64,000 nucleotides of DNA, taken from the NCBI RefSeq assembly GCF_030409715.1, contig NZ_JAUFQI010000001.1, positions 186,001 to 250,000 on the forward strand, in the 5' to 3' direction. The translations under genes and the position numbers were made by a program. Below, in pieces: positions 1-64,000 of the stretch. Source of the DNA: Reinekea marina (GTDB lineage: Bacteria; Pseudomonadota; Gammaproteobacteria; Pseudomonadales; Natronospirillaceae). The notes beneath the pieces were generated by a model that did not search any database, was not told the DNA's origin, and saw nothing but the letters and a program-made list of their open reading frames with translations. Position 1 is the first letter of the stretch. Each line of letters begins with the position of its first letter.

Positions 1-1738
1 TATACCAGATGCCGACCAAGGCAAAATTTTTAACGAATTTTGGCAGCTTGATAATAGTGAATCTCGCTCGCACAGAGGGCTGGGAATCGGGTTATCGATT
101 GTGAAGAAGTACGTTCACTTACTGGAGGGTGATATCAATGTAACCAGTACCGTGAATAGAGGGTCTAGCTTTAAGCTAACGTTTAAAGCAGAGGCGGGAT
201 CACCTCCTCAAAAGGTGAGTAAATTCGCTGAAATAGTCAGTCCAATTAAAGTGCTTATTGTGGATGACAACGCGACTAGTGCTCAAATCCTTCAATCGAC
301 CATGGGTAAAATTGGTTGGAACGTGACCGTTGCGTCCAACTCCTTTGATGCACTAGAAATTATCCAAACGGCTGTCGCCAAAAAAGAACGATTTGATATT
401 GCGTTGATCGATTGGGTTATGCCTGAAAAGGACGGTTGGGAGCTAGGAAAAGAAATAAAGCAATCGTTAAGCAGCGATGATTTACCGATTTTAATCATGG
501 CCTCAGCCAGAACTCAAGAACAGCTTTATCAGCAATTGGAAAACAACCCAGGAATATTTAACGGTTGCCTAACGAAGCCTATTACACGCACACAAATATT
601 TGATGCTTATATAGATGCCATCCAAACCAAAACGAATCCTATTTTAGTTGAAAAGCCTCTGCCCATGCCAACGGCACCTCTACGGCGAGTGAGGGTGTTA
701 GTGGTTGACGACAACCCGACAAACCAACTGATCGTGAAATCGCTGTTAAAAACTCAGGGGGCCAGCGTGGCCATTGCCGCCAACGGTAAAGAGTGCTTAA
801 AAGAACTCGAAACAACGTTAATGCCTTATGACGCTGTTCTTATGGATATACACATGGCGGGTATGGACGGACTAGAAACCGCCGCTCGAATCAGGCAAAA
901 CGACCTCTACCAAAACATGCCTATTATTCCAATGACCACAAATTTAAAAGATTCGGTTAAGGAGAAATGCCGCCTCTTAGGTATGACGGGCCACATAGAA
1001 AAGCCATTCAGCTTGAAAGACATGGTTAATGAAATACTTAAAGCAAAACGCAAAAATCGCGCGATGGAAGCTCAAGAGAGGGCCTTTAATCAAGCCACTC
1101 CCGTCGGAGGTGGGTTAAGCCCGGCTGCCACGCGTTTTGGATTAGAAAACGACATTGACTTAGCAAGCGCGTTAGTTCGTTTTAACAATATGCCCGAATT
1201 GTACGATAGAGCGCTGCAATTGTTTATTGTCAGCTTAGGTGATTATGCCAACCAGCTCGAAAACAAAGAGCTAACACGCGACGATGTGGTATTAATCTTT
1301 CATACCTTGAAAGGCACTGCCGCTTCGCTAGGTTTTATAAAATTAGCGGAAATGGCTAAATTTGAAGAAAACCAGCTCGCGAAATGGGTCCACCTTGATG
1401 AACGCAACGAAATGCATATGAGCGTTGTGAACCAAATCAAGAGTGCCCAAAATAATGCCATAATGCTAAAAAGTATGTTACAAAGTACGGGCAATGCCTC
1501 TAAAGCAACCAAGCACGAAAGCTTTACCGAAGCATTTAATGAGCTTAAAAATGAAGTATCTAGCTTCAATATGCATGCCATTGATACTTTTCAGAAAATT
1601 ACGGTTCATTTGAAAGACGTATCACCCGACATAACAGATAGCCTCATGAGCGCATTGAATGGGTTAGATTTCAAACGTGCCGAGCAGTTAATGAGTGATT
1701 TAGAAAAGCTATTAAAAGGTTTAGAGAATGGAAAGTAA
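1..1738 (+). CDS. Hybrid sensor histidine kinase, C-terminal part (ATPase end, two REC domains, HPt)
   Basis: Partial: the frame is open from base 2, so the sensor and dimerisation parts lie outside the window. The first codons hold the end of a HATPase_c domain (F-box-like NEFWQL, then a GLGIGL G2 box near base 90). A first receiver follows (about 245-600; VDDN acidic pocket, phospho-acceptor Asp in ALIDWVMP) and a second (about 695-1040; VLVVDDN, VLMDIHM, conserved Lys in EKPF). The C-terminus is an HPt domain with the phospho-histidine in HTLKGTAASLG (codon at 1301). This is a BarA/RpfC-type multistep phosphorelay kinase. It overlaps the next gene by 11 bp, so the GGDEF response regulator is its likely output. 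The first internal ATG is at 101 but is not the true start. Confidence 0.93.
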   Translation, partial: IPDADQGKIFNEFWQLDNSESRSHRGLGIGLSIVKKYVHLLEGDINVTSTVNRGSSFKLTFKAEAGSPPQKVSKFAEIVSPIKVLIVDDNATSAQILQSTMGKIGWNVTVASNSFDALEIIQTAVAKKERFDIALIDWVMPEKDGWELGKEIKQSLSSDDLPILIMASARTQEQLYQQLENNPGIFNGCLTKPITRTQIFDAYIDAIQTKTNPILVEKPLPMPTAPLRRVRVLVVDDNPTNQLIVKSLLKTQGASVAIAANGKECLKELETTLMPYDAVLMDIHMAGMDGLETAARIRQNDLYQNMPIIPMTTNLKDSVKEKCRLLGMTGHIEKPFSLKDMVNEILKAKRKNRAMEAQERAFNQATPVGGGLSPAATRFGLENDIDLASALVRFNNMPELYDRALQLFIVSLGDYANQLENKELTRDDVVLIFHTLKGTAASLGFIKLAEMAKFEENQLAKWVHLDERNEMHMSVVNQIKSAQNNAIMLKSMLQSTGNASKATKHESFTEAFNELKNEVSSFNMHAIDTFQKITVHLKDVSPDITDSLMSALNGLDFKRAEQLMSDLEKLLKGLENGK

Positions 1739-2675
1739 GAAAATCGAGGATTTTTCCGAAGTAGATTTATCAACCGCAAAGATATTGGTTGTCGACGATC
1801 AACCGATAAATATCCAAGCTGTTTACAACATACTCTCCGATTCTTATACCGTACTCGCGGCCACAAGTGGCCCGGCTGCTCTTGAAGTATGCAACGAGGT
1901 ACTTCCAGATCTAATTTTGCTCGACGTGCTAATGCCTGGTATGGACGGATTAGAACTGTGCGATCAGCTAAAACAGGATGACGCTACTCGAGACATCCCG
2001 ATAATCTTTGTAACTTCCTTTAATGAACAACACGAAGAAGATGAATGCTGGAGCCGCGGCGGTGTCGACTTCATCATGAAGCCTGTCAACCCGATGACGT
2101 TAAAAAACCGTGTCAAGGCACATTTAACCCTAAAGGCACAAAAAGACATGCTGCATAAGCTGGTTTTTGTGGATGGCCTTACGGGTACTTTTAACCGCCG
2201 CTATTTAGACTTGCACCTTGATCGCGTTAAGAATGAAGCAAGCCGAACAAAGCATGACGCGGGCTGTTTAATGGTCGATATAGACCACTTTAAAGCATTT
2301 AATGATGACTATGGCCATATTGAGGGCGATCAAGCGCTCATCTCAACGGCCAATCTAATTCGAAAAGCTTTATTGAGACCAACTGACTTTGTGGCGCGCT
2401 ATGGTGGTGAAGAATTTGCCGTCATTTTACCCGATACCGATTTACCAGGGACACTTGAAGTAGCCAATCGTATAAAATCGGCCTTTGATTCTGAAAAAAT
2501 CACCAACAGTGAAGGTACCAGCAACCCAATAACCGTAAGCATTGGCGCTTCGACAATACTTTCATGTAGCAATGTTGAAATTATTGAATGTTCAGATACA
2601 TACCTATACGAAGCTAAGAATCGTGGGCGCGATCAAATATATCATCCTTCTCTAGAAAGCCCGGATATCTCTTAA
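1728..2675 (+). CDS. Response regulator with REC and GGDEF domains (diguanylate cyclase)
   Basis: 315 aa. An N-terminal receiver (residues about 18-135; VVDDQ pocket, Asp in ILLDVLMPGMDG, Lys in MKPV) is followed by a GGDEF domain (about 150-310) with an intact GGEEF signature. An RxxD inhibitory site (RPTD) lies five residues before it, so the enzyme should be active and product-inhibited by c-di-GMP. PleD/WspR-like. The ATG overlaps the end of the upstream hybrid kinase, which suggests translational coupling and a kinase-to-c-di-GMP output module. Confidence 0.93.
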   Translation: MESKKIEDFSEVDLSTAKILVVDDQPINIQAVYNILSDSYTVLAATSGPAALEVCNEVLPDLILLDVLMPGMDGLELCDQLKQDDATRDIPIIFVTSFNEQHEEDECWSRGGVDFIMKPVNPMTLKNRVKAHLTLKAQKDMLHKLVFVDGLTGTFNRRYLDLHLDRVKNEASRTKHDAGCLMVDIDHFKAFNDDYGHIEGDQALISTANLIRKALLRPTDFVARYGGEEFAVILPDTDLPGTLEVANRIKSAFDSEKITNSEGTSNPITVSIGASTILSCSNVEIIECSDTYLYEAKNRGRDQIYHPSLESPDIS

Positions 2676-2679
2676 AAGT

Positions 2680-3318
2680 TCAACCTTTTTGATACTCATT
2701 AAACCCAAGGCCAGAAATGACCTTGGGTTTAATTTTTAATGCCCTTGTAGAACGAGTTTTAGATTGCTTAGCTGAAGATACATGTAAAAAATAGGAACGT
2801 TGACGACCCGGTGTTAACTGTTCGAACGCTTCAAAAAACTCAGGGTCAGATTCAAGCGCCACTAGCAACTCTTCTGGCATGACATATTTTTCGGTATTCT
2901 TTTCAACTTTTTTTCCTGCTCTTACTAACTCAATGCCTTCTTGAATGTAGCCTGCAAGTACATTTTTGTACTTTTTAATGTCGTCTACACTGGTAAACTT
3001 TGCCACTCGGCCCGACTCTGAATTGGGGCCCGGTTTATGTAATATATTTTCTGGGTCTTTTAATAAGGAGCCTTTAAAAAAAGTCATGATAGCGTGCTGT
3101 TTAAACGCACTGACAATAACAATATTAGTACCTTGGTAGGTATAGCAAGGCTGGCTCCATTTCAATTCTTCTACCAGCCCAGCACTCAATGCTATTTGCC
3201 GTAGCATGGCCAGTTCCTGTGCCCAGGTATGTACTTTGCAATCTGGTGTGCTGCCTTTTTCACAACGACCACAACCAATCGTAAAATACTCTTCAATGGT
3301 GGTGATTTTCTTTTTCAT
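2680..3318 (-). CDS. YdeI/OmpD-associated family protein with DUF1801 domain
   Basis: 212 aa. The N-terminal two thirds (about 20-125) matches the DUF1801 fold (ELKWSQPCYTYQGTNIV, then FFKGSLLKDP). The C-terminus (about 140-205) has the YdeI-type region (MPEELLVALESDPEFFEAFEQLTPGRQRSY followed by a Lys/Arg-rich helix; split here only by domain). The molecular function of the family is not established. It is last in a co-oriented run of small accessory genes and convergent with the c-di-GMP operon, whose terminator overlaps its 3' end. Confidence 0.85.
   Translation of the reverse strand: MKKKITTIEEYFTIGCGRCEKGSTPDCKVHTWAQELAMLRQIALSAGLVEELKWSQPCYTYQGTNIVIVSAFKQHAIMTFFKGSLLKDPENILHKPGPNSESGRVAKFTSVDDIKKYKNVLAGYIQEGIELVRAGKKVEKNTEKYVMPEELLVALESDPEFFEAFEQLTPGRQRSYFLHVSSAKQSKTRSTRALKIKPKVISGLGFNEYQKG
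2701..2737 (+). terminator. Intrinsic terminator of the kinase/GGDEF operon, inside an antisense CDS
   Basis: AAACCCAAGG (2701-2710) and CCTTGGGTTT (2721-2730) form a perfect 10-bp stem with a 10-nt loop, followed by AATTTTT. It lies 25 bp after the GGDEF stop codon but within the 3' coding end of the convergent YdeI-like gene. Confidence 0.75.
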
Positions 3319-3363
3319 GGCGGTGTGACTCTGCTACTTGTTTTATTAAAGCGGAAGAAAGGC

Positions 3364-3396
3364 ATTGAATGGCGCATTGTAAAAGCGCCGTTCAAT
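3364..3396. repeat. Inverted repeat between YCII and YdeI genes
   Basis: ATTGAA-T-GGCGC (3364-3375) and GCGCC-G-TTCAAT (3385-3396) form a 12-bp stem with one G-T wobble and a 9-nt loop. No T-run follows on either strand, so this is a stem-loop of unknown role (possible mRNA stabiliser or weak terminator), not a clear intrinsic terminator. Confidence 0.5.
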
Positions 3397-3415
3397 ACCT
3401 TAATGGGGTGTAAGT

Positions 3416-3742
3416 TTAAGCTTGAGACATATCAAACACTTGAGCTACCTCGACACTTCCGCCTGCGTCTAAAATAGGACATTTACTGGCCAATTCGGCG
3501 GACGCTTCGGCATCGCTAGCTTTAAAGACACCGTATCCGGTCACAGGGTTACTGCCACCGTCGTTTGTCACTTTTCCACCGGCATGCACGGTTATGTTTG
3601 GTCCAACAGGGTTACCCCCATCTACAACCGCGTTACCCATTCCTTCATACCATTGTTGCCAAGCTTTAATAGTGCTTTGAAATTCTTCTTCAGATTCTGG
3701 CTCTTTGCCGCCATGGTATACAAATAGATAGTTATTCATCAT
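3416..3742 (-). CDS. YCII-related domain protein
   Basis: 108 aa. Opens with the typical YCII-family beta strand (NNYLFVYHGG), followed by a helix with WQQWYEGMGNAVVDGG and a central GYGVFKASDAEASAELA segment. These small ferredoxin-like-fold proteins often occur near ECF sigma factors and AHSA1/DUF1801 genes; their substrate is unknown. SD-like GGAG precedes the ATG at 3742. A neighbour of other families with the same distribution (DUF1761, DUF1801). Confidence 0.85.
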   Translation of the reverse strand: MMNNYLFVYHGGKEPESEEEFQSTIKAWQQWYEGMGNAVVDGGNPVGPNITVHAGGKVTNDGGSNPVTGYGVFKASDAEASAELASKCPILDAGGSVEVAQVFDMSQA

Positions 3743-3781
3743 GAATGCTCCAAAATATGATTAACGTTTAGGATACGGGCT

Positions 3782-4186
3782 TTAATGCCACGCTCCTACG
3801 ATGCCACCGACAAGTGTAAAAGTGACGATGTGGTAACCGGCGTTAATGGCATACAGGGCTAAAGATCGACGTTCAAATAAATCATTAATGGCAAATGCCA
3901 TCGCCACCCAACCAAAACCCGTTATAAAACCATAAAACACACCCGAACCGAATGTGCTGCTCGGACCTAAGAACATGGCTAAATTAAATGCAATGACCAA
4001 GCTGGCTAAAAAAGCGAGCCCGAATACCTTTTTCATATCAACTTCGGCGATGGATTCTTCCGTGAGGCCCGCTTCAGCCATCCAACGCTTTCCAAAGCCT
4101 ATTGGTGAATACCAGACACCGCCTATTACAAAGCTTGATGCCGCGGCGACAAAAATTGCGAGTATGTTGAGTTGAGATATGTCCAT
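3782..4186 (-). CDS. DUF1761 family four-helix membrane protein
   Basis: 134 aa with about four hydrophobic segments (near residues 7-27, 52-72, 80-104 and 111-131). The N-terminal signature GGVWYSPIGFGKRWM is typical of DUF1761 integral membrane proteins. Function unknown. SD GGAAG precedes the ATG at 4186. Same transcriptional direction as its small neighbours. Confidence 0.85.
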   Translation of the reverse strand: MDISQLNILAIFVAAASSFVIGGVWYSPIGFGKRWMAEAGLTEESIAEVDMKKVFGLAFLASLVIAFNLAMFLGPSSTFGSGVFYGFITGFGWVAMAFAINDLFERRSLALYAINAGYHIVTFTLVGGIVGAWH

Positions 4187-4246
4187 TTCTGCTTCCTTTT
4201 TTTTGTTTTTTTAAGTTAAGCACGGTATGAGGTTTGCCTTAAGAAA

Positions 4247-4672
4247 CTACTTCTTGCGCATATTGGCGAGATAATCCGCTCTTACGATCTCGGTTAAAAT
4301 GTTTAAATCGACATCGTCTAATTTATTGATATAAAGGCACGCAACGGATTTCTTATACTTTCCTAACCGTTCGTACAGACTAGCAGCCCCTTCAAATTTG
4401 TCACCCACATACAGCGTCAAATTTGCTTTTCGGGGTGAAAAGGCTGTCACAGGCATAATGCCAGAGCGACCACTGTCGTAATGAAATTCCATTTGCCCGA
4501 AGCCAATAATAGATGGCCCCCACATAACGGCCTCTTGCCCTGTAACATTGGTAAATAGTTCTAACAGTACTTCTGCATCGGCTAAACGACGTTTCACCGT
4601 AACCGTTTTTAAGAACTCAGAGACGGGTACATCGGTGGGCTGGGTTTTATTTGTAGTCATAAACACATCCAA
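4247..4672 (-). CDS. DUF1801 domain protein
   Basis: 141 aa. MWGPSIIGFGQMEFHYDSGRSG and the following FSPRKANLTLYVG are hallmarks of the single-domain DUF1801 family (split here by domain); a C-terminal CLYINKLDDVDLNIL strand-helix follows. Function unknown; possibly small-ligand or iron binding. It is the second DUF1801-type protein within 2 kb, but it is too diverged from the YdeI-like one to look like a recent duplication. Confidence 0.88.
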   Translation of the reverse strand: MDVFMTTNKTQPTDVPVSEFLKTVTVKRRLADAEVLLELFTNVTGQEAVMWGPSIIGFGQMEFHYDSGRSGIMPVTAFSPRKANLTLYVGDKFEGAASLYERLGKYKKSVACLYINKLDDVDLNILTEIVRADYLANMRKK

Positions 4673-4689
4673 AATCAGAAAGAGCTATT

Positions 4690-4715
4690 AACGTTGATGC
4701 ATACGACTCAACGTT
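4690..4715. repeat. Inverted repeat AACGTTGA/TCAACGTT
   Basis: A perfect 8-bp inverted repeat with a 10-nt loop lies immediately 3' of the GNAT gene and upstream of the DUF1801 gene. The motif AACGTT recurs about 20-30 bp upstream of the YCII, DUF1801, GNAT and aldo/keto reductase genes. See findings; role unknown. Confidence 0.5.
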
Positions 4716-5305
4716 TAGCGATAACGGGCTAGTTTGCTTGCTAAACTGCACTTAACCGCCGGCCATTCATGGTCAATGATCGAAAATACGACGGTGTCTC
4801 GATAAATTCCCTCGGGCGATTTTTGATGGTTTCGTAGCACGCCATCTTGTTTAGCGCCTAAACGTGCAATGGCTTGCCTTGAGGCCAAATTATGCCAGTG
4901 CGTTCTAAACTCTACAGCAATAGCCTCTAAGGTTTCAAATGCATGGGTGAGCAGCAGTTGCTTGCACTCGGTATTTACGGATGAACGTTGGAAGCTTTTT
5001 GCATACCAAGTATAGCCTATTTCAACCCGCTGATTTTTTAAATCTGCATTGCAAAACCGAGTAGAACCTATAACTGTATTAGTGGCGCGGTCAATAACCA
5101 CAAATGGCAAAGCTACGCCTTTTTCTTGATCAAGTAGGGCTTGTTTTACATAGGCGGAGGCCGATTCTTTACTGGGCACCCCGGTAAACCATAGCTCCCA
5201 GAGACAGCCATCAGCGGCGGCTTGAACCAGTGCTTCAATGTGCGTTTCGCGCAAGGGTATTAAAATGACAGATCTAGAGACTAACTCAACTTCTTGTAAC
5301 CACAT
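4715..5305 (-). CDS. GNAT N-acetyltransferase, RimJ/RimL-like
   Basis: 196 aa. The Acetyltransf_3-like layout is clear: early LIPLRETHIEALVQAA, central VVIDRATNTVIGSTRF, VEIGYTWYAKSFQRSSVNTECK (acetyl-CoA-binding region, here without a canonical RxxGxG/A), then FRTHWHNLASRQAIARLGAKQDGVLR. Similar proteins acetylate ribosomal protein N-termini or small amines; the substrate cannot be told. Start ATG at 5305 with AAGGATG upstream. Confidence 0.87.
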   Translation of the reverse strand: MWLQEVELVSRSVILIPLRETHIEALVQAAADGCLWELWFTGVPSKESASAYVKQALLDQEKGVALPFVVIDRATNTVIGSTRFCNADLKNQRVEIGYTWYAKSFQRSSVNTECKQLLLTHAFETLEAIAVEFRTHWHNLASRQAIARLGAKQDGVLRNHQKSPEGIYRDTVVFSIIDHEWPAVKCSLASKLARYR

Positions 5306-5375
5306 AACAACATCCTTGAAAGAACGTTACATAAAGGCGGCTGGCATGTGCTAACCGCCATATCCTAATCAATGA

Positions 5376-6371
5376 TTAACGACCAAATCTATCCGCCGCT
5401 GCAGGCTTATTGTTTACGATGCCTTCAATTCTCGCCATAATTTCAGGGGTTAGTTTCGCCAACGAATCCATCGCGTTTAAGTTATCTTCAAGTTGCGACA
5501 AGCGTGAAGCGCCTAATATTACGGTACTAACATTGGGGTTCTTTAAACACCAAGCAATCGATAAGTGGGCCATACTAATGCCTATCTCATTTGATAACTC
5601 GGTTAATTGCTTAATTTTGGACAGCTTTAACTTACCTTCTTCGCTCATCCAAAGATCACGCAACCACTCGTAGCCCGGTAGATTTAATCGGCTGTCATCT
5701 GGAATGCCTTCATTGTACTTTCCTGTTAGCATGCCGCTCGCCAAGGGAGACCAGATAGTGGTGCCCATAGCATATTCTTCATACAACGGCGTAAACTCAC
5801 CATCAACTTTATCACGGTGCAATAAGTTGTATTGTGGCTGCTCCATGGTCGGCGGTGTAAGATGCTCTTGTCGAGCAATGGCATGAGCCTGCGTGATTTG
5901 CTGCGCATTCCATTCTGAGGTTCCCCAATACATCACCTTACCTTGCTGAACTAGGTTATGCATAGCTCGTACGGTTTCTTCAATAGGTGTGTCAACATCA
6001 GGGCGGTGGCAAAAGTACATATCTAAATAATCAACATGCAATCGTTTCAGAGCTGCATCACAGGCATCGCGTACGTGTTTTGCACTGAGCCCCATTTGCA
6101 TTTGCTGATCGCCGCCCCAAAATACTTTGGAGGACACCGCAAAAGTATCACGTGCTAAGCCTAAACCACTGATGGCATCACCCATAATTTTTTCAGACTC
6201 ACCAGCCTCGTACCCTTCGGCATTGTCAAAAAAATTAACGCCGCCATCGTAAGCTGTTTTTAATAATTTCTTTGCATCACTGGTATTCACTTGTTTGCCA
6301 AAGGTCACCCAAGATCCAAGCGACAATGCGGATACTTTTAACCCGGCTTTTCCCAATCGACGATATTCCAT
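5376..6371 (-). CDS. Aldo/keto reductase (K+ channel beta-subunit-like)
   Basis: 331 aa, full length for the family. The NADPH-dependent AKR tetrad is visible: Asp and Tyr in FFDNAEGYEAGESE, Lys in AVSSKVFWGG, His in MYFCHRPD. The C-terminal nucleotide-binding signature is TVILGASRLSQLEDNL. Closest in style to the AKR6/YghZ group acting on aldehydes such as methylglyoxal. SD GGGAG precedes the ATG. First gene of the co-oriented small-gene run. Confidence 0.92.
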   Translation of the reverse strand: MEYRRLGKAGLKVSALSLGSWVTFGKQVNTSDAKKLLKTAYDGGVNFFDNAEGYEAGESEKIMGDAISGLGLARDTFAVSSKVFWGGDQQMQMGLSAKHVRDACDAALKRLHVDYLDMYFCHRPDVDTPIEETVRAMHNLVQQGKVMYWGTSEWNAQQITQAHAIARQEHLTPPTMEQPQYNLLHRDKVDGEFTPLYEEYAMGTTIWSPLASGMLTGKYNEGIPDDSRLNLPGYEWLRDLWMSEEGKLKLSKIKQLTELSNEIGISMAHLSIAWCLKNPNVSTVILGASRLSQLEDNLNAMDSLAKLTPEIMARIEGIVNNKPAAADRFGR

Positions 6372-6449
6372 AACAATTCTCCCAAAGGTATAAAAGGCTC
6401 AAGACAACCAACGTTGCCTTGAGATATTCAGTAAGGTGCTTTGATTATT

Positions 6450-6911
6450 TTAGTGAGACATGCTCATGTTATTCCCCTGCATCACCTCAAGTTGCACGGT
6501 GATGTCACCTGCATGCTCAAAGGTCAGCGTTACAGAATAAGCTTCGCCCACTTCAAAGTTTTTACTTAAACCCATAAACATTAAATGGTAGCCTCCCGGA
6601 GCGAACGTAACCATGCCATTCGCGGGAATAACGACACCCTTTTTTTGGTGCTCCATACGCATGATGCCATTGTCTTCAAACGACTGATGTACTTCTAATT
6701 TTTTGGCAAAGTCACCGCTTACACTTAAGAGTATGTCGTCATCATTGCTGTGATTGTGAAGCACCATAAAGCCGGCTGAAGGTGCACCAGGAGCACTGGC
6801 TCTTGCCCAAGCGGATTCAACGGCTATAGCGTGTTGAGTGGAGCCATGAGCCCACAATCCAACAGATGAAAGGCAAAACGCGGCTACTAATAAACTGTGT
6901 AAAAACTTCAT
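6450..6911 (-). CDS. PCu(A)C family periplasmic copper chaperone
   Basis: 153 aa with an N-terminal signal peptide (hydrophobic to about residue 20, cut near LWA-HG). The copper motif H-Mx(n)H-x-M is present: MVLHNHS, then M-R-M-E-H, then GYHLMFMGL. These proteins carry Cu(I) to the CuA/CuB centres of cytochrome oxidase in the periplasm. His-rich ends (HGSTQH, MSMSH) may add copper sites. The next gene upstream looks like a DUF2946 copper-associated protein, and the pair fits a copper-handling unit. Confidence 0.92.
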   Translation of the reverse strand: MKFLHSLLVAAFCLSSVGLWAHGSTQHAIAVESAWARASAPGAPSAGFMVLHNHSNDDDILLSVSGDFAKKLEVHQSFEDNGIMRMEHQKKGVVIPANGMVTFAPGGYHLMFMGLSKNFEVGEAYSVTLTFEHAGDITVQLEVMQGNNMSMSH

Positions 6912-6991
6912 TCTATATTTCCTATTTATATCTTAATTCAGGCAGCATCACTACTGCCAACAAAAGCTCTTTCTTTACTGATCATGTTGAA

Positions 6992-7333
6992 TTAAGAAAC
7001 GAATGGCGGCGCTCTGGAGTGATAGCGATGAAAGCTAGGTTGGCTAAAGCGACTTGCTTGAATCAGGCTCGTGGCACTAATAGAGGCTTCAGGAGAGTTA
7101 TAGTCTAAGGTATCGGGGCTAATTACAGCGCTTAAACAGACACATGCACTCTGGCTCTTATTAGCCTCAGATCCTATCAACTGTACCCATTGAGCCCCTT
7201 TTGCGGTACAAAGGCGCAGAAAGCCCTCATCCGACTGAGCGAATGAGGTAGCAATGGGTGCGAAGGTTAAAATCAGCCAAGCAAAGAAACCTAACCAATA
7301 ACCTTTGAGTTGTTGTGAAAAAGATAAGGTCAT
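6992..7333 (-). CDS. DUF2946-like small exported protein
   Basis: 113 aa. A single N-terminal hydrophobic segment (about residues 11-32), a central Cys pair in SACVCLSAV, and a C-terminus running into the RAPPF motif that is characteristic of DUF2946 proteins. Function unknown; the family occurs beside copper-resistance and PCu(A)C genes, as here. The assignment rests on the layout and the C-terminal motif. Confidence 0.65.
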   Translation of the reverse strand: MTLSFSQQLKGYWLGFFAWLILTFAPIATSFAQSDEGFLRLCTAKGAQWVQLIGSEANKSQSACVCLSAVISPDTLDYNSPEASISATSLIQASRFSQPSFHRYHSRAPPFVS

Positions 7334-7380
7334 TTTTGCAGTCTAAAACTTAGCCCAAAAACACGCAAGGCCAGCTTCTC

Positions 7381-8244
7381 TTAATTTGTTAAAATATACA
7401 GCCCAAACTCACCACACGACTGATACCCTATTTTTTCATAGGCTTTCTGAGCGGCGATATTTTGTTCGTCCGTGAATAGAATTGAGCGGCTAAAACCATC
7501 TTCTCGCGCTGTTATTAATGCCGCTGCAACGGCGCATTGCGCATACCCACGACCTCTTAACTGAATAGGCGTCCATACGGCTCCTATTTGAACAAAAGGG
7601 TGTGTTTTTGCGTTATAGGAGGCGGTGGCAACCGGCTCATCATTGTGAGTAATAACAAAAGTCATCTGATTATTAATTTTTGACAACGTTGATTGAGTTG
7701 TTTCTTCTACTAAGGCCTCATTTTTTACAGCACCCAATGCTTCAATGTTGTAATCGACCATCCAAGGCACTAGATATTCCAGATCGTCAAGTGTTGCTAA
7801 GCGCCACTGAATTTGGTTCTCATTGATAAGCGTCGGCGTTTGTAGGGCAGATAAATCTAGTTCATAAAGACGCTCTTTTGAGCTAATACTATAGGCTCTT
7901 GCGTTTGGTTGTTGATCGTATTTAGCTTTCAATAGTTGGCACAAATCTTCTCGCCCAATAAAGCCATTAATCTTTGTAAACTCCGTTCCAAACCGAACCC
8001 AAAGCTCTTCTATTGCGTCAGCATCGCCTTGAAACATTAAATTTCCATTCCAATACTGCACAAGAACCGCTATTAACTGCGCGCCATCAAATGCACCATA
8101 GTATCTACCTTCAAACATTGCACCGCTGTAGTTAATTTGTGTTTGCTCTATATTACTGAGCATAAACAAACTCGTACTGGCGTTTTTTTTCAGTAAGGTT
8201 TGTAATGCTTCTTGATCATTATTGTTGAGTATTCGGAAGTTCAA
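7381..8244 (-). CDS. GNAT family N-acetyltransferase (two-lobed)
   Basis: 287 aa. The C-terminal half (about 145-285) is a GNAT domain with VQIGAVWTPIQLRGRGYAQ (acetyl-CoA-binding RGRGYA loop) and a terminal NIAAQKAYEKIGY. The N-terminal half (about 1-130) is a diverged GNAT-like or regulatory lobe. Resembles two-domain acetyltransferases such as MshD-type or DUF4081-containing proteins; substrate unknown. Confidence 0.85.
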   Translation of the reverse strand: MNFRILNNNDQEALQTLLKKNASTSLFMLSNIEQTQINYSGAMFEGRYYGAFDGAQLIAVLVQYWNGNLMFQGDADAIEELWVRFGTEFTKINGFIGREDLCQLLKAKYDQQPNARAYSISSKERLYELDLSALQTPTLINENQIQWRLATLDDLEYLVPWMVDYNIEALGAVKNEALVEETTQSTLSKINNQMTFVITHNDEPVATASYNAKTHPFVQIGAVWTPIQLRGRGYAQCAVAAALITAREDGFSRSILFTDEQNIAAQKAYEKIGYQSCGEFGLYILTN

Positions 8245-8278
8245 AATTTTCTCCAGCGAGCTTTTCAGTTAAATAACT

Positions 8279-10084
8279 TTAGGAAAATTGTTCAATAACG
8301 GCTAAGAATTCTTGCCCGTACTTTTTCTTTTTGGTTTCACCGATGCCGCTGATCGAGCCAAAGGAATCCATGTTTGTAGGTTTAGCTTTCAACATTTCGT
8401 GCAATGTCGCATCATGAAAAATAACAAAGGGAGGCACCTTTTGTGTGCTGGCCAAAGATTTACGACACGTTCGCAACGCCTCCCATAGAGGTGCATCTGC
8501 TTCGGATATCTCTATACTCTTTTTGGCTTTTTTGGTACTGCTGGTTGAATTATGCCGCTTTTCATCCAGCCTTAATTCAATGCTCTGTTCTCCTTTGAGA
8601 ATAGGTCTGCATTGTTCAGACAAATTTAACTGCCCATAGTTTTCATCCACATTTAAAAAGCCACGTGCGACTAGTTGTCGGAACACTGAGCGCCATTGCG
8701 CCTCAGATAGTTCGGTTCCTATTCCAAAAGTAGAAATCGCGTTGTGATTAAACTGCATTACCTTGGGCGTTTCTTTGCCACGTAGCACATCGATTAAATG
8801 GGTTACACCAAACCGTTGATCCGTTCTAAAAACACAGCTTAATGCCTTGCGCGCTGCCTCAGTGGCCTGCCATGTTTTGGGCGGAGTTATACAGTTATCG
8901 CAATTACCACAGGGTTGCGGTAATTCATCACCAAAATAATTTAGCAATACTTGCCGTCGACATGTGGTTACCTCGGCGATCCCTAGCATGGCATTTAGCT
9001 TTTGCTGCTCTAAACGTTTAAAAGCCTCATTACCTTGTGAGCCTGCCATCATTTGCTTTAGCTTCAATACATCTTCTAAGCCGTACGCCATCCAAGCGGT
9101 TGAGGGCTCTCCATCTCGCCCTGCTCGGCCCGTTTCTTGATAATAGGCTTCTATGCTTTTAGGTAAATCAAGGTGTGCTACAAAACGTACATCGGGTTTG
9201 TCGATTCCCATTCCAAATGCAATCGTTGCGACGATGACCACCCCATCTTCATTTAAAAACTGGGTTTGATGACGTAAACGAACGTCTGCACTAAGCCCGG
9301 CATGATACGGCAACGCATTAATACCTTGGTCTCTTAACCAATCGGCGGTGGCCTCTACTTTTTTCCGTGATAAACAATAAACAACACCGGCTTGATCGGC
9401 ATGCTCAGACTGAATAAAAGAAAGCAGTTGTTGCTTTGGGTTGTTTTTCTGCGTGATTCGATACTGGATGTTTGGCCGATCAAAGGAACACACAAACGTT
9501 TTAGCCGTATCGAGTGCTAATCGCTGAATAATTTCTTCGCGTGTTCTTTTATCCGCGGTGGCCGTTAAAGCAATTCTAGGGACTTTGGGGAACTGCTCAT
9601 GCAACATAGCTAACTGCAAATAGTCAGATCGAAAATCATGCCCCCACTGTGAAACGCAGTGTGCTTCATCAATGGCAAACAAAGACAGCTTGAGTTGCTT
9701 TAACCAGCTAAGCGTTTGCGGCAAGACCAATCGCTCAGGTGCGATATACAATAGATCCAATTCGCCGGTTAACGCTTTTGCTTCATTGCTGGCATTTTCG
9801 CTGGCTGTTAAAGTCGAATTTAAGCACGCGGCTGAAATACCTAATTGACACAATGCCGCAGTTTGATCTTGCATCAACGCAATAAGAGGAGAAACCACGA
9901 TCGCCACACCTTCGCGAACCAGAGCAGGAATCTGAAAACATAATGACTTACCGCCCCCAGTAGGCATGAGAACAAAGGCATCGCCGCCATCTATTACCGT
10001 CGAAATGATGTCCGCTTGTGGCGGTCGAAACTCGTTGTAACCGAATACTTTATTTAAAACCTGTAGCGCTTGTTCAGCGGCCAT
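8279..10084 (-). CDS. recQ: ATP-dependent DNA helicase RecQ
   Basis: 601 aa, normal length. Helicase motifs are intact: Walker [17 protein letters not shown] box [15 protein letters not shown], motif [15 protein letters not shown]. The RQC zinc-binding Cys set ([10 protein letters not shown], then CGNCDNC) and a C-terminal HRDC domain (about 525-600) follow. A 3'-5' helicase for recombination and fork repair (RecF pathway). Single gene, not in an obvious operon. Confidence 0.97.
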
Positions 10085-10290
10085 TTAAACACAACCTAAA
10101 ATTGTTCAATTTGAATGGCTAAATATACGGGTTTTAAGGATTTAGAGCGAACGATTACGGTTAATTTAAGAACTTAAACCAAGTTTTGTGACCCGTTTAT
10201 AAATTTGCTTCCCAAACGCACTTACTTTATCAACTGGAGATTAGCGGGCTAAGCTCTTATCATTACGTTTTTACACTCTTAGGAAATGAT

Positions 10291-10737
10291 ATGAAAATAT
10301 GGGTCGATGCCGATGCTTGCCCTTTGCCGATCAAGGAGATCATCATTCGGGCGGCGAATCGTAAAAAAATACACACGACCTTTGTTGCTAACCATTTTAT
10401 TAAGTTACCCAACTCCCCTTATTTGCATTCGCTGCAAGTATCACAGGGTTTTGACGTTGCCGATGATGAGATTGTTTTGCGCTCCGAGGCTGGCGATTTG
10501 GTGATGACGCAAGACATCCCTTTAGCGGCCGAACTCATCGAGAAAGGTTGTTTTGCCATTAATCCGCGTGGCGAACAGTGGACAAAAAACAATATAGGCG
10601 CACGTTTAAATATGCGTGACTTTATGGAAACCATGCGCTCTTCGGGTGTTCAGTCTGGTGGTCCGGCTCCTTTTAATAAGCGAGATGCGAATGAGTTTGC
10701 CAACGCACTGGATAGAATATTAGCGAAACTGATTTAG
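10291..10737 (+). CDS. YaiI/YqxD family protein (UPF0178)
   Basis: 148 aa. The family signature is clear: [16 protein letters not shown] at the N-terminus, [24 protein letters not shown], and [10 protein letters not shown] near the end. The conserved Asp residues suggest a PIN-like nuclease fold; activity is unproven. SD AGGAA lies 6 nt before the ATG. Convergent with the following minus-strand gene. Confidence 0.93.
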
Positions 10738-10750
10738 ACAACTTCACGCA

Positions 10751-12529
10751 TTATTCCTCGCTCTTAATATGGCCAAACGCCAAACGCTTTTTATTCATGA
10801 GGTGCTCATAGGTAACATTGTCACTGGTAGAGCCGCCGCCGGCCGTTCCACACCCTAATGTCCACGAAAGCTTTAAGCCATTGCAAGCGCCAATACAGCC
10901 TTGAGTACCGGGTGAGTTTACGAGCACTCGGCTAACGTCTACGGCTTTGGTGTAAGCTTCTACCGCCTCTCTATTTTGGGAATGAACAATCGCCGTATGA
11001 CCTCGGCCTTCGCTAGCAAGAATAGCTTGCGCTATGCTTAGCGCTTGCTGGTCTGTGTTGACTTGAAGTAAAGATAATATCGGCGCAAGCTTTTCACATA
11101 GAAATAGACTATCAAGCTGGTCAACCTCAATTGGGCATACCAACAGTTCAATGGGGTAATCTCTTTCGATGTCGCAGTGCTCGGCTATAGCTGCCGCCGA
11201 TTTACCCAGCCAATCACGTTGTATTCCTTTCGTGTCGAAGCAATGGCCTAACAGTTGTTGAACTTCATGTTCGGCTAACACCGCTGCATTGTTAGCTATT
11301 AACGATTCACAAAAATCACTCGCTATCGCTTCACTAACGATTAAATTATTTTCAGAGCCACAAACAACGCCGTTATCAAACGCCTTACTTTCGACAATCA
11401 TCGCCGCAGCTTGATTAATATTCGCATCTTCTCGAATCCAAACCGGTGCATTACCTTTACCTACGCCAATGCTCGGGGTTCCAGATCGATAAGATTCTTG
11501 CACTACGCCTTCGCCGCCCGTGGCTAATATAAAGTTGACACCCTTATGGCGCATCAATAACTGAGTCACCTTACGCCCAATGGGCAAATCTGGAAGTAAC
11601 ACGACATCTGAATTGATTCCATATTGAGTTAAGACTTGGTGAATAATAGACACGGTTTCTAGGCTGACATTCTTGGCATTTCTATGGCAACTGAGCACGA
11701 TTGAATTACGAGACTTTAGTGCAATGAGAACTTTAAATACCAGTGTTTCAACTGGGTTGGTAATAGGGATAAGCCCTAAGATTACACCCATAGAAGTAAG
11801 CATTTGCTCTACTTCATCACCTTCTAATGTCAGCGAACCGACACCGGGTTGATCTTTTAGAGAAGCCGCCACCTCAAGTGAACCGAGCATGATTTTTTGC
11901 ACTCGGTGTTCTAACTTACCCATACCAGACTCTGCAATGGCTTGAGCGGCCAACTGCCAAGCTTGCCTATTTATCTGATCGGCAATGTCAAAAATTAGTT
12001 CGTCTAACTCTGCTTCTGGTAATTCAAAAAGGGAGGATTGCGCTTGAACAGAGCGGTCAATAATTGCGTCTAATACCGGGCTCGATTCTTCATAATTTCT
12101 AACGTCTATCGCCGTTTGAGTTTGTGCATTTAAGGTGTCGCGCATCATTTGAAAAAAATACTTTGATTGCGCTACAGTGCCACTCATTAAAGCTTCTGTC
12201 GTTTCTTGGCTCAGTAAACACACTGTTGATTCTTCTAGTGCTCTGGCACTGACACAATGATGCTGGCCATGGCTTGCTACGCTCGTTAATAACTGTCCCG
12301 ATTTATACAAGCGATGGTTTGATTCCATTTCTAACGCATCATCGAATTCAAAAGTGTGAATTGACCCATTGGTCACAAAAATGGTGTCTTTTGCTAACTC
12401 ACCTTGACGATACAACAAGTCACCTTTGCTCACGGTCACAAGAGTCCCCAATTCCGTGACTTTCGCGATTGATCGATGCTTAGAATTCAATGCGACAATG
12501 TCATCATGGACAAAAATTTTATTCATCAT
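10751..12529 (-). CDS. Fusion: cyclic-nucleotide-binding-like domain + CoA-acylating aldehyde dehydrogenase
   Basis: About 592 aa from the ATG at 12529 (a TTG at 12541 is less likely). Residues about 10-140 look like a CNB/CRP-type beta-roll: KGDLLYRQGELAKDTIFVTNGSI. The canonical GE...R(S/T)A cyclic-nucleotide cassette is not evident, so the ligand is unknown. Residues about 150-590 are an acylating aldehyde dehydrogenase like the N-terminal half of AdhE, EutE or sulfoacetaldehyde dehydrogenase: GVGKGNAPVWIRED, catalytic Cys in FDNGVVCGSEN (about residue 390), and the C-terminal TLGCGTAGGGSTSDN. The iron-alcohol dehydrogenase half of AdhE is absent. Predicted reaction: aldehyde + CoA + NAD+ to acyl-CoA. 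The fused sensory domain is unusual; see findings. Confidence 0.87.
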   Translation of the reverse strand: MMNKIFVHDDIVALNSKHRSIAKVTELGTLVTVSKGDLLYRQGELAKDTIFVTNGSIHTFEFDDALEMESNHRLYKSGQLLTSVASHGQHHCVSARALEESTVCLLSQETTEALMSGTVAQSKYFFQMMRDTLNAQTQTAIDVRNYEESSPVLDAIIDRSVQAQSSLFELPEAELDELIFDIADQINRQAWQLAAQAIAESGMGKLEHRVQKIMLGSLEVAASLKDQPGVGSLTLEGDEVEQMLTSMGVILGLIPITNPVETLVFKVLIALKSRNSIVLSCHRNAKNVSLETVSIIHQVLTQYGINSDVVLLPDLPIGRKVTQLLMRHKGVNFILATGGEGVVQESYRSGTPSIGVGKGNAPVWIREDANINQAAAMIVESKAFDNGVVCGSENNLIVSEAIASDFCESLIANNAAVLAEHEVQQLLGHCFDTKGIQRDWLGKSAAAIAEHCDIERDYPIELLVCPIEVDQLDSLFLCEKLAPILSLLQVNTDQQALSIAQAILASEGRGHTAIVHSQNREAVEAYTKAVDVSRVLVNSPGTQGCIGACNGLKLSWTLGCGTAGGGSTSDNVTYEHLMNKKRLAFGHIKSEE

Positions 12530-12541
12530 ACAACGGTCCAA

Positions 12542-12842
12542 CCTAACAAATAGAGGTTTGAGTACCGTTTAACTAAAACATTATGAGGCCATTAATTTAT
12601 GTTAAGTGCGTCTAACTATTGACGAATTGGTGTTCGAGAAATGGTTTTCGAGAATGTTTCCTGCGATTTTGTGACGCACGTCTATAATATTAAGAGACCA
12701 ATTTGACGCGCTGACAGAGTCATTAATACTCAAGGCATCATCAAACAGCAAAACTCTTTTAGTGATGCGGAAATTTTTAAAAAAGGTGATTTAATTTTTT
12801 TAATTTAATCAGTCTACTAAAATTGTTGCTTTAGCATTTGGA
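12542..12842. other. Intergenic region between divergent genes
   Basis: About 300 bp separating the CNB-aldehyde dehydrogenase gene from the tandem-repeat protein gene. It is AT-rich toward the right gene. A TATAAT at 12683-12688 and the direct repeat TTCGAGAA (near 12633 and 12649) are visible, but no convincing -35 partner or named operator could be assigned. Confidence 0.4.
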
Positions 12843-14057
12843 ATGAAAATGGAAAGTTTAAAGAATGAAGATTTTGCAAGAGTGCTCGGGGTTTATTTAC
12901 CTTGGGTCGTTAAATCGCTTGAGCTATCAACCGATTCCGATTCTTTAACGATCATTATTGAAAAGCAAGCCGAGAAAGGTCGCTTTTCTTTTTTGACCAG
13001 TAATAAGAAGCAGCAACAAGTGACGCGACGCTGGCAACATGTACGCATTGGTCACTACTCCACTTATATACAGGCGACCATGGCGCTAAACGATTTAGCC
13101 GAACTAACAGAGTCACACTGCCCAGCGTTTCTTGGTCTGGATGGAAAAAAGATTACCCGCGAACTTGACGAAACGATTCGCATTGCGCATTCAAGAACAT
13201 CATTACCAGATATCATTAGTGGATTACTCGGCGTGTCTCCGGAAATTATTGAAACTAAGATCCGAGAAATTGAAACCGAAGATTCTCAAGCAAAGAAACT
13301 GGCTGTTTTGCCACTAGAATCCGATGCAGTGTGGCGAGATATTTTGCTCGACAAAACCAAACTCACCACCCGTTTGTTGCCCCTTAAGTTATTATTGTCT
13401 CGGCTTAAGTTAGACATTAATCGCAATCCAGATGACAAAGCATTAATGCAACGATCTTCAGCAGAGCTGCGAAACTTTTTTGATCGACACGCATTGCAGC
13501 TTAAAAGTGAATACGAGCAAGTGGGTGCAACTCAGAATAGATCGAATCAGTCGGCTCCTCAAACTAAGGTTAAGCTTGTTCTGCCCAGCACGCAAAACCC
13601 AATTTGGCATTCGATATTGATGGGAGAGATGGATCTACCAACATCTAGCATGCCATTGCAATTGAGTTTGGCACACAAGAAGAACAGTTATCGTTCTGCC
13701 GAAACTAAAGCCGAACAGTTAGATATTATTCGTTCATTGCAGATATTCTTTAAACGCAATGCAAAAAAATATATCTCTGAGCTTAAATTTTTAACCGAGA
13801 TGATTTCTACTCAACAGACAGTTTCTGACATTTTGCCACCGCAAAACCATGACATATGGAAGAAGCTACTGACAGACGACAAAATTTTATCCAGTGATAA
13901 AATAAATTATCGGTTGTTTCTATCTAAGGAAAAATCTAAGTACCTCAAGGAACAAGATGAGGAATGCTTGAAAAACATCAGAGATTTCTTCTTTCAAAAC
14001 TCTCGATCAATGAAAGAAGAAATAGCGTTAATCAATTCGCTCGCTAAAGCCAGTTAA
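12843..14057 (+). CDS. Uncharacterised protein with three tandem C-terminal repeats
   Basis: 404 aa, soluble, family not recognised. Three copies of a roughly 75-residue unit occupy about 155-228, 246-320 and 330-402. Each starts LPx4-5 then W-x2-(I/L)L, has a Leu-rich middle, and ends in an FF-x2-(N/H)-(A/S) helix. The N-terminal 140 residues (LPWVVKSLEL, RRWQHVRIGHYSTYI, LPDIISGLLGVSPE) resemble the head of ISL3 transposases but lack their zinc Cys residues and any catalytic domain. It lies 20 bp upstream of the FIST-like gene, with an SD for that gene in the gap, so the two form an operon. Function unknown. Confidence 0.75.
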   Translation: MKMESLKNEDFARVLGVYLPWVVKSLELSTDSDSLTIIIEKQAEKGRFSFLTSNKKQQQVTRRWQHVRIGHYSTYIQATMALNDLAELTESHCPAFLGLDGKKITRELDETIRIAHSRTSLPDIISGLLGVSPEIIETKIREIETEDSQAKKLAVLPLESDAVWRDILLDKTKLTTRLLPLKLLLSRLKLDINRNPDDKALMQRSSAELRNFFDRHALQLKSEYEQVGATQNRSNQSAPQTKVKLVLPSTQNPIWHSILMGEMDLPTSSMPLQLSLAHKKNSYRSAETKAEQLDIIRSLQIFFKRNAKKYISELKFLTEMISTQQTVSDILPPQNHDIWKKLLTDDKILSSDKINYRLFLSKEKSKYLKEQDEECLKNIRDFFFQNSRSMKEEIALINSLAKAS

Positions 14058-14077
14058 TCAATATCCAAGGAAATAAA

Positions 14078-15094
14078 ATGTCTAATAAACAATCAATTAA
14101 AATAGAAAGCCAAATGCTGGACTTGGATACCGTTAAAGCTAAGATCCAAGCTGGGGAGTTTTTAACCATTGCCGCAGACGAAGGTATTTTATCAGAGCTC
14201 CCATCTGGTAATTGGATTGGCGGAACTATTCCCTATTTCATGGATGAATCAGGCGGAGTAGTAAGCAAAGAAAAAATATTTGTTAACTCCATAGAAGGTG
14301 TTCAGAGCAACAACCCACCAAGAATTACTATTTATGATAACGGGTCAATTAATCGTATCGCAAAAGATGCCCCTAGCCATGGTTTTACACTTTTAATATT
14401 GCCTGCGTCTTCTGATGTGCATCTGAATTATTCACAAAATGCACCTGAATTTCCAAATATGTTTTTTACGCCTATTGTTGGTTGGATATCGGGCTACCAC
14501 TTAGACGATGACGCAACGGCCAAAGTAGGGTTTGGACCCGGTAATAATATGCTGTTAGACCAGCAAGCGGTGGCTATGCACATTCCGTTACCCGAACATC
14601 AGATGGCCGATGTCAGTATTATCAATTTATTTGAAGAAGGTAAGGGAGCAACGATAGAGTTCCCAACCACCGGCTTTGCGGCAGGTACCTGCACCATTGA
14701 TGGCAAAGCCAGCAATTTAGCTCAATACATTCAAGAACAAAATATCGATACGCGACTTCCGCTTGTGGCCGATTATTCTGGAATTAAGGTAAACGTGAGT
14801 GTTAAGGCCGTAGATGCAGATGCAGGCCGCGTTGATTTATACGCGCCAGTGTTTGAAGGCGTTAAATACCATTTTGCCAGCCCGATTGATAATTACGTGA
14901 CCGAGTTTGAAACCGAACTGAAGAAAAACGACACACAAAACATCGCGTTTTCATGTAACTGTATTTTAAATTTCTTATACTCAGAATTAGAAGGCAAAAA
15001 AACAGGGCATATGACGGGTCCAATTACCTTTGGCGAGGTTGCATACCAACTTCTCAACCAAACCATGGTCTATTTAACGCTCTCGGAAGCCTAG
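14078..15094 (+). CDS. Uncharacterised protein, FIST-like
   Basis: 338 aa with no signal peptide or membrane segment. The last 60 residues (IAFSCNCILNFLYSEL, GPITFGEVAYQLLNQT, VYLTLSE) follow the pattern of the FIST C-terminal domain (F-S-C, G-x-x-(T/S)-x-G-E, N-x-T, L). The N-terminal GNWIGGTIPYFM also recalls FIST proteins. FIST domains are proposed small-ligand sensors in signal transduction; here there is no attached output domain. SD AAGGAAAT precedes the ATG. Co-transcribed with the tandem-repeat protein and followed by a strong terminator. Confidence 0.7.
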   Translation: MSNKQSIKIESQMLDLDTVKAKIQAGEFLTIAADEGILSELPSGNWIGGTIPYFMDESGGVVSKEKIFVNSIEGVQSNNPPRITIYDNGSINRIAKDAPSHGFTLLILPASSDVHLNYSQNAPEFPNMFFTPIVGWISGYHLDDDATAKVGFGPGNNMLLDQQAVAMHIPLPEHQMADVSIINLFEEGKGATIEFPTTGFAAGTCTIDGKASNLAQYIQEQNIDTRLPLVADYSGIKVNVSVKAVDADAGRVDLYAPVFEGVKYHFASPIDNYVTEFETELKKNDTQNIAFSCNCILNFLYSELEGKKTGHMTGPITFGEVAYQLLNQTMVYLTLSEA

Positions 15095-15109
15095 TAAAGC
15101 TCACGACCA

Positions 15110-15136
15110 GCCCAGCGGCACACGCTGGGCTTTTTT
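15110..15136 (+). terminator. Intrinsic terminator after the FIST-like gene
   Basis: GCCCAGCG / CGCTGGGC perfect 8-bp stem with a 5-nt loop, followed by six T residues. It closes the two-gene operon 12843-15094. Confidence 0.93.
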
Positions 15137-15208
15137 CATCAATAAGCCCCTTCCTAGCCAATCAAACTCAGCACACTTTTTGTCTCTGTACTTAATTCGT
15201 ATAGCGGA

Positions 15209-16424
<1,216 letters not shown>

Positions 16425-16483
16425 TATTTTAACAGGCACATAACTCTGTGCCTGAATTTCATCACTCAAACGCGAGATTCATT

Positions 16484-17338
16484 ATGAGCTTAGAATGCCT
16501 GAGTAGCGCTAAATCATTTGACGGTTGGCATAAGCAATACAGCCACCCCTCAACCAGCACGCATTGCAACATGCGCTTTGCAATTTATCTTCCACCACAA
16601 ACCGCAACAGGCGAAAAAGTGCCTGTGCTTTATTGGCTGTCAGGTTTAACCTGTACCGATGAGAACTTTATGCAAAAAGCTGGTGCGTTTGCTGAAGCGG
16701 CTCGTTTAGGCATTGCCATTGTTGCACCCGATACCAGCCCGCGTGGCGAAGGTGTCGCCGATGACCCGGAAGGCCGTTACGACTTTGGACTAGGTGCGGG
16801 GTTCTATCTGAACGCCACTCAAGCACCATACAACGAACACTACCAAATGTACGATTACATTGTGCACGAGTTACCTAAACTGGTTGAAGAAAACTTCCCC
16901 GTAACGTCAACTCGTGCTATCAGTGGGCACTCTATGGGGGGGCATGGTGCTCTCATGATTGCACTTAAAAACCCTGAGCGGTATACCTCGGTCTCAGCGT
17001 TTAGCCCTATTGCAAATCCGATTAATTGTCCGTGGGGGCAAAAAGCCTTTACGGGTTATTTAGGGGCTGATCAGTCACTATGGCGCGAATACGATAGCAG
17101 CTTATTATTGGCCGATTGTAAACCAGAAGATCGGCGCCCTGCTTTAGTAGACCAAGGCGATGCAGATAGCTTTTTAACGGAGCAGTTAAAGCCTGAGGCT
17201 TTAACCGCTGCGGCCAAAAAGAGTGATTTTCCACTAACGTTGCGCATGCAAAGTGGGTATGACCACAGCTATTTTTTTATCAGTAGCTTTATTGACGATC
17301 ACCTACGCTTTCACCACCAATATTTAGCTTCGTCCTAA
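16484..17338 (+). CDS. fghA: S-formylglutathione hydrolase
   Basis: 284 aa from the ATG at 16484 (the longer frame begins at a non-ATG codon). Esterase D/alpha-beta hydrolase with the nucleophile serine in GHSMGGHG, a C-terminal Asp in DQGDADSF and the catalytic His in YDHSYFF. Converts S-formylglutathione to formate and glutathione. It lies 59 bp after frmA and is probably co-transcribed with it. Confidence 0.96.
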   Translation: MSLECLSSAKSFDGWHKQYSHPSTSTHCNMRFAIYLPPQTATGEKVPVLYWLSGLTCTDENFMQKAGAFAEAARLGIAIVAPDTSPRGEGVADDPEGRYDFGLGAGFYLNATQAPYNEHYQMYDYIVHELPKLVEENFPVTSTRAISGHSMGGHGALMIALKNPERYTSVSAFSPIANPINCPWGQKAFTGYLGADQSLWREYDSSLLLADCKPEDRRPALVDQGDADSFLTEQLKPEALTAAAKKSDFPLTLRMQSGYDHSYFFISSFIDDHLRFHHQYLASS

Positions 17339-17343
17339 TCAAT

Positions 17344-17367
17344 AAAAGCCAACTTAAGTTGGCTTTT
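17344..17367. terminator. Bidirectional terminator between fghA and the HopJ gene
   Basis: A perfect palindrome: AAAAGCCAAC, TTAA, GTTGGCTTTT. It gives a GC stem flanked by A/T runs on both strands and sits between two convergent genes. Confidence 0.88.
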
Positions 17368-17372
17368 AAAAA

Positions 17373-17717
17373 TCACTTTTTCACTAACACATTTTTTTTC
17401 TCAAAACTGATGCCTTTCCAACCAGACTTCATGAAAGCGCGAATGTTTTGATGGCTAGTGCCATTCACATTCTCTAGCACTTCGGTGTAATGCTCTGCAA
17501 ATAACTTTAACGTATGCGCTTGAGATAAGCCGGCTTGATTCGCAAAAGCAAAGACTTTACACGAGCCTTGATTTTCACTCGCTTGACTGTGCACTTTTCC
17601 ATTTGTAAAGGCACTGGGAGTAAATTCAAAGTCACTGTCGATTGCTTCGAGTACTTGAGAAAAAACCAATGATTCCGGATTGGTGTGTAAAACAGCGAGT
17701 AATTCCTTCAGCGTCAT
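17373..17717 (-). CDS. HopJ family (type III effector-like) protein
   Basis: 114 aa from the ATG at 17717; an upstream extension exists but overlaps the cytochrome gene. FEFTPSAFTNG, NQGSCKVFAFANQAGLSQ and NIRAFMKSGWKGISF match the HopJ family (PF08888). Named after a Pseudomonas effector, but widespread as a small housekeeping-like protein in marine gammaproteobacteria, so an effector role is unlikely here. No type III genes are nearby. Confidence 0.88.
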   Translation of the reverse strand: MTLKELLAVLHTNPESLVFSQVLEAIDSDFEFTPSAFTNGKVHSQASENQGSCKVFAFANQAGLSQAHTLKLFAEHYTEVLENVNGTSHQNIRAFMKSGWKGISFEKKNVLVKK

Positions 17718-17760
17718 AATCTTATAAATCTCTATGAAAATTGTTAGTGAGGCTCTGCAT

Positions 17761-18642
17761 TTACCGCTGAACCAATGAAAATAAATAATCGGCAATGGCC
17801 TCTCGGTCTTCAAATGGCATATTCGAAGTGCCATGTTCGATGACCTCTACCATTGAGCTTCCGATAAAATCGCCATCGGGGAGCATGCCGTCTTCTAAAA
17901 AGTAAACTAAATCGTCTTTAGTCCACTCCATTTGTTCAAAGGCACGAGCTGTAATGGGAGGTGCCCAGTCACCATTTAAATCGGCGCCACCTAAATAGGG
18001 CGGGATGGGTGCCCCTAGTGAGTTTCTAGGGGTATGACACTCGCCACAATGCGCTACGGCGTCAACTAAATATCGACCTCGGCCGACCGATGTAGTTTGA
18101 TCAATTTTTAATGGCTTAACCGTGGAAAATAACCAACGCCACGGCTTTAACCCTAAACGAATATTAAAAGGAAAGCCGACTTCATGGTCTCGGTGATCCT
18201 TTTCGACGGCTTCAACTTGCTGTAAAGCCGCAAATAAATCGGCAACATCTTGATCCGTTAAGCTTCGATAACTCATAAATGGAAACGCCGGGTAATAAGA
18301 TTGCCCGTTCGGATTAACACCTTGGCGCAGCGCTCTTTCAAACGTCACAATATCCCAATCGCCAATGCCATGTTGTTTACTCGAGGTTATGTTGGGCGCA
18401 TAGAAATTCCCAAAAGGCGAGACCAGTGCAGCGCCACCCGCATATACACCATTAGCGCTTTCCGCCTGAGTATGGCAAGCGTAGCAACCCGCTGTTTGCA
18501 ACAACGTTGCTCCGTTTTGCGCATTGCCTGCGACCGTTATTTTTGGGCGCTCCTCTACATTGAGGCCGACCAGAAGAACGACGGCTAACCCAGTGAAACC
18601 AAAGGCAAGTAGCCCAAAAATTATTTTTTTGGTTAATGACAT
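17761..18642 (-). CDS. Membrane-anchored dihaem cytochrome c
   Basis: 293 aa. An N-terminal hydrophobic anchor (about 7-27) and two haem c sites, CYACH (about residue 53) and CGECH (about 200). Resembles the cytochrome subunits of periplasmic alcohol, aldehyde or gluconate dehydrogenases. No dehydrogenase subunit is adjacent, although formaldehyde genes lie nearby. SD AAGGATTC precedes the ATG. The next gene upstream ends 9 bp before its start, so the two are likely co-transcribed. Confidence 0.9.
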   Translation of the reverse strand: MSLTKKIIFGLLAFGFTGLAVVLLVGLNVEERPKITVAGNAQNGATLLQTAGCYACHTQAESANGVYAGGAALVSPFGNFYAPNITSSKQHGIGDWDIVTFERALRQGVNPNGQSYYPAFPFMSYRSLTDQDVADLFAALQQVEAVEKDHRDHEVGFPFNIRLGLKPWRWLFSTVKPLKIDQTTSVGRGRYLVDAVAHCGECHTPRNSLGAPIPPYLGGADLNGDWAPPITARAFEQMEWTKDDLVYFLEDGMLPDGDFIGSSMVEVIEHGTSNMPFEDREAIADYLFSLVQR

Positions 18643-18651
18643 GACGAATCC

Positions 18652-19530
18652 TTATGGCCGAGATGGCTCATTTGGCTTTTGATAGACAAAACTGTCTAAC
18701 TTGAGTTGTTGCAATTGGTCTACGACCGTTGCGGCCCGTTGTTCTGAGTAAGGCCCTAGCAACAGACGGTAAGCACTTCGGTTACTATCATACCAGCGCA
18801 CAAACTGATCTTTATAGGGTTGTAAACGTAAATCTTGCTCTAAACCCACGAGTGAATCGATTTTTGAGAATAATCCCAAATGCGCGAACCATTGCGACTC
18901 TTCAATACCGTTTAACGCCAATGGCTCAATGGCAGTGGCGCTTGATTCAACGTCGTCAGTATCCGATTTAAGCGCCTCTTCAACGGGGGAGGTTAGGGTC
19001 ATGGTTTCGGCTTTGCTTTCACGAACGCCACCGCTATAAACTGCCCCTACTGGTTGTGATCTTTTTACACGGCTATCGAGCGATGAAAAGCGACTCAGCC
19101 AAATTCTTAACCCCAGCTTGTGGTGAACTTCTCGATGCTGCATTGACCATAACGTCTCGGTGAATAACCCCACTGCTCGGGTCGTTTGGAATTGTGCGCC
19201 AATGCCAAAACCTGTCTCTATGCTTTGCTCGGCCAGTCGGCTTCGCGCATACAAAGCAGGATACCATTGGCTACTTAAACCCATTGAATACAAAAGCCGA
19301 CCATTAACCCCAATGATCACTTCTCTTGGTTCGCCAGAGCTGGGCGCATCGGTTACACCAATTTCTGCAGCAAGCACGGTGCGTTTATTAAAAGTATTGG
19401 CTGTTTCGATCGACGCTCCTGGCGCAGCGAAGCCAAGCGCCGTTGCATTGGCACCCATAGACACTTGGGGGTCGTAGCCATAGGCGAAAGAGCTCACAAG
19501 CAGAATCGCCAACCGTATTACTCGAAACAT
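18652..19530 (-). CDS. Exported protein with C-terminal SPOR domain
   Basis: 292 aa from the ATG at 19530 (a TTG at 19548 is the alternative). A signal peptide (hydrophobic, ends near SFAYG-YDP) is followed by a beta-rich segment with alternating hydrophobic residues (about 20-160) that could be a small outer-membrane barrel. A low-complexity acidic linker leads to a SPOR-like end (about 215-285; WFAHLGLFSK, YRLLLGPYSEQRAATVVDQL). SPOR domains bind denuded peptidoglycan at division sites. The exact role is unknown. Confidence 0.7.
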   Translation of the reverse strand: MFRVIRLAILLVSSFAYGYDPQVSMGANATALGFAAPGASIETANTFNKRTVLAAEIGVTDAPSSGEPREVIIGVNGRLLYSMGLSSQWYPALYARSRLAEQSIETGFGIGAQFQTTRAVGLFTETLWSMQHREVHHKLGLRIWLSRFSSLDSRVKRSQPVGAVYSGGVRESKAETMTLTSPVEEALKSDTDDVESSATAIEPLALNGIEESQWFAHLGLFSKIDSLVGLEQDLRLQPYKDQFVRWYDSNRSAYRLLLGPYSEQRAATVVDQLQQLKLDSFVYQKPNEPSRP

Positions 19531-19576
19531 CAGATCACTCAAAGCCAATGTATTATTTTTATTGAAGAAAATAGTC

Positions 19577-20398
19577 CTAACCTTTGGAATCTGTTAATTG
19601 GCCCCTTAAGGCATCGATTACCGGTTTAACCTCGGGTCTTACATCTCGCCAACAGTAAAAGCTTTCAGCAGCCTGACCAACCAGCATGCCTAATCCATCG
19701 GATACATCAACAGCACCGAGCTGCAACGCCCATTTAAGGAAGGCGGTGGGCTCCGCGCTGTACATCATGTCATAACATTTCACATCTGGATTGATCAGAG
19801 ATTCTGAAATGGGCGGTAGTTGGCCAGATAAGCTGGCCGAAGTGCCATTGATAATAATATCGAATCGGCCACTGAGCTCTTCAAAGGAGCTCGGTGTAAT
19901 TTGCGCAAAGTCATCCGCCAGTTCTTCAGCTTTCTCTAAGGTTCTGTTTGCCAAGGTGAGGGATGCAGGGTTGGCCGCTATGATCGGGTCTAACACGCCT
20001 CTCACTGCGCCACCCGCGCCCAAAATAAGAACATTGGCCCCGTCTAGTTTCCAGCCTAAGTTATCTTGTAAATCATTCAACAAACCTATGCCGTCGGTGG
20101 TATCTCCCATGCTTCGACCATCGGGCAGAATTTTAATGGTATTCACGGCACGAGCACGCTTAGATCGCTCTGACAATTCATCAACAAAATCAAAGGCATC
20201 GCCTTTAAACGGGACCGTCACATTAAACCCTAAATAGCCCGATTTAATTAATTGCCAGAGCCGAGTTTCAAAACTCGTCAATGGTAACTCGATGCCTTCA
20301 TACTCGAGAGCTTGCTGGGTTTGTTTGGCAAAAATAGTATGGATTTGCGGTGACAAACTATGCGTAATTGGGTGTCCAATAACAGCGTAACGATCCAT
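19577..20398 (-). CDS. aroE: Shikimate dehydrogenase
   Basis: 273 aa. VIGHPITHSLSP at the N-terminus, catalytic Lys in FNVTVPFKG, NTI, GAGGAVRGV NADP loop, and DGLGMLVGQAA near the end. Reduces 3-dehydroshikimate to shikimate with NADPH in aromatic amino acid synthesis. Single gene. Confidence 0.97.
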   Translation of the reverse strand: MDRYAVIGHPITHSLSPQIHTIFAKQTQQALEYEGIELPLTSFETRLWQLIKSGYLGFNVTVPFKGDAFDFVDELSERSKRARAVNTIKILPDGRSMGDTTDGIGLLNDLQDNLGWKLDGANVLILGAGGAVRGVLDPIIAANPASLTLANRTLEKAEELADDFAQITPSSFEELSGRFDIIINGTSASLSGQLPPISESLINPDVKCYDMMYSAEPTAFLKWALQLGAVDVSDGLGMLVGQAAESFYCWRDVRPEVKPVIDALRGQLTDSKG

Positions 20399-20476
20399 AA
20401 TGACCCTTGAAGTGAACTATTTGAAATGAAGATAGTGGTCTAAGCCCCAAAAGTCCATGCTATAGCGGTTTAAACA

Positions 20477-22135
20477 CTATGTCTTTGTAGCATTTCGTTT
20501 TGAGGAATCGTTAACGGAGCGGGTATAGGCCGCAAATTGCGCCAACGGTAAGGCTTTTTCAAAGTAGTAACCTTGCCCTTGTTCACACCCCATCGCTTTT
20601 AGCGCGATAAGGTGCTCTTGGCGTTCAATGCCTTCCCCTACGACAGCCATTTTTAGCCGATGAGCAAAATTAACGATCGACTCAACAATATCATGTGATG
20701 AACGGTCTTTATCCATCCGTTGCACGAAACTCTTATCGATTTTAACCACTGAAATTGGAAATTCTTTTACATGGACCAATGCCGAATAACCGGTGCCAAA
20801 ATCATCCAATGAAATACTGACACCCATTTCGTGTATTTCTTTCAGTGTCGCTTTTACCAGCTCAGGATTACTCAGCACCGCGGTTTCTGTGAGCTCAAAT
20901 TCTAAATGCGATTGATAGTTTTGCCAGGATCGGATGCGCTGAGGCAGTGTTTCACAAAAAGTAGCGTCTTGAAGTTGTTTAAAGCTTAAATTAATGGCGA
21001 TATGAAGACCAACTAAACCACTGGCTTCTAACGTTTGGATATCGGACTCGGCCTGACTGAGCACCCAATTACCTAAGGGTAAAATCATACCGCTATTTTC
21101 TGCAACGTAGATAAAATCGGTAGGGGGAATATTGCCGTGTTCAGGGTGTGGCCACCTCAGCAGAGCTTCCATACCAATGACGCGGCCAGTCTCTAACGCA
21201 ACTCTAGGTTGGTAATGCAGTTCAAATTCATTTTCGCGAAGCGCGCGCCTAATTTCAGCGGCCATGTCCATTTGGAACCATGGCGATGATGAGCGATCGT
21301 AGAGATAAATTTTACTATTGTGTCGTTTACCGGTAATCATGGCTTCATGGGCCTGAGCCACCAGCTCTTCAGCATTACCAAATGTATCTGGGTAAAGCAC
21401 CGCACCGATAAAGGCTTCTACTTGAATATTTTGATCACTGATTTCAAACTGATGGTTAAACGCGTTTCGAACTATATCTAGGATTTCGCTGAGTTCATTT
21501 TTATCGGCCACACTTTCAATTAACAGCAGGAATTCGTTGCCACCAAGCCGTCCAACTTTAAACCGCCCTCCTAAAATAAGGGCAAACCGCTGCGCAATTT
21601 TGCACAACAATTGGTTGGCAATGGTATAGCCATGCGATTCATTAATTTTCTGAAACTGAGCGATATCAACTGAAATAACGCTTAAAGGGGTGCCGCTTTG
21701 GGTAACAAATGCCATGGCACGATTCAACTGCGCGACAAAGCCTTCGGTATTTAAACACCCTGTCAATGAATCATGTGTATTCATGGTTGTGACGACTTCA
21801 CGCCGATGCATCGCACGAAGTATGGCTTGCATCAATACTCTACGATTCAGTTCTTCCAAGGTTATTACATCGTGTATCCCTAGTTCGAGTAGAGCACTGA
21901 AATGGGGTTCTATAAACTCTTCTTCTATCGCGATCCAAATACTCGCATCTTGATACTTTTCAAAAGCACTGAAAGCTTTTTCGCTGGGTGAAAATAGGAT
22001 GATATCAGCTTCTTCGATATCGGTAGGTGATTGAGCAACGTACGGTAGGTAACCTAGTTCAGACAATATGGGGGACAGAGTCGACAGGATGTCGGCTTCT
22101 AATGTAAACAGCACAATTCGCAAGTTTTCTTGCAT
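20477..22135 (-). CDS. Pseudo-receiver + degenerate GGDEF + EAL protein (probable c-di-GMP phosphodiesterase)
   Basis: 552 aa. Residues 1-115 fold-match a receiver, but the phosphorylation Asp region reads ADIILFSPSE, so it is probably not phosphorylated. The GGDEF domain (about 120-285) carries GGNEF in place of GG(D/E)EF and no RxxD I-site, so a regulatory rather than synthetic role is likely. The EAL domain (about 295-545) keeps EALLR, DDFGTGYSAL, KIDKSFV and the terminal QGYYFEKAL, and should hydrolyse c-di-GMP. Confidence 0.9.
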   Translation of the reverse strand: MQENLRIVLFTLEADILSTLSPILSELGYLPYVAQSPTDIEEADIILFSPSEKAFSAFEKYQDASIWIAIEEEFIEPHFSALLELGIHDVITLEELNRRVLMQAILRAMHRREVVTTMNTHDSLTGCLNTEGFVAQLNRAMAFVTQSGTPLSVISVDIAQFQKINESHGYTIANQLLCKIAQRFALILGGRFKVGRLGGNEFLLLIESVADKNELSEILDIVRNAFNHQFEISDQNIQVEAFIGAVLYPDTFGNAEELVAQAHEAMITGKRHNSKIYLYDRSSSPWFQMDMAAEIRRALRENEFELHYQPRVALETGRVIGMEALLRWPHPEHGNIPPTDFIYVAENSGMILPLGNWVLSQAESDIQTLEASGLVGLHIAINLSFKQLQDATFCETLPQRIRSWQNYQSHLEFELTETAVLSNPELVKATLKEIHEMGVSISLDDFGTGYSALVHVKEFPISVVKIDKSFVQRMDKDRSSHDIVESIVNFAHRLKMAVVGEGIERQEHLIALKAMGCEQGQGYYFEKALPLAQFAAYTRSVNDSSKRNATKT

Positions 22136-22285
22136 AGCGTTATCAACAATTCAATTGTCTAAGCACTAAGTTATAGCTCTTGAAAAGCTTTTCGCCCAAT
22201 TTTCAGCCATGTAAATGTGATCTGTTTGGTAATTATTTGCAATTGCCCCCGTCAAAAAGGGCAACAAAAACACCTTTGTTGGGCT

Positions 22286-23404
22286 TTATGAGCTTTCCGA
22301 ATTACGCTTTATGGCATGAAATCGTAGCTTTTCAATATACTGATCAATACTGTGATCGGTCAAAGGTTGCTTCCATAATCGCCATTTAAAGGCACGTTTA
22401 ACATACCAATTTGCACGCGTTAACGCAGGTACATTTAACGTTAAGGTAACGTTTTTACCATGGCCAACTAAATAGCTGACATACCCACAATGGTAATATT
22501 CATGAAATTGCTGCAGCCGTTGCTCAATTTTACTCGACCAATTTTTTTCGATCAGTAAATCTGTGAACAGGTTTAATCGCCCTGCCACAATTTGAACAAA
22601 TTTAAATAAAAGCTGTGTGCCCATAACCAAGGTTTGGTTTGGCAGTCTTGGTACGATATCTGTTTCATTGATGATTTCGTAAACCGGCGTTTTAAGCCCC
22701 TCTTGAAACGCTTGATTGCCGACAGGAGGTGCGCCATAGGTATAGCAACTGGCTTGATCAGCTGGAAAGTACTTTCGCGTGAACAATTTCGCAATGGCAC
22801 CGCCCAACGAATGCCCGACAATAAACAGCTGATCGAATTTTTGCGCCTTAACAAAGGCCGATAAACTGCCTTCCGATGTTCGATCGAGGGCATCTAAATA
22901 GCTTCGAAAGCCTCTATGTACCTTAGATTTTTGTCCAAAATCAGGGTCGAGATCTAAATTGGCCATAAGATCAGCCTTAATATCGCGCTTGTCTTTTATC
23001 TCGGTACCGCGAAATACGACGTACAATTCTACTCGGGTACCACCACCGTTTAACTGAGATTCGCGCTGGCACACAAAGGCTTGCGCACCGATGTGATCAA
23101 AAGTTTTAAGCAATGTAAAACCGCCGGCACCGAGTAGCTGTGCAAACACCTGTTCTGCGTGACTCGGCTTAACGATATGCATGGCAAGAATTTTATTCAG
23201 GAGGGTATTTAATTGCGCTTGCTTGGCTGAGTCGGTAACCAGCGCTTGGGCATCAGCAACCAGTTTTTCTTGGTCCGCTAAGCCCTCAAACGGATAGTAT
23301 GCGTATTTTGCGAGAACCGCACATACAAAAGCTTGCCTATCAGAGAACGCCGCTCGAAAAGAAGGCGGATACATTAAATCGGGTCGATCAAACTCGTTAT
23401 GCAT
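22286..23404 (-). CDS. Class 3 lipase family protein
   Basis: 372 aa. VVFRGTEIKDKRD, then the nucleophile elbow IVGHSLGGAIAK, catalytic-Asp candidate near NETDIVPRLP and His in the HEYYHCGY region. Lacks an evident signal peptide, so it is probably intracellular or peripheral. The substrate (triglyceride, phospholipid or other ester) is not determinable. Start ATG at 23404. Confidence 0.87.
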   Translation of the reverse strand: MHNEFDRPDLMYPPSFRAAFSDRQAFVCAVLAKYAYYPFEGLADQEKLVADAQALVTDSAKQAQLNTLLNKILAMHIVKPSHAEQVFAQLLGAGGFTLLKTFDHIGAQAFVCQRESQLNGGGTRVELYVVFRGTEIKDKRDIKADLMANLDLDPDFGQKSKVHRGFRSYLDALDRTSEGSLSAFVKAQKFDQLFIVGHSLGGAIAKLFTRKYFPADQASCYTYGAPPVGNQAFQEGLKTPVYEIINETDIVPRLPNQTLVMGTQLLFKFVQIVAGRLNLFTDLLIEKNWSSKIEQRLQQFHEYYHCGYVSYLVGHGKNVTLTLNVPALTRANWYVKRAFKWRLWKQPLTDHSIDQYIEKLRFHAIKRNSESS

Positions 23405-23424
23405 AAGCGTGCTCTATATAATTA

Positions 23425-24183
23425 TTATTTTGGGTCTTCTTCTTTTACAGCCTTTGGTAAAAAGCGGCTCATCAATAAGCCTAATTCAAACAATGCATAC
23501 ATGGGTATGGCTAATATGCTTTGTGAAATAACATCTGGCGGAGTCAGAAGCATGCCAATGACAAAGCACCCGACAAAGATATAAGGACGCTTTTCACCCA
23601 GCGATTGTGCGGACACCATCCCTGCACGAACCATCAAAAAAGTAGCGATAGGAATCTCAAAAGCAATGCCAAATGAAAAGAACATTTTCAAACAAAAATC
23701 GAGTACATTTGATATGTCCGGCATAATATTAATGCCTTCAGGGCCCGTACCGGTAAAAAAACCGAACACTAAAGGCAATACAACGAAGTAAACAAATGCT
23801 ACGCCGCTGTAAAATAAAATCACACTGGTGATAAAAAGCGGTATCGCAAGTTTACGTTCGTGTTTATAAAGTGCCGGTGCAATAAACCCCCAAACCTGAT
23901 GCAGTATATACGGCATGGCTATCAGCGCTGACATAACAAACGCCAGCTTTAAGGGCACCAAAAAGGGAGACGCAACACCTGTTGCAATTAAGGATGCGTT
24001 CTCTTTATCGGCGATGAGTGCATTTAAAGGCTCGACCAGTATTAAATACATTTCACCAGAAAAGAAATACAGCCCGACAAACAAAATTAAAATAGACAAC
24101 ACCGACTTTAACAACCGATCTCTCAGTTCTTTAAGGTGTTCTACCAAGGGCATGGCATGTTCATTAGGATTTGGCGTTGTCAT
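23425..24183 (-). CDS. tatC: Twin-arginine translocase subunit TatC
   Basis: 252 aa with six membrane helices. Conserved [14 protein letters not shown] at the N-terminus, [11 protein letters not shown] in the third periplasmic part, and [14 protein letters not shown]. The start overlaps tatB by 20 bp. Forms the signal-peptide receptor of the Tat export pathway with TatB. Confidence 0.97.
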
Positions 24184-24490
24184 TTTCTTCCGTTTTTTCT
24201 ACTGAGCTAAGCGAAGCGTCAGCCTCTGGAGGGCTGGTAGGCGTTTGCGCATCTTCTGTTTCATGAGGAGATAGAATCTTTTTTTCTAAATCCTGTGCCA
24301 TTATTTTTTTATTCAACTCATCGAGCTTAACTTCTTGCTCTATTTGGTTTTGAATACCCGTTACAAAGCGGCGCGCTTGACCCGCCGCTTTGCCAACTGT
24401 ACGCATCACTGTGGGCAGTTTTTCAGGACCCACAACGACCAACGCGATAATGACCAACACCAAGAGCTCGGTGAATCCAATATCAAACAT
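24164..24490 (-). CDS. tatB: Sec-independent translocase subunit TatB
   Basis: 108 aa. An N-terminal helix with Glu in [25 protein letters not shown], an amphipathic helix ([14 protein letters not shown]), then an acidic, disordered tail. Sits between tatA and tatC as in Pseudomonas. Confidence 0.96.
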
Positions 24491-24514
24491 GATTATCTAC
24501 TTCCGCTGTTCAGC

Positions 24515-24751
24515 TTACTTTTTTTCTTCGGCTTTTTCTTCAGATTTTGCTTCGCTGAAGTTCGCATCGGCTATGTCTTTGTCTTCTAAAGACTCTGGCT
24601 TCTTATCGTCTTCATTCATGGCAGACTTAAAGCTTTTGATCGCTCCGCCCATATCGCCACCAATGTTTTTTAAACGTTTAGTACCAAAAATTAAAATTAC
24701 TATGGCCAATACAATCAATAACTGCCAAATAGAAATACCACCAAAACCCAT
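24515..24751 (-). CDS. tatA: Sec-independent translocase subunit TatA
   Basis: 78 aa. The N-terminal transmembrane helix ([16 protein letters not shown]), [20 protein letters not shown] amphipathic helix, and an acidic C-terminal tail give the classical TatA pore-forming subunit. First of tatABC on this strand; SD GAGGAT. Confidence 0.97.
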
Positions 24752-24765
24752 ATTGAAATCCTCTT

Positions 24766-25125
24766 TTATTTATCTTGTATCGGAAAACCACTCCAGGTGG
24801 CCTTTCTGACATCACCTAAAATGTGTAAATGTATGTGACCAACTTCTTGCCCACCACCGTCACCGGTGTTAACGATGGCACGAAAACCATCGTCTAGCTT
24901 CATCAGTCGTGCAATTTCTGGCGCTTTGCTCATCATGCCTTGAACAACGCCCACATTACTATCATCCAAATGGTATAGACTGGCAATGTGCTGTTTTGGA
25001 ATCAACAGTATATGAACCGGCGCTTTCGGAGCAATATCCCAAAACGCGAGGTATTCATCATCTTCATAAACTTTTTTCGATGGAATATCGCCATCGACAA
25101 TTTTACAAAATAAACAATCTGACAT
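24766..25125 (-). CDS. HIT family (HinT-like) nucleotide-binding protein
   Basis: 119 aa. [19 protein letters not shown] at the N-terminus and the histidine triad GHIHLHILG at the C-terminus. Predicted purine nucleoside phosphoramidase. Tightly packed between hisE and tatA, 14 bp from tatA. Confidence 0.95.
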
Positions 25126-25147
25126 TCAAAAGCCTCATTAAACCATA

Positions 25148-25480
25148 CTAGGGCTGCCGGCTGGCCTTTTCTTCGATTCCTGAAAGACCTTCACGACGCG
25201 CAAGCTCGGATAAAATCTCATCCGGATGTATATTTAACTGCGCTAACATAACAAGCGTATGAAACCACAGGTCAGCCGTTTCATAAACAACCTTTTCGCG
25301 TTGCTGTGTATCAACTTCAGCATTTTTAGCCGCTAATACCGTCTCAAAGGCCTCTTCACCGACCTTTTCCAAGATTTTATCAAGACCCTTGGCATACAAT
25401 GATGATACATACGAGGTTTCGGGTTCTGCTTTTTTGCGGTCTTCCAGCGTTTTAGCCAACGTGCTAAGGATATCGCTCAT
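25148..25480 (-). CDS. hisE: Phosphoribosyl-ATP pyrophosphatase
   Basis: 110 aa from the ATG at 25480, chosen because AAGGAA lies just upstream. [15 protein letters not shown] and [13 protein letters not shown] carry the Glu/Asp metal ligands of the MazG-like fold. Second step-pair enzyme of histidine synthesis. In Pseudomonas hisI is adjacent; here it is missing and must lie elsewhere. Confidence 0.95.
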
Positions 25481-25510
25481 TGAGTTTCCTTTTACTGATT
25501 TCAATCTATG

Positions 25511-27136
25511 TTATGACCACAAAAACAACAGCAGCCCTGCTATTATGGCTAGCCATTGCCCCGTGCTGACCGATTCAAGCCAATTTTCCGCATTTGGCAA
25601 CCACAAAGCAACCGCCACGACGGCGACACCAATCCATCGTCGGGTTCGTTGCTTAGATTGTCGCTGTTCACGCAGGTTGAGAGCGGCGAGCTCGTCGACC
25701 AATTGCTGGTTTGCCTTAGAGCCTGTTTGCAATTGCGTTAAGGCTGTATGTACTAAATCTGGCATCTCAGGGGCTTTGGTAATCCAGCTCGGTGCATGTT
25801 GTTTCACTGAATCAAAGAAACGTTTTGGTCCCACTTGCGCCTTTACCCAGTTTTCTAAAAAGGGTTTAGCTGTTTTCCAAAGATCTAACTGTGGATAAAG
25901 CTGGCGGCCTAACCCTTCAATATTAAGCAAGGTTTTTTGCAACAACACTAATTGTGGCTGCACGGTCATATCGTATCGTCTGGCCGTTTGGAATAACCGA
26001 ATCAACAGCAAGCCAAACGAGATCTCTCCTAGTGGCTTTTCAAATATAGGCTCACAGACACTGCGAATGGCGGCTTCAAACTCATTGACGCGCGTCGTAG
26101 AAGGCACCCAACCCGACTCTACGTGCAATTGCGCCACTCGGTAATAATCACGATTAAAAAAGGCCAATAAGTTCTGCGCTAAATAGGCCTGATCTTCACG
26201 AGACAACGAGCCCACTATGCCGCAATCAATACCAATATACTTAGGCTGGCCAGGGTTGGTAATATCAACAAAGACATTGCCAGGGTGCATATCGGCATGA
26301 AAAAACGAGTCTTCAAACACCTGGGAAAAGAATATTTCCACGCCTCGCTCGGCCAACACGGCCATATCGGTACCTTCGGCTTTTAGCGTATCGGTATCTG
26401 AAATAGGAATACCGTAAATTCGCTCCATGACCAAAACAGAGCGTTTGGTTAAATCGAAGTCTACCCACGGTACGTAAAGTTTGCCGGCTTCGATGGTATT
26501 ACGTCGCAACATCGAAGCATTCGCGGCTTCTCTTAGTAAGTCGAGCTCATCTAAAATGGTGCGTTTAAAATCATCGACCACTTCAACGGGGCGTAATCGC
26601 TTGCCATCGTTTGTCAGGCGGACCAGTTTAGCGAGGCGACGCATTAACTTAACGTCTTTGCGTATCGTTGGCTCGATATTTGGGCGAATTACTTTAACCA
26701 CGACTTCAGAGCCATTGTGCAAGGCCGCGGTATGCACTTGAGCAATGGAGGCCGAAGCCAACGGTTTTTCATCGAAGCGAGCAAAGGTTTGCGAGACAGG
26801 CTGCCCGTGTGCGTTCTCAATAATTTGAATCGCCAACTTACTTGAGAAAGGCGCTACTTTGTCTTGCAAAAAGGCCAGCTCAGTTGCCATGTCTTCTGGC
26901 AATAAGTCTCGTCGCGTCGACAATATTTGCCCAAACTTCACAAAAACAGGACCAAGATGCTCTAGTGCCAATCGCAAGCGACGGCCGTTAGAACCTTTCG
27001 CGCGAAAAATCCATCGCAGAGGGAAGCAGGCTAAGGCTAGCCGTAAATACCATGGCAATGCGGGCGCATCTATTAATGTATCTAAACGGTAACGGCCAAA
27101 TACCCAGACAATTTTTAATAATCGCAATGAACTCAA
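25511..27136 (-). CDS. ubiB: Ubiquinone biosynthesis kinase-like protein UbiB
   Basis: 541 aa. ADCK/ABC1 atypical kinase with KxGQ ([10 protein letters not shown]), Ala-rich loop ([10 protein letters not shown]), catalytic FHADMHPGN and GIDCGIVG. Two C-terminal hydrophobic segments anchor it in the inner membrane. Assists coenzyme Q synthesis, probably by presenting lipid intermediates. The start overlaps ubiJ by 4 bp. Confidence 0.96.
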
Positions 27137-27765
27137 TGTTTGTTCCCTGAATCGGTTGACGCAGTTCGCGTCGCGGCGAGCTTGCGAATTTTAGCAGCCA
27201 TTCTGTCGGCATCCATTCGCAGTTGCTGAACCGCATCTTTGTGTGGTCGCCATAAATCAGACTGAACGAAGAGCTGGCTTTCTTCTCGAAAGTAGTTTCG
27301 TGACGTACGTTCGAATGAGGTGACCTGATTCTTCAACATTGAGCCAAACAATTTAAGGCCATCGGCAACAAAGTGCGCGGCGGTATCACCAATTTTATCA
27401 CCAATCGCCATTTCCCAGTCTATATCTAAATGCGACATAATCTCTTGAAGCGTAAAAAAGGTTCGCGTATCGCCTTCAATGCTAATTTGGTGCGCCATCA
27501 TCGCGGCGGTTCTGTCTTCTGCTCGCATGACCGCGAACAAATCACTGGCTTTACCGGCCACTAAGGCATCAAACGGTACAACTTTTTCAGGCTGCAAAAA
27601 CACAAAGCCGTCAGACTCAATTGATACGCTTATCGACAAGTTCGGCTCTTTGGTTTCAAGAACTAATGTTTTACCCGCAAGATTTTTGACCTTTTCCTTA
27701 GAGGCAAGATCATACTCTAGGCCATCGTTTATTAATTTCTGTAATGGCCACAACCATTCACTCAT
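27133..27765 (-). CDS. ubiJ: Ubiquinone biosynthesis accessory factor UbiJ
   Basis: 210 aa. An N-terminal SCP2-type lipid-binding domain (about 10-120), then a C-terminal helical region ([28 protein letters not shown]). Scaffold of the soluble Ubi complex. Overlaps ubiE and ubiB by 4 bp each, so expression is coupled. Confidence 0.93.
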
Positions 27766-28532
27766 GCTTTTACGCCTCGATGCATCGCCACGATCCCACC
27801 AGTGAGGTTATGAAAGCTGACTCGAGCAAAACCCGCGTTGAGCATCATGCCTTTTAAGGTTTCTTGATCGGGGTGCTTGCGAATAGACTCCGCAAGATAT
27901 TGATAGCTATCGGCATCTTGAGTGACTAATTTGCCCATTAGTGGGAGCGCTTTAAATGAATAAAGATCATAGGCTTTACTGAGCAGTTCATTTTTAGGCT
28001 TAGAAAACTCTAACACCAGTAACCGACCACCGGGCTTTAACACACGGTGCATTTCAGCCAACGCTTTGTCTTTATCGGTAACATTTCGCAACCCGAATGC
28101 AATGGTGACTACATCGAAAAAATCATTCGGGAACGGCAGAACTTCCGCGTTGGCTTGCACAACTTCTAAATTGCCTGCCACACCGGAATCCGCCAATTTA
28201 TCGCGACCCACTCTAAGCATCGATTCATTGATGTCCGCTAAAATGACCTGGCCATTAGGCCCAACGCGCTTTGAAAATGCTTTAGTGAGATCACCAGTTC
28301 CGCCAGCAATATCGAGCACTTTATTGCCAACACGTACACCAGACATCTCAATGGTGTATTTTTTCCAAACGCGATGAACGCCGAACGACATGAGATCGTT
28401 CATGATGTCGTATTTCGCCGCTACAGAATGAAAAACATCGGCCACCATGGCCTGCTTTTCTTCAGTTTTAACGGTCTTATAGCCAAAATGCGTGGTGTCT
28501 TGTTCGGGCTTTGGATTGTGTTGGTCGGTCAT
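27762..28532 (-). CDS. ubiE: Ubiquinone/menaquinone C-methyltransferase
   Basis: 256 aa from the ATG at 28532 (the longer frame lacks family similarity). [22 protein letters not shown] motif [11 protein letters not shown], and [13 protein letters not shown] are diagnostic. Methylates the quinone ring at C2. First gene of ubiE-ubiJ-ubiB and divergent from hemB. Confidence 0.97.
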
Positions 28533-28568
28533 GGTCAGCTCTAAATTTGATAATAGCCAGCATTGTAA

Positions 28569-29675
<1,107 letters not shown>

Positions 29676-29684
29676 GGCGGTTTT

Positions 29685-29757
29685 GGGCTGCGGGCTGCGG
29701 GCTGCGGGTTTGAAGCTGCAAGCTGCAAGCTGCAAGCTGCAAGCTGCAAGCTGCAAG
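29685..29757. repeat. Heptanucleotide tandem repeat
   Basis: Three GGGCTGC units (29685-29705), one degenerate unit, then six perfect AAGCTGC units (29713-29754). Inverted copies CTTGCAGCTT (29853-29862) and CTTGCAGC (29893-29900) lie downstream and could pair with the array in RNA. It starts 10 bp after the hemB stop and is likely slippage-prone. Confidence 0.93.
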
Positions 29758-29982
29758 CGAAAGATTAAGAGCAAATTTGAGCTGTGGGTCAAGACGGTAT
29801 CGCTAAAATAAGCCTAGAAAGCTTAACAGCGTGTTTGTATCACTTGAACTTACTTGCAGCTTACAGCTCAAAACTTGAAGCTTTTTTTATTACTTGCAGC
29901 ATTTTTTCAGCCCAACTATTGGACAGTGGTCTCGGAAAGGGTAAACTCTGCCCTTCAACTCTTAGCGAAACTATATAACCAA

Positions 29983-30309
29983 ATGAGCGAAAATATTCTT
30001 AACGTAACTGATGACAGCTTTGAATCTGATGTATTACGCAGCGAACAGCCTGTTTTAGTTGATTACTGGGCTGAATGGTGTGGTCCGTGCAAGATGATAG
30101 CGCCGGTTCTTGAAGAAGTAGCAGATGAATACAACGGCAAAATGGCCGTGGCCAAATTAAACATCGATGATAACCCGAACACACCGCCTAAATACGGTAT
30201 TCGTGGCATTCCTACATTGATGATTTTCAAAAATGGCGAAGTAGCCGCCACTAAAGTTGGCGCACTATCTAAGTCTCAGCTGCTTGAATTCATTCAAGCG
30301 AATAGCTAA
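29983..30309 (+). CDS. trxA: Thioredoxin 1
   Basis: 108 aa from the ATG at 29983; the upstream extension has no family match. Active site WCGPC in [12 protein letters not shown], cis-Pro in RGIPTLMIF. General disulfide reductase of the cytosol. trxA-rho is a conserved pair. Confidence 0.97.
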
Positions 30310-30358
30310 AAAGACCTAACCCTGGAGCACTTTTTCAGTGTTTCAGGGTAATTAACGC

Positions 30359-30387
30359 TGGACAGCCTCAAAATCAGCGCCTATATT
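30359..30387 (+). promoter_or_regulatory. Candidate rho promoter
   Basis: TGGACA (30359-30364), 17-bp spacer, TATATT (30382-30387): 5/6 matches in both boxes with ideal spacing. It leaves a leader of about 75 nt before rho. Confidence 0.65.
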
Positions 30388-30466
30388 GTCTGAATCGAAC
30401 AAAAAACCTTCAAATATAACTCTCTGAGCAATCAGCTCCTCCTACTTTCAAGTAAAAAAAATACCT

Positions 30467-31723
30467 ATGAATCTTAGTGACCTAAAAACCAAAGCCGTTC
30501 CTCAACTTCTCGACATTGCGAAAGAAATGGGACTTGAGAACATCAACCGAACTCGTAAACAAGACCTTATTTTCACCATCTTAAAGCGCCACGCTAAAAG
30601 CGGTGAAGACATTTACGGAGAAGGTGTACTTGAAATTCTGCAAGATGGGTTCGGATTTTTACGAAGCGCATCGGCCTCTTATTTAGCGGGTCCTGACGAT
30701 ATCTATGTATCGCCAAGCCAAATTCGACGCTTTAACTTACGCACAGGTGACACCATCGCTGGGAAAATCCGGCCACCTAAAGACGGCGAGCGTTATTTTG
30801 CATTATTAAAAGTCGACTCAATCAACTTTGCCTCTCTTGAAAGCTCGAAGAACAAGATTTTATTTGAAAACCTTACCCCACTTTTCCCGGAAGACCGCCT
30901 TAAGTTAGAAACTGGAAACGGTTCTACTGAAGACATGGCCGGCCGAATTTTAGATTTAGCGTCGCCTATCGGGAAAGGTCAGCGTGGTTTGATTGTATCG
31001 CCACCAAAAGCGGGTAAAACGTTATTGCTACAAAACGTTGCCCAGGCGATCACCAATGATGATCCGGATGCGCACCTTATTGTTTTGTTGATTGATGAAC
31101 GCCCTGAAGAAGTAACCGAAATGCAGCGTTCAGTGCGTGGCGAAGTTATTGCTTCAACCTTCGATGAGCCGCCAGCTCGTCATGTTCAAGTGGCTGAAAT
31201 GGTTATCGAAAAAGCTAAGCGTTTAGTCGAACACAAGCGCGATGTTATTATTTTATTAGATTCGATCACGCGTTTAGCGCGTGCTTACAACACCATTGTA
31301 CCAAGCTCAGGTAAGGTATTAACCGGTGGTGTTGATGCCAATGCCCTTGAGCGTCCTAAGCGTTTCTTCGGTGCGGCACGTAACGTAGAAGAAGGTGGGT
31401 CATTAACCATTATCGCTACCGCATTGGTTGATACTGGTTCTAAAATGGATGAAGTTATCTACGAAGAATTTAAAGGCACCGGTAACATGGAAGTGCATTT
31501 AGATCGTAAGATTGCTGAAAAACGTATCTTCCCAGCCATTAACATTCGTCGTTCTGGTACCCGTCGTGAAGAAAAACTAACGACCCCAGAAGAACTGCAA
31601 CGCATGTGGATTTTACGAAAGCTACTCACCGAAATGGAAGACGTAGCCGCCATAGAATTCTTAATGGATCGCCTAAAAATCTCCAAAACCAACGACGAAT
31701 TCTTCAACAGCATGAAGGGATAA
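30467..31723 (+). CDS. rho: Transcription termination factor Rho
   Basis: 418 aa, standard length. N-terminal helical domain ([20 protein letters not shown]), RNP1 motif DGFGFLRS in the cold-shock-like RNA-binding domain, Walker [11 protein letters not shown], Walker [16 protein letters not shown] and R loops ([15 protein letters not shown]). Hexameric RNA helicase. Confidence 0.98.
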
Positions 31724-31731
31724 AAACACAG

Positions 31732-31770
31732 TTGAGCTTCGCTCAAATTTAAATACCTTAACGGTATTTT
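31732..31770 (+). terminator. Paired hairpins after rho
   Basis: TTGAGC-TTC-GCTCAA (31732-31746) followed by AAATACC-TTAAC-GGTATTTT (31751-31770). The second has a short T-run and could end the rho transcript. Confidence 0.55.
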
Positions 31771-31776
31771 AATAGT

Positions 31777-31873
31777 GTTTTTATGACCAGCCATGGATGG
31801 CTGGGCCGGCATATACACTCACGATGAGTTACGTTTACTCTATGTCGAAGCCCTGATTATTTAGGGCTTTTTT
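31777..31873 (+). repeat. 97-bp terminator-bearing repeat, copy 1
   Basis: Starts GTTTTTATGACCAGCCATGG. It contains the palindrome CCAGCCATGGATGGCTGG, the inverted repeat ACTCA-CGA-TGAGT, and ends in the terminator AAGCCCT (31848) / AGGGCTT followed by TTTT to 31873. A second copy follows exactly 116 bp downstream. Confidence 0.93.
31848..31873 (+). terminator. Intrinsic terminator of repeat copy 1
   Basis: AAGCCCT / AGGGCTT 7-bp stem, 8-nt loop, then a run of T. Confidence 0.8.
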
Positions 31874-31892
31874 ATGCCCGAAATAATCACGC

Positions 31893-31989
31893 GTTTTTAT
31901 GACCAGCCATGAATGGCTGGGCCGGAATATACACTCACGATGAGTTACGTGTGCACGTCGTCGAAGCCTCATTTAGTTGGGGCTTTTTT
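31893..31989 (+). repeat. 97-bp terminator-bearing repeat, copy 2
   Basis: Same length and layout as copy 1. The left 58 bp are nearly identical (one change in the palindrome, CATGAATGG). The right third is diverged, but the terminator is conserved as a structure (AAGCC..GGCTTTTTT, 31964-31989), which argues that the hairpin itself is retained. Confidence 0.93.
31964..31989 (+). terminator. Intrinsic terminator of repeat copy 2
   Basis: AAGCC(T) / GGGGCTT stem then six T; it differs in sequence from copy 1 while keeping the fold. Confidence 0.7.
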
Positions 31990-32025
31990 GTATGGGGTTG
32001 TTTTACGTCGAGGAGATGGATTTAC

Positions 32026-32213
32026 CTTGCTCGGTCGCTGCAAGTACATCCATGTAAGCTAAGCTTCGCCATCCATGGCTCAGATTCCCGACCAAGGCAA
32101 ATCCATCACCTCTACTCACTATGGCACCACTTTTTAATTTCTCACACACCTGTAGGAGCGACCGAAGCTTGCGGAGGCGCGATCATTGACCTCCGCTGCG
32201 CCACTGAACTTCC
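32026..32213. repeat. 188-bp tandem repeat, unit 1
   Basis: Begins CTTGCTCGGTCGCTGCAAGT. It contains the internal segments CTTCGCCATCCATGGCTC and CTGTAGGAGCGACCGAAGCT, the latter like the core of Pseudomonas REP elements. The left flank (from about 32015, GATGGATTTACCTTG) is inverted-complementary to CAAGGCAAATCCATC at about 32094-32108. Confidence 0.9.
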
Positions 32214-32401
32214 CTTACTCGGTCGCTTCAAGTACGCCCTTGTAAACTAAGCTTCGCCATCCATGGCTCCGATTCCCGACCAATGCAAACCCATCACCAC
32301 TGCTCACTACGGCACCACTTTTTAATTTCTCAAAAACCCGTGGGAGCGACCGAAGCTTGCGCAGGTGCGATCATAACCCTTCGCTAGGTAACTGAACTTC
32401 C
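32214..32401. repeat. 188-bp tandem repeat, unit 2
   Basis: Starts CTTACTCGGTCGCTTCAAGT. It is the same length as unit 1 with scattered substitutions only and no net indel. A third start (CTTGCTC, 32402-32408) follows at the same spacing and abuts the GH114 pseudogene. Confidence 0.9.
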
Positions 32402-32407
32402 CTTGCT

Positions 32408-32799
32408 CAGGTTTGCAGCCTGACAATGTCGATGGTTACACAAATAGTCCAGGTTTTAATTTTACGGGTTATGACCAACTAGATTAAAATAAATTTCTAG
32501 CACACGAAGCACACGCCCCCTAATTTGGCGATTGGTTTAAAAAACGATTTAGACTAAGTTATTTAACTAGTGGACTATTTTGATTTTGCCGTGAATGAAC
32601 AATGTTTCGAATACGATGAATGTAACTTACTAAAGCCTTTTATTAGCCGAGAAAAGCCGTTTTTATTGCTGAGTACCAACAAAGCTTGATCGATAATGAA
32701 ACGCAACGGAACGCAATTTGTAAGCAATCGTCTTCCAATAATTTCAGCACTTTAATTCTGCCATTAAATTTAGACGCTAGCTTTGGAATTACCTGTTGA
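32408..32799 (+). pseudogene. Decayed GH114 (endo-alpha-1,4-polygalactosaminidase-like) gene, 3' remnant
   Basis: Conceptual translation in shifting frames gives the hallmark blocks of the GH114/TM1410 glycosidase family in order: LQPDNVDGY, then GYDQLD-stop-NKFLAHEAH (from 32410), AIGLKNDLD-stop (from 32528), YFDFAVNEQCFEYDEC (from 32576), then after a frameshift near 32657 VFIAEYQQSLIDNETQR and FSTLILPLNLDASF, ending at 32797-32799. At least three in-frame TAA codons (32485, 32555, 32564) and two frameshifts disable it. The 5' part with the signal peptide is missing and is replaced by the 188-bp repeats. A functional ancestor would have acted on galactosamine-rich exopolysaccharide. Confidence 0.85.
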
Positions 32800-32864
32800 C
32801 CCTATTCGGTCTATTCGAACGCAAAGCCGTGTCTTGCTGACTTAAGCATCTAAAGTGACTAATC

Positions 32865-33683
32865 TTAAGCAACTTTTCGTAAGCCTTTTTTACACGGAAT
32901 AGCCATTGGCGTTCCTGTTTGAGGGTCGAATATTATTTGGGCATTCAAATCAAAAACAGTGCTAAGCATTGACTCTGTAAAAACTTTACTCGGCTCGCCC
33001 TGTGCGAACACCCTACCTTCATTAATGATAATGAGTTCATCGGCAAAGCGACAAGCTTGGTGTAAGTCGTGCAATACCACAACGATGGTTTTACCTTGCT
33101 GCTGAACTAATTCCTCTAGTAACTCTAATAGCTCAAACTGGTGAGCAACATCTAAATACGTAGTTGGTTCATCTAATAAAATTATATCCGTGTCTTGTGC
33201 AAGCACCATGGCTATCCAGGCGCGTTGACGCTGGCCACCCGACAAAGCCGCGATGGATTTCTCCGCTAGATCTGCCACATCGGCTTGCTGCAACGCTTGT
33301 TCAACTTTGAGGTGATCATGCTCTCTCATTTGACCCATGAAATTTAAATAAGGTGCGCGACCATAACCAACCAGTTGGCGTACGGATACGCCTTCGGGGG
33401 AGAGTGGAGTTTGCGGTAGCATAGACAATTTACATGCTCGTGCTTTAGCCTCCAAGTGTTGAGTTAAGGTGCCATCGGCTAGCGCTATATCACCTTCTTG
33501 ATACGGCAAACTGCCATTAATGCTATTAAGTAAGGTAGACTTTCCACAGCCATTCGGACCAATTAACGCCGTTAGTTTTCCTTGTTTAATACTGCAGTGA
33601 ATACCCGACAAAATTTGTTTTTTGCCATAGCCGGTACTGAGGTTTGAAATCGTTATGGCTGTTGAAGTAGCGTTCATTTGCAT
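32865..33683 (-). CDS. Fe3+/siderophore ABC transporter, ATP-binding protein
   Basis: 272 aa from the ATG at 33683, which overlaps the permease stop (TGATG); the longer frame starts at TTG. Walker A GPNGCGKSTLL, signature LSGGQRQRAWIAM, Walker B IILLDEPTTYLD. FecE/FepC/FhuC type. Energises uptake through the two upstream FecCD permeases; last gene of the operon. Confidence 0.96.
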   Translation of the reverse strand: MQMNATSTAITISNLSTGYGKKQILSGIHCSIKQGKLTALIGPNGCGKSTLLNSINGSLPYQEGDIALADGTLTQHLEAKARACKLSMLPQTPLSPEGVSVRQLVGYGRAPYLNFMGQMREHDHLKVEQALQQADVADLAEKSIAALSGGQRQRAWIAMVLAQDTDIILLDEPTTYLDVAHQFELLELLEELVQQQGKTIVVVLHDLHQACRFADELIIINEGRVFAQGEPSKVFTESMLSTVFDLNAQIIFDPQTGTPMAIPCKKGLRKVA

Positions 33684-34705
33684 CACCAATTTTTATATCG
33701 ACTGAGTAAAAATATGAAGTAAGGCGCGCCAATGAGCGCCGTAAGAATTCCAGCGGGTAATTCAATAGGTGGCATCAAAACCCGGGCAAACAAGTCAGCA
33801 CTGACCAACAGTATGGCTCCGAACACCATGGCTAACGGTACAAGCGCTAAATGGCGATTCCCCAAAACAAAGCGTGCGGCATGTGGTGCAACTAACCCTA
33901 TAAATCCAATATTGCCGCATACCGAGACCGCAACGCACGCTAAGCTGATAGCAACCAGCAGCGTCACTATGCGCGTTCTTTGTACATTAACTCCAAGCCC
34001 ATGTGCCGTAGGTTCACCCAGGCTTAGTAAATCTAATCGATAAGCAAGCCAAATAGCGCTTGGCAAAAGCACGGCAAAAAAGCTCAATAAGATGGGAAGG
34101 TGCGACCAATTTCGCCCCCAAACCGAGCCCGTTAACCAAATGAGTGACAAGTTGATTTCCATTGGTCTACTAATTAATACAAAGTCGATCCCAGCATTCA
34201 TAACTGCTGCAAGCGCGATTCCAATTAAGGCCAATGCAGCCGGGTGCTGTATCACTGGTCTTGCTATGGATAGCAATATAACTGTGCTTATCGCCCCTCC
34301 CATGAGAGCCACTGCAGGTAGCCACGCAACAGCAATAGTCGGTAACAATGCATTAGCAAGCACCACGGCTAAACTCGCACCAGTTGTTACGCCTAGTACA
34401 TCGGGTGAAGCCAAAGGATTGCGCACAACGCCTTGTACTAAAAGGCCTGATAGCGCCAAACTAGCGCCAACTAAGGTTGCAATTAACATGCGCGGCAGTC
34501 GATACCCTTTAATAATAAAAGCATGCTCGTCACTTTGTCCGAACACGCTGTTAAACACCTCTGTCCAAGGAATCGAAACTGCGCCAGCACTGACATGCCA
34601 GACGGCAAAAAACATCCATGAAAGGACGAATAGACTAAACAACAGCAGGTTTTTTTTGAATGGGCTCCTTTCTTTGTTGGTAATACTTTTCGACAGACTA
34701 GACAT
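33683..34705 (-). CDS. Fe3+/siderophore ABC transporter permease (FecCD family), second subunit
   Basis: 340 aa, about nine or ten membrane helices. FecCD signatures LRGxxL-like LVGASLALSGLLVQGVVRNPLASPDVLG, and FIGLVAPHAARFVLG coupling region. Overlaps both neighbours (8 bp with the upstream permease), so it is co-translated. Confidence 0.95.
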   Translation of the reverse strand: MSSLSKSITNKERSPFKKNLLLFSLFVLSWMFFAVWHVSAGAVSIPWTEVFNSVFGQSDEHAFIIKGYRLPRMLIATLVGASLALSGLLVQGVVRNPLASPDVLGVTTGASLAVVLANALLPTIAVAWLPAVALMGGAISTVILLSIARPVIQHPAALALIGIALAAVMNAGIDFVLISRPMEINLSLIWLTGSVWGRNWSHLPILLSFFAVLLPSAIWLAYRLDLLSLGEPTAHGLGVNVQRTRIVTLLVAISLACVAVSVCGNIGFIGLVAPHAARFVLGNRHLALVPLAMVFGAILLVSADLFARVLMPPIELPAGILTALIGAPYFIFLLSRYKNW

Positions 34706-35762
34706 AAGACTTCCTTACCTGCCGACGAACCAGCGCAAGGAAAAAAAGCGCACCGCATAAGCTGGTGACAATACCAACAGGGTTTTCTTTACCCGGGCTA
34801 TAAAGTCTGGCCATTGCGTCGGCATACACCAACATGTTCGCGCCCAATATGGCAACCGTTGGCACTAACATACGTATATCGGTTCCAACAAAGGCTCGAC
34901 ATATATGAGGGATGACTAAGCCAATAAAAGCCAGCGGTCCGGCAACCGATACAGCTGCAGCAATAAGCAAAATTATGGTAAAAGCCGCTAACAAGCGAAT
35001 CCACCAAAGCCGCCCGCCGAGGCTTTTCATCATTGTCTCACCCAAGGCTAATAGGTTGAGCTGAAAGCTCAAGTAAACACTAAATGCTACGCCCACGAGA
35101 AGTGCAGGCCATATGACTCTGACGTGAGTCCAATCTACATTCGCTATCGAGCCAGTTAACCAGTGCAGAACCCCGTAGGCATTCTCATCGGCAAAAATAA
35201 CCGCCGCACGTGTGAGTGAGATAAATAAATAATTCAGTGCAATACCCGCTAAGACAACTCGAATAGGGTTTACAGTTTGTTTGTATAAACCTGCTAAAAA
35301 GAAAACTGCAATGCCAGCGATAAGGGCACCTAATATCGTAACGATTAAAATTGGCAAAGCCGAAAACCATGGCAACAAACCAGTAGCGGCAAATGCAAAC
35401 GCAAAGGCTGCTCCAGCACTCACACCAAATACAGACGGTGACGCCAGCGGGTTGCGGGTCAGTGCTTGCATTAGCAACCCTGCTAAAGCAAGCGCGGCTC
35501 CGACGCCTGCCGCACTTAATACTCTAGGAAGACGAGTTTCTTTAATGATGTGCTGGTGAATAATTTCACCTTCTTGTCCAAAAAGAAAATGGCCTACATC
35601 TATCCAGCTCATATCAAATTGTGAAGCAACAAATAAAGACCAACCCATGCCAACGAATAGCGTGCATAAACCAAGCCAGCTAACAACGAGCAAACGCCAG
35701 CGAATTGCTGGCGTTCTATACGAAACGACTTGCGTCACTGGATTAATCTTTAAGCAATGCAA
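34698..35762 (-). CDS. Fe3+/siderophore ABC transporter permease (FecCD family), first subunit
   Basis: 354 aa from a TTG start at 35762 that overlaps the binding-protein gene by 20 bp; no better in-frame ATG exists before the first helix. GALALAGLLMQALTRNPLASPSVFGVSAGA and FIGLVIPHICRAFVG are FecCD hallmarks. Heterodimer partner of the next permease. Confidence 0.93.
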   Translation of the reverse strand: MHCLKINPVTQVVSYRTPAIRWRLLVVSWLGLCTLFVGMGWSLFVASQFDMSWIDVGHFLFGQEGEIIHQHIIKETRLPRVLSAAGVGAALALAGLLMQALTRNPLASPSVFGVSAGAAFAFAFAATGLLPWFSALPILIVTILGALIAGIAVFFLAGLYKQTVNPIRVVLAGIALNYLFISLTRAAVIFADENAYGVLHWLTGSIANVDWTHVRVIWPALLVGVAFSVYLSFQLNLLALGETMMKSLGGRLWWIRLLAAFTIILLIAAAVSVAGPLAFIGLVIPHICRAFVGTDIRMLVPTVAILGANMLVYADAMARLYSPGKENPVGIVTSLCGALFFLALVRRQVRKSYV

Positions 35763-36627
35763 TAATTTCTTCAGCCATAATTTCGGCTGCTATCATGCCG
35801 CGATTAAGCGACCAAAGGCGAGGATCTGTTTCAACATAGTGATCATTTTTGACCGCACTCATTAAGGTCCACAAGCTATTTTCTTTAAACGTATCAATTA
35901 CCGTTTCTTCACCATATTCACCCACTAAAAAATAATCTGGGTTGGCTTTGACTAATCCTTCAATGGTTGTTTGTACATACGCTTCTGTTTCATCGGGTAC
36001 GGGCGATCGTAGCCCTAGACGATTTACCACCCCTCCGGCATAGGCTTTTGGTGCATGCATATAGACACCGCGCGCACTCGACACAGCAAACAACAAACTT
36101 GCATCGTTATCTATTTGCTTTGCAAAGGCATCCATCTTTTGGCTATGTTCAGCGACTTTTTGCGCCATTTCACCTTCTCGATCGAAAGCACTAGCTACTT
36201 TAATCACGGATTTTAAGTTGTCTTGGTATGTTTCACCACGGCTTTTCAATATAAGCGTTGGGGCAATGCGTTTTAGATCTTCATATATCGCTTCATGGCG
36301 TTCACGATCGGCAATAATTAAGTCTGGCTTGAGCGAAGCAATCACTTCCAAGCTGGGCTGAGAACGTGAACCTAAAGATACCCAGTCTTCACCTATGCGC
36401 GCTCTAATTTGTTCAATAACGCGTGTTTTATCGCCATCATCTGCTACGCCCACAGGAGCAATACCTAAGCTTGCCAAGGCATCGACAAAAGAGAATTCTA
36501 ATGCCACTACTCGTACTGGAACAGAATCAAGTTCGACAGTTCCTAACTCATCATTCACGGTAATTTGACCAAAAGTTAAACTACTAATGAGTAGGGCAGC
36601 ACAAAGCGAAACGAGTTGCTTGACCAT
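35743..36627 (-). CDS. Fe3+ (dicitrate/siderophore) ABC transporter substrate-binding protein
   Basis: 294 aa from the ATG at 36627, chosen for the GGAG 7 nt upstream and for the immediate signal peptide (VKQLVSLCAALLISSLTFG). FecB-like class III periplasmic binding protein: VPVRVVALEFSFVDALASLGI, PDLIIADRERHEAIY. First gene of a four-gene uptake operon directly behind Fur boxes. No TonB receptor lies next to it. Confidence 0.94.
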   Translation of the reverse strand: MVKQLVSLCAALLISSLTFGQITVNDELGTVELDSVPVRVVALEFSFVDALASLGIAPVGVADDGDKTRVIEQIRARIGEDWVSLGSRSQPSLEVIASLKPDLIIADRERHEAIYEDLKRIAPTLILKSRGETYQDNLKSVIKVASAFDREGEMAQKVAEHSQKMDAFAKQIDNDASLLFAVSSARGVYMHAPKAYAGGVVNRLGLRSPVPDETEAYVQTTIEGLVKANPDYFLVGEYGEETVIDTFKENSLWTLMSAVKNDHYVETDPRLWSLNRGMIAAEIMAEEIIALLKD

Positions 36628-36644
36628 ATTAATCTCCTTCAATT

Positions 36645-36706
36645 GATAATGGTTCGCATTATCCCTAGATGATAATGAATTGCAACTGATAATGAGAATA
36701 AATATC
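36645..36706 (-). promoter_or_regulatory. Fur-box-controlled promoter of the iron uptake operon
   Basis: Two Fur-type 19-mers: GATAATGGTTCGCATTATC (36645-36663, perfect 7-bp arms) and GATAATGAGAATAAATATC (36688-36706, 16/19 to the GATAATGATAATCATTATC consensus), with a further GATAATGAAT at 36671. On the minus strand TTGCAA (36685-36680) and GATAAT (36663-36658) form a promoter with a 16-bp spacer, the -10 lying inside a Fur box. Iron repression is predicted. Confidence 0.88.
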
Positions 36707-36955
36707 AACAAATGAAATTTAAAAGCATCCAAAGCTGGCTCGCTTAGGCCCATGAAACTACGAGTTGTCAGCTCGTTCAACGAAGGACAATGAAGGACAA
36801 CGCCTTATTTATGTATAGATAACACAGTGAAGGTTAATTGTAGGGGTTAATTTGGCTAAACTTTATAGGCTATGCGAGCCTTTGCGTAAGAAACCTTATC
36901 AGCGAATAACGCCACACACTCATGAAGCGCTGTTTTCATTTTATGATTTATTCCA

Positions 36956-37459
36956 CTAACTGTTATCGCCATTCTTTTCAGCAATTATTTTACGGGCGTT
37001 TGCCCATGGGTCTGCACTGTCATCTGAAGGCTTAGTTGAAGGTGTTTTGCTTCGATAATGTGAATCGCTTCTATTGTTAGGCCGACCGCGGTTTGACTTA
37101 GGTGCATTCTTCGCTTTACGCTCATTAATACGCTCTAACTCTTCTAGCGTTAACACAACTGAGTCGCGAGGCTTCTGGTGCTCTGGAATGATGCGATCTC
37201 TCGGTGGCAGCGCAAACTGCTTGTCGTCTGGTCTTGGCAGGTGCTTGTAGCGGTAAAGGTAGAACGCTTCTAGTTTATGTCGCGCCCATTCGGTTTTTCT
37301 GAAGAACTTTACGCTGCCTTTGATCGATGGATTGGTTTTAAAGCAGTTAAAGTTTAAAGCAGCGGCGAGTATTTCCCAGCCATAAAAATCGACGAGCTCC
37401 GTTAGCAATACGTCTAATTTGAGTCCATGTAACGGGTTATTTAAATATTGTTCGCTCAT
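36956..37459 (-). CDS. VF530 family (DUF2132) DNA-binding protein with basic tail
   Basis: 167 aa. Residues 1-75 match VF530: NNPLHGLKLDVLLTELVDFYGWEIL, then CFKTNPSIKGSVKFFRKTEWAR (domain described in parts). The remainder is a Pro/Lys/Arg/Ser-rich low-complexity tail (NRGRPNNRSDSHYRSKTPS) absent from the shortest family members. Proposed DNA-binding fold; biological role unknown. Confidence 0.88.
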   Translation of the reverse strand: MSEQYLNNPLHGLKLDVLLTELVDFYGWEILAAALNFNCFKTNPSIKGSVKFFRKTEWARHKLEAFYLYRYKHLPRPDDKQFALPPRDRIIPEHQKPRDSVVLTLEELERINERKAKNAPKSNRGRPNNRSDSHYRSKTPSTKPSDDSADPWANARKIIAEKNGDNS

Positions 37460-37514
37460 CGATTAACTGTGTCCACTGTCATTTTAAAATTAGTCTCTAC
37501 AGTGTAACTTGTGG

Positions 37515-38513
37515 CTAAGAATTTTCCATGTTTACTACGATTCGACCATGAGATTGTCCTTTTAGCATGGCCAGCAATGATGATTCAGCTTGGTCTAAGG
37601 TTATCTCGGTAACTAAGCTTTCGAGTGTTTCTACCTTATAGTCACTCGCGAGCGCTTGCCATGCTTGAGTTCGAACATCCATTGAGCACTCTACTGAATC
37701 GATACCGATTAATCGCACCCCCCTTAAGATGAATGGAAATATCGATGTCGTAAAATCGACTGCGCCGACTAAACCACTGGCGGTGACAACACCATTGTAT
37801 TGGCACGATTTTATTGCATTGGCTAAGGTATCACCTGCCACCACATCGACTACTCCTGCCCAGTGCTCTTTAAACATGGGTCGGCTGTTATCTAGCAATG
37901 TCTCACGGTTAATTACTTCACTGGCGCCGAGACGCTTTAAGAAGTCTTCAGCACTGGCCTTGCCAGTGGCGGCCGTTACGTTGAACCCTAGCTTCGATAA
38001 TATAGATACCGCGATTGAGCCAACGCCGCCTGTTGCTCCGGTCACTAAAACAGGGCCTTTCTCTGGTGTTACGCCATTACTTTGCAGTGCACTGATCATC
38101 AATGCGGCGGTTAAACCGGCCGTTCCGAAGCCCATCGCTTCTTTTGCGGTTAGCCCTTGTGGGCGTTTTAGCACCCACTGCTGGGGAACGCGAATATATT
38201 GGCCCAGCCCACCAGCGGTGTTCATGCCTAAATCATAGCTGGTCACGATCACTTCATCGCCTTTTTTGAAGGCGTCACTCTGGCTTTCAACGACGGTGCC
38301 TGCGGCATCAATACCGGGCGTATGCGGAAAGATCCGGCTAACACCAGGGTTGCCTGTGGCCGATAACGCATCTTTATAATTAAGCGATGAGTACTGAACT
38401 TTTATGAGTATTTCACCTTCCGGTAACTCATCAATGGTGCGCTCGCCGATATGGCGACTGAACTGTTTGTCTTCTGATTTTTCAACGATGAGTGCTTTAA
38501 AGGATGTCGACAT
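37515..38513 (-). CDS. acuI: YhdH/AcuI family NADPH:quinone reductase-like / acrylyl-CoA reductase
   Basis: 332 aa. Zinc-independent MDR: YSSLNYKDALSATG at the N-terminus, FGTAGLTAALMI, NADP loop VTGATGGVGSIAVSIL, and C-terminal GRIVV. AcuI reduces acryloyl-CoA to propionyl-CoA and protects marine bacteria from acrylate formed from DMSP; the specific substrate is inferred from the family. Single gene. Confidence 0.9.
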   Translation of the reverse strand: MSTSFKALIVEKSEDKQFSRHIGERTIDELPEGEILIKVQYSSLNYKDALSATGNPGVSRIFPHTPGIDAAGTVVESQSDAFKKGDEVIVTSYDLGMNTAGGLGQYIRVPQQWVLKRPQGLTAKEAMGFGTAGLTAALMISALQSNGVTPEKGPVLVTGATGGVGSIAVSILSKLGFNVTAATGKASAEDFLKRLGASEVINRETLLDNSRPMFKEHWAGVVDVVAGDTLANAIKSCQYNGVVTASGLVGAVDFTTSIFPFILRGVRLIGIDSVECSMDVRTQAWQALASDYKVETLESLVTEITLDQAESSLLAMLKGQSHGRIVVNMENS

Positions 38514-38607
38514 AATTTCGTTTCCCGCTCTGATTCAGTGTTAATTTATAACAGCATAGATGGGTTCCATAGCCGTTGAGAATACGACTATGGTCTGGGA
38601 GGTGCTT

Positions 38608-39906
38608 TTAATGCAACTTTAAACGAGGGCGAATAATTTTATTGATTCGATCAGACACCATCCGTAACCCTGTTCTCACCCAACCATGCAAAGCGAGTTG
38701 ATGTAATCGATACAGCGAAACATACATTAGCCGCGCGATACGGCCTTCTATCATCATGCTGCCTTTAGACAAATTGCCCATGAGGCTACCTACGGTTGAG
38801 TATCGGCTTAGGTTAACCAGTGAGCCGTAATCCGTGTATTGGTATTCTTTATCTGCTGGCTCCCCTTTTAACTGCCGAGCAATATTCAAATAGACATGCG
38901 ACGCCATTTGGTGTGCCGATTGAGCCCTTGGAGGAACTTGTTTGCCATCGGGCATGATGCAGGCGGCACAATCGCCAAGGGCGTATATGTTGTTATCGAG
39001 TGTGGTTTGCAGAGTAGGCTTTACCTGCCACTGGTTTATGCGATTAGTCTCTAAATCAGACATAGCGGCGAACTGATCGGGAACCTTGATTCCGGCGGCC
39101 CAAACGAGTAAATCGGCTTCTATGGCTTGATCGTCTTTAGTAATAAAGGCGCCCGCTTCACCGCGCGCTACGAGCGTATTCGTTTTTACATCCACGCCTA
39201 ATTCACCGAGTTCTTTATGCGCCGATGCCGATATCCGCTCGGGCAGTGCAGGCAGTATACGAGGGCCTGCCTCTATTAAGCTGATTTTAAGTTGTGATGG
39301 CTTTAGCTCATTAAGACCATAGGCTTTCATGGTATTAAAGGTGTGGTGCAATTCTGCTGAAAGCTCGACACCGGTCGCTCCAGCGCCAACAATAGCAATG
39401 CGGTATACGGCAGACTTATCTTGCTCCGCATTTTTATTTAGCTTTAGTAGCCCATTCAATAATTTGGTGTGGAATTTTTCAGCCTGCGTTGCAGCATCTA
39501 AAAAGAGTGCGTGCTCCTTAACCCCTGGTGTTCCGAAATCATTAGTGACACTGCCTAAGGCTAACACCAGTATGTCGTAATCTACTTTGCGCTCGGGCAA
39601 TACCTCTTGGTCTTCTTCATCGGTTAATGAGGCGAGTGTAATTGTTTTGGTGTTCCGATCTATCCCGCTCAGTGAACCGAGCTTGAATCGAAAATGGTGA
39701 TTATAAGCATGGGCTCTGTAGCTGAGCGAGTCTACGCCCATATCTAAACTGCCCGAAGCCACTTCATGAAGTAGTGGCTTCCATAGGTGAGTATTGTTCC
39801 GATCGATTAAAGTGATGTTGGCTTTTTTACGTCGTCCAAATTTGCGACCTAATCGCGTCGCCAATTCCAAACCACCTGCACCTCCGCCAACAATGACTAT
39901 ATTCAT
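38608..39906 (-). CDS. ndh: NAD(P)/FAD-dependent oxidoreductase, type II NADH dehydrogenase
   Basis: 432 aa from the ATG at 39906, preceded by GGGAGAG (the longer frame lacks an SD). FAD Rossmann motif [16 protein letters not shown] and NAD motif [17 protein letters not shown], then [11 protein letters not shown] single-subunit, non-proton-pumping NADH:quinone reductase at the inner membrane. The basic amphipathic C-terminus is consistent with membrane attachment. Confidence 0.92.
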
Positions 39907-40146
39907 GTTGCTCTCCCGATCGGTAAAATGTAATTTAATTACATTATGGGCACTTTTTCTCAGCTCGCAACCTAAATTCCACCGTTTTAATTGCAATTCT
40001 GTATATAAAACTACAAATTCAATGTGTGCTTACTGTTAAAAGCTATTGAAATAAGCACCCTTTATAATTTCACCCCTTGCCATTTTGCTACGGTAATAAT
40101 TGTTGTATATTGACGCCGAAACTAAAAATTCTAAAAAGGAATTAGA

Positions 40147-40743
40147 ATGAAACTTAAGCTACTTGCCACCATCACTGCTTTTTCAACTCTGACAGGATGC
40201 GCTTCGTTAACTTATCAAGCTACCGTTGAGCCAGAAAAAATAGCCACAGGGTACCGCTGTGATATTAAGGAAAAGGTATCGGCAACTTCAGGGAATACCA
40301 CCTATCAGTTAATCAACTTAATCAGTGAAGAAGTAAAAGAGGAATCTCAATGTAAACCAGAGAATTTTACTCAGAAGGCCTATTTGCGTTACATCTTAGT
40401 AGACTCGGTCAGTGGACAAAAAAAATACGGCAGCCAATTCGCCTTTCGTCGTGAAAACGGCCGCTTTGGCTTTATGGATAACTGGGTTGACCTTAAAGCC
40501 ATCTATAAAGACTTAGATCGCGACAAACTAATAAACTTTGCAGAAAACCTACCTTACCGTTACGAAGACGAGGTAAACACACCAGACTATGCGTTTTGGT
40601 CAAAAACTTACCGAAACAGCGCTAACAATGAGTATATATTCTTACGAAGTAATGGCGATTCCGGTTTGAAACGTACAGTTCGCAATGGAAATAGTTCAGT
40701 AGAGCAATGCAGTACCGATGGCGTTACTTGGACAGATTGTTAA
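40147..40743 (+). CDS. Putative lipoprotein of unknown function
   Basis: 198 aa. Signal peptide with lipobox LTGC (Cys at residue 18), then no recognised domain. A Tyr/Arg-rich central region (LRYILVDSVSGQKKYG, FMDNWVDLKAIYKDLDRDKL) and a Cys near the end (EQCSTDGVTWTDC). SD AAAGGAAT precedes the ATG. Probably an outer-membrane or periplasmic-face lipoprotein. Confidence 0.75.
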   Translation: MKLKLLATITAFSTLTGCASLTYQATVEPEKIATGYRCDIKEKVSATSGNTTYQLINLISEEVKEESQCKPENFTQKAYLRYILVDSVSGQKKYGSQFAFRRENGRFGFMDNWVDLKAIYKDLDRDKLINFAENLPYRYEDEVNTPDYAFWSKTYRNSANNEYIFLRSNGDSGLKRTVRNGNSSVEQCSTDGVTWTDC

Positions 40744-40768
40744 TGCTCTGAGTGAGTACAATGGAGAA

Positions 40769-40789
40769 GCCCCCTTGAACTGAGGGGGC
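40769..40789 (+). terminator. GC-rich hairpin after the lipoprotein gene
   Basis: GCCCCC (40769-40774) / GGGGGC (40784-40789). There is no T-run, so it is a possible Rho-assisted or weak terminator. Confidence 0.45.
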
Positions 40790-40834
40790 AGCATTGTGTT
40801 TGAGTCTCTTTAATTTGCCATTGTCGTTGCTAAT

Positions 40835-41326
40835 CTAACGCCGCTTAGGAGTCCATGCCCATATCATTTCACACTGCACGGGCTGCTTATTTTCCCCGTC
40901 AATAATGGTCACAGGTACGGTAACCTCACCCTTTTCTTGAGTCTTAATTTGCTCTCTTTGGGCATCGGTTAAATGTGCTTCGGCGGTTATGTTGCCCTTG
41001 CAGCGCTTTTCATAATCAACCTTGAGGGTCTTTATCACTGGCACGCTTGAATCGGGCACGTTCATCGCAACTAAATAGCCCGTTGCTGATTCGGCCGCAA
41101 TAGCGATTGCAGTCGCATGAATACTACCAATATGGTTTTGAACACTGCGCTTATTTTTGATGGTGATGACCGATTGGGAGTGGGTCAGCTTTTCAACGCG
41201 AACCTTTGAACGACCGGCGTAAGGGATCATGGTACCGAACGCGGTTGAAAGTACCCATGTACGCATAAATTTAGGCGCTTTTTCTAAGCGCGCTACGGTT
41301 TTAGATACTTTATTTAACTGAGTCAT
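40835..41326 (-). CDS. DUF4442 hotdog-fold protein (PaaI-like thioesterase superfamily)
   Basis: 163 aa. The central NHIGSIHATAIAIAAESATGYL is the DUF4442 version of the hotdog helix, followed by VDYEKRCKGNITAEAHL. Likely an acyl-CoA thioesterase-like protein; substrate unknown. Confidence 0.85.
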   Translation of the reverse strand: MTQLNKVSKTVARLEKAPKFMRTWVLSTAFGTMIPYAGRSKVRVEKLTHSQSVITIKNKRSVQNHIGSIHATAIAIAAESATGYLVAMNVPDSSVPVIKTLKVDYEKRCKGNITAEAHLTDAQREQIKTQEKGEVTVPVTIIDGENKQPVQCEMIWAWTPKRR

Positions 41327-41464
41327 GTGGATGCTTTCGAGTTATGAGTGAATGCGGAGATTGTTGATCAGATAACTCCAATCTCCCAGTATTCTTTGCG
41401 CGAGTTAAATCCCTGCTCACAAGCACGCTCTTTTATGAGGCCACTCGTGACCTTGAGGCAATAA

Positions 41465-42646
41465 TCACTGTTTTAATGGCTGCGTTAAGTTGTGCCGCAA
41501 AATCCAGTAATTTAACTCAGTGTTTTGATACGGCACGGCGACCAAATGCTCTCGCTGCTCCGCTCGCTTGCCTTCGACCAACAATCCAGACAAATCTTTA
41601 ATCAAAATAGCCGTTTCGGCATAATCTGAATGACCAAACATACTGTCGCTTACTTCAGAGGTATCAATCGTTTCTACACCCTTGGCGACCGTGATGTCTT
41701 TACCCGATTCACCTGCGCGTGGGTATTTGCCATGTATGGTTTTAGAGGCTTTTAAGGCGACGTCTTTTGACGATGAGTACAAAGTAATAGGCAGGTGGTG
41801 CGCTGATAATCGTGGTAATAAATCTCGTTTAAAATAATCGGCATCAATGTCTGGAGAGGCCAACACCAATTCTCCTAAACACTTTCGATAACTGGGTGAA
41901 TCGTTAAACAGGTTGATCAACGCCGAAGTGACCAGTCTTGAGCCCATCGAATGCGCAATGATATCGAGCGTTTTTACTTGAGTTTGGTCACATATACTTT
42001 TAACTGTCTTTATAAAATCAACTTTACTCCACTCAACATTGGCTTCATCTACCGTATATTGGGCGAAATTCCCCCGAGAAGGCCAGCTAAACGCAAAGGC
42101 GAGACCTGAAAACCCCATGTCATGCTTTAACTGTGCAGCAATGCGAATGGCATTTTCAAAGGTGACGTTATAACCATGTACATATAATAGCGCGTGATCG
42201 TTTTGCGATTTTTCTGTGTGGCTCACTTCATGAAAGAATTCACTGGGGTTTAACGTACTAACATCGTGTAAGAAAATATTTTTACTCGGATTACGATTAA
42301 TTCCAACAGGTCCCCAAACAAACGCTAGCTTGGCATCGGCGGTTTGATAAGTTGCTTTGGGAATACTAATTAGCGAAGCACCATAGGTGAGAGAGCCTCG
42401 ATCATCGGTGATGTTGGCCAGTTTCCCCGGCGATTGAATGAGCCGGTTGGTCGCGTAGTGCACTTCGACAAAATCGAGTTCATCTAGGCTTACTTTATCG
42501 GCAATTTGGTATCGCTCAAAGGCACTATTTGCGCCGGCATACTGCAACGTTGGCGTCATAGAACAACTGCTCAGCGAAAACACCAACAACCCCAGCCAAA
42601 GCTTTTGATGTTTAAACAAAGAAGTGATTAGAGAGTAAATACGCAT
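41465..42646 (-). CDS. DUF900 alpha/beta hydrolase, lipoprotein
   Basis: 393 aa from the ATG at 42646 (the longer frame starts at TTG). Lipobox LSSC after a signal peptide, then the DUF900 pattern: FVEVHYATNRL, LLYVHGYNVTFENAI, nucleophile elbow IIAHSMGSRLV and late GHSDYAE with the catalytic His. Membrane-anchored esterase-like enzyme of unknown substrate. Confidence 0.87.
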   Translation of the reverse strand: MRIYSLITSLFKHQKLWLGLLVFSLSSCSMTPTLQYAGANSAFERYQIADKVSLDELDFVEVHYATNRLIQSPGKLANITDDRGSLTYGASLISIPKATYQTADAKLAFVWGPVGINRNPSKNIFLHDVSTLNPSEFFHEVSHTEKSQNDHALLYVHGYNVTFENAIRIAAQLKHDMGFSGLAFAFSWPSRGNFAQYTVDEANVEWSKVDFIKTVKSICDQTQVKTLDIIAHSMGSRLVTSALINLFNDSPSYRKCLGELVLASPDIDADYFKRDLLPRLSAHHLPITLYSSSKDVALKASKTIHGKYPRAGESGKDITVAKGVETIDTSEVSDSMFGHSDYAETAILIKDLSGLLVEGKRAEQREHLVAVPYQNTELNYWILRHNLTQPLKQ

Positions 42647-42729
42647 TAAAGAAGCCTGTTGCTCGTGACGGATTTGATTGTTCAATGTTATTGTAGGGGC
42701 TCACCTTTCGACTGAGAAGCCTTCTTTTC

Positions 42730-43584
42730 GTGTCCTTGATAAAACTCATTGTAATGACCAGCTTAGCGCTTGTTGCTTTTGCGGCTAATTCCGTACTGAC
42801 TCGAATGGCATTGGCGCAAGGGCTTATCGACCCTGGGAACTTCACTTTAATTCGCTTAATCAGTGGAGCTATGACCTTGGCGATTATCTGTTTCTTTGTA
42901 AATAGAAACAGCGTGCAAGGCGTTTTTACATCGGGAACTTGGTTGGGCGCATTTTCTCTGTGGATGTATGCAGTATGCTTTTCTTATGGCTATCTCCACT
43001 TAGACACCGCAACTGGCGCTCTCATTCTATTTACGACAGTTCAGTTAACCATGTTAATAATAAGTTATGTTCGCGGCCAACGGTTTTCTATCATGGAGTG
43101 GGTAGGGCTAATTATTGCCTTTATGGGTTTTGTCGTATTGATCTTACCTAACTTAAGCTCAGGTACTACAAGCCTTGGCATTTTGCTTATGGTGGCTTCA
43201 GGTATAGCCTGGGGCAGTTATACGCTATTAGGTAAGGGAGCTGTTTCACCCACCTTATTAACGACCGGCAATTTTATAAGGGCTTCAATTATGTCATTGC
43301 CGATTATTTTCTTTAGCGCTTCCATACAATATGTAGAGTTTTCAGGCGTCTCGCTTGCCATTGCTTCGGGCGCTTTAGCCTCTGGTATTGGTTACGCACT
43401 GTGGTACACCGTGTTACCAAAATTGACCACCAGCCAAGCGGCCGTATCTCAATTATTGGTTCCAGCGCTGGCCGCATTTGGTGGCGTTTTATTTACTGGC
43501 GACCGCTTAACAACTCTCTTAATTGTGTCACTCGCCATTATTATGAGTGGAATCTTTATTGTTATAAGAGCTAAGGCGCACTAA
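42730..43584 (+). CDS. EamA/DMT family transporter
   Basis: 284 aa, ten hydrophobic segments in two EamA repeats. GTG start at 42730, with an ATG at 42754 as a plausible alternative. ANSVLTRMALAQGLIDPGNFTLIRLISGA is the typical first-repeat start. Exporter of amino acids or metabolites; substrate unknown. Ends convergently with the MFS gene, overlapping by 4 bp. Confidence 0.9.
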   Translation: MSLIKLIVMTSLALVAFAANSVLTRMALAQGLIDPGNFTLIRLISGAMTLAIICFFVNRNSVQGVFTSGTWLGAFSLWMYAVCFSYGYLHLDTATGALILFTTVQLTMLIISYVRGQRFSIMEWVGLIIAFMGFVVLILPNLSSGTTSLGILLMVASGIAWGSYTLLGKGAVSPTLLTTGNFIRASIMSLPIIFFSASIQYVEFSGVSLAIASGALASGIGYALWYTVLPKLTTSQAAVSQLLVPALAAFGGVLFTGDRLTTLLIVSLAIIMSGIFIVIRAKAH

Positions 43585-44765
43585 ACCGGTATATGCGCGC
43601 TTTGCTTAAACAGAGCTTTCATGGCAAATGCCGACACGAGCAGAATAATGGCTGCAATTAAAAATCCAAGATATGTCATTTGCGAATGGCTTAGCCAAGC
43701 AATCAACACGTAACCTAAACTTTGGCTCATCGTAGAAAATAGTTTTAAACCGCCATCGATACGGCCCCGTTCCGATACATTAAGTTCGCGGCTCATTTTT
43801 ACCGTTCTGGCGATTCGGTTAAATGAATTAAAAAAGCCAAAAGGCAGTGTAAACACTATTAACAAAAGTGGATTCAAAATAATAAACATAGCCACCAATA
43901 GCATCGAGAGTATCAACACGCTGTTAAACATCACTTTTTCAGTTTCAAAATTTTCTAACAGTTTGGCTACACCGATCCCACAAATGAGCGCTCCTAGCCC
44001 GTAAGCCACTTTCCAAGCTGCAAAGTAATCGCCTGTTAAGCCCAACTCAGAAAAATAAATTGGTATTAATTTCGATAAAAAGGTTAATACGGGGTATGAA
44101 AGGCATGACAATGCTAAAAATATAAAAAATCTAGGCTGGCGCTGAAAAATAGTTTTAGTTTCTACCAGCTGCGCAATAAATGAAGACTTTAGAACAACAC
44201 TGAGCTGCCGGCGGTAGGGCATTAGCCCGTAGCATAGTGCCGCAATTAGGGAGGCGATCATTGCAAAAGCTGAGAATTCTCGCATTGACCAAATCGACAT
44301 CAATAAAATTCCCGCCGCCCCTGAGCCGAGCGATGTAGTTTGCATGACCATTTCTAGTCGACCAGAAACCATAGGGTATTCATTGGCGTTGAAGTGTTCT
44401 TGAGTGAAGGCTGAGTTGGTACTCCATGCAAAATCACCGGTCCACCAAAAAACCAGCTGAGCGAAGATGAGCACTCCTATGTGCGCATCACCTTTCACAA
44501 AACTCATAAAAACCAAGGCAGCCGTAAGCGCCTGTATACATTGAACACCGATAAGGATATTTTTGCGCGAATGACGATCAATATAAGTAGCCAATATGGG
44601 TGTAAGCAAAAATGAACCCGCTGTACAAACAAAAGCCGTTAATGCAACCAAAGCGCCACTCGCCCCATTGGCCAGCATAAGCCAAGGCAATGCCATCATA
44701 AACATGCCTGAAGACAGGCCATCAAAAAAACGACCGCAGAGAAAGGCGCGATAAAAACTCGTCAT
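43581..44765 (-). CDS. MFS transporter, SoxR-linked efflux pump
   Basis: 394 aa with about 12 transmembrane helices. Motif A-like YIDRHSRKNILIG in the loop between helices 2 and 3, and a second-half RTVKMSRELNVSERGRIDGG. MFS_1/MFS_3-like drug or metabolite exporter. Divergent from soxR, and its promoter contains the soxbox, so induction by redox-active compounds is predicted. Confidence 0.9.
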   Translation of the reverse strand: MTSFYRAFLCGRFFDGLSSGMFMMALPWLMLANGASGALVALTAFVCTAGSFLLTPILATYIDRHSRKNILIGVQCIQALTAALVFMSFVKGDAHIGVLIFAQLVFWWTGDFAWSTNSAFTQEHFNANEYPMVSGRLEMVMQTTSLGSGAAGILLMSIWSMREFSAFAMIASLIAALCYGLMPYRRQLSVVLKSSFIAQLVETKTIFQRQPRFFIFLALSCLSYPVLTFLSKLIPIYFSELGLTGDYFAAWKVAYGLGALICGIGVAKLLENFETEKVMFNSVLILSMLLVAMFIILNPLLLIVFTLPFGFFNSFNRIARTVKMSRELNVSERGRIDGGLKLFSTMSQSLGYVLIAWLSHSQMTYLGFLIAAIILLVSAFAMKALFKQSAHIPV

Positions 44766-44801
44766 CTAGTTTCCTTATGTATTCGTTGCTGTGTATGATG
44801 C

Positions 44802-44832
44802 AGTTTAAAACCTCAAGTTAACTTTAGGTCAA
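44802..44832 (-). promoter_or_regulatory. SoxR-controlled promoter of the MFS gene (soxbox)
   Basis: CCTCAAGTTAACTTTAGG at 44811-44828 differs from the perfect soxbox palindrome CCTCAAGTTAACTTGAGG by one base. On the minus strand the -35 TTGACC (44832-44827) and -10 TAAACT (44807-44802) are separated by exactly 19 bp, the overlong spacer that MerR-family activators need. It sits between soxR and the MFS gene. Confidence 0.93.
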
Positions 44833-44849
44833 GCCTTTAAGGAGTGTTT

Positions 44850-45281
44850 ATGGAATTAAGTGTGGGCGAAGTGGCAAAGCGTAGCGGAATCTCGGTACCG
44901 ACATTACACTTTTATGAATCTAAAGGACTAATAACGAGCCGTCGAAATCAGGGGAATCAACGCCGCTATGAACGAAGTGTCCTTCGAAGAGTAGCGATTA
45001 TTAAAACTGCGCAACAGCTTGGTCTTAGCTTAAAAGATATCGCCCAGTCGATGGCCTGCTTGCCCACCAACAAAGCACCGACCAAACAAGATTGGTTAAA
45101 AATGTCTAAACAATGGCAGCATGAGCTTGATGCTCGAATATCAAGGCTTGAAAAATTACGCGATCACTTGGGAGATTGCATTGGCTGCGGCTGCCTATCG
45201 TTGCAATCATGCAAACTGCGCAATCCTGACGACATCTTGGGAAAAAAAGAAGTAGGTGCTGTTGAACTCAGTCAACAGTAG
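44850..45281 (+). CDS. soxR: Redox-sensitive transcriptional activator SoxR
   Basis: 143 aa from the ATG at 44850 with AAGGAG upstream. MerR-type HTH (LSVGEVAKRSGISVPTLHFYE), dimerisation helix, and the [2Fe-2S] cluster motif C-x2-C-x-C-x5-C in CIGCGCLSLQSC. It senses redox-active compounds and activates the divergent MFS gene through the adjacent soxbox. soxS is absent, which fits the non-enteric type where SoxR directly controls efflux genes. Confidence 0.97.
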   Translation: MELSVGEVAKRSGISVPTLHFYESKGLITSRRNQGNQRRYERSVLRRVAIIKTAQQLGLSLKDIAQSMACLPTNKAPTKQDWLKMSKQWQHELDARISRLEKLRDHLGDCIGCGCLSLQSCKLRNPDDILGKKEVGAVELSQQ

Positions 45282-45303
45282 CTAAGGCAAATGCTTTAGC
45301 TAC
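45278..45303. repeat. Hairpin between soxR and the ABC exporter genes
   Basis: GTAGCTAA / TTAGCTAC inverted repeat around an inner GC-AAAT-GC, between convergent genes. No T-run; probably a weak bidirectional terminator. Confidence 0.5.
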
Positions 45304-45322
45304 CGTTCACTAGGTTAGGCGA

Positions 45323-47161
45323 TTATATCTCACCTTCTTTCAATAGCGTTTCCTCCAGTTCGTTTTTGAACTGCTTTTGGTAAAGTTCAAAGTAATGACC
45401 CTTTTTCTCTAGCAATTCACTGTGACTGCCTTGTTCGATCAACCTGCCATCTTCTATCACGACAATCACATCCGCATTGCGAATGGTTGAAAGCCGATGA
45501 GCAATGATAAAGCTGGTGCGGCCTTTCAGCACTGTGGCTAAGCTCTTTTGCAGGCGAGCTTCTGTTTGCGTATCAACCGACGACGTGGCTTCATCCATCA
45601 CTAAAATTTGCGGATCATGAATAATGGCGCGGGCAAAACTGATTAATTGTTTTTGCCCTGTAGAAAGGTTTGTCCCCCCTTCTTGTACCTGTGTTTCATA
45701 ACCATGCTCCATACCCATGATAATATCGTGAACGTTAACAGCTTTTGCGGCCGCTTCTATTTCAGCGTCTGTCGCATCTAACTTACCGTATCGTATGTTT
45801 GATCGAATGGTGCCGGTAAAAAGAAACGGTGTTTGCAATACAATGCCTAGATTCGATTGCAGCCATAAAAGACTACGATCTCGGTAATCAACACCGTTAA
45901 CCAATACTTGCCCTTGGTTTGGCTCATAGAAACGACACAGTAAACTGACGACAGTTGATTTACCGCTTCCAGTTGGACCAACGAGTGCCACGGTAGAACC
46001 GGCTGGAACTTTCAAATTGAAGTCTGAGAGTACGGGCTCGTCTGGTTTATATGAAAACTGAATATCTTTAAATTCTATATCTCGAATATCATTTTCTAAA
46101 CCATCAAGAGTTTGGTGATCCGATTCATAGGCTCGCTTCATTAGTTCAACAACTGCGTCAGAATCTTTAATCGTTGGCTCAACGACTAATAACCCCATAA
46201 CTCGCTCAACACAGGCGGTTGTTCGCTGTAAGTTGGCCAAGGTTTCACTGACCTCCAACATTGGATCCATCAGTGTACGTGCATAATTCATAAACGCGAC
46301 TAAGGTACCTAGCGTTAATACACCAGCAAGTACATCAACACCGCCTAGCCAAAGAGCAATACCCACGGCCAAGCTGACAAAGACGTTTACAAAAGGAAAA
46401 AATGCCGACGTCAGTAACAGATTATGCATAGATAGCCCGTACATCTTATCGGTATCGACTTTAAATTCTTTTAAATTTTGCTGTTCACGTACCAAGATTT
46501 TACTGGTTTGTATGCCTGCAATCCCTTCGTTATATACAGCGGTTAGCCTTGAGTTAGTTTTACGTAACTCACGCGAACTGTTCAGTATTTTTTGATTAAA
46601 CACCCAAGCCACGCCGGCCAACAATGGGAATAAGGCCAATACAATTAAGGCCATTCTTGCGTCTAAAACAAAAAGCACAATAAAGATCGCCAGAATCATG
46701 GGTATTCCCCAAAACAAATCCAGTGTCCCCCAGGCAACTATTCTGGCAATACGGGCTGTATCAGAAGTTATTCGAGAAACCAACCAGCCTACGGCGTTGT
46801 TGTCATAAAATGAAAACGATAGAGATTGTAGGTGTTCGAAACTCTCTTTTCTTAGCTCGTACATGAGCGTCATCGACAACTTACCGGTAAGCCGAATAAA
46901 GCTTCTAATGCATATCACGAGCACGGCTAATGCAGTAAAGAATACCAGCCCATAACCTAACAGCTGAGCATCCGCTCCTTTATCAGCAATTTCGTCGAAG
47001 ACTTCTTTTGTAATCAACGTAAAGCTGGCTTCAACACCAGCCGTCGTTAGTGCAAGTGCGATCACTCGGTGAAATAGTTTTTTTTGTGGCTGGTAGCATC
47101 GGTTAAAAACCGCTTTCCAGGCGCCTTTTTCAAAAGGCGTACTATTTTGTGTAGCGTCCAT
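45323..47161 (-). CDS. Heterodimeric ABC exporter subunit B (MdlB-like)
   Basis: 612 aa. An N-terminal six-helix exporter domain (about 25-320), then a nucleotide-binding domain: Walker A GPTGSGKSTVVSLL, signature LSTGQKQLISFARA, Walker B ILVMDEATSSVD with the catalytic Glu intact. Pairs with the degenerate-site partner directly upstream (23-bp gap). Multidrug or lipid exporter family (MdlAB/SmdAB/BmrCD). Confidence 0.93.
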   Translation of the reverse strand: MDATQNSTPFEKGAWKAVFNRCYQPQKKLFHRVIALALTTAGVEASFTLITKEVFDEIADKGADAQLLGYGLVFFTALAVLVICIRSFIRLTGKLSMTLMYELRKESFEHLQSLSFSFYDNNAVGWLVSRITSDTARIARIVAWGTLDLFWGIPMILAIFIVLFVLDARMALIVLALFPLLAGVAWVFNQKILNSSRELRKTNSRLTAVYNEGIAGIQTSKILVREQQNLKEFKVDTDKMYGLSMHNLLLTSAFFPFVNVFVSLAVGIALWLGGVDVLAGVLTLGTLVAFMNYARTLMDPMLEVSETLANLQRTTACVERVMGLLVVEPTIKDSDAVVELMKRAYESDHQTLDGLENDIRDIEFKDIQFSYKPDEPVLSDFNLKVPAGSTVALVGPTGSGKSTVVSLLCRFYEPNQGQVLVNGVDYRDRSLLWLQSNLGIVLQTPFLFTGTIRSNIRYGKLDATDAEIEAAAKAVNVHDIIMGMEHGYETQVQEGGTNLSTGQKQLISFARAIIHDPQILVMDEATSSVDTQTEARLQKSLATVLKGRTSFIIAHRLSTIRNADVIVVIEDGRLIEQGSHSELLEKKGHYFELYQKQFKNELEETLLKEGEI

Positions 47162-47184
47162 CTTAATTCCTTCTCCGTAACAGC

Positions 47185-49017
47185 TTAAACCGTTACTTTA
47201 ATTTCCGATTCAAATTGGTCTTTTTGGTCGCTTTGAATTTCCCATAGCTCATTGTAAAAACCATCTCGATGAGTCAATTCGTTATGCGTTCCTTGATCAG
47301 TAATCCGACCGTCTTGCATCACAATTATTCGGTCTGCCTTTTGGCACACACTGATTCGATGCGTAATTATGAGCAGCGTTTGCTCACCCTTTTTCTCATG
47401 CAAGGCCGAGATAATCTTTTGCTCAGTCGAGGCATCTACAGCACTGAGCGTGTCATCTAGCACCAAAATGGGTGGCGTATTTAATAAAGTACGAGACAAA
47501 GTTACCCGTTGCTTTTGGCCACCACTTAAACTCACACCCCGTTCACCAATGACGGTGCTATAACCACCTTGGAAACTTTCAATAGTGTGATGAACAGCCG
47601 CCGCTGTTGTCGAATGAACCATTGCGCCATCGCTGGCCTCTAAGTGACTGAACTTAATGTTTTCACGTAAGCTTCGACTGAATAAAAACGGCTCTTGAAG
47701 TAGTGTGCCTATTTGGTGACGAATATCCTTTCGAGCAATTGAACTCAGTTCAATACCATCTACTGAAATAGACCCTTGTTCATAATCATGTAAACGCATC
47801 AGCAATTGGATCAGGGTACTCTTACCAGCACCGGTAGGACCTACAATGGCTATGGTTTCTCCAGGGGCAACATCAAAACTTACGTCGGTGAGCACTGGGC
47901 GATCTTTATCGTACTGAAAGTGTATATTCTCAAATTTTATCGCCCCCATGATTCGGTCTGGTAAAGGCGTAACATTCTGGAGTTCTTCTTCCTCTGGCGC
48001 TTCTAATATTTCTTGAATTCGGCCAATCGCTACGGTGGCTTTGCCAGCTTCACTGAGTTCTTTGCCTAACTGTCGAATCGGCCAAATTAACAAATTGGTG
48101 TATCCAATGAATGCAAAGTAGGTACCGAACGAAATATGACCTTGCGCGGTTAACCAGCCTCCGCCGATGAGAACAATGCCGCTCTGCGCAATACACAATA
48201 AATCTGAGAGCGACCAGAAGTTGGCAAACATACAAATAAGTTTGTAGTTTAAATCACTGTATCGCGCATTTTTTTCATCAAATTTTTCACACTCATAGTC
48301 TTGGCGAGCAAAAGCGCGTACCACTCGAATACCGGTAAGGTTTTCTTGGACTATGGTAGTCAGTTCGCCTTCGGCTTCGTCTACTTTCTGAAACAATTCT
48401 CGAACTTTTACAAAGAACACCATGCCGTAGTATAAAACTACAGGTACCAATATGAGTGAAAGAACCGTAAGCCACGCATTTTGCATAAACATCAGTGGAA
48501 TAACGACGGCCATTAAAATAATGGTTCGGCCTATATTCATCACTTGCATGGTTAAAAACTCTCGCAATGTATCAATATCGGATGTGCAACGCTGAAGAAT
48601 GTCACCACTGTCGGCATTATTTAAATAGCGCTCATCGATGTGATGTAAATGATGGTAGAGTTTATTCCTCAGTTCTCGAACCGTCGTTTCGCAAGCACCT
48701 GCGGCGAGGTAGTCTTTGAGGTACATAAAAAGACCGCTCAATGCTGTAACGATGACAATGGCCAAACCGGCTAACCAAAGTTGGTTGGCTAGGGCATCTG
48801 GCCCACCGACCCAACTAATTACGGCATCAATCTTGTCACCATTGTGAACACGCGGCTCGGTAATGACTCGATCTATCACTAACTTACCAATGGTTGGTAC
48901 TAGAAACATAAAGTAACTGGCAATACCCACGCTAATAATTGCGCCGAGGTAGGGCCATTTTTTTTGATGAATTAAATCTATTAATATTTGATTACGCTGT
49001 GAAGCTTTCTTGTTCAC
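47185..49017 (-). CDS. Heterodimeric ABC exporter subunit A (MdlA-like, degenerate site)
   Basis: 610 aa from a GTG at 49017 with AAGGAAG just upstream. Six transmembrane helices, then Walker A GPTGAGKSTLIQLL, signature LSGGQKQRVTLSR, and Walker B LVLDDTLSAVD in which Asp replaces the catalytic Glu, the usual asymmetry of heterodimeric exporters. First structural gene of the exporter operon. The mRNA leader upstream carries a small ORF and attenuator-like hairpins. Confidence 0.93.
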   Translation of the reverse strand: MNKKASQRNQILIDLIHQKKWPYLGAIISVGIASYFMFLVPTIGKLVIDRVITEPRVHNGDKIDAVISWVGGPDALANQLWLAGLAIVIVTALSGLFMYLKDYLAAGACETTVRELRNKLYHHLHHIDERYLNNADSGDILQRCTSDIDTLREFLTMQVMNIGRTIILMAVVIPLMFMQNAWLTVLSLILVPVVLYYGMVFFVKVRELFQKVDEAEGELTTIVQENLTGIRVVRAFARQDYECEKFDEKNARYSDLNYKLICMFANFWSLSDLLCIAQSGIVLIGGGWLTAQGHISFGTYFAFIGYTNLLIWPIRQLGKELSEAGKATVAIGRIQEILEAPEEEELQNVTPLPDRIMGAIKFENIHFQYDKDRPVLTDVSFDVAPGETIAIVGPTGAGKSTLIQLLMRLHDYEQGSISVDGIELSSIARKDIRHQIGTLLQEPFLFSRSLRENIKFSHLEASDGAMVHSTTAAAVHHTIESFQGGYSTVIGERGVSLSGGQKQRVTLSRTLLNTPPILVLDDTLSAVDASTEQKIISALHEKKGEQTLLIITHRISVCQKADRIIVMQDGRITDQGTHNELTHRDGFYNELWEIQSDQKDQFESEIKVTV

Positions 49018-49070
49018 GTTATCTTCCTTAATGCTTTGTTTTCTAAGACTTTTTCACAACACCAACACGC

Positions 49071-49099
49071 AAAAAAGCCCGCAATTTAGCGAGCTTTTT
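49071..49099 (-). terminator. Attenuator-type intrinsic terminator upstream of the ABC exporter
   Basis: On minus-strand RNA, AAAAAGCUCGC (49099-49089) pairs with GCGGGCUUUUU (49082-49072) through 11 bp with one U-G wobble and a 6-nt loop; six U follow. It lies 54 bp before the exporter start codon, so it would terminate the operon's own leader. Confidence 0.85.
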
Positions 49100-49102
49100 A
49101 AA

Positions 49103-49184
49103 AATACGATTAATAGTTTTTGGTCGTATTCGAAAGCCCGCGAATTTATCAGACGGGCAATCGACAAACGATTAGCTACCCGTC
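49103..49184 (-). promoter_or_regulatory. Leader hairpins including a candidate antiterminator
   Basis: In RNA order: GACGGG / CCCGUC with inner AAUCG / CGAUU (49184-49152) starts at the stop codon of the leader ORF. Then GCGGGCUUU (49141-49133) can pair with the AAAGCUCGC arm of the terminator and so prevent it. Then AAUACGA / UCGUAUU (49130-49103). The overlap of pairing partners is what attenuators show. Confidence 0.65.
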
Positions 49185-49242
49185 AGAAGGTATTTCCAAG
49201 CGCTGCAAAGGCGCCGTATGGTACTGTGATTAACATAGTCAT
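49183..49242 (-). CDS. Candidate 19-aa leader peptide of the ABC exporter operon
   Basis: ATG at 49242 with AGGAA about 10 nt upstream. Predicted peptide MTMLITVPYGAFAALGNTF, stop TGA at 49183. It is followed immediately by the hairpins and terminator described here and then by the exporter genes. The arrangement is like BmrB upstream of the Bacillus BmrCD heterodimeric exporter, although the peptides are unrelated. Translation is not proven. Confidence 0.6.
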   Translation of the reverse strand: MTMLITVPYGAFAALGNTF

Positions 49243-49301
49243 ATTTGGTTATTCCTATTTAAAACTAATCATTAAAATATGCCGTAAGACGGGTGAGTGT
49301 T

Positions 49302-49316
49302 TTGCACAATGTGCAA
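49302..49316. promoter_or_regulatory. Perfect palindrome TTGCACAATGTGCAA
   Basis: A 15-bp dyad with a single central base, about 60 bp upstream of the leader ORF. It is placed where an operator for the exporter operon would sit; the regulator is unknown. Confidence 0.5.
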
Positions 49317-49403
49317 CTGAGTGTCGACAAAGTTAGAACAAGCCATTCAAAAAGGCAAGCGCTTTTTGGAAAACTTTTTAAATCAGTGTTGCATTTTAAA
49401 TTT

Positions 49404-49443
49404 GAAAGGCGCAGTATCACGCCAAATTTCTATCGCCTTTTTC
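49404..49443 (+). terminator. Possible intrinsic terminator
   Basis: GAAAGGCG (49404-49411) / CGCCTTTTTC (49434-49443) with a 22-nt loop. It also works in mirror image on the minus strand. Confidence 0.4.
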
Positions 49444-49473
49444 ACGGCGTTTTCTCAATTCGGAGGGTTAAAT

Positions 49474-49515
49474 ATGATTGTATTAAACAAAACGCACTTA
49501 GGATCTGGCGCGTAA
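49474..49515 (+). CDS. Candidate 13-aa small ORF upstream of rsgA
   Basis: ATG at 49474 behind a strong SD (GGAGGG, 49462-49467). Predicted peptide MIVLNKTHLGSGA, stop TAA. A terminator-like hairpin follows before rsgA. It could be a leader peptide or chance; there is no homology evidence. Confidence 0.4.
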   Translation: MIVLNKTHLGSGA

Positions 49516-49570
49516 TTTAACACTCTTTTTAAAAATTACCTTCAGCTTCTCGGTGCTTAACTTTTGCATC

Positions 49571-49596
49571 GGGCCATCTATTGATGACCCTTTTTA
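49571..49596 (+). terminator. Terminator-like hairpin in the rsgA leader
   Basis: GGGCCATC / GATGACCC 8-bp stem with one mismatch, TATT loop, then TTTTT. Lies about 25 bp before the rsgA start. Confidence 0.55.
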
Positions 49597-49621
49597 ATTT
49601 TATTAATTTGGGGTTATACCA

Positions 49622-50683
49622 TTGAACAATCCAAATAAAATGTCACTGACCGATCTCGGTTGGCGACCTATTTTACAACAACAATTAACGTTAGAAGATT
49701 TAGAACAAGGCTATGTTGCTCGCGTTGTTAGTGCTCAACGGGATGTTATCGGCGTTTTATCTGAACAAGGCGAGTCATTATTGCCTCTCAGATTATTTGA
49801 TCAAAAAGATGATCCAGAGTTTCGACCCACGGTAGGGGATTGGGTTTGGGTAGATTTTGAACACAGTCGTGCACGTGTATTCGAGCGTTTAAGTTATTTA
49901 AAACGCACGGCGGCTGGCAGCAACCCAAAACCTCAATCGATAGCCGCAAATGTTGATACGTTGTTTTTAGTTAGCTCGTGCAATAAAGACTTTAACGTCA
50001 GTAAGTTAGAACGCTATTTGGCTCTGGCATTAGAGGCAAAAATTCCGACAGTGATTGTTCTCACAAAAGCCGATCTGACAAACAGTGTTGAAGACTATGA
50101 AGCCCAAGCAAAAAGCATACATGTAAACACACCCGTGGTGGTAGTGGATGCTTTATCTGAAGAAGCGATTGACCACCTTAAACCTTGGCTGGTCAAAGGT
50201 GATGCCATTGCCTTTGTTGGGTCCTCTGGTGTGGGAAAATCTACGCTTACGAATGCAGTTCTGGGTAGAGAGGCACAGGCGACCCAAGGCATTCGGGTAG
50301 ATGATGCCAAAGGACGGCACACTACAACGGATCGATCAATGCACCTTTCTCCGACGGGGACTTGGGTAATAGACACACCCGGTATGAGAGAGCTTAGAAT
50401 TACGGATGTGAGCGATGGCATTGCTGAAGTATTCGATGATATTGAAGCTTTGAAGTTGCGATGTAAGTTTCGTAATTGTCAACATGAAGGTGATGAAGGA
50501 TGTGCCATTCAAGAGGCCATTGAGGCTGGCGAACTGACAATGCGCCGCTGGTCGAACTACCTCAAACTACAAAGAGAAGCAGACTTCGCAGCCAGTAATA
50601 AATGGCAACAACGTGAGAAGCACCGGCAATTTGGTAAGATGATAAACAACCATCTTAAGCAAAAGAAAACGCTAAAGTACTAG
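49622..50683 (+). CDS. rsgA: Small ribosomal subunit biogenesis GTPase RsgA
   Basis: 353 aa from a TTG at 49622 (GGGG about 8 nt upstream; the ATG at 49640 has no SD). Circularly permuted GTPase: OB fold first, then VVLTKADL (G4), GSSGVGKSTL (G1), DTPGMREL (G3), and a zinc-knuckle end with CKFRNCQHEGDEGCAI. Removes assembly factors from the 30S subunit. Confidence 0.96.
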   Translation: MNNPNKMSLTDLGWRPILQQQLTLEDLEQGYVARVVSAQRDVIGVLSEQGESLLPLRLFDQKDDPEFRPTVGDWVWVDFEHSRARVFERLSYLKRTAAGSNPKPQSIAANVDTLFLVSSCNKDFNVSKLERYLALALEAKIPTVIVLTKADLTNSVEDYEAQAKSIHVNTPVVVVDALSEEAIDHLKPWLVKGDAIAFVGSSGVGKSTLTNAVLGREAQATQGIRVDDAKGRHTTTDRSMHLSPTGTWVIDTPGMRELRITDVSDGIAEVFDDIEALKLRCKFRNCQHEGDEGCAIQEAIEAGELTMRRWSNYLKLQREADFAASNKWQQREKHRQFGKMINNHLKQKKTLKY

Positions 50684-50686
50684 CAT

Positions 50687-50712
50687 TAAAAAAGGGGCTA
50701 GCGCCCCTTTAA
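50687..50712. terminator. Bidirectional terminator between rsgA and the oxygenase gene
   Basis: AAAAAAAGGGGC-TAGC-GCCCCTTT, with A/T runs on both sides of a GC stem, between convergent genes. Confidence 0.88.
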
Positions 50713-50717
50713 CTGCC

Positions 50718-51653
50718 TTACTTTACCAGGCCGATTTCTCGTAAGCGTTCCATTAGGTAGTCATGAGCCGTCGTGGGTTCAAACTGTTTCGGATTTTCTT
50801 CGGTGACGCATTGAGGCAAGCAATCTAAAGACATATCTGGATTGGCGTGCATGAAAAACGGAATCGAGTAACGTGACGTTTTTCCAGCTTCGCCTTTTGG
50901 ATTCACCACTCGATGCGTTGTTGAAGGCAGCACTTTATTGGTTAAACGTTGCAGCATGTCACCAACGTTACAAATAATCGTACCTTCGATCATTGAGATG
51001 CCAACCCATTCGCCTTTTTTACTGAGCACTTCTAAACCTTCTTGCTCGGAACCGACCAGTAACGTAATAAGGTTAATGTCTTCATGTGCACCAGCACGAA
51101 CATTCGGTAAGCTCGGATCGGTAATAGGCGGGTAGTGTAATGGGCGTAAAATTGAGTTACCCCAGTTTGCCTTGTCTTCAAAGAAATCCGCTTTTTCACC
51201 TATAAATAACGCAAATGCTCTTAACATTGTATTGGCCAGCTTATCGAGCTCGGTAAACAGCTCTAACATGACCGGCTTAAACTCAGGAACTTCTTCAGGC
51301 CATACATTCGGCGTCAACTGCGGGTACGGTGGTGTTCCGCTAATTTCACGGCCTACGTGCCAAAACTCTTTTAAATCTACATGGTCTGCGTTTTTAGCAA
51401 TTTCAGTTCCGAAAGGCGTATAACCGCGAGTACCACCGTTGTCTTTAAAGTACTGTTTTTTAGTGTCTTCTGGCAACGAAAAAACCGCTTCCATAACAGC
51501 CATGGCACGTCGAATGAGGTCTGTAGAAATACCATGGTTTTGAATGCCCGCAAAGCCCCATTCTTGGTAGGCTGCGCCTAGTTGGGCAACGAACGCATCT
51601 TGGTCTTTCGCAAAACTAGAGATATCAAGTGTTGGTACGGTGGGTTGAGTCAT
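50718..51653 (-). CDS. 2-oxoglutarate/Fe(II) oxygenase, isopenicillin N synthase family
   Basis: 311 aa. Iron ligands H-x-D in AHEDINLITLL and the distal His in TTHRVV, then the 2OG-binding R-x-S in SRYSIPFF. N-terminal DIOX_N segment (WGFAGIQNHGI). Substrate unknown; its position behind the BMP-type nucleoside transporter suggests a role in purine or pyrimidine salvage (inference). A terminator lies between it and the permease gene upstream. Confidence 0.92.
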   Translation of the reverse strand: MTQPTVPTLDISSFAKDQDAFVAQLGAAYQEWGFAGIQNHGISTDLIRRAMAVMEAVFSLPEDTKKQYFKDNGGTRGYTPFGTEIAKNADHVDLKEFWHVGREISGTPPYPQLTPNVWPEEVPEFKPVMLELFTELDKLANTMLRAFALFIGEKADFFEDKANWGNSILRPLHYPPITDPSLPNVRAGAHEDINLITLLVGSEQEGLEVLSKKGEWVGISMIEGTIICNVGDMLQRLTNKVLPSTTHRVVNPKGEAGKTSRYSIPFFMHANPDMSLDCLPQCVTEENPKQFEPTTAHDYLMERLREIGLVK

Positions 51654-51670
51654 TGTTATTTCGCCTTATT

Positions 51671-51707
51671 AAAAAAAACCTGCCAAGAGCTTGGCTCAAG
51701 ACAGGTT
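51671..51707 (-). terminator. Intrinsic terminator of the BMP-type ABC operon
   Basis: On the minus strand AACCTG ... CAGGTT encloses the palindrome CCAAGAGCTTGG and is followed by eight T. Confidence 0.88.
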
Positions 51708-51751
51708 GTCTCAGTGAAGCCCCAATCTAACGCTGGGTGAATTCAGTTATA

Positions 51752-52735
51752 TTAGGTACGCTCTTTCACGTACGGTTTACCAATAGCTTTTGGTGCCACA
51801 GCTCGGCCAATAAAGCCACCTAATAGGATGACCGTTAAGATGTATGGCAATGCTTCAATCAGCTGCACTGGGATGGTAAATGTACCAATAGCGGCTCCTT
51901 GAGTTCTGTCTGCAATAGCTTGCAAGATACCAAACATTAAGCAGGCTAACAGTGCGCCACGAGGATGCCATTTACCAAAAATTAGCGCCGCTAAGGCCAT
52001 ATAACCTTTACCCGCACTCATGTTCGGTAAGAACTGAGCCGTTACCGCAACCGATAAATAAACACCGGCCAAACCAGCCAGAATACCACAAATTAACAAG
52101 GCAGAATAACGCATGGTGGTAACAGAAATACCCGCGGTATCTACAGCCGATGGGTTTTCACCTACGGCTCGAAGGCGCAAGCCAAAGCGTGTTTTAAATA
52201 ATATAAACCAGGTAATCGGAACCATGATAAGTGCCACATAGACCAGCAAAAAGTGCCCGCTGATCAGCTCGGAATAAATACCCCCAATGATAGGAACATC
52301 GGCTAACGCATCGGCAAACGGAAAATTAAGTGGTTCGAAGCGAGCATTAATGCCATTCGCAGAATCTACTAGGTTTGGCGTGTTACCACCTTGCTTAAAC
52401 CAGTAATTACCCAGTGCAGCCGTTAAACCGGCCGCTAAAATGTTAATGGCCATACCAGAAACGACTTGGTCACCGTTGTGAGTAACCGTTGCAAATGCGT
52501 GCATCATTGCAAATACAACCGAAACCATTACACCGGCCAAAAGGCCCATCCAAGGTGAGTTGGTTACATAGGCCGCAGCAGCACCGGCAAAGGCCGATGC
52601 CAAAATTTTGCCTTCCAAAGCAATGTTTACGATACCAGATCGTTCTGAAAACATACCGGCCAAAGCCGCAAAGATTAGAGGCGTTGCTACACGCAATGTT
52701 GCATCTAAAATAAGGATTAAATTAGTGAACGCTTA
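51752..52735 (-). pseudogene. Nucleoside-type ABC permease (second subunit), 5' end removed by an IS
   Basis: The body is intact: LRVATPLIFAALAGMFSERSGIVNIALEG, eight or more membrane helices, and GKGYMALAALIFGKWHP. Coding extends upstream of the TTG at 52696 (codons for FTNLILILDAT), but a TAA and the IS end stop it near 52735. The missing start, ATG GAT AAT GGT AT, survives at 54141-54128 on the other side of the element, two bases after the stop of the first permease gene. Expression now needs an internal start (TTG 52696) or an IS-borne signal, so transport may be lost. Confidence 0.85.
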
Positions 52736-52749
52736 TATGGACCCACCCC

Positions 52750-53023
52750 GTTTGCAAGACATATTTGATCATCATGTGAGAGAAAATCATTGCTCTCATA
52801 TATCCGGCCTTTGACTGAAGGTGTTTTTGACCTCCTGGCCCCGATGGTTATCTGCGCTCAACCCCCTCATCATCCATACGGCCTCGAAGGCCAATGCGCG
52901 TGTAAGGGTTCGGATGAGCCGGTCTGACCTATCTCACCATCCGATCAATCTGTCTTTTGCAACTGAAGTGAAAGGTAATTACTTTCTCTTATTATATTGC
53001 CAGCCTTTGGCTGGCGTTTGCTT
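52750..53023 (-). ncRNA. Candidate bridge (guide) RNA region of the IS1111-type element
   Basis: The long 3' non-coding end is where IS1111-group elements encode their bridge RNA. Stem-loops visible: GCCAGCC-TTT-GGCTGGC (52999-53015), GGCCT-CGA-AGGCC (52880-52892) and TGAGAG / CTCTCA (52777-52798). The RNA segment ATGGATGATG (complement of about 52867-52877) matches the disrupted target ATGGATAATG at 9 of 10 positions, which may be a target-guide loop or chance. Confidence 0.45.
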
Positions 53024-54040
53024 CTATACCGCTAAGCGGTAACTCTCTTCTCGGGCCATAACTACCCAAGCAATACGTGCTAGTTTATTAGCTACAGCGA
53101 CACAGGCTTTATTATGCCCGCGGCGCGCCAACAGTGCTTGTGCCCAACAACTGAAGCGATCGATCTTGCCGGCCGAATGCATGAGTACTGCGCGAGCACC
53201 GTGTATCAATAGAGTGCGTAAGTAGCCGTTACCCCGTTTACTGATCCCAAGTAAACCTGCCTTGCCGCCACTGGCGTGTTGCCCAGGTACGAGGCCAATC
53301 CACGCAGAAAAATGACGACCATTCACAAAGTTTTTGCCATCGCCTGCAGCCGCATACAATGCACTGGCGGTTATTGCGCCGATGCCCAACACGCCTTCTA
53401 GGCGTTTACAGGTCTCGTTCTCTTTGTTCACTGCTTTTATCCTTTGCTCGCAGATGTGCAGTCGTTGATCCAGTTCGTACAGCTCGTCGAGCAAGTCGGC
53501 AAAGAGCTCTCGTGCCATAACCGTTAAACCATTTTCTGCATCTTCTAATACTTCCGGCAATGTTCGGCGTACAGAGGCAATCCCTTGGTTAATCACAATC
53601 CCATACTCCGCCAGTAACCCTCGTACCTGATTGACCAATCCGGTACGGGCCTTTTTAAGACGTTCACGGCGGCAGTGATAATTCTGTACATCTTGTTGCT
53701 CAATACTCTTGATAGGCACAAAGCGCATCGTTGGCCGCTGCGCGGCTTCAGCGATTGCCTCAGCATCGTTGTAGTCGTTTTTATTACCTTTTAAAAACGG
53801 CTTGACGTACTGCGGCGCGATAAGTTTGACCTGATGACCTTGCGCAATAAACGCCCACGCCCAGTAGTTGGCGCCGCCGCAGGCTTCCATCACAATTAAA
53901 CACGGATCTAAGTTTGCCATGTAAGCCAAAACCTCTTTTCGACGCAGCTGCTTTTTCTTAACCAGCTTGCCCATCCGGTTGGTAGCAAACAGATGAAAAA
54001 CAGACTTTGCAATATCTAACCCAATCGTTGTAATCTTCAT
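53024..54040 (-). CDS. IS110 family transposase (DEDD recombinase)
   Basis: 338 aa from the ATG at 54040 (the longer frame starts at TTG). RuvC-like DEDD residues: GLDIAKSVF, VMEACGGANYW, NKNDYNDAEAIAEA. Coiled-coil middle, then the Transposase_20 domain (LEGVLGIGAITASAL) with the catalytic Ser region LLGISKRGNGYLRTLLIHGA. The reading frame is intact, so the element may still be active. Confidence 0.95.
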   Translation of the reverse strand: MKITTIGLDIAKSVFHLFATNRMGKLVKKKQLRRKEVLAYMANLDPCLIVMEACGGANYWAWAFIAQGHQVKLIAPQYVKPFLKGNKNDYNDAEAIAEAAQRPTMRFVPIKSIEQQDVQNYHCRRERLKKARTGLVNQVRGLLAEYGIVINQGIASVRRTLPEVLEDAENGLTVMARELFADLLDELYELDQRLHICEQRIKAVNKENETCKRLEGVLGIGAITASALYAAAGDGKNFVNGRHFSAWIGLVPGQHASGGKAGLLGISKRGNGYLRTLLIHGARAVLMHSAGKIDRFSCWAQALLARRGHNKACVAVANKLARIAWVVMAREESYRLAV

Positions 54041-54127
54041 ATCGACCCACTCCGCTTCTGTTAAATGGTTTGTGTTCAACTTCCATTTTGGCCCATTATG
54101 AGGCCGATAGGGAAGTGGGGTGGGTCC

Positions 54128-54141
54128 ATACCATTATCCAT
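54128..54141 (-). pseudogene. Severed start of the interrupted permease gene
   Basis: ATG GAT AAT GGT AT directly after GGAGG and the first-permease stop codon: the original start (M-D-N-G) of the gene continued at 52735. Confidence 0.75.
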
Positions 54142-54143
54142 GA

Positions 54144-55265
54144 TTAAGCCTCCTTCGCATCTGGTTTAGTTAACAGCGCAGACAATTTTAAATACGCTTT
54201 TTCAACAGGGTGCTTTGTCATGTTTTCTAAGGCACTAGAGAACAAGATAACTAAGCCTTGTAAGACGACGATTATGCGAGGGTCAACGCCGTATTCAAAC
54301 TGCAACTCACCGCCACCTTGATACAAGAAACCAAATAACAAGCTTGCTAAGATAATACCCACTGGGTGGTTTCGGCCAATTAATGCTACCGCAATACCTG
54401 TAAATCCAAAGCCATTGACAAGGTTCAGTTTAATTTGGTGGGCTTCACCTTGAACCACGTTAAGCGCGAAGAAACCGGCTAACATGCCAGAAACCAGCAT
54501 GGTCATAATAATAGTTTTATCAAGCGGGATACCGGCGTATTTAGCCGCACTTGGGTTTTGCCCAGTGGCTCTAATTTCATAGCCCCAACGGGTACGCCAC
54601 ATAAAGAAGTACACACCCACACAGCATATTAATGCCCAAACTATTGATAGGTTTAAAGGTGAGCGCTGCAGGTTTATGCCTAAAGGCGAAAGCACTTCAG
54701 ATATTTTTGGAATCCAAGCCGATTGAGCAAAGACCGCACTTTCAACTGACATCGAGCCTTCAACTTTGAAGACTTCTACTAATAGATAACCCATCAAAGA
54801 TGCTGCAATGAAGTTGAACATAATGGTCGTAATTACAATGTGAGAGCCACGCTTAGCTTGTAAAAAGGCTGGAATATAAGCCCATGCTGCACCAAAAATG
54901 CCCGCCGCCATAATGCTAAGCGGTAACAGAATGATGAAAGGCAGTACGTCACCTAAGGCTAAACAGACAATGCCTACGCCCAATGCACCCACATAGGCCT
55001 GGCCTTCGCCGCCAATGTTGAATAAGCCCGCCTGAAAGGCAACCGCCACCGCTAGGCCAGTAAAAATAAAGCTCGTTGTGTAATAAAGGGTATAACCCCA
55101 GCCGTAAGAATCACCAAAGGCACCATAGGCCATCGTGTTTACAGCTTCAATTGGGTTAATGTCTAAGTACCAAAACATAATACCGGCTGCGAGCGCCGCT
55201 AACATGATGTTAACGATGGGGATAATGACTACATAGATCCACGCGGGAATTCGTTGCGCACTCAT
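54144..55265 (-). CDS. Nucleoside-type ABC transporter permease (first subunit)
   Basis: 373 aa, about eight to ten membrane helices, BPD_transp_2 family. GLAVAVAFQAGLFNIGGEGQAYVGALG and NPVGIILASLLFGFLYQGG are typical of the NupP/YufP type. The start overlaps the ATPase gene stop by 4 bp. Partner of the split permease 51752-52735. Confidence 0.94.
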   Translation of the reverse strand: MSAQRIPAWIYVVIIPIVNIMLAALAAGIMFWYLDINPIEAVNTMAYGAFGDSYGWGYTLYYTTSFIFTGLAVAVAFQAGLFNIGGEGQAYVGALGVGIVCLALGDVLPFIILLPLSIMAAGIFGAAWAYIPAFLQAKRGSHIVITTIMFNFIAASLMGYLLVEVFKVEGSMSVESAVFAQSAWIPKISEVLSPLGINLQRSPLNLSIVWALICCVGVYFFMWRTRWGYEIRATGQNPSAAKYAGIPLDKTIIMTMLVSGMLAGFFALNVVQGEAHQIKLNLVNGFGFTGIAVALIGRNHPVGIILASLLFGFLYQGGGELQFEYGVDPRIIVVLQGLVILFSSALENMTKHPVEKAYLKLSALLTKPDAKEA

Positions 55266-56821
55266 ACGTTGGTCTCCTGCTGCAGTGCTTTAACTTCATC
55301 AGGCACAATATTGGCCATCATTAATCCTAAGATTTGTTCATTTGCCTTATCGGCCGGTACTTCACCGACGATTTGTCCATCGAACATCACCAAAATTCGA
55401 TCCGCTAAGCTCATGATTTCCTCAAGCTCAACGGAAATGAGCAACACGGCTTTGCCGGCATCTCGCATATCGATAACGCGTTGGTGAATGGTTTCAATTG
55501 CACCGATATCAACACCACGAGTAGGCTGACCAACCAAAAGTACATCGGGGTCTTGTTCCATTTCTCGTGCAATGACTAGTTTTTGCTGGTTACCACCAGA
55601 GAAATTTGCGGCTTTGAGATTTGGGTCTTGAGGACGCACATCCCATTTTTCCATTTTGGCTTTGCAGTCTTCGGTAATGGCTTCGACTTTCGTGAGTAAT
55701 TTACCGTTGTAGTCTTGATGGCGATGGAAACCAAGAATATAGGCTTGTTCCGCAGGGAAAGAGTTAATCAAACCCATCTTATGTCGGTCTTCAGGAATGT
55801 GACCCACTTTTATGTCGCGTATTTCAGAGGGTGTTAACGGGTTTTCTTTAGTGATGGTATGCCCGTTAATGTCGATAGAACCATTTTGCAAAGGCTCAAT
55901 CCCAGCGATAACATCTAAAAGCTCAGACTGACCATTACCACTGACACCGGCAACACCAACAATTTCACCAGCACGCACGTTGAAGCTCACATTATCAAGG
56001 CGAACAACGCCGGCATCGTTTTTCAATGAGACGTTTTTAACGTCTAGCAATACGTCTTTTGGTTCTGCAGGTTGCTTATCAACACGCAACAGAACTTTAC
56101 GGCCGACCATTAATTCAGCTAAGTCTTCACGGCTGGTTTCGGCGGTTTTAACATGAGCCACCATTTCACCACGACGCATAATGCTAACGTTATCTGTGGC
56201 GGCCATAATTTCTTGTAACTTATGGGTGATCAACATAACGGTATTGCCTTGCTCTTTCAGCGAGGCTAATACTTTAAATAGATGCTCTGTTTCTTGTGGC
56301 GTAAGTACGCCCGTCGGCTCATCTAAAATTAAGATTTTAGCGCCTCGGTACAGAGCTTTTAAAATTTCGACGCGCTGCTGCATACCCACAGACAGCTCTT
56401 GAACCGGTGTATCTAAAGGCACATCTAAGCCATATTCATCGGCTAGGCGTTTTAACTCTGCACGAGCTTTATCAAGACTTTTATCGATTAACTCGCCGCT
56501 CTCAGCGCCTAATACAACGTTTTCTAGGGCGGTAAAGTTTTGAATCAACATAAAGTGTTGGTGAACCATGCCGATGCCTGAAGCAATGGCCACTTTTGAA
56601 TCGCTGATTCGGGTAACTTCGCCATCGATAAGAATATCGCCTTCATCGGCTTCATAGAAGCCATAGATAATACTCATTAAGGTCGATTTGCCGGCACCAT
56701 TTTCTCCGACAATGCCGTGAATGGTTCCTTTTTCGACTTTCAGATCGATATATTTGTTTGCGTGAACGGCACCGAAACGCTTGTCGATACCACGCAACTC
56801 TATTGCGAGTTGAGTTGTCAT
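55262..56821 (-). CDS. Nucleoside-type ABC transporter ATP-binding protein (two NBDs)
   Basis: 519 aa. First NBD: Walker A GENGAGKSTLMSI, signature LSVGMQQRVEIL, Walker B ILILDEPTGVL. Second NBD has a weak Walker A (GVSGNGQSELL) and the sugar/nucleoside-type signature FSGGNQQKLVIARE. YufO/NupO/RbsA architecture. Energises the two permeases. Confidence 0.95.
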   Translation of the reverse strand: MTTQLAIELRGIDKRFGAVHANKYIDLKVEKGTIHGIVGENGAGKSTLMSIIYGFYEADEGDILIDGEVTRISDSKVAIASGIGMVHQHFMLIQNFTALENVVLGAESGELIDKSLDKARAELKRLADEYGLDVPLDTPVQELSVGMQQRVEILKALYRGAKILILDEPTGVLTPQETEHLFKVLASLKEQGNTVMLITHKLQEIMAATDNVSIMRRGEMVAHVKTAETSREDLAELMVGRKVLLRVDKQPAEPKDVLLDVKNVSLKNDAGVVRLDNVSFNVRAGEIVGVAGVSGNGQSELLDVIAGIEPLQNGSIDINGHTITKENPLTPSEIRDIKVGHIPEDRHKMGLINSFPAEQAYILGFHRHQDYNGKLLTKVEAITEDCKAKMEKWDVRPQDPNLKAANFSGGNQQKLVIAREMEQDPDVLLVGQPTRGVDIGAIETIHQRVIDMRDAGKAVLLISVELEEIMSLADRILVMFDGQIVGEVPADKANEQILGLMMANIVPDEVKALQQETNV

Positions 56822-56897
56822 GACGCACCTGATAGTTGGTTATTGAAAGACTAGACGATTAAAGAACAGTGGTCTGTTTTTTAATAGTCCAGATACG

Positions 56898-56929
56898 AAA
56901 AAAGGCATTGGCTCTTAAGCCAATGCCTT
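56898..56929 (-). terminator. Terminator between the binding-protein gene and the transporter genes
   Basis: AAGGCATTGGC / GCCAATGCCTT 11-bp stem, 6-nt loop, then six T on the minus strand. It would let binding protein 1 be made in excess of the ATPase and permeases, with read-through to the rest. Confidence 0.9.
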
Positions 56930-56943
56930 AATTTTAATCGATC

Positions 56944-57942
56944 TTAGTAGTTACAAGTGTTGTCAGACATGTAGTCGTGAACCTTGATCTTACCAGCGAT
57001 GATGTCAGCTTTGATTGCATCTACCTTCGCTTTTTCATCTGCAGAAATCAGTGCTTCGTTGTGCTGATCAACCGCGTAGTCAACACCACCTTCTGCTAGA
57101 CCAAGAACCTGAATACCTGGAGTCCACTCACCGTTTTGAGCATCTTCCCAAGCACCGTAAGCTGCAACACCAACACGCTTAACCATAGACGTTAACATTG
57201 TGCCTGGCTGGATGTGGTTTTGGTTTGAATCTACACCAATTGCGAAAACGCCTTCGTCTTTAGCGGCCTGATAAACACCGATACCGGTACCACCAGCAGC
57301 TGCGAATACAGTGTCTGCGCCTTTAGAGATTTGAGACTTAGCAAGCTCAGAACCACGAGCAGGGTCATTAAATGCTGTTGGCGTAGAACCTGCCATGTTT
57401 TGTAATACAGTGATGTCACCAGAAATGTGCTTAGCACCTTGCTCATAACCACATGCGAACTTACGAATAAGAGGAATGTCCATTCCGCCTACGAAGCCTA
57501 CAGTGTTTGATTCAGACTTAAGTGCCGCTAATGCACCCACTAGGAAAGAACCTTCATGCTCAGAGAAAACAATAGACTGAACGTTTGGTAGATCAACAAC
57601 CATATCAATGATGACGAACTGGCTATCTGGGAACTCAGCCGCAACTTTAGTTACTGAAGAAGCCATGTTGAAACCAACGGCAACGATTGGGCTATTGCCA
57701 CGACTCGCTAAACGACGAAGACCCTGTTCACGCTGCTCTTCGTTTTGTGGTTCAAATTCACGAACGGCAACGCCTTTATCCATAGAGAACTTCTCAGCTC
57801 CGTTACGGAATACAGCTTCGTTGAATGATTTATCGAACTTACCTGCGGTATCGTAAACAACCGCTGGGTTAAAGTCTGCTGCGATGGCAGATGCAGACAT
57901 ACCGATAACGGTAGATGCAGCTAAAGTTAATAATGCTTTCAT
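56944..57942 (-). CDS. BMP family ABC substrate-binding protein 1
   Basis: 332 aa. Signal peptide (ALLTLAASTVIGMSASAIAA), then the Bmp/Med-type fold: VVYDTAGKFDKSFNEAVFRNG, FPDSQFVIIDMVVDLPNVQSIVFSEHEGSFLVG (described as the central block), and GGTGIGVYQAAKDEG. These bind nucleosides or purines. Paralogue of the next binding protein. Has its own promoter with an operator-like palindrome. Confidence 0.94.
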   Translation of the reverse strand: MKALLTLAASTVIGMSASAIAADFNPAVVYDTAGKFDKSFNEAVFRNGAEKFSMDKGVAVREFEPQNEEQREQGLRRLASRGNSPIVAVGFNMASSVTKVAAEFPDSQFVIIDMVVDLPNVQSIVFSEHEGSFLVGALAALKSESNTVGFVGGMDIPLIRKFACGYEQGAKHISGDITVLQNMAGSTPTAFNDPARGSELAKSQISKGADTVFAAAGGTGIGVYQAAKDEGVFAIGVDSNQNHIQPGTMLTSMVKRVGVAAYGAWEDAQNGEWTPGIQVLGLAEGGVDYAVDQHNEALISADEKAKVDAIKADIIAGKIKVHDYMSDNTCNY

Positions 57943-58014
57943 GGAGAGTCCTCTATACGTATTTATTGTTAGTGTTTCTAGTTTACGCGTGGCATACCAT
58001 TTGGTGGCGATGCC

Positions 58015-58043
58015 ACTTTAAGCTTTGTTGACCATATGGTCAA
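58015..58043 (-). promoter_or_regulatory. Promoter with palindromic operator for binding protein 1
   Basis: Minus strand TTGACC (58043-58038), 17-bp spacer, TAAAGT (58020-58015). The -35 is part of the perfect 16-bp palindrome TTGACCATATGGTCAA (58028-58043), a likely repressor site; the regulator is not in the window. Confidence 0.65.
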
Positions 58044-58166
58044 TGGAATTGCTTAAAATTCTTTTTCATTATACACGCTGAATGACCAGTTACATCGCTC
58101 AAGTCAACTTTCATTCATCTTTTATTCATAAATGAAATCAACTTCGATCGTGCCTAATTTTATTCA

Positions 58167-59174
58167 CTAGCCTTCTATAAAAGGCACCGGACACTGGTTG
58201 GTGGCGTTGTAATCGACCACTTTAATTTTGCCCGACTTAATAGCGTCGCGAATTTTGTTGATCTTTTTCTCATCGCTTTTTGAAACCAAACCGCGGTTGA
58301 AAATATCCAACACCCAATCAACACCATTTTCGGCGAGACCAAGCTCTGTAACACCTGGGTTCCAAATGCCTTTTTCAGCATCTTCCAGAACGTTATACGC
58401 AGCAATGCCAACGTTCTTAACCATTGACGTTAACATGGTGCCGGTATGTAAAAAGTTTTGATTAGAATCTACGCCGATAGCGTATACATTAGAATGGTTG
58501 GCCGCTGCTTCATAAACCCCATTCCCAGTACCACCGGCGGCGGCATAGATCACCTCGACACCTTGAGTAATCATTTTACTGGCCAGTTCATTACCCTTTT
58601 CCGGAATCGAAAAGCCCGAAAAATCGGTAGAAGCCATACTCAAATACACTTGAATATCATCATTAATATAGGCGGCACCTTGTGCGTAGCCACAACCAAA
58701 ACGGCGAATAAAAGGTAAATCTACACCACCGATGAAACCAATTTTATCGCCCTTTGCTTTTAACGCCGCTAACGCGCCAACCACGAATGACCCTTCGTGC
58801 TCTTTAAACACAATTGATTGAACATTGGGTAAATCGACTACGGAATCAATAATAGCAAACTGAGTATCGGGAAATTGTGGCGCAACTTCTTGAAGAGCCG
58901 ATGCGAAAGAAAACCCCAATGCAATAATAGGGCTACGACCCTGCTTTGCTAAATTGGTCAATTGACCGACAAATTCATCCGGAGAACTCGGGTTCGCCTC
59001 AACGAGATTTCGACCATATTCGGCCTTAAACGGCACAACCCCTTGGCGATACATGGCCTCATTAAATGAGCTGTCGAATTTAGGCGCCTCGGTATAGACC
59101 ACCGCTGGGTTACTGGCCAACGCTAACGGTGCAATTACAGCAACTATGGCGCAGGCGATCGATTTTAAGTTCAT
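58167..59174 (-). CDS. BMP family ABC substrate-binding protein 2
   Basis: 335 aa from the ATG at 59174 (the longer frame starts at another ATG, 59228, but the signal peptide NLKSIACAIVAVIAPLALA begins here). Same blocks as protein 1: VVYTEAPKFDSSFNEAMYRQG, FPDTQFAIIDSVVDLPNVQSIVF (central block), and GGTGNGVYEAA. Clearly paralogous but well diverged, so probably a different ligand specificity for the same transporter. Confidence 0.92.
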   Translation of the reverse strand: MNLKSIACAIVAVIAPLALASNPAVVYTEAPKFDSSFNEAMYRQGVVPFKAEYGRNLVEANPSSPDEFVGQLTNLAKQGRSPIIALGFSFASALQEVAPQFPDTQFAIIDSVVDLPNVQSIVFKEHEGSFVVGALAALKAKGDKIGFIGGVDLPFIRRFGCGYAQGAAYINDDIQVYLSMASTDFSGFSIPEKGNELASKMITQGVEVIYAAAGGTGNGVYEAAANHSNVYAIGVDSNQNFLHTGTMLTSMVKNVGIAAYNVLEDAEKGIWNPGVTELGLAENGVDWVLDIFNRGLVSKSDEKKINKIRDAIKSGKIKVVDYNATNQCPVPFIEG

Positions 59175-59335
59175 ATTATTTTTCTCATTAAGGAGTTGGT
59201 ACAGCCACGTCAATTTACATCCATGCATTTTATCTCAACGACCTTGTCCAAAGATTGACCGATTATACAGTTATTTCGACGATATCAAAAACAATGCAAG
59301 ACAGTATTGAGAATCGTCAGTCTTTTGTGAGTTTT

Positions 59336-60334
59336 TTACATCGGACAGATGATTTCACCTGTCTCAATCTGATTCCAGTTCTTAATCGACACCCGATCAA
59401 ACCTCTCTAATTGACCACGATCAACATGATCTGTAGCGCCGACCTTGTGCAACAAGGCTGTCATTACAGATTCAGCGCCACGAGTTGCGCCATCTTCACA
59501 TTTTAACGCTATAGCTAATTTGAGATCTGGAATAGCGGCTATATAGACGCCTTCGGCACCCACTTTCAAAAACACTCGCTGGCCTAAAGCTTCCATCATT
59601 TCTGTGCAATATCGCTTTGTACCTGCGACCATGAACGGGTTATTCACTACCGCATTGAACATGGTTCTACACGCTTTTTGTCGCTCAGCTGAAAGATTAG
59701 AAGGATCTGCAAATTTTGCAAAACCTAAGGCTAAGTTGAACAAAGGCATCGCCCATGTAGGTGCAGAGCAACCATCGGGAGAATGCGGCAACGTTGAAAA
59801 GTCTATTTCACACATTTGCCCCATAGTGTCTGCAATGGTTTGCTGAACATCGTGCTCCACCTGTATGTAACCTTTAGAGTCTACGTTTAGTAGCTTTGCC
59901 AAACCCAACATACCGGCGTGTTTACCCGAACAGTTATTGTGCAAGTTATTTGGCGTTTCACCTTTACCTGCAAGTTCATAACCTGCTTCAACAAACATGG
60001 GCCAATGGTGCCCACATTCGAAATCTTTCGGCGTATGCCACAGCTTAGCTAGCATTTTCTGTACCGTTTCGGTGTGTCTTTGCTCGCCATTATGTGAAGC
60101 ACCTAAAATAGCGATCTCTTGCTCGGTAAAATCGTATTTTTGCGCACCGCCTCGCTCTAAAAATGCTAAAGCTTGCAGCGCTTTAATGGCACTGCGCGGA
60201 TACACCAATGGTTCCATATCGCCCCAAGAGTGGAGCGTTTCACCCGAGGAGTTTACAATAATTGCTTTAATTTGGTGCGCAGATTCGGTAATGCCACCGC
60301 GTTTAACCTGTACATTGATAGCAGGGTGGTTCAT
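59336..60334 (-). CDS. Type II (Rhizobium etli-like, class 3) L-asparaginase
   Basis: 332 aa from the ATG at 60334 (GGAG upstream; ATG at 60349 possible). Ser/Lys pair in YPRSAIKALQ, NNCSGKHAGML with the zinc-binding Cys and Lys, and the second Cys in PDGCSAPTWAMPL. These mark the AnsA/ReAV class that is unrelated to E. coli asparaginases. Hydrolyses L-Asn to Asp and ammonia. Divergent from tryptophanase. Confidence 0.92.
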   Translation of the reverse strand: MNHPAINVQVKRGGITESAHQIKAIIVNSSGETLHSWGDMEPLVYPRSAIKALQALAFLERGGAQKYDFTEQEIAILGASHNGEQRHTETVQKMLAKLWHTPKDFECGHHWPMFVEAGYELAGKGETPNNLHNNCSGKHAGMLGLAKLLNVDSKGYIQVEHDVQQTIADTMGQMCEIDFSTLPHSPDGCSAPTWAMPLFNLALGFAKFADPSNLSAERQKACRTMFNAVVNNPFMVAGTKRYCTEMMEALGQRVFLKVGAEGVYIAAIPDLKLAIALKCEDGATRGAESVMTALLHKVGATDHVDRGQLERFDRVSIKNWNQIETGEIICPM

Positions 60335-60349
60335 AAGGTGAGGCTCCAT

Positions 60350-60650
60350 TGATTTTGGCTTACCTTAGTACGCATTAAGCCGTTAAATCAATCCTTTCAC
60401 CTTTAATGACGTCTTTGAATCGCCTACTAAATGGGATAAAGTAAGCTCAAACAACAAGAGCTTTCATCGTGCAGCTAATTTTTTTTCAACAAACAAACGA
60501 CAGCAGCCAGTGGTATAACCACGATTACCGCCTGTCTAGCGCCTGCCTACACTTCTAATCTCGCTTTAAAAACGACTGAACTTTAATGAACTGCCAACGC
60601 CTTTGATGTGTTGGCGGGTTACGTTTATTGATTTTAAAAAGAGCTGAAAC
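60350..60650. other. Leader/intergenic region of tnaA
   Basis: About 300 bp between the asparaginase and tnaA genes. Besides the TnaC-like ORF it holds the hairpin GCCAAC / GTTGGC (about 60587-60609) between that ORF and tnaA, without a T-run. This is consistent with a Rho-type rather than an intrinsic attenuator. No clear promoter assigned. Confidence 0.45.
60469..60558 (+). CDS. Candidate TnaC-like leader peptide
   Basis: 29-codon ORF (GTG start, AAGAG about 10 nt upstream) in the tnaA leader. It contains SQWYNHDYRL, aligning with the SKWFNIDNKI core of E. coli TnaC: Trp, Asn and Asp are identical, with conservative Tyr/Phe, Arg/Lys and Leu/Ile. The Pro that normally lies 8 residues after the Asp is Leu here, followed by HF and TAA. 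It ends 92 bp before tnaA. A tryptophan-sensing stalling peptide is plausible but variant. Confidence 0.5.
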   Translation: MQLIFFQQTNDSSQWYNHDYRLSSACLHF

Positions 60651-62072
60651 ATGAAAAGAATTCCTGAACCCTTTCGTATAAAAATGGTTGAACCCATTAA
60701 AATGACCACCCTTGCAGACCGTGAGGTTGCCTTGAAGGAAGCGGGCTATAACCCGTTTTCACTCAAAAGCGAAGATGTGTATATCGACTTACTCACCGAT
60801 TCAGGCACCGGCGCAATGAGTGCAAACCAATGGGCCGGGCTTATGATAGGCGATGAGGCCTATGCCGGAAGTCGCAGTTTTATCAAGCTTCAAGATTCGG
60901 TTCGCACCTTATTTAAATACCAACATGTGATTCCTGTGCACCAAGGTCGCGGCGCCGAGCAAATTTTATTCCCTACGCTAATCGAAAAACGCCAAAAGCA
61001 ATTTAAAGCCAACCATGAATCGGGCGAGTTTAAGCCCATCTTTATATCTAATTACCACTTCGACACCACCGCAGCGCATGTTGAATTAAGCGGTGCAAAA
61101 GCCATTAACACGCTAACGCCAGAGGCGACCAACACCGCACAATGGTTCGACTTTAAAGGCAATTTTGATCTGCCCCAGTTAGAAAAAACCATTAACGACG
61201 CCGGTGCCGCCAATGTGGCCGGTGTCATTATTACCATTACTTGTAACTCCGCGGGCGGCCAACCCGTCGCCATGGCAAATATTAAAGCCGCCGCTACTTT
61301 GGCGCGTAAGCACGGCATTCCTATCATTATTGATGCCGCACGCTTTGCTGAAAACGCCTGGTTTATCAAACAACGCGAAGAGGGCTATGCCGATGTGGCC
61401 ATAGGCGATGTAATTCGCGAAATGTTCGCCTATGCCGATATGTTTACCATGTCGGCCAAGAAAGACCCCATGGTGAACATGGGCGGTTTGTGCTGCTTTA
61501 AAGACAATGAAGAATTGTTTAAAGCCGCACAAGTGTTGTGCGTACCGATGGAAGGCTTTGTTACCTACGGCGGATTAAACGGACGAGACATGGAAGCGCT
61601 AAACGTAGGTTTATGGGAATGCGCCGATGAAGACTTTTTGCGCTACCGCATTGGTCAAGTGGAATACTTGGGCGAACGCTTGCGCGAAGGCGGCATTCCT
61701 ATTCAGTACCCAACGGGTGGGCACGCGGTATTTGTAGACGCGGGCAAGCTATTACCGCACATTCCGGCCGATCAATTCCCGGCCCATGCGTTAGCCAATG
61801 AGCTTTATCTAGAGGGCGGTGTACGCGGTGTTGAAATAGGCTCGCTTCTGCTAGGCCGAGACCCTGAGAATGGACAACAAAAAGTGTCGCCTTTTGAATT
61901 GCTGCGATTAACCATTCCACGCCGCGTATATACCAACGACCACATGGATTATATAGCCGATAGCTTAATTGCCATCAAAGAAAGAGCCAGCCAAATTAAA
62001 GGCTTAACCTTTGATTACGAACCCCCAGTACTGCGCCATTTTACCGCGCGGTTAAAACCGATAGAAAACTAA
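60651..62072 (+). CDS. tnaA: Tryptophanase
   Basis: 473 aa. [42 protein letters not shown] [15 protein letters not shown]-Lys in [14 protein letters not shown], and [16 protein letters not shown], which marks tryptophanase rather than tyrosine phenol-lyase. Degrades tryptophan to indole, pyruvate and ammonia. No tnaB permease follows. The 3' end overlaps the convergent thioesterase by 4 bp. Confidence 0.94.
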
Positions 62073-62497
62073 AAGTATTGGTTTTCTAGTACATAGGTTG
62101 GCAAGTCAGCTTCGTTTGGTATTTGGGTTGGCTTGCCGTTTTCATCGATCGCGACAAATTTAAAATGCCCTTCTGTCACTTTTTCGCGGTTACCAATGCG
62201 GTCTCTTCTGACCCAAGCTTGCACATGAATAGTCATCGACGAACGACCAATTTCAGAAACTTGAGTATATATGCCCAGAATATCACCCACCTTAACCGGC
62301 CGAATAAAGCTCATGCTGTCGAGCGCCACCGTAACCACACGCGATTGAGCACGCTGCCCAGCGCAAATGCCGGCCGCAATATCCATTTGCGACAACACCC
62401 AGCCGCCAAAAATATCGCCCGCAGGGTTAGTATCGCTGGGCATAGCAATAGTGCGGGTGGTTAAACGGCCAATCGATTCTGCTTTGTCTGTTGTCAT
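62069..62497 (-). CDS. Acyl-CoA thioesterase, YciA/BACH hotdog family
   Basis: 142 aa. [25 protein letters not shown] is the YciA-type hotdog active-site block with the Asp/Asn residues, followed by [17 protein letters not shown]. Hydrolyses acyl-CoA esters of broad chain length. Confidence 0.93.
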
Positions 62498-62592
62498 GGT
62501 TTGCGGTTCTGCTTTGTTTATAAGTTAAACAATAGTAGAGGGTTACCATTAGCGCACCAAGGCTCTGGCATCACAACAGCACTTCCCAAAAG

Positions 62593-63537
62593 TTAGCTAT
62601 TGCGGCGACTGATGGCTAGCCCGGTTAAAATTAACAATAAACCGGCCAACATCGCCCAAGTGACTTGTTCATTCAGCATTATCACCCCGAAAATTACGCC
62701 AAACACCGGCACCAAATAACCAACCTGCGATACAAAGGTGTAACCGGCTCGTTTGATTAAATAGAAACGTATTAAAAAGGTAATTCCAGTCGGCACAATA
62801 CCTAACCAAGCCAATGCCAGTAAACCATGCAAAGCATTGGGTTGCAGGGCGGCGGCAATGGGCGTTTCAATAGCCAAGCTAAACGGAATGGTCATAGCAC
62901 TGGCAAAAAGCAACACACACGCGGTCATCATGACACTGCTCACTCCATATATACGACGCGCAAACGCACCAGATACGGCATAACAGGTGGCGGCAAGTAA
63001 AATGGACAACTGAGGCAGCAAACCACCCAAACCATTCGCCAACGGCTGAATACCAATGACCAACAGTACGCCAATAAACCCTAACGAAAATCCGAAACTT
63101 TTGTATCGATTCATGCGCTCATCGGTGGTGGTAAAGTGCCCAATCACTAACGCAATCAAGGGACCAATGGCCATTAAAATAGCCGCCTGGCCCGATTCTA
63201 AGAATTGCTCACCCCATGGAATTAAGAAAAACGGCAAAGCGCAATTGAATAAACCAACCACAGCCAATAAGCCTAACACCGCAGGCGAACGAGGAAACTT
63301 TTCGCCACGCATCATGGCGTATAACAGCATCACCAACGCCCCGAAGCCAATACGACCCGCCGCCACCGTAATAGGACCAAAATCTATCAACGCAATTTTT
63401 ATGATGAAAAAAGACGAACCAAAAATAGCGCCCTGCAAAAAGAGCAACGCATAGGCAAGAAGAACTGGCGCTTGTAACGAACTGGAATTCTGTGTGGTCA
63501 AAGTGAACTCACTTTTTAGTAAAAGGTTAACATGCAA
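62593..63537 (-). CDS. EamA/DMT family transporter
   Basis: 314 aa (TTG at 63537; the start is uncertain, another TTG lies 12 codons downstream). Ten membrane helices in two EamA repeats: QGAIFGSSFFIIKIALIDFGPI and TFVSQVGYLVPVFGVIFG. RhaT/YdcZ-like exporter or permease of unknown substrate. No close similarity to the other DMT gene at 42730 beyond the fold. Confidence 0.9.
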   Translation of the reverse strand: MHVNLLLKSEFTLTTQNSSSLQAPVLLAYALLFLQGAIFGSSFFIIKIALIDFGPITVAAGRIGFGALVMLLYAMMRGEKFPRSPAVLGLLAVVGLFNCALPFFLIPWGEQFLESGQAAILMAIGPLIALVIGHFTTTDERMNRYKSFGFSLGFIGVLLVIGIQPLANGLGGLLPQLSILLAATCYAVSGAFARRIYGVSSVMMTACVLLFASAMTIPFSLAIETPIAAALQPNALHGLLALAWLGIVPTGITFLIRFYLIKRAGYTFVSQVGYLVPVFGVIFGVIMLNEQVTWAMLAGLLLILTGLAISRRNS

Positions 63538-63589
63538 AAAGGCTTGGCTTATTCAGAGGCTGCAATCGCCAAAACGCAAAGAAGCATCT

Positions 63590-64000
63590 TTAAGGCAGCG
63601 AAGATAACCGCTCGGTAATAAGCGATTCTACCAATTCGATATCGATCAGATAATACAACGATTCCCAGCCCCATGGCGTGCGGCCGATGTTATGAAATAA
63701 TACCCCAGCCACCATGTCTTCTGCACTGAAGTTTTCATAATGATCAGCAAAATAAAGCGCCGCCTTACCTTGCTCACCATCACCCAGCAACCGGCGCATG
63801 TTTCCAATGCCACTGTGGTAAGTTTGCACCAGCAGCAAGCCAAACAATCGCTCCCGCTTAGCCACCGGCACATGCCCAAAGCGACTCATAAACAAAGGTT
63901 CTAAATTGCGACGATTCAACACATACAACCTAACGGCGCAATCGACTTGCGCCATACGGTGCCGATAAAAACGCGTAGGAATTTCGCAATCTTGCAGAAC
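63590..64000 (-). CDS. Partial gene of unknown function
   Basis: The frame is open to the window edge, so the N-terminus is missing (an internal ATG lies at 63955). 136 visible codons. GLLLVQTYHSGIGNMRRLLG, then ALYFADHYENFSAEDMVAGVLFHNIG and a C-terminal helix ending LITERLSSLP. The YHSGIGNMRR and FADHYENF segments recall lytic transglycosylase-like glycan-binding proteins, but no family can be named with confidence. Confidence 0.7.
   Translation of the reverse strand, partial: VLQDCEIPTRFYRHRMAQVDCAVRLYVLNRRNLEPLFMSRFGHVPVAKRERLFGLLLVQTYHSGIGNMRRLLGDGEQGKAALYFADHYENFSAEDMVAGVLFHNIGRTPWGWESLYYLIDIELVESLITERLSSLP

Follow-up and report, generated by a model that had tools for sequence, protein, structure and literature searches.

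Ahead of a two-subunit ABC exporter, Reinekea marina carries what is very probably a ribosome-mediated transcription attenuator, a leader RNA that gauges translation and turns the exporter on when translation is slow. It lies on the minus strand of the 64,000-nt stretch of DNA analysed here (the window). Through this RNA switch the cell can probably make the pump when antibiotics, for example, slow its ribosomes. In the proposed mechanism, RNA polymerase would start near 49323 and a 19-codon ORF would be translated behind it, while five short segments of the RNA would compete for partners. A ribosome reaching the stop codon before segments 3 to 5 had been made would cover segment 1, so that segment 2 would pair with 3 and segment 4 with 5, and transcription would terminate. 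A ribosome stalled within the initial two thirds of the ORF, by a drug or by a shortage of charged tRNA, would leave 1:2 and 3:4 to form and polymerase to read through. We infer this polarity (complete translation OFF, early stalling ON) from the pairings; the leader ORF is presumably translated, with translation inhibitors as the presumed signal. The segments, their order, their predicted exclusive pairings, the ORF and the position of its stop codon are borne out by the sequence and by its comparison among relatives.

Layout of the leader

The original prediction had placed ahead of the exporter a leader ORF with a Shine-Dalgarno sequence, a hairpin at its stop codon, the antiterminator arm GCGGGCUUU and a terminator, followed by the exporter GTG at 49017. 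Reading the minus-strand sequence 49700-48700 directly, we found all of these in place, and the observation is confirmed. The elements, in the order of transcription, are as follows.

49353-49358, minus strand: candidate -35 hexamer TTGCCT, with a 17-nt spacer to the -10
49330-49335, minus strand: candidate -10 hexamer TAACTT
49288-49294, minus strand: 5' UTR segment 0, ACCCGUC, whose complements are segment 1 and, in part, segment 3
49253-49256, minus strand: AGGA, Shine-Dalgarno-like sequence of the leader ORF, read from the sequence
49183-49242, minus strand: leader ORF of 19 codons, MTMLITVPYGAFAALGNTF; ATG at 49242, stop UGA at 49185-49183
49196-49221, minus strand: hairpin within the leader ORF, possibly a polymerase pause hairpin, with weak folding support
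49179-49184, minus strand: segment 1, GACGGG, starting inside the stop codon of the leader ORF
49152-49158, minus strand: segment 2, GCCCGUC; partner segment 1 or segment 3
49157-49152, minus strand: right arm of hairpin 1:2, CCCGUC, pairing with GACGGG at 49184-49179
49133-49141, minus strand: segment 3, the antiterminator arm, GCGGGCUUU; partner segment 2 or segment 4
49102-49131, minus strand: inner hairpin GAAUACGA/UCGUAUUU, which would draw segments 3 and 4 together
49099-49089, minus strand: left arm of the terminator, AAAAAGCUCGC, from sequence and folding
49089-49097, minus strand: segment 4, AAAGCUCGC, within the left arm of the terminator; partner segment 3 or segment 5
49071-49082, minus strand: segment 5 and U-run of the terminator, GCGGGCUUUUUU, from sequence and folding
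47185-49017, minus strand: ABC exporter subunit A, 610 aa, GTG start at 49017; Walker B LDDTLSAVD, signature LSGGQ
45323-47161, minus strand: ABC exporter subunit B, 612 aa; Walker B MDEATSSVD, signature LSTGQ

Segment 4 can pair with 3 or with 5, so the antiterminator 3:4 and the terminator 4:5 are mutually exclusive; this was claimed originally and holds, segment 4 being common to both structures and the pairs being kept across leaders. The other pairs first listed were likewise found, but that list lacked the pairing of arm 2 with arm 3. With it the five-arm relay is complete, and the hairpin at the stop codon thereby becomes part of the switch and the polarity is given. The terminator begins at 49099, downstream of the end of the leader ORF at 49183, and thus lies outside the coding region. 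The region upstream is divergent, with an ORF on the plus strand at 49622-50683 and the next gene-size minus-strand ORF beyond it; given this position between divergent genes, the terminator probably does not belong to the end of some other gene.

Hairpin 1:2 (49190-49151) had an MFE of -15.5 kcal/mol (z -3.7; 2 of 200 shuffles equal or better) and the terminator (49110-49071) one of -15.2 kcal/mol (z -5.3; 0 of 200). The 115-nt stretch 49185-49071 beat 200 of 200 shuffles (z -4.6). For the longer stretch 49256-49000 the folding excess was weaker (z -2.1, with 8 of 200 shuffles as good), and 49256-49130 alone gave no excess over shuffles (z -0.4). A simple terminator scan of 48500-49900 returned 0 terminator-like sites against 1.5 expected in shuffles; we think that it missed the terminator because the U-run pairs with the A5 ahead of the stem and was counted as stem.

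Conservation of the competing segments

Orthologues of subunit A with 61-67% identity were found in five further genomes among 57, and one also in a genome of the same species. Four more records, at 57-74% identity, belong to Alginatibacterium, a Cellvibrionaceae MAG, a MAG filed under SAR324 and a Hahella MAG; these came from 80 of 185 confirmed loci, among which two more rows appear to be second records of genomes already counted. A record of R. forsetii strain G2M07 (L010) is 99% identical at the exporter. The ten distinct leaders referred to below are that of the window and those of nine relatives (exporter 57-74% identical), and the eleven include R. forsetii, which nearly duplicates the window and was therefore excluded from A2, A5 and R1.

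When the upstream sequences were read, the order of ORF, stop codon at arm 1, and then arms 2, 3, 4 and 5 was found in all ten distinct leaders. The segments were picked by hand in each, and the poorest fits were those of L013, L014 and L015 (the last with just CGGG/CCCG for 1:2). We built a covariance model, R1, from the ten leaders and used it to realign them (A5). Pair counts were taken from A5, since A2 and A3 misplace some segments; A5 itself favours 1:2 and 4:5, not 2:3 and 3:4. Among the ON pairs (1:2 and 3:4), 92.5% of 147 cells were paired, compared with 26-51% when partners were slid by 1-3 columns, and among the OFF pairs (2:3 and 4:5) the figure was 98.6% of 146 cells, compared with 30-66%. 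Double-sided changes were seen at three ON pairs, a number equalled by two of six slid versions, and at two OFF pairs (0-1 when slid); the covariation scores were reached by 6 of 500 and 5 of 500 shuffles for ON and OFF pairs, respectively. An A-U pair replaces G-C in 2:3 of the Hahella MAG and in 3:4 of Alginatibacterium. Pairing is strongly kept and covariation is weak, as is expected if every segment must suit two partners.

One natural variant occurs in the R. forsetii record, where CGGTGTGC stands in place of CGGGTAGC after the stop codon. It weakens hairpin 1:2 from -14.3 to -11.5 kcal/mol, and this leader should read through less if the model holds.

An ATG ORF of 18-22 codons, preceded by a Shine-Dalgarno sequence, is present at this place in all ten distinct leaders. 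Its stop codon overlaps segment 1 in seven, touches it in two and lies 2 nt away in one; the stop is UGA followed by C in seven leaders and UAA in three. As a control, the stop was held fixed, the ORF plus 110 nt upstream was shuffled, and ATG ORFs of 15-25 codons with a Shine-Dalgarno sequence were counted. Such an ORF arose in 9-33 of 3000 shuffles per leader (about 0.3-1.1%), against 11 of 11 real leaders. The conservation of both the ORF and the competing stems in all ten distinct leaders supports the reading as ribosome-mediated attenuation with which the original prediction had begun.

An ordinary terminator next to a chance ORF, with no regulation at all, could be imagined, as short GC-rich stems followed by U-runs are common: R1 gave well over 100 rows of weak matches (25-45 bits) in 22 genomes of the family. 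All 13 of the weak matches that were read end in a terminator-like stretch, as ordinary terminators do, and in five a small ORF ends near the start of the match (a Shine-Dalgarno sequence was not required here), but none has the arrangement of the leader. Against chance also stand the ORF, its stop position and the four exclusive pairings, kept in ten of ten leaders, the low frequency of such an ORF in shuffles, and the location of the terminator in a divergent intergenic region. We regard this explanation as scarcely credible.

Folding of the smaller hairpins and a possible promoter were also compared across the leaders. The inner hairpin of the window (-5.0 kcal/mol) was matched by 1.6% of 500 shuffles. 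In every one of the 11 leaders but G007 this hairpin folds more stably than the average shuffle, although the sequence varies among most of them, and five of the 11 (the window, R. forsetii, G001, Alginatibacterium and the Hahella MAG) fall at or below 2% of shuffles. Folding within the ORF was likewise more stable than the shuffle average in 10 of the 11, yet only two of the 11 reached a level of 0.05 or less (window, 0.23). A TTGC-type -35 with a TA-type -10 stands 84-130 nt ahead of the ATG in all 11 leaders, a pattern that was sought after being spotted by eye and without a shuffle control. In the window, transcription from the candidate promoter would be expected to start near 49323. This promoter agrees with the consensus at only 7 of 12 positions and is absent from the list of a promoter scanner, which found 4 promoter-like sites in 48500-49900 against 4.1 expected, no excess. 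The candidate would answer the worry that transcription might start downstream of 49071, but its match to the consensus is weak.

Divergence of the leader peptides

Across the ten leader peptides the longest run of a single residue is two, short of the codon run that marks an amino-acid leader. Only the initial Met is invariant in the peptide alignment, and one Ala is common to eight of the ten peptides in one gapped alignment. This divergence argues for a sensor of translation speed and against one tuned to a single amino acid or arrest peptide, and it is the position of the ribosome, rather than the peptide, that seems to be the conserved thing.

Searching the 64-kb window with Rfam release 15 gave 0 matches at the gathering score, amino-acid-leader models included. 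The best sub-threshold matches in 49000-49400 were to Trp_leader on the same strand (22.1 bits against a cut-off of 41) and to chrB-b on the opposite strand (22.5 against 36.5). In amino-acid operon leaders (trp, leu and others), a ribosome translating a short ORF reads a relay of alternative hairpins that leads to a terminator. A classical attenuator of that kind, in which a stall for one charged tRNA would control an exporter of that amino acid or of a product, shares its segment logic with the leader described here, and Trp_leader is the best sub-threshold match on this strand. The Reinekea leader nevertheless differs from those leaders in having no regulatory codon run and in scoring below the Rfam cut-offs; no residue run longer than two and no invariant residue beyond the initial Met is found in the ten peptides, and the genes downstream are ABC exporter subunits that resemble multidrug exporters. 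We therefore consider amino-acid attenuation very unlikely. An RNA switch that binds a ligand or a protein independently of translation would account for two exclusive folds without a ribosome, but it would leave unexplained a Shine-Dalgarno-preceded ORF ending at segment 1 in all ten leaders, and no Rfam family reached the gathering score in the window; such a switch has little to recommend it over translation gauging and we give it hardly any credence.

Ribosome position and predicted folding

Pairing probabilities were computed with the footprint of a ribosome blocked out at various codons of the ORF, for transcripts ending after segment 4 or earlier. When the stop codon occupied the A site, the mask covered segment 1 and 1:2 was lost in 11 of 11 leaders, a consequence of where the stop lies. 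In the same position, 2:3 had a probability of at least 0.62 in 10 of 11 leaders when transcripts ended midway between segments 3 and 4, before segment 4 was out. With the ribosome at codon index 9, 1:2 was at least 0.67 in 10 of 11. Moving the ribosome from codon 9 to the stop lowered P(3:4) by at least 0.3 in 7 of 11 leaders in a first run. A second run, which added 12 nt of 5' UTR and used codon 8 and slightly different settings, gave such a drop in only 4 of 11. For the suggestion that a ribosome on the ORF would expose or hide the antiterminator, folding gives a mixed picture: a footprint at the stop removes 1:2 in every leader, and a clear fall in 3:4 is seen in just seven or four of the eleven.

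The leader of the window is a poor switch in silico, its P(3:4) falling from 0.97 to 0.75 in the first run and from 0.96 to 0.76 in the second. Once its segment 3 is out, 2:3 is preferred whatever the position of the ribosome. With segment 3 out, the best fold switches with ribosome position in 6 of 11 leaders and is 2:3 throughout in the other 5, the window included; in the G007 leader 3:4 hardly forms. In the window, 1:2 has a probability of 0.64-0.76 once segment 2 has been transcribed and the stop codon is unoccupied; as 1:2 forms first, switching there would depend on the sequence in which the pairs fold. Equilibrium folding supports the relay in some of the relatives and lends it little support in the leader of the window, so that conservation is the main support for it.

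Further complementary segments

Two more segments may extend the relay. By eye, segment 0 reads CCCG in eight of the ten distinct leaders and GCCC in one, and there is none in the SAR324 MAG. Compared with shuffles, its duplex with segment 1 reached p <=0.05 in 3 of 10 leaders (window 0.003; combined p 5e-5) and its duplex with segment 3 in 4 of 10 (combined p 1e-4), so that this duplex test does not tell the two partners apart. Segment 6, a GCCCGC-like sequence between the terminator and the exporter start, is complementary to segment 5; it is present in 9 of 10 distinct leaders and absent from the window (p <=0.05 in 6 of 10; combined p 3e-8). The combined p values for both segments treat the leaders as independent. 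In an extended relay, 1:2, 3:4 and 5:6 would form when ON and 0:1, 2:3 and 4:5 when OFF. It is a tentative idea, with perhaps a modest chance of being right, that six or seven segments make up a gauge by which an efflux pump responds to translation speed whatever the peptide, and in which one ribosome position would set three serial pairings.

Segment 0 also bears on a BmrB-like scheme. There the RNA without a ribosome would fold into the terminator, with segment 0 paired to 1 or 3; only a ribosome stalled within the ORF would give read-through, and the codons might set drug-specific stalls. Complementarity of segment 0 to both segments beyond that of shuffles speaks for such a scheme, and in the window, without a ribosome and with segment 3 out and segment 4 not, 0:1 reaches 0.68-0.99. 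In the available account of bmrB, moreover, blocking its translation lowers expression and abolishes induction (PMC4191407). Once segment 4 is out, however, 0:1 in the window falls to 0.06 and P(3:4) is 0.96 without a ribosome, and in L004, L008 and L015 0:1 is at most 0.05 at every stage without a ribosome. The leader peptides are also little conserved, and in PA5471.1 an amber codon raises expression, according to the portion of that report available (PMC13041342). On balance we find the BmrB-like scheme unlikely, and return to attenuation in which completed translation gives termination.

The exporter and the distribution of its leader

Heterodimeric ABC exporters with one degenerate ATP site have Asp for the catalytic Glu in one half and an altered signature in the other. 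Subunit A has Asp at the catalytic Walker B position, LDDTLSAVD being invariant in six aligned A subunits, and subunit B has the altered signature LSTGQ. By these marks the two adjacent half-transporters would form a heterodimeric exporter with one degenerate site. Both resemble exporters, including multidrug exporters, and among the 25 best of 187 and 185 matches none is above a curated cut-off; for SmdAB, A scored 315.6 against 845 (NF008055) and B 300.7 against 746 (NF008056). In each of the 12 loci examined a match to subunit B adjoins subunit A, truncated by the locus end in five of them; the 12 include two loci from repeat records of a genome that is in the count already.

A SoxR regulator gene adjoins the exporter on the plus strand (44844-45281; 217 bits, cut-off 117), and an MFS transporter gene lies nearby on the minus strand (43581-44765), with a weak likeness to the macrolide efflux protein MefA that is far below the cut-off. 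The genome also has a 24.6-kb contig, C2, that repeats 35760-52734 plus 54137-61753 at 99.97-99.99% and lacks 52735-54136; it is an assembly duplicate or reflects a mixed population, and because it duplicates the region there is a second copy of the leader in the genome.

Among 22 genomes of the family, the exporter was found in seven and strong R1 matches (at least 66 bits) in the same seven. Exporter and leader were both found in these same seven among 390 genomes of the order, and only in the window's own genome among 369 of the class. Finding R1 matches in the seven exporter genomes is so by construction, because six of their leaders built R1 and the seventh genome is of the same species. 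In none of the three sets was there a strong leader match without the exporter or before another gene, at R1 thresholds of E 1e-7 for the order and E 1e-6 for the class and with stricter filters under which weak matches can be lost; exporter absences in the order and class are less certain because only three candidates were scored per genome. Phage records gave no leader match, and plasmids only one relative of the exporter, at 38%.

Outside the mainly gammaproteobacterial group (at least 57% identity, plus the SAR324 MAG), the nearest relatives listed are mostly from Firmicutes, at 37-46%. Together with the patchiness of the gene (seven of 390 genomes of the order), this suggests horizontal transfer. 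The distribution further suggests that the leaders travel with their exporter and that the pair is rare and patchy.

The 80 of 185 confirmed loci include 73 outside the leader group (37-46% identity, mostly Clostridia); R1 gave nothing better than E 0.2 on nine of them. Small upstream ORFs preceded by Shine-Dalgarno sequences were noticed in several of these distant relatives, mostly Clostridia (L017, L028, L036, L040, L059, L070, L084 and L085), with peptides starting MRFR, MIRLR, MIRIR, MLSIRIR or MIIKVR. These contain [RK]-x-[RK], a macrolide arrest motif. The motif occurs in the first 12 residues of an ORF at most 460 nt upstream in 13 of 72 relatives, compared with 59 of 1440 control windows taken from any part of those loci, and a small ORF precedes a terminator-like site in 19 of the 72, a count made without a control (L080 was left out of both counts, having too little upstream sequence). 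Drug-specific leaders are possibly present on the same exporter clade.

Relation to known leaders

By analogy, the nearest functional counterparts would be PA5471.1-armZ and BmrB-bmrCD. The original prediction had recognised no gammaproteobacterial counterpart; PA5471.1-armZ of Pseudomonas aeruginosa is one, as the available portions of two papers describe it (PMC12057347, PMC13041342). It too belongs to a gammaproteobacterium and has a short leader ORF, a similar polarity and a role in controlling a multidrug exporter. Its full translation is held to give the terminator, and an amber codon at position 3 raises ArmZ (PMC13041342, in the part available). The deletion construct in that part removes positions 1 to 226, and its result therefore says less; a review, as excerpted, terms the mechanism proposed and in need of confirmation (PMC12057347). 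As described in these excerpts, PA5471.1 governs the anti-repressor gene armZ in MexXY regulation, whereas the Reinekea leader precedes the pump itself. The PA5471.1 terminator is described there as segments 3 and 4, whereas the Reinekea leader keeps five segments and has its stop codon at the first of them.

The likeness to BmrB that was first pointed out stands in general terms. In Bacillus subtilis a leader ORF and a terminator lie directly before the multidrug ABC exporter pair bmrCD, which is induced by ribosome-targeting drugs, according to the available part of the source (PMC4191407). It does not extend to the layout, since on that description the BmrB ORF has 53 codons, its terminator lies inside the coding region and blocked translation lowers expression (PMC4191407), whereas the Reinekea ORF ends before the switch. 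The leader toiL of topAI-yjhQP in Escherichia coli is another gammaproteobacterial leader ORF and senses several classes of ribosome-targeting drugs, but it hides a ribosome-binding site and acts through Rho-dependent termination, and the available passages of its report describe no intrinsic terminator switch (PMC12121999). In P. aeruginosa, the accessible part of a 3'-end study suggests a leader ORF for obgE under azithromycin (PMC8297930). The portion available of a survey of premature terminators has 205 attenuated ABC transporter candidates and does not name this leader (PMC2965389). Among the titles and abstract openings of the literature matches listed, no description of the leader was found.

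The leader is a well-preserved new example of the known ribosome-mediated attenuators of drug exporters. Across the ten leaders, natural variation sets the kept features (the segments and the stop position) apart from the variable one, most of the peptide. If the reading is true, marine Gammaproteobacteria would have, on a pump operon, a sensor of translation inhibition that is directly testable.
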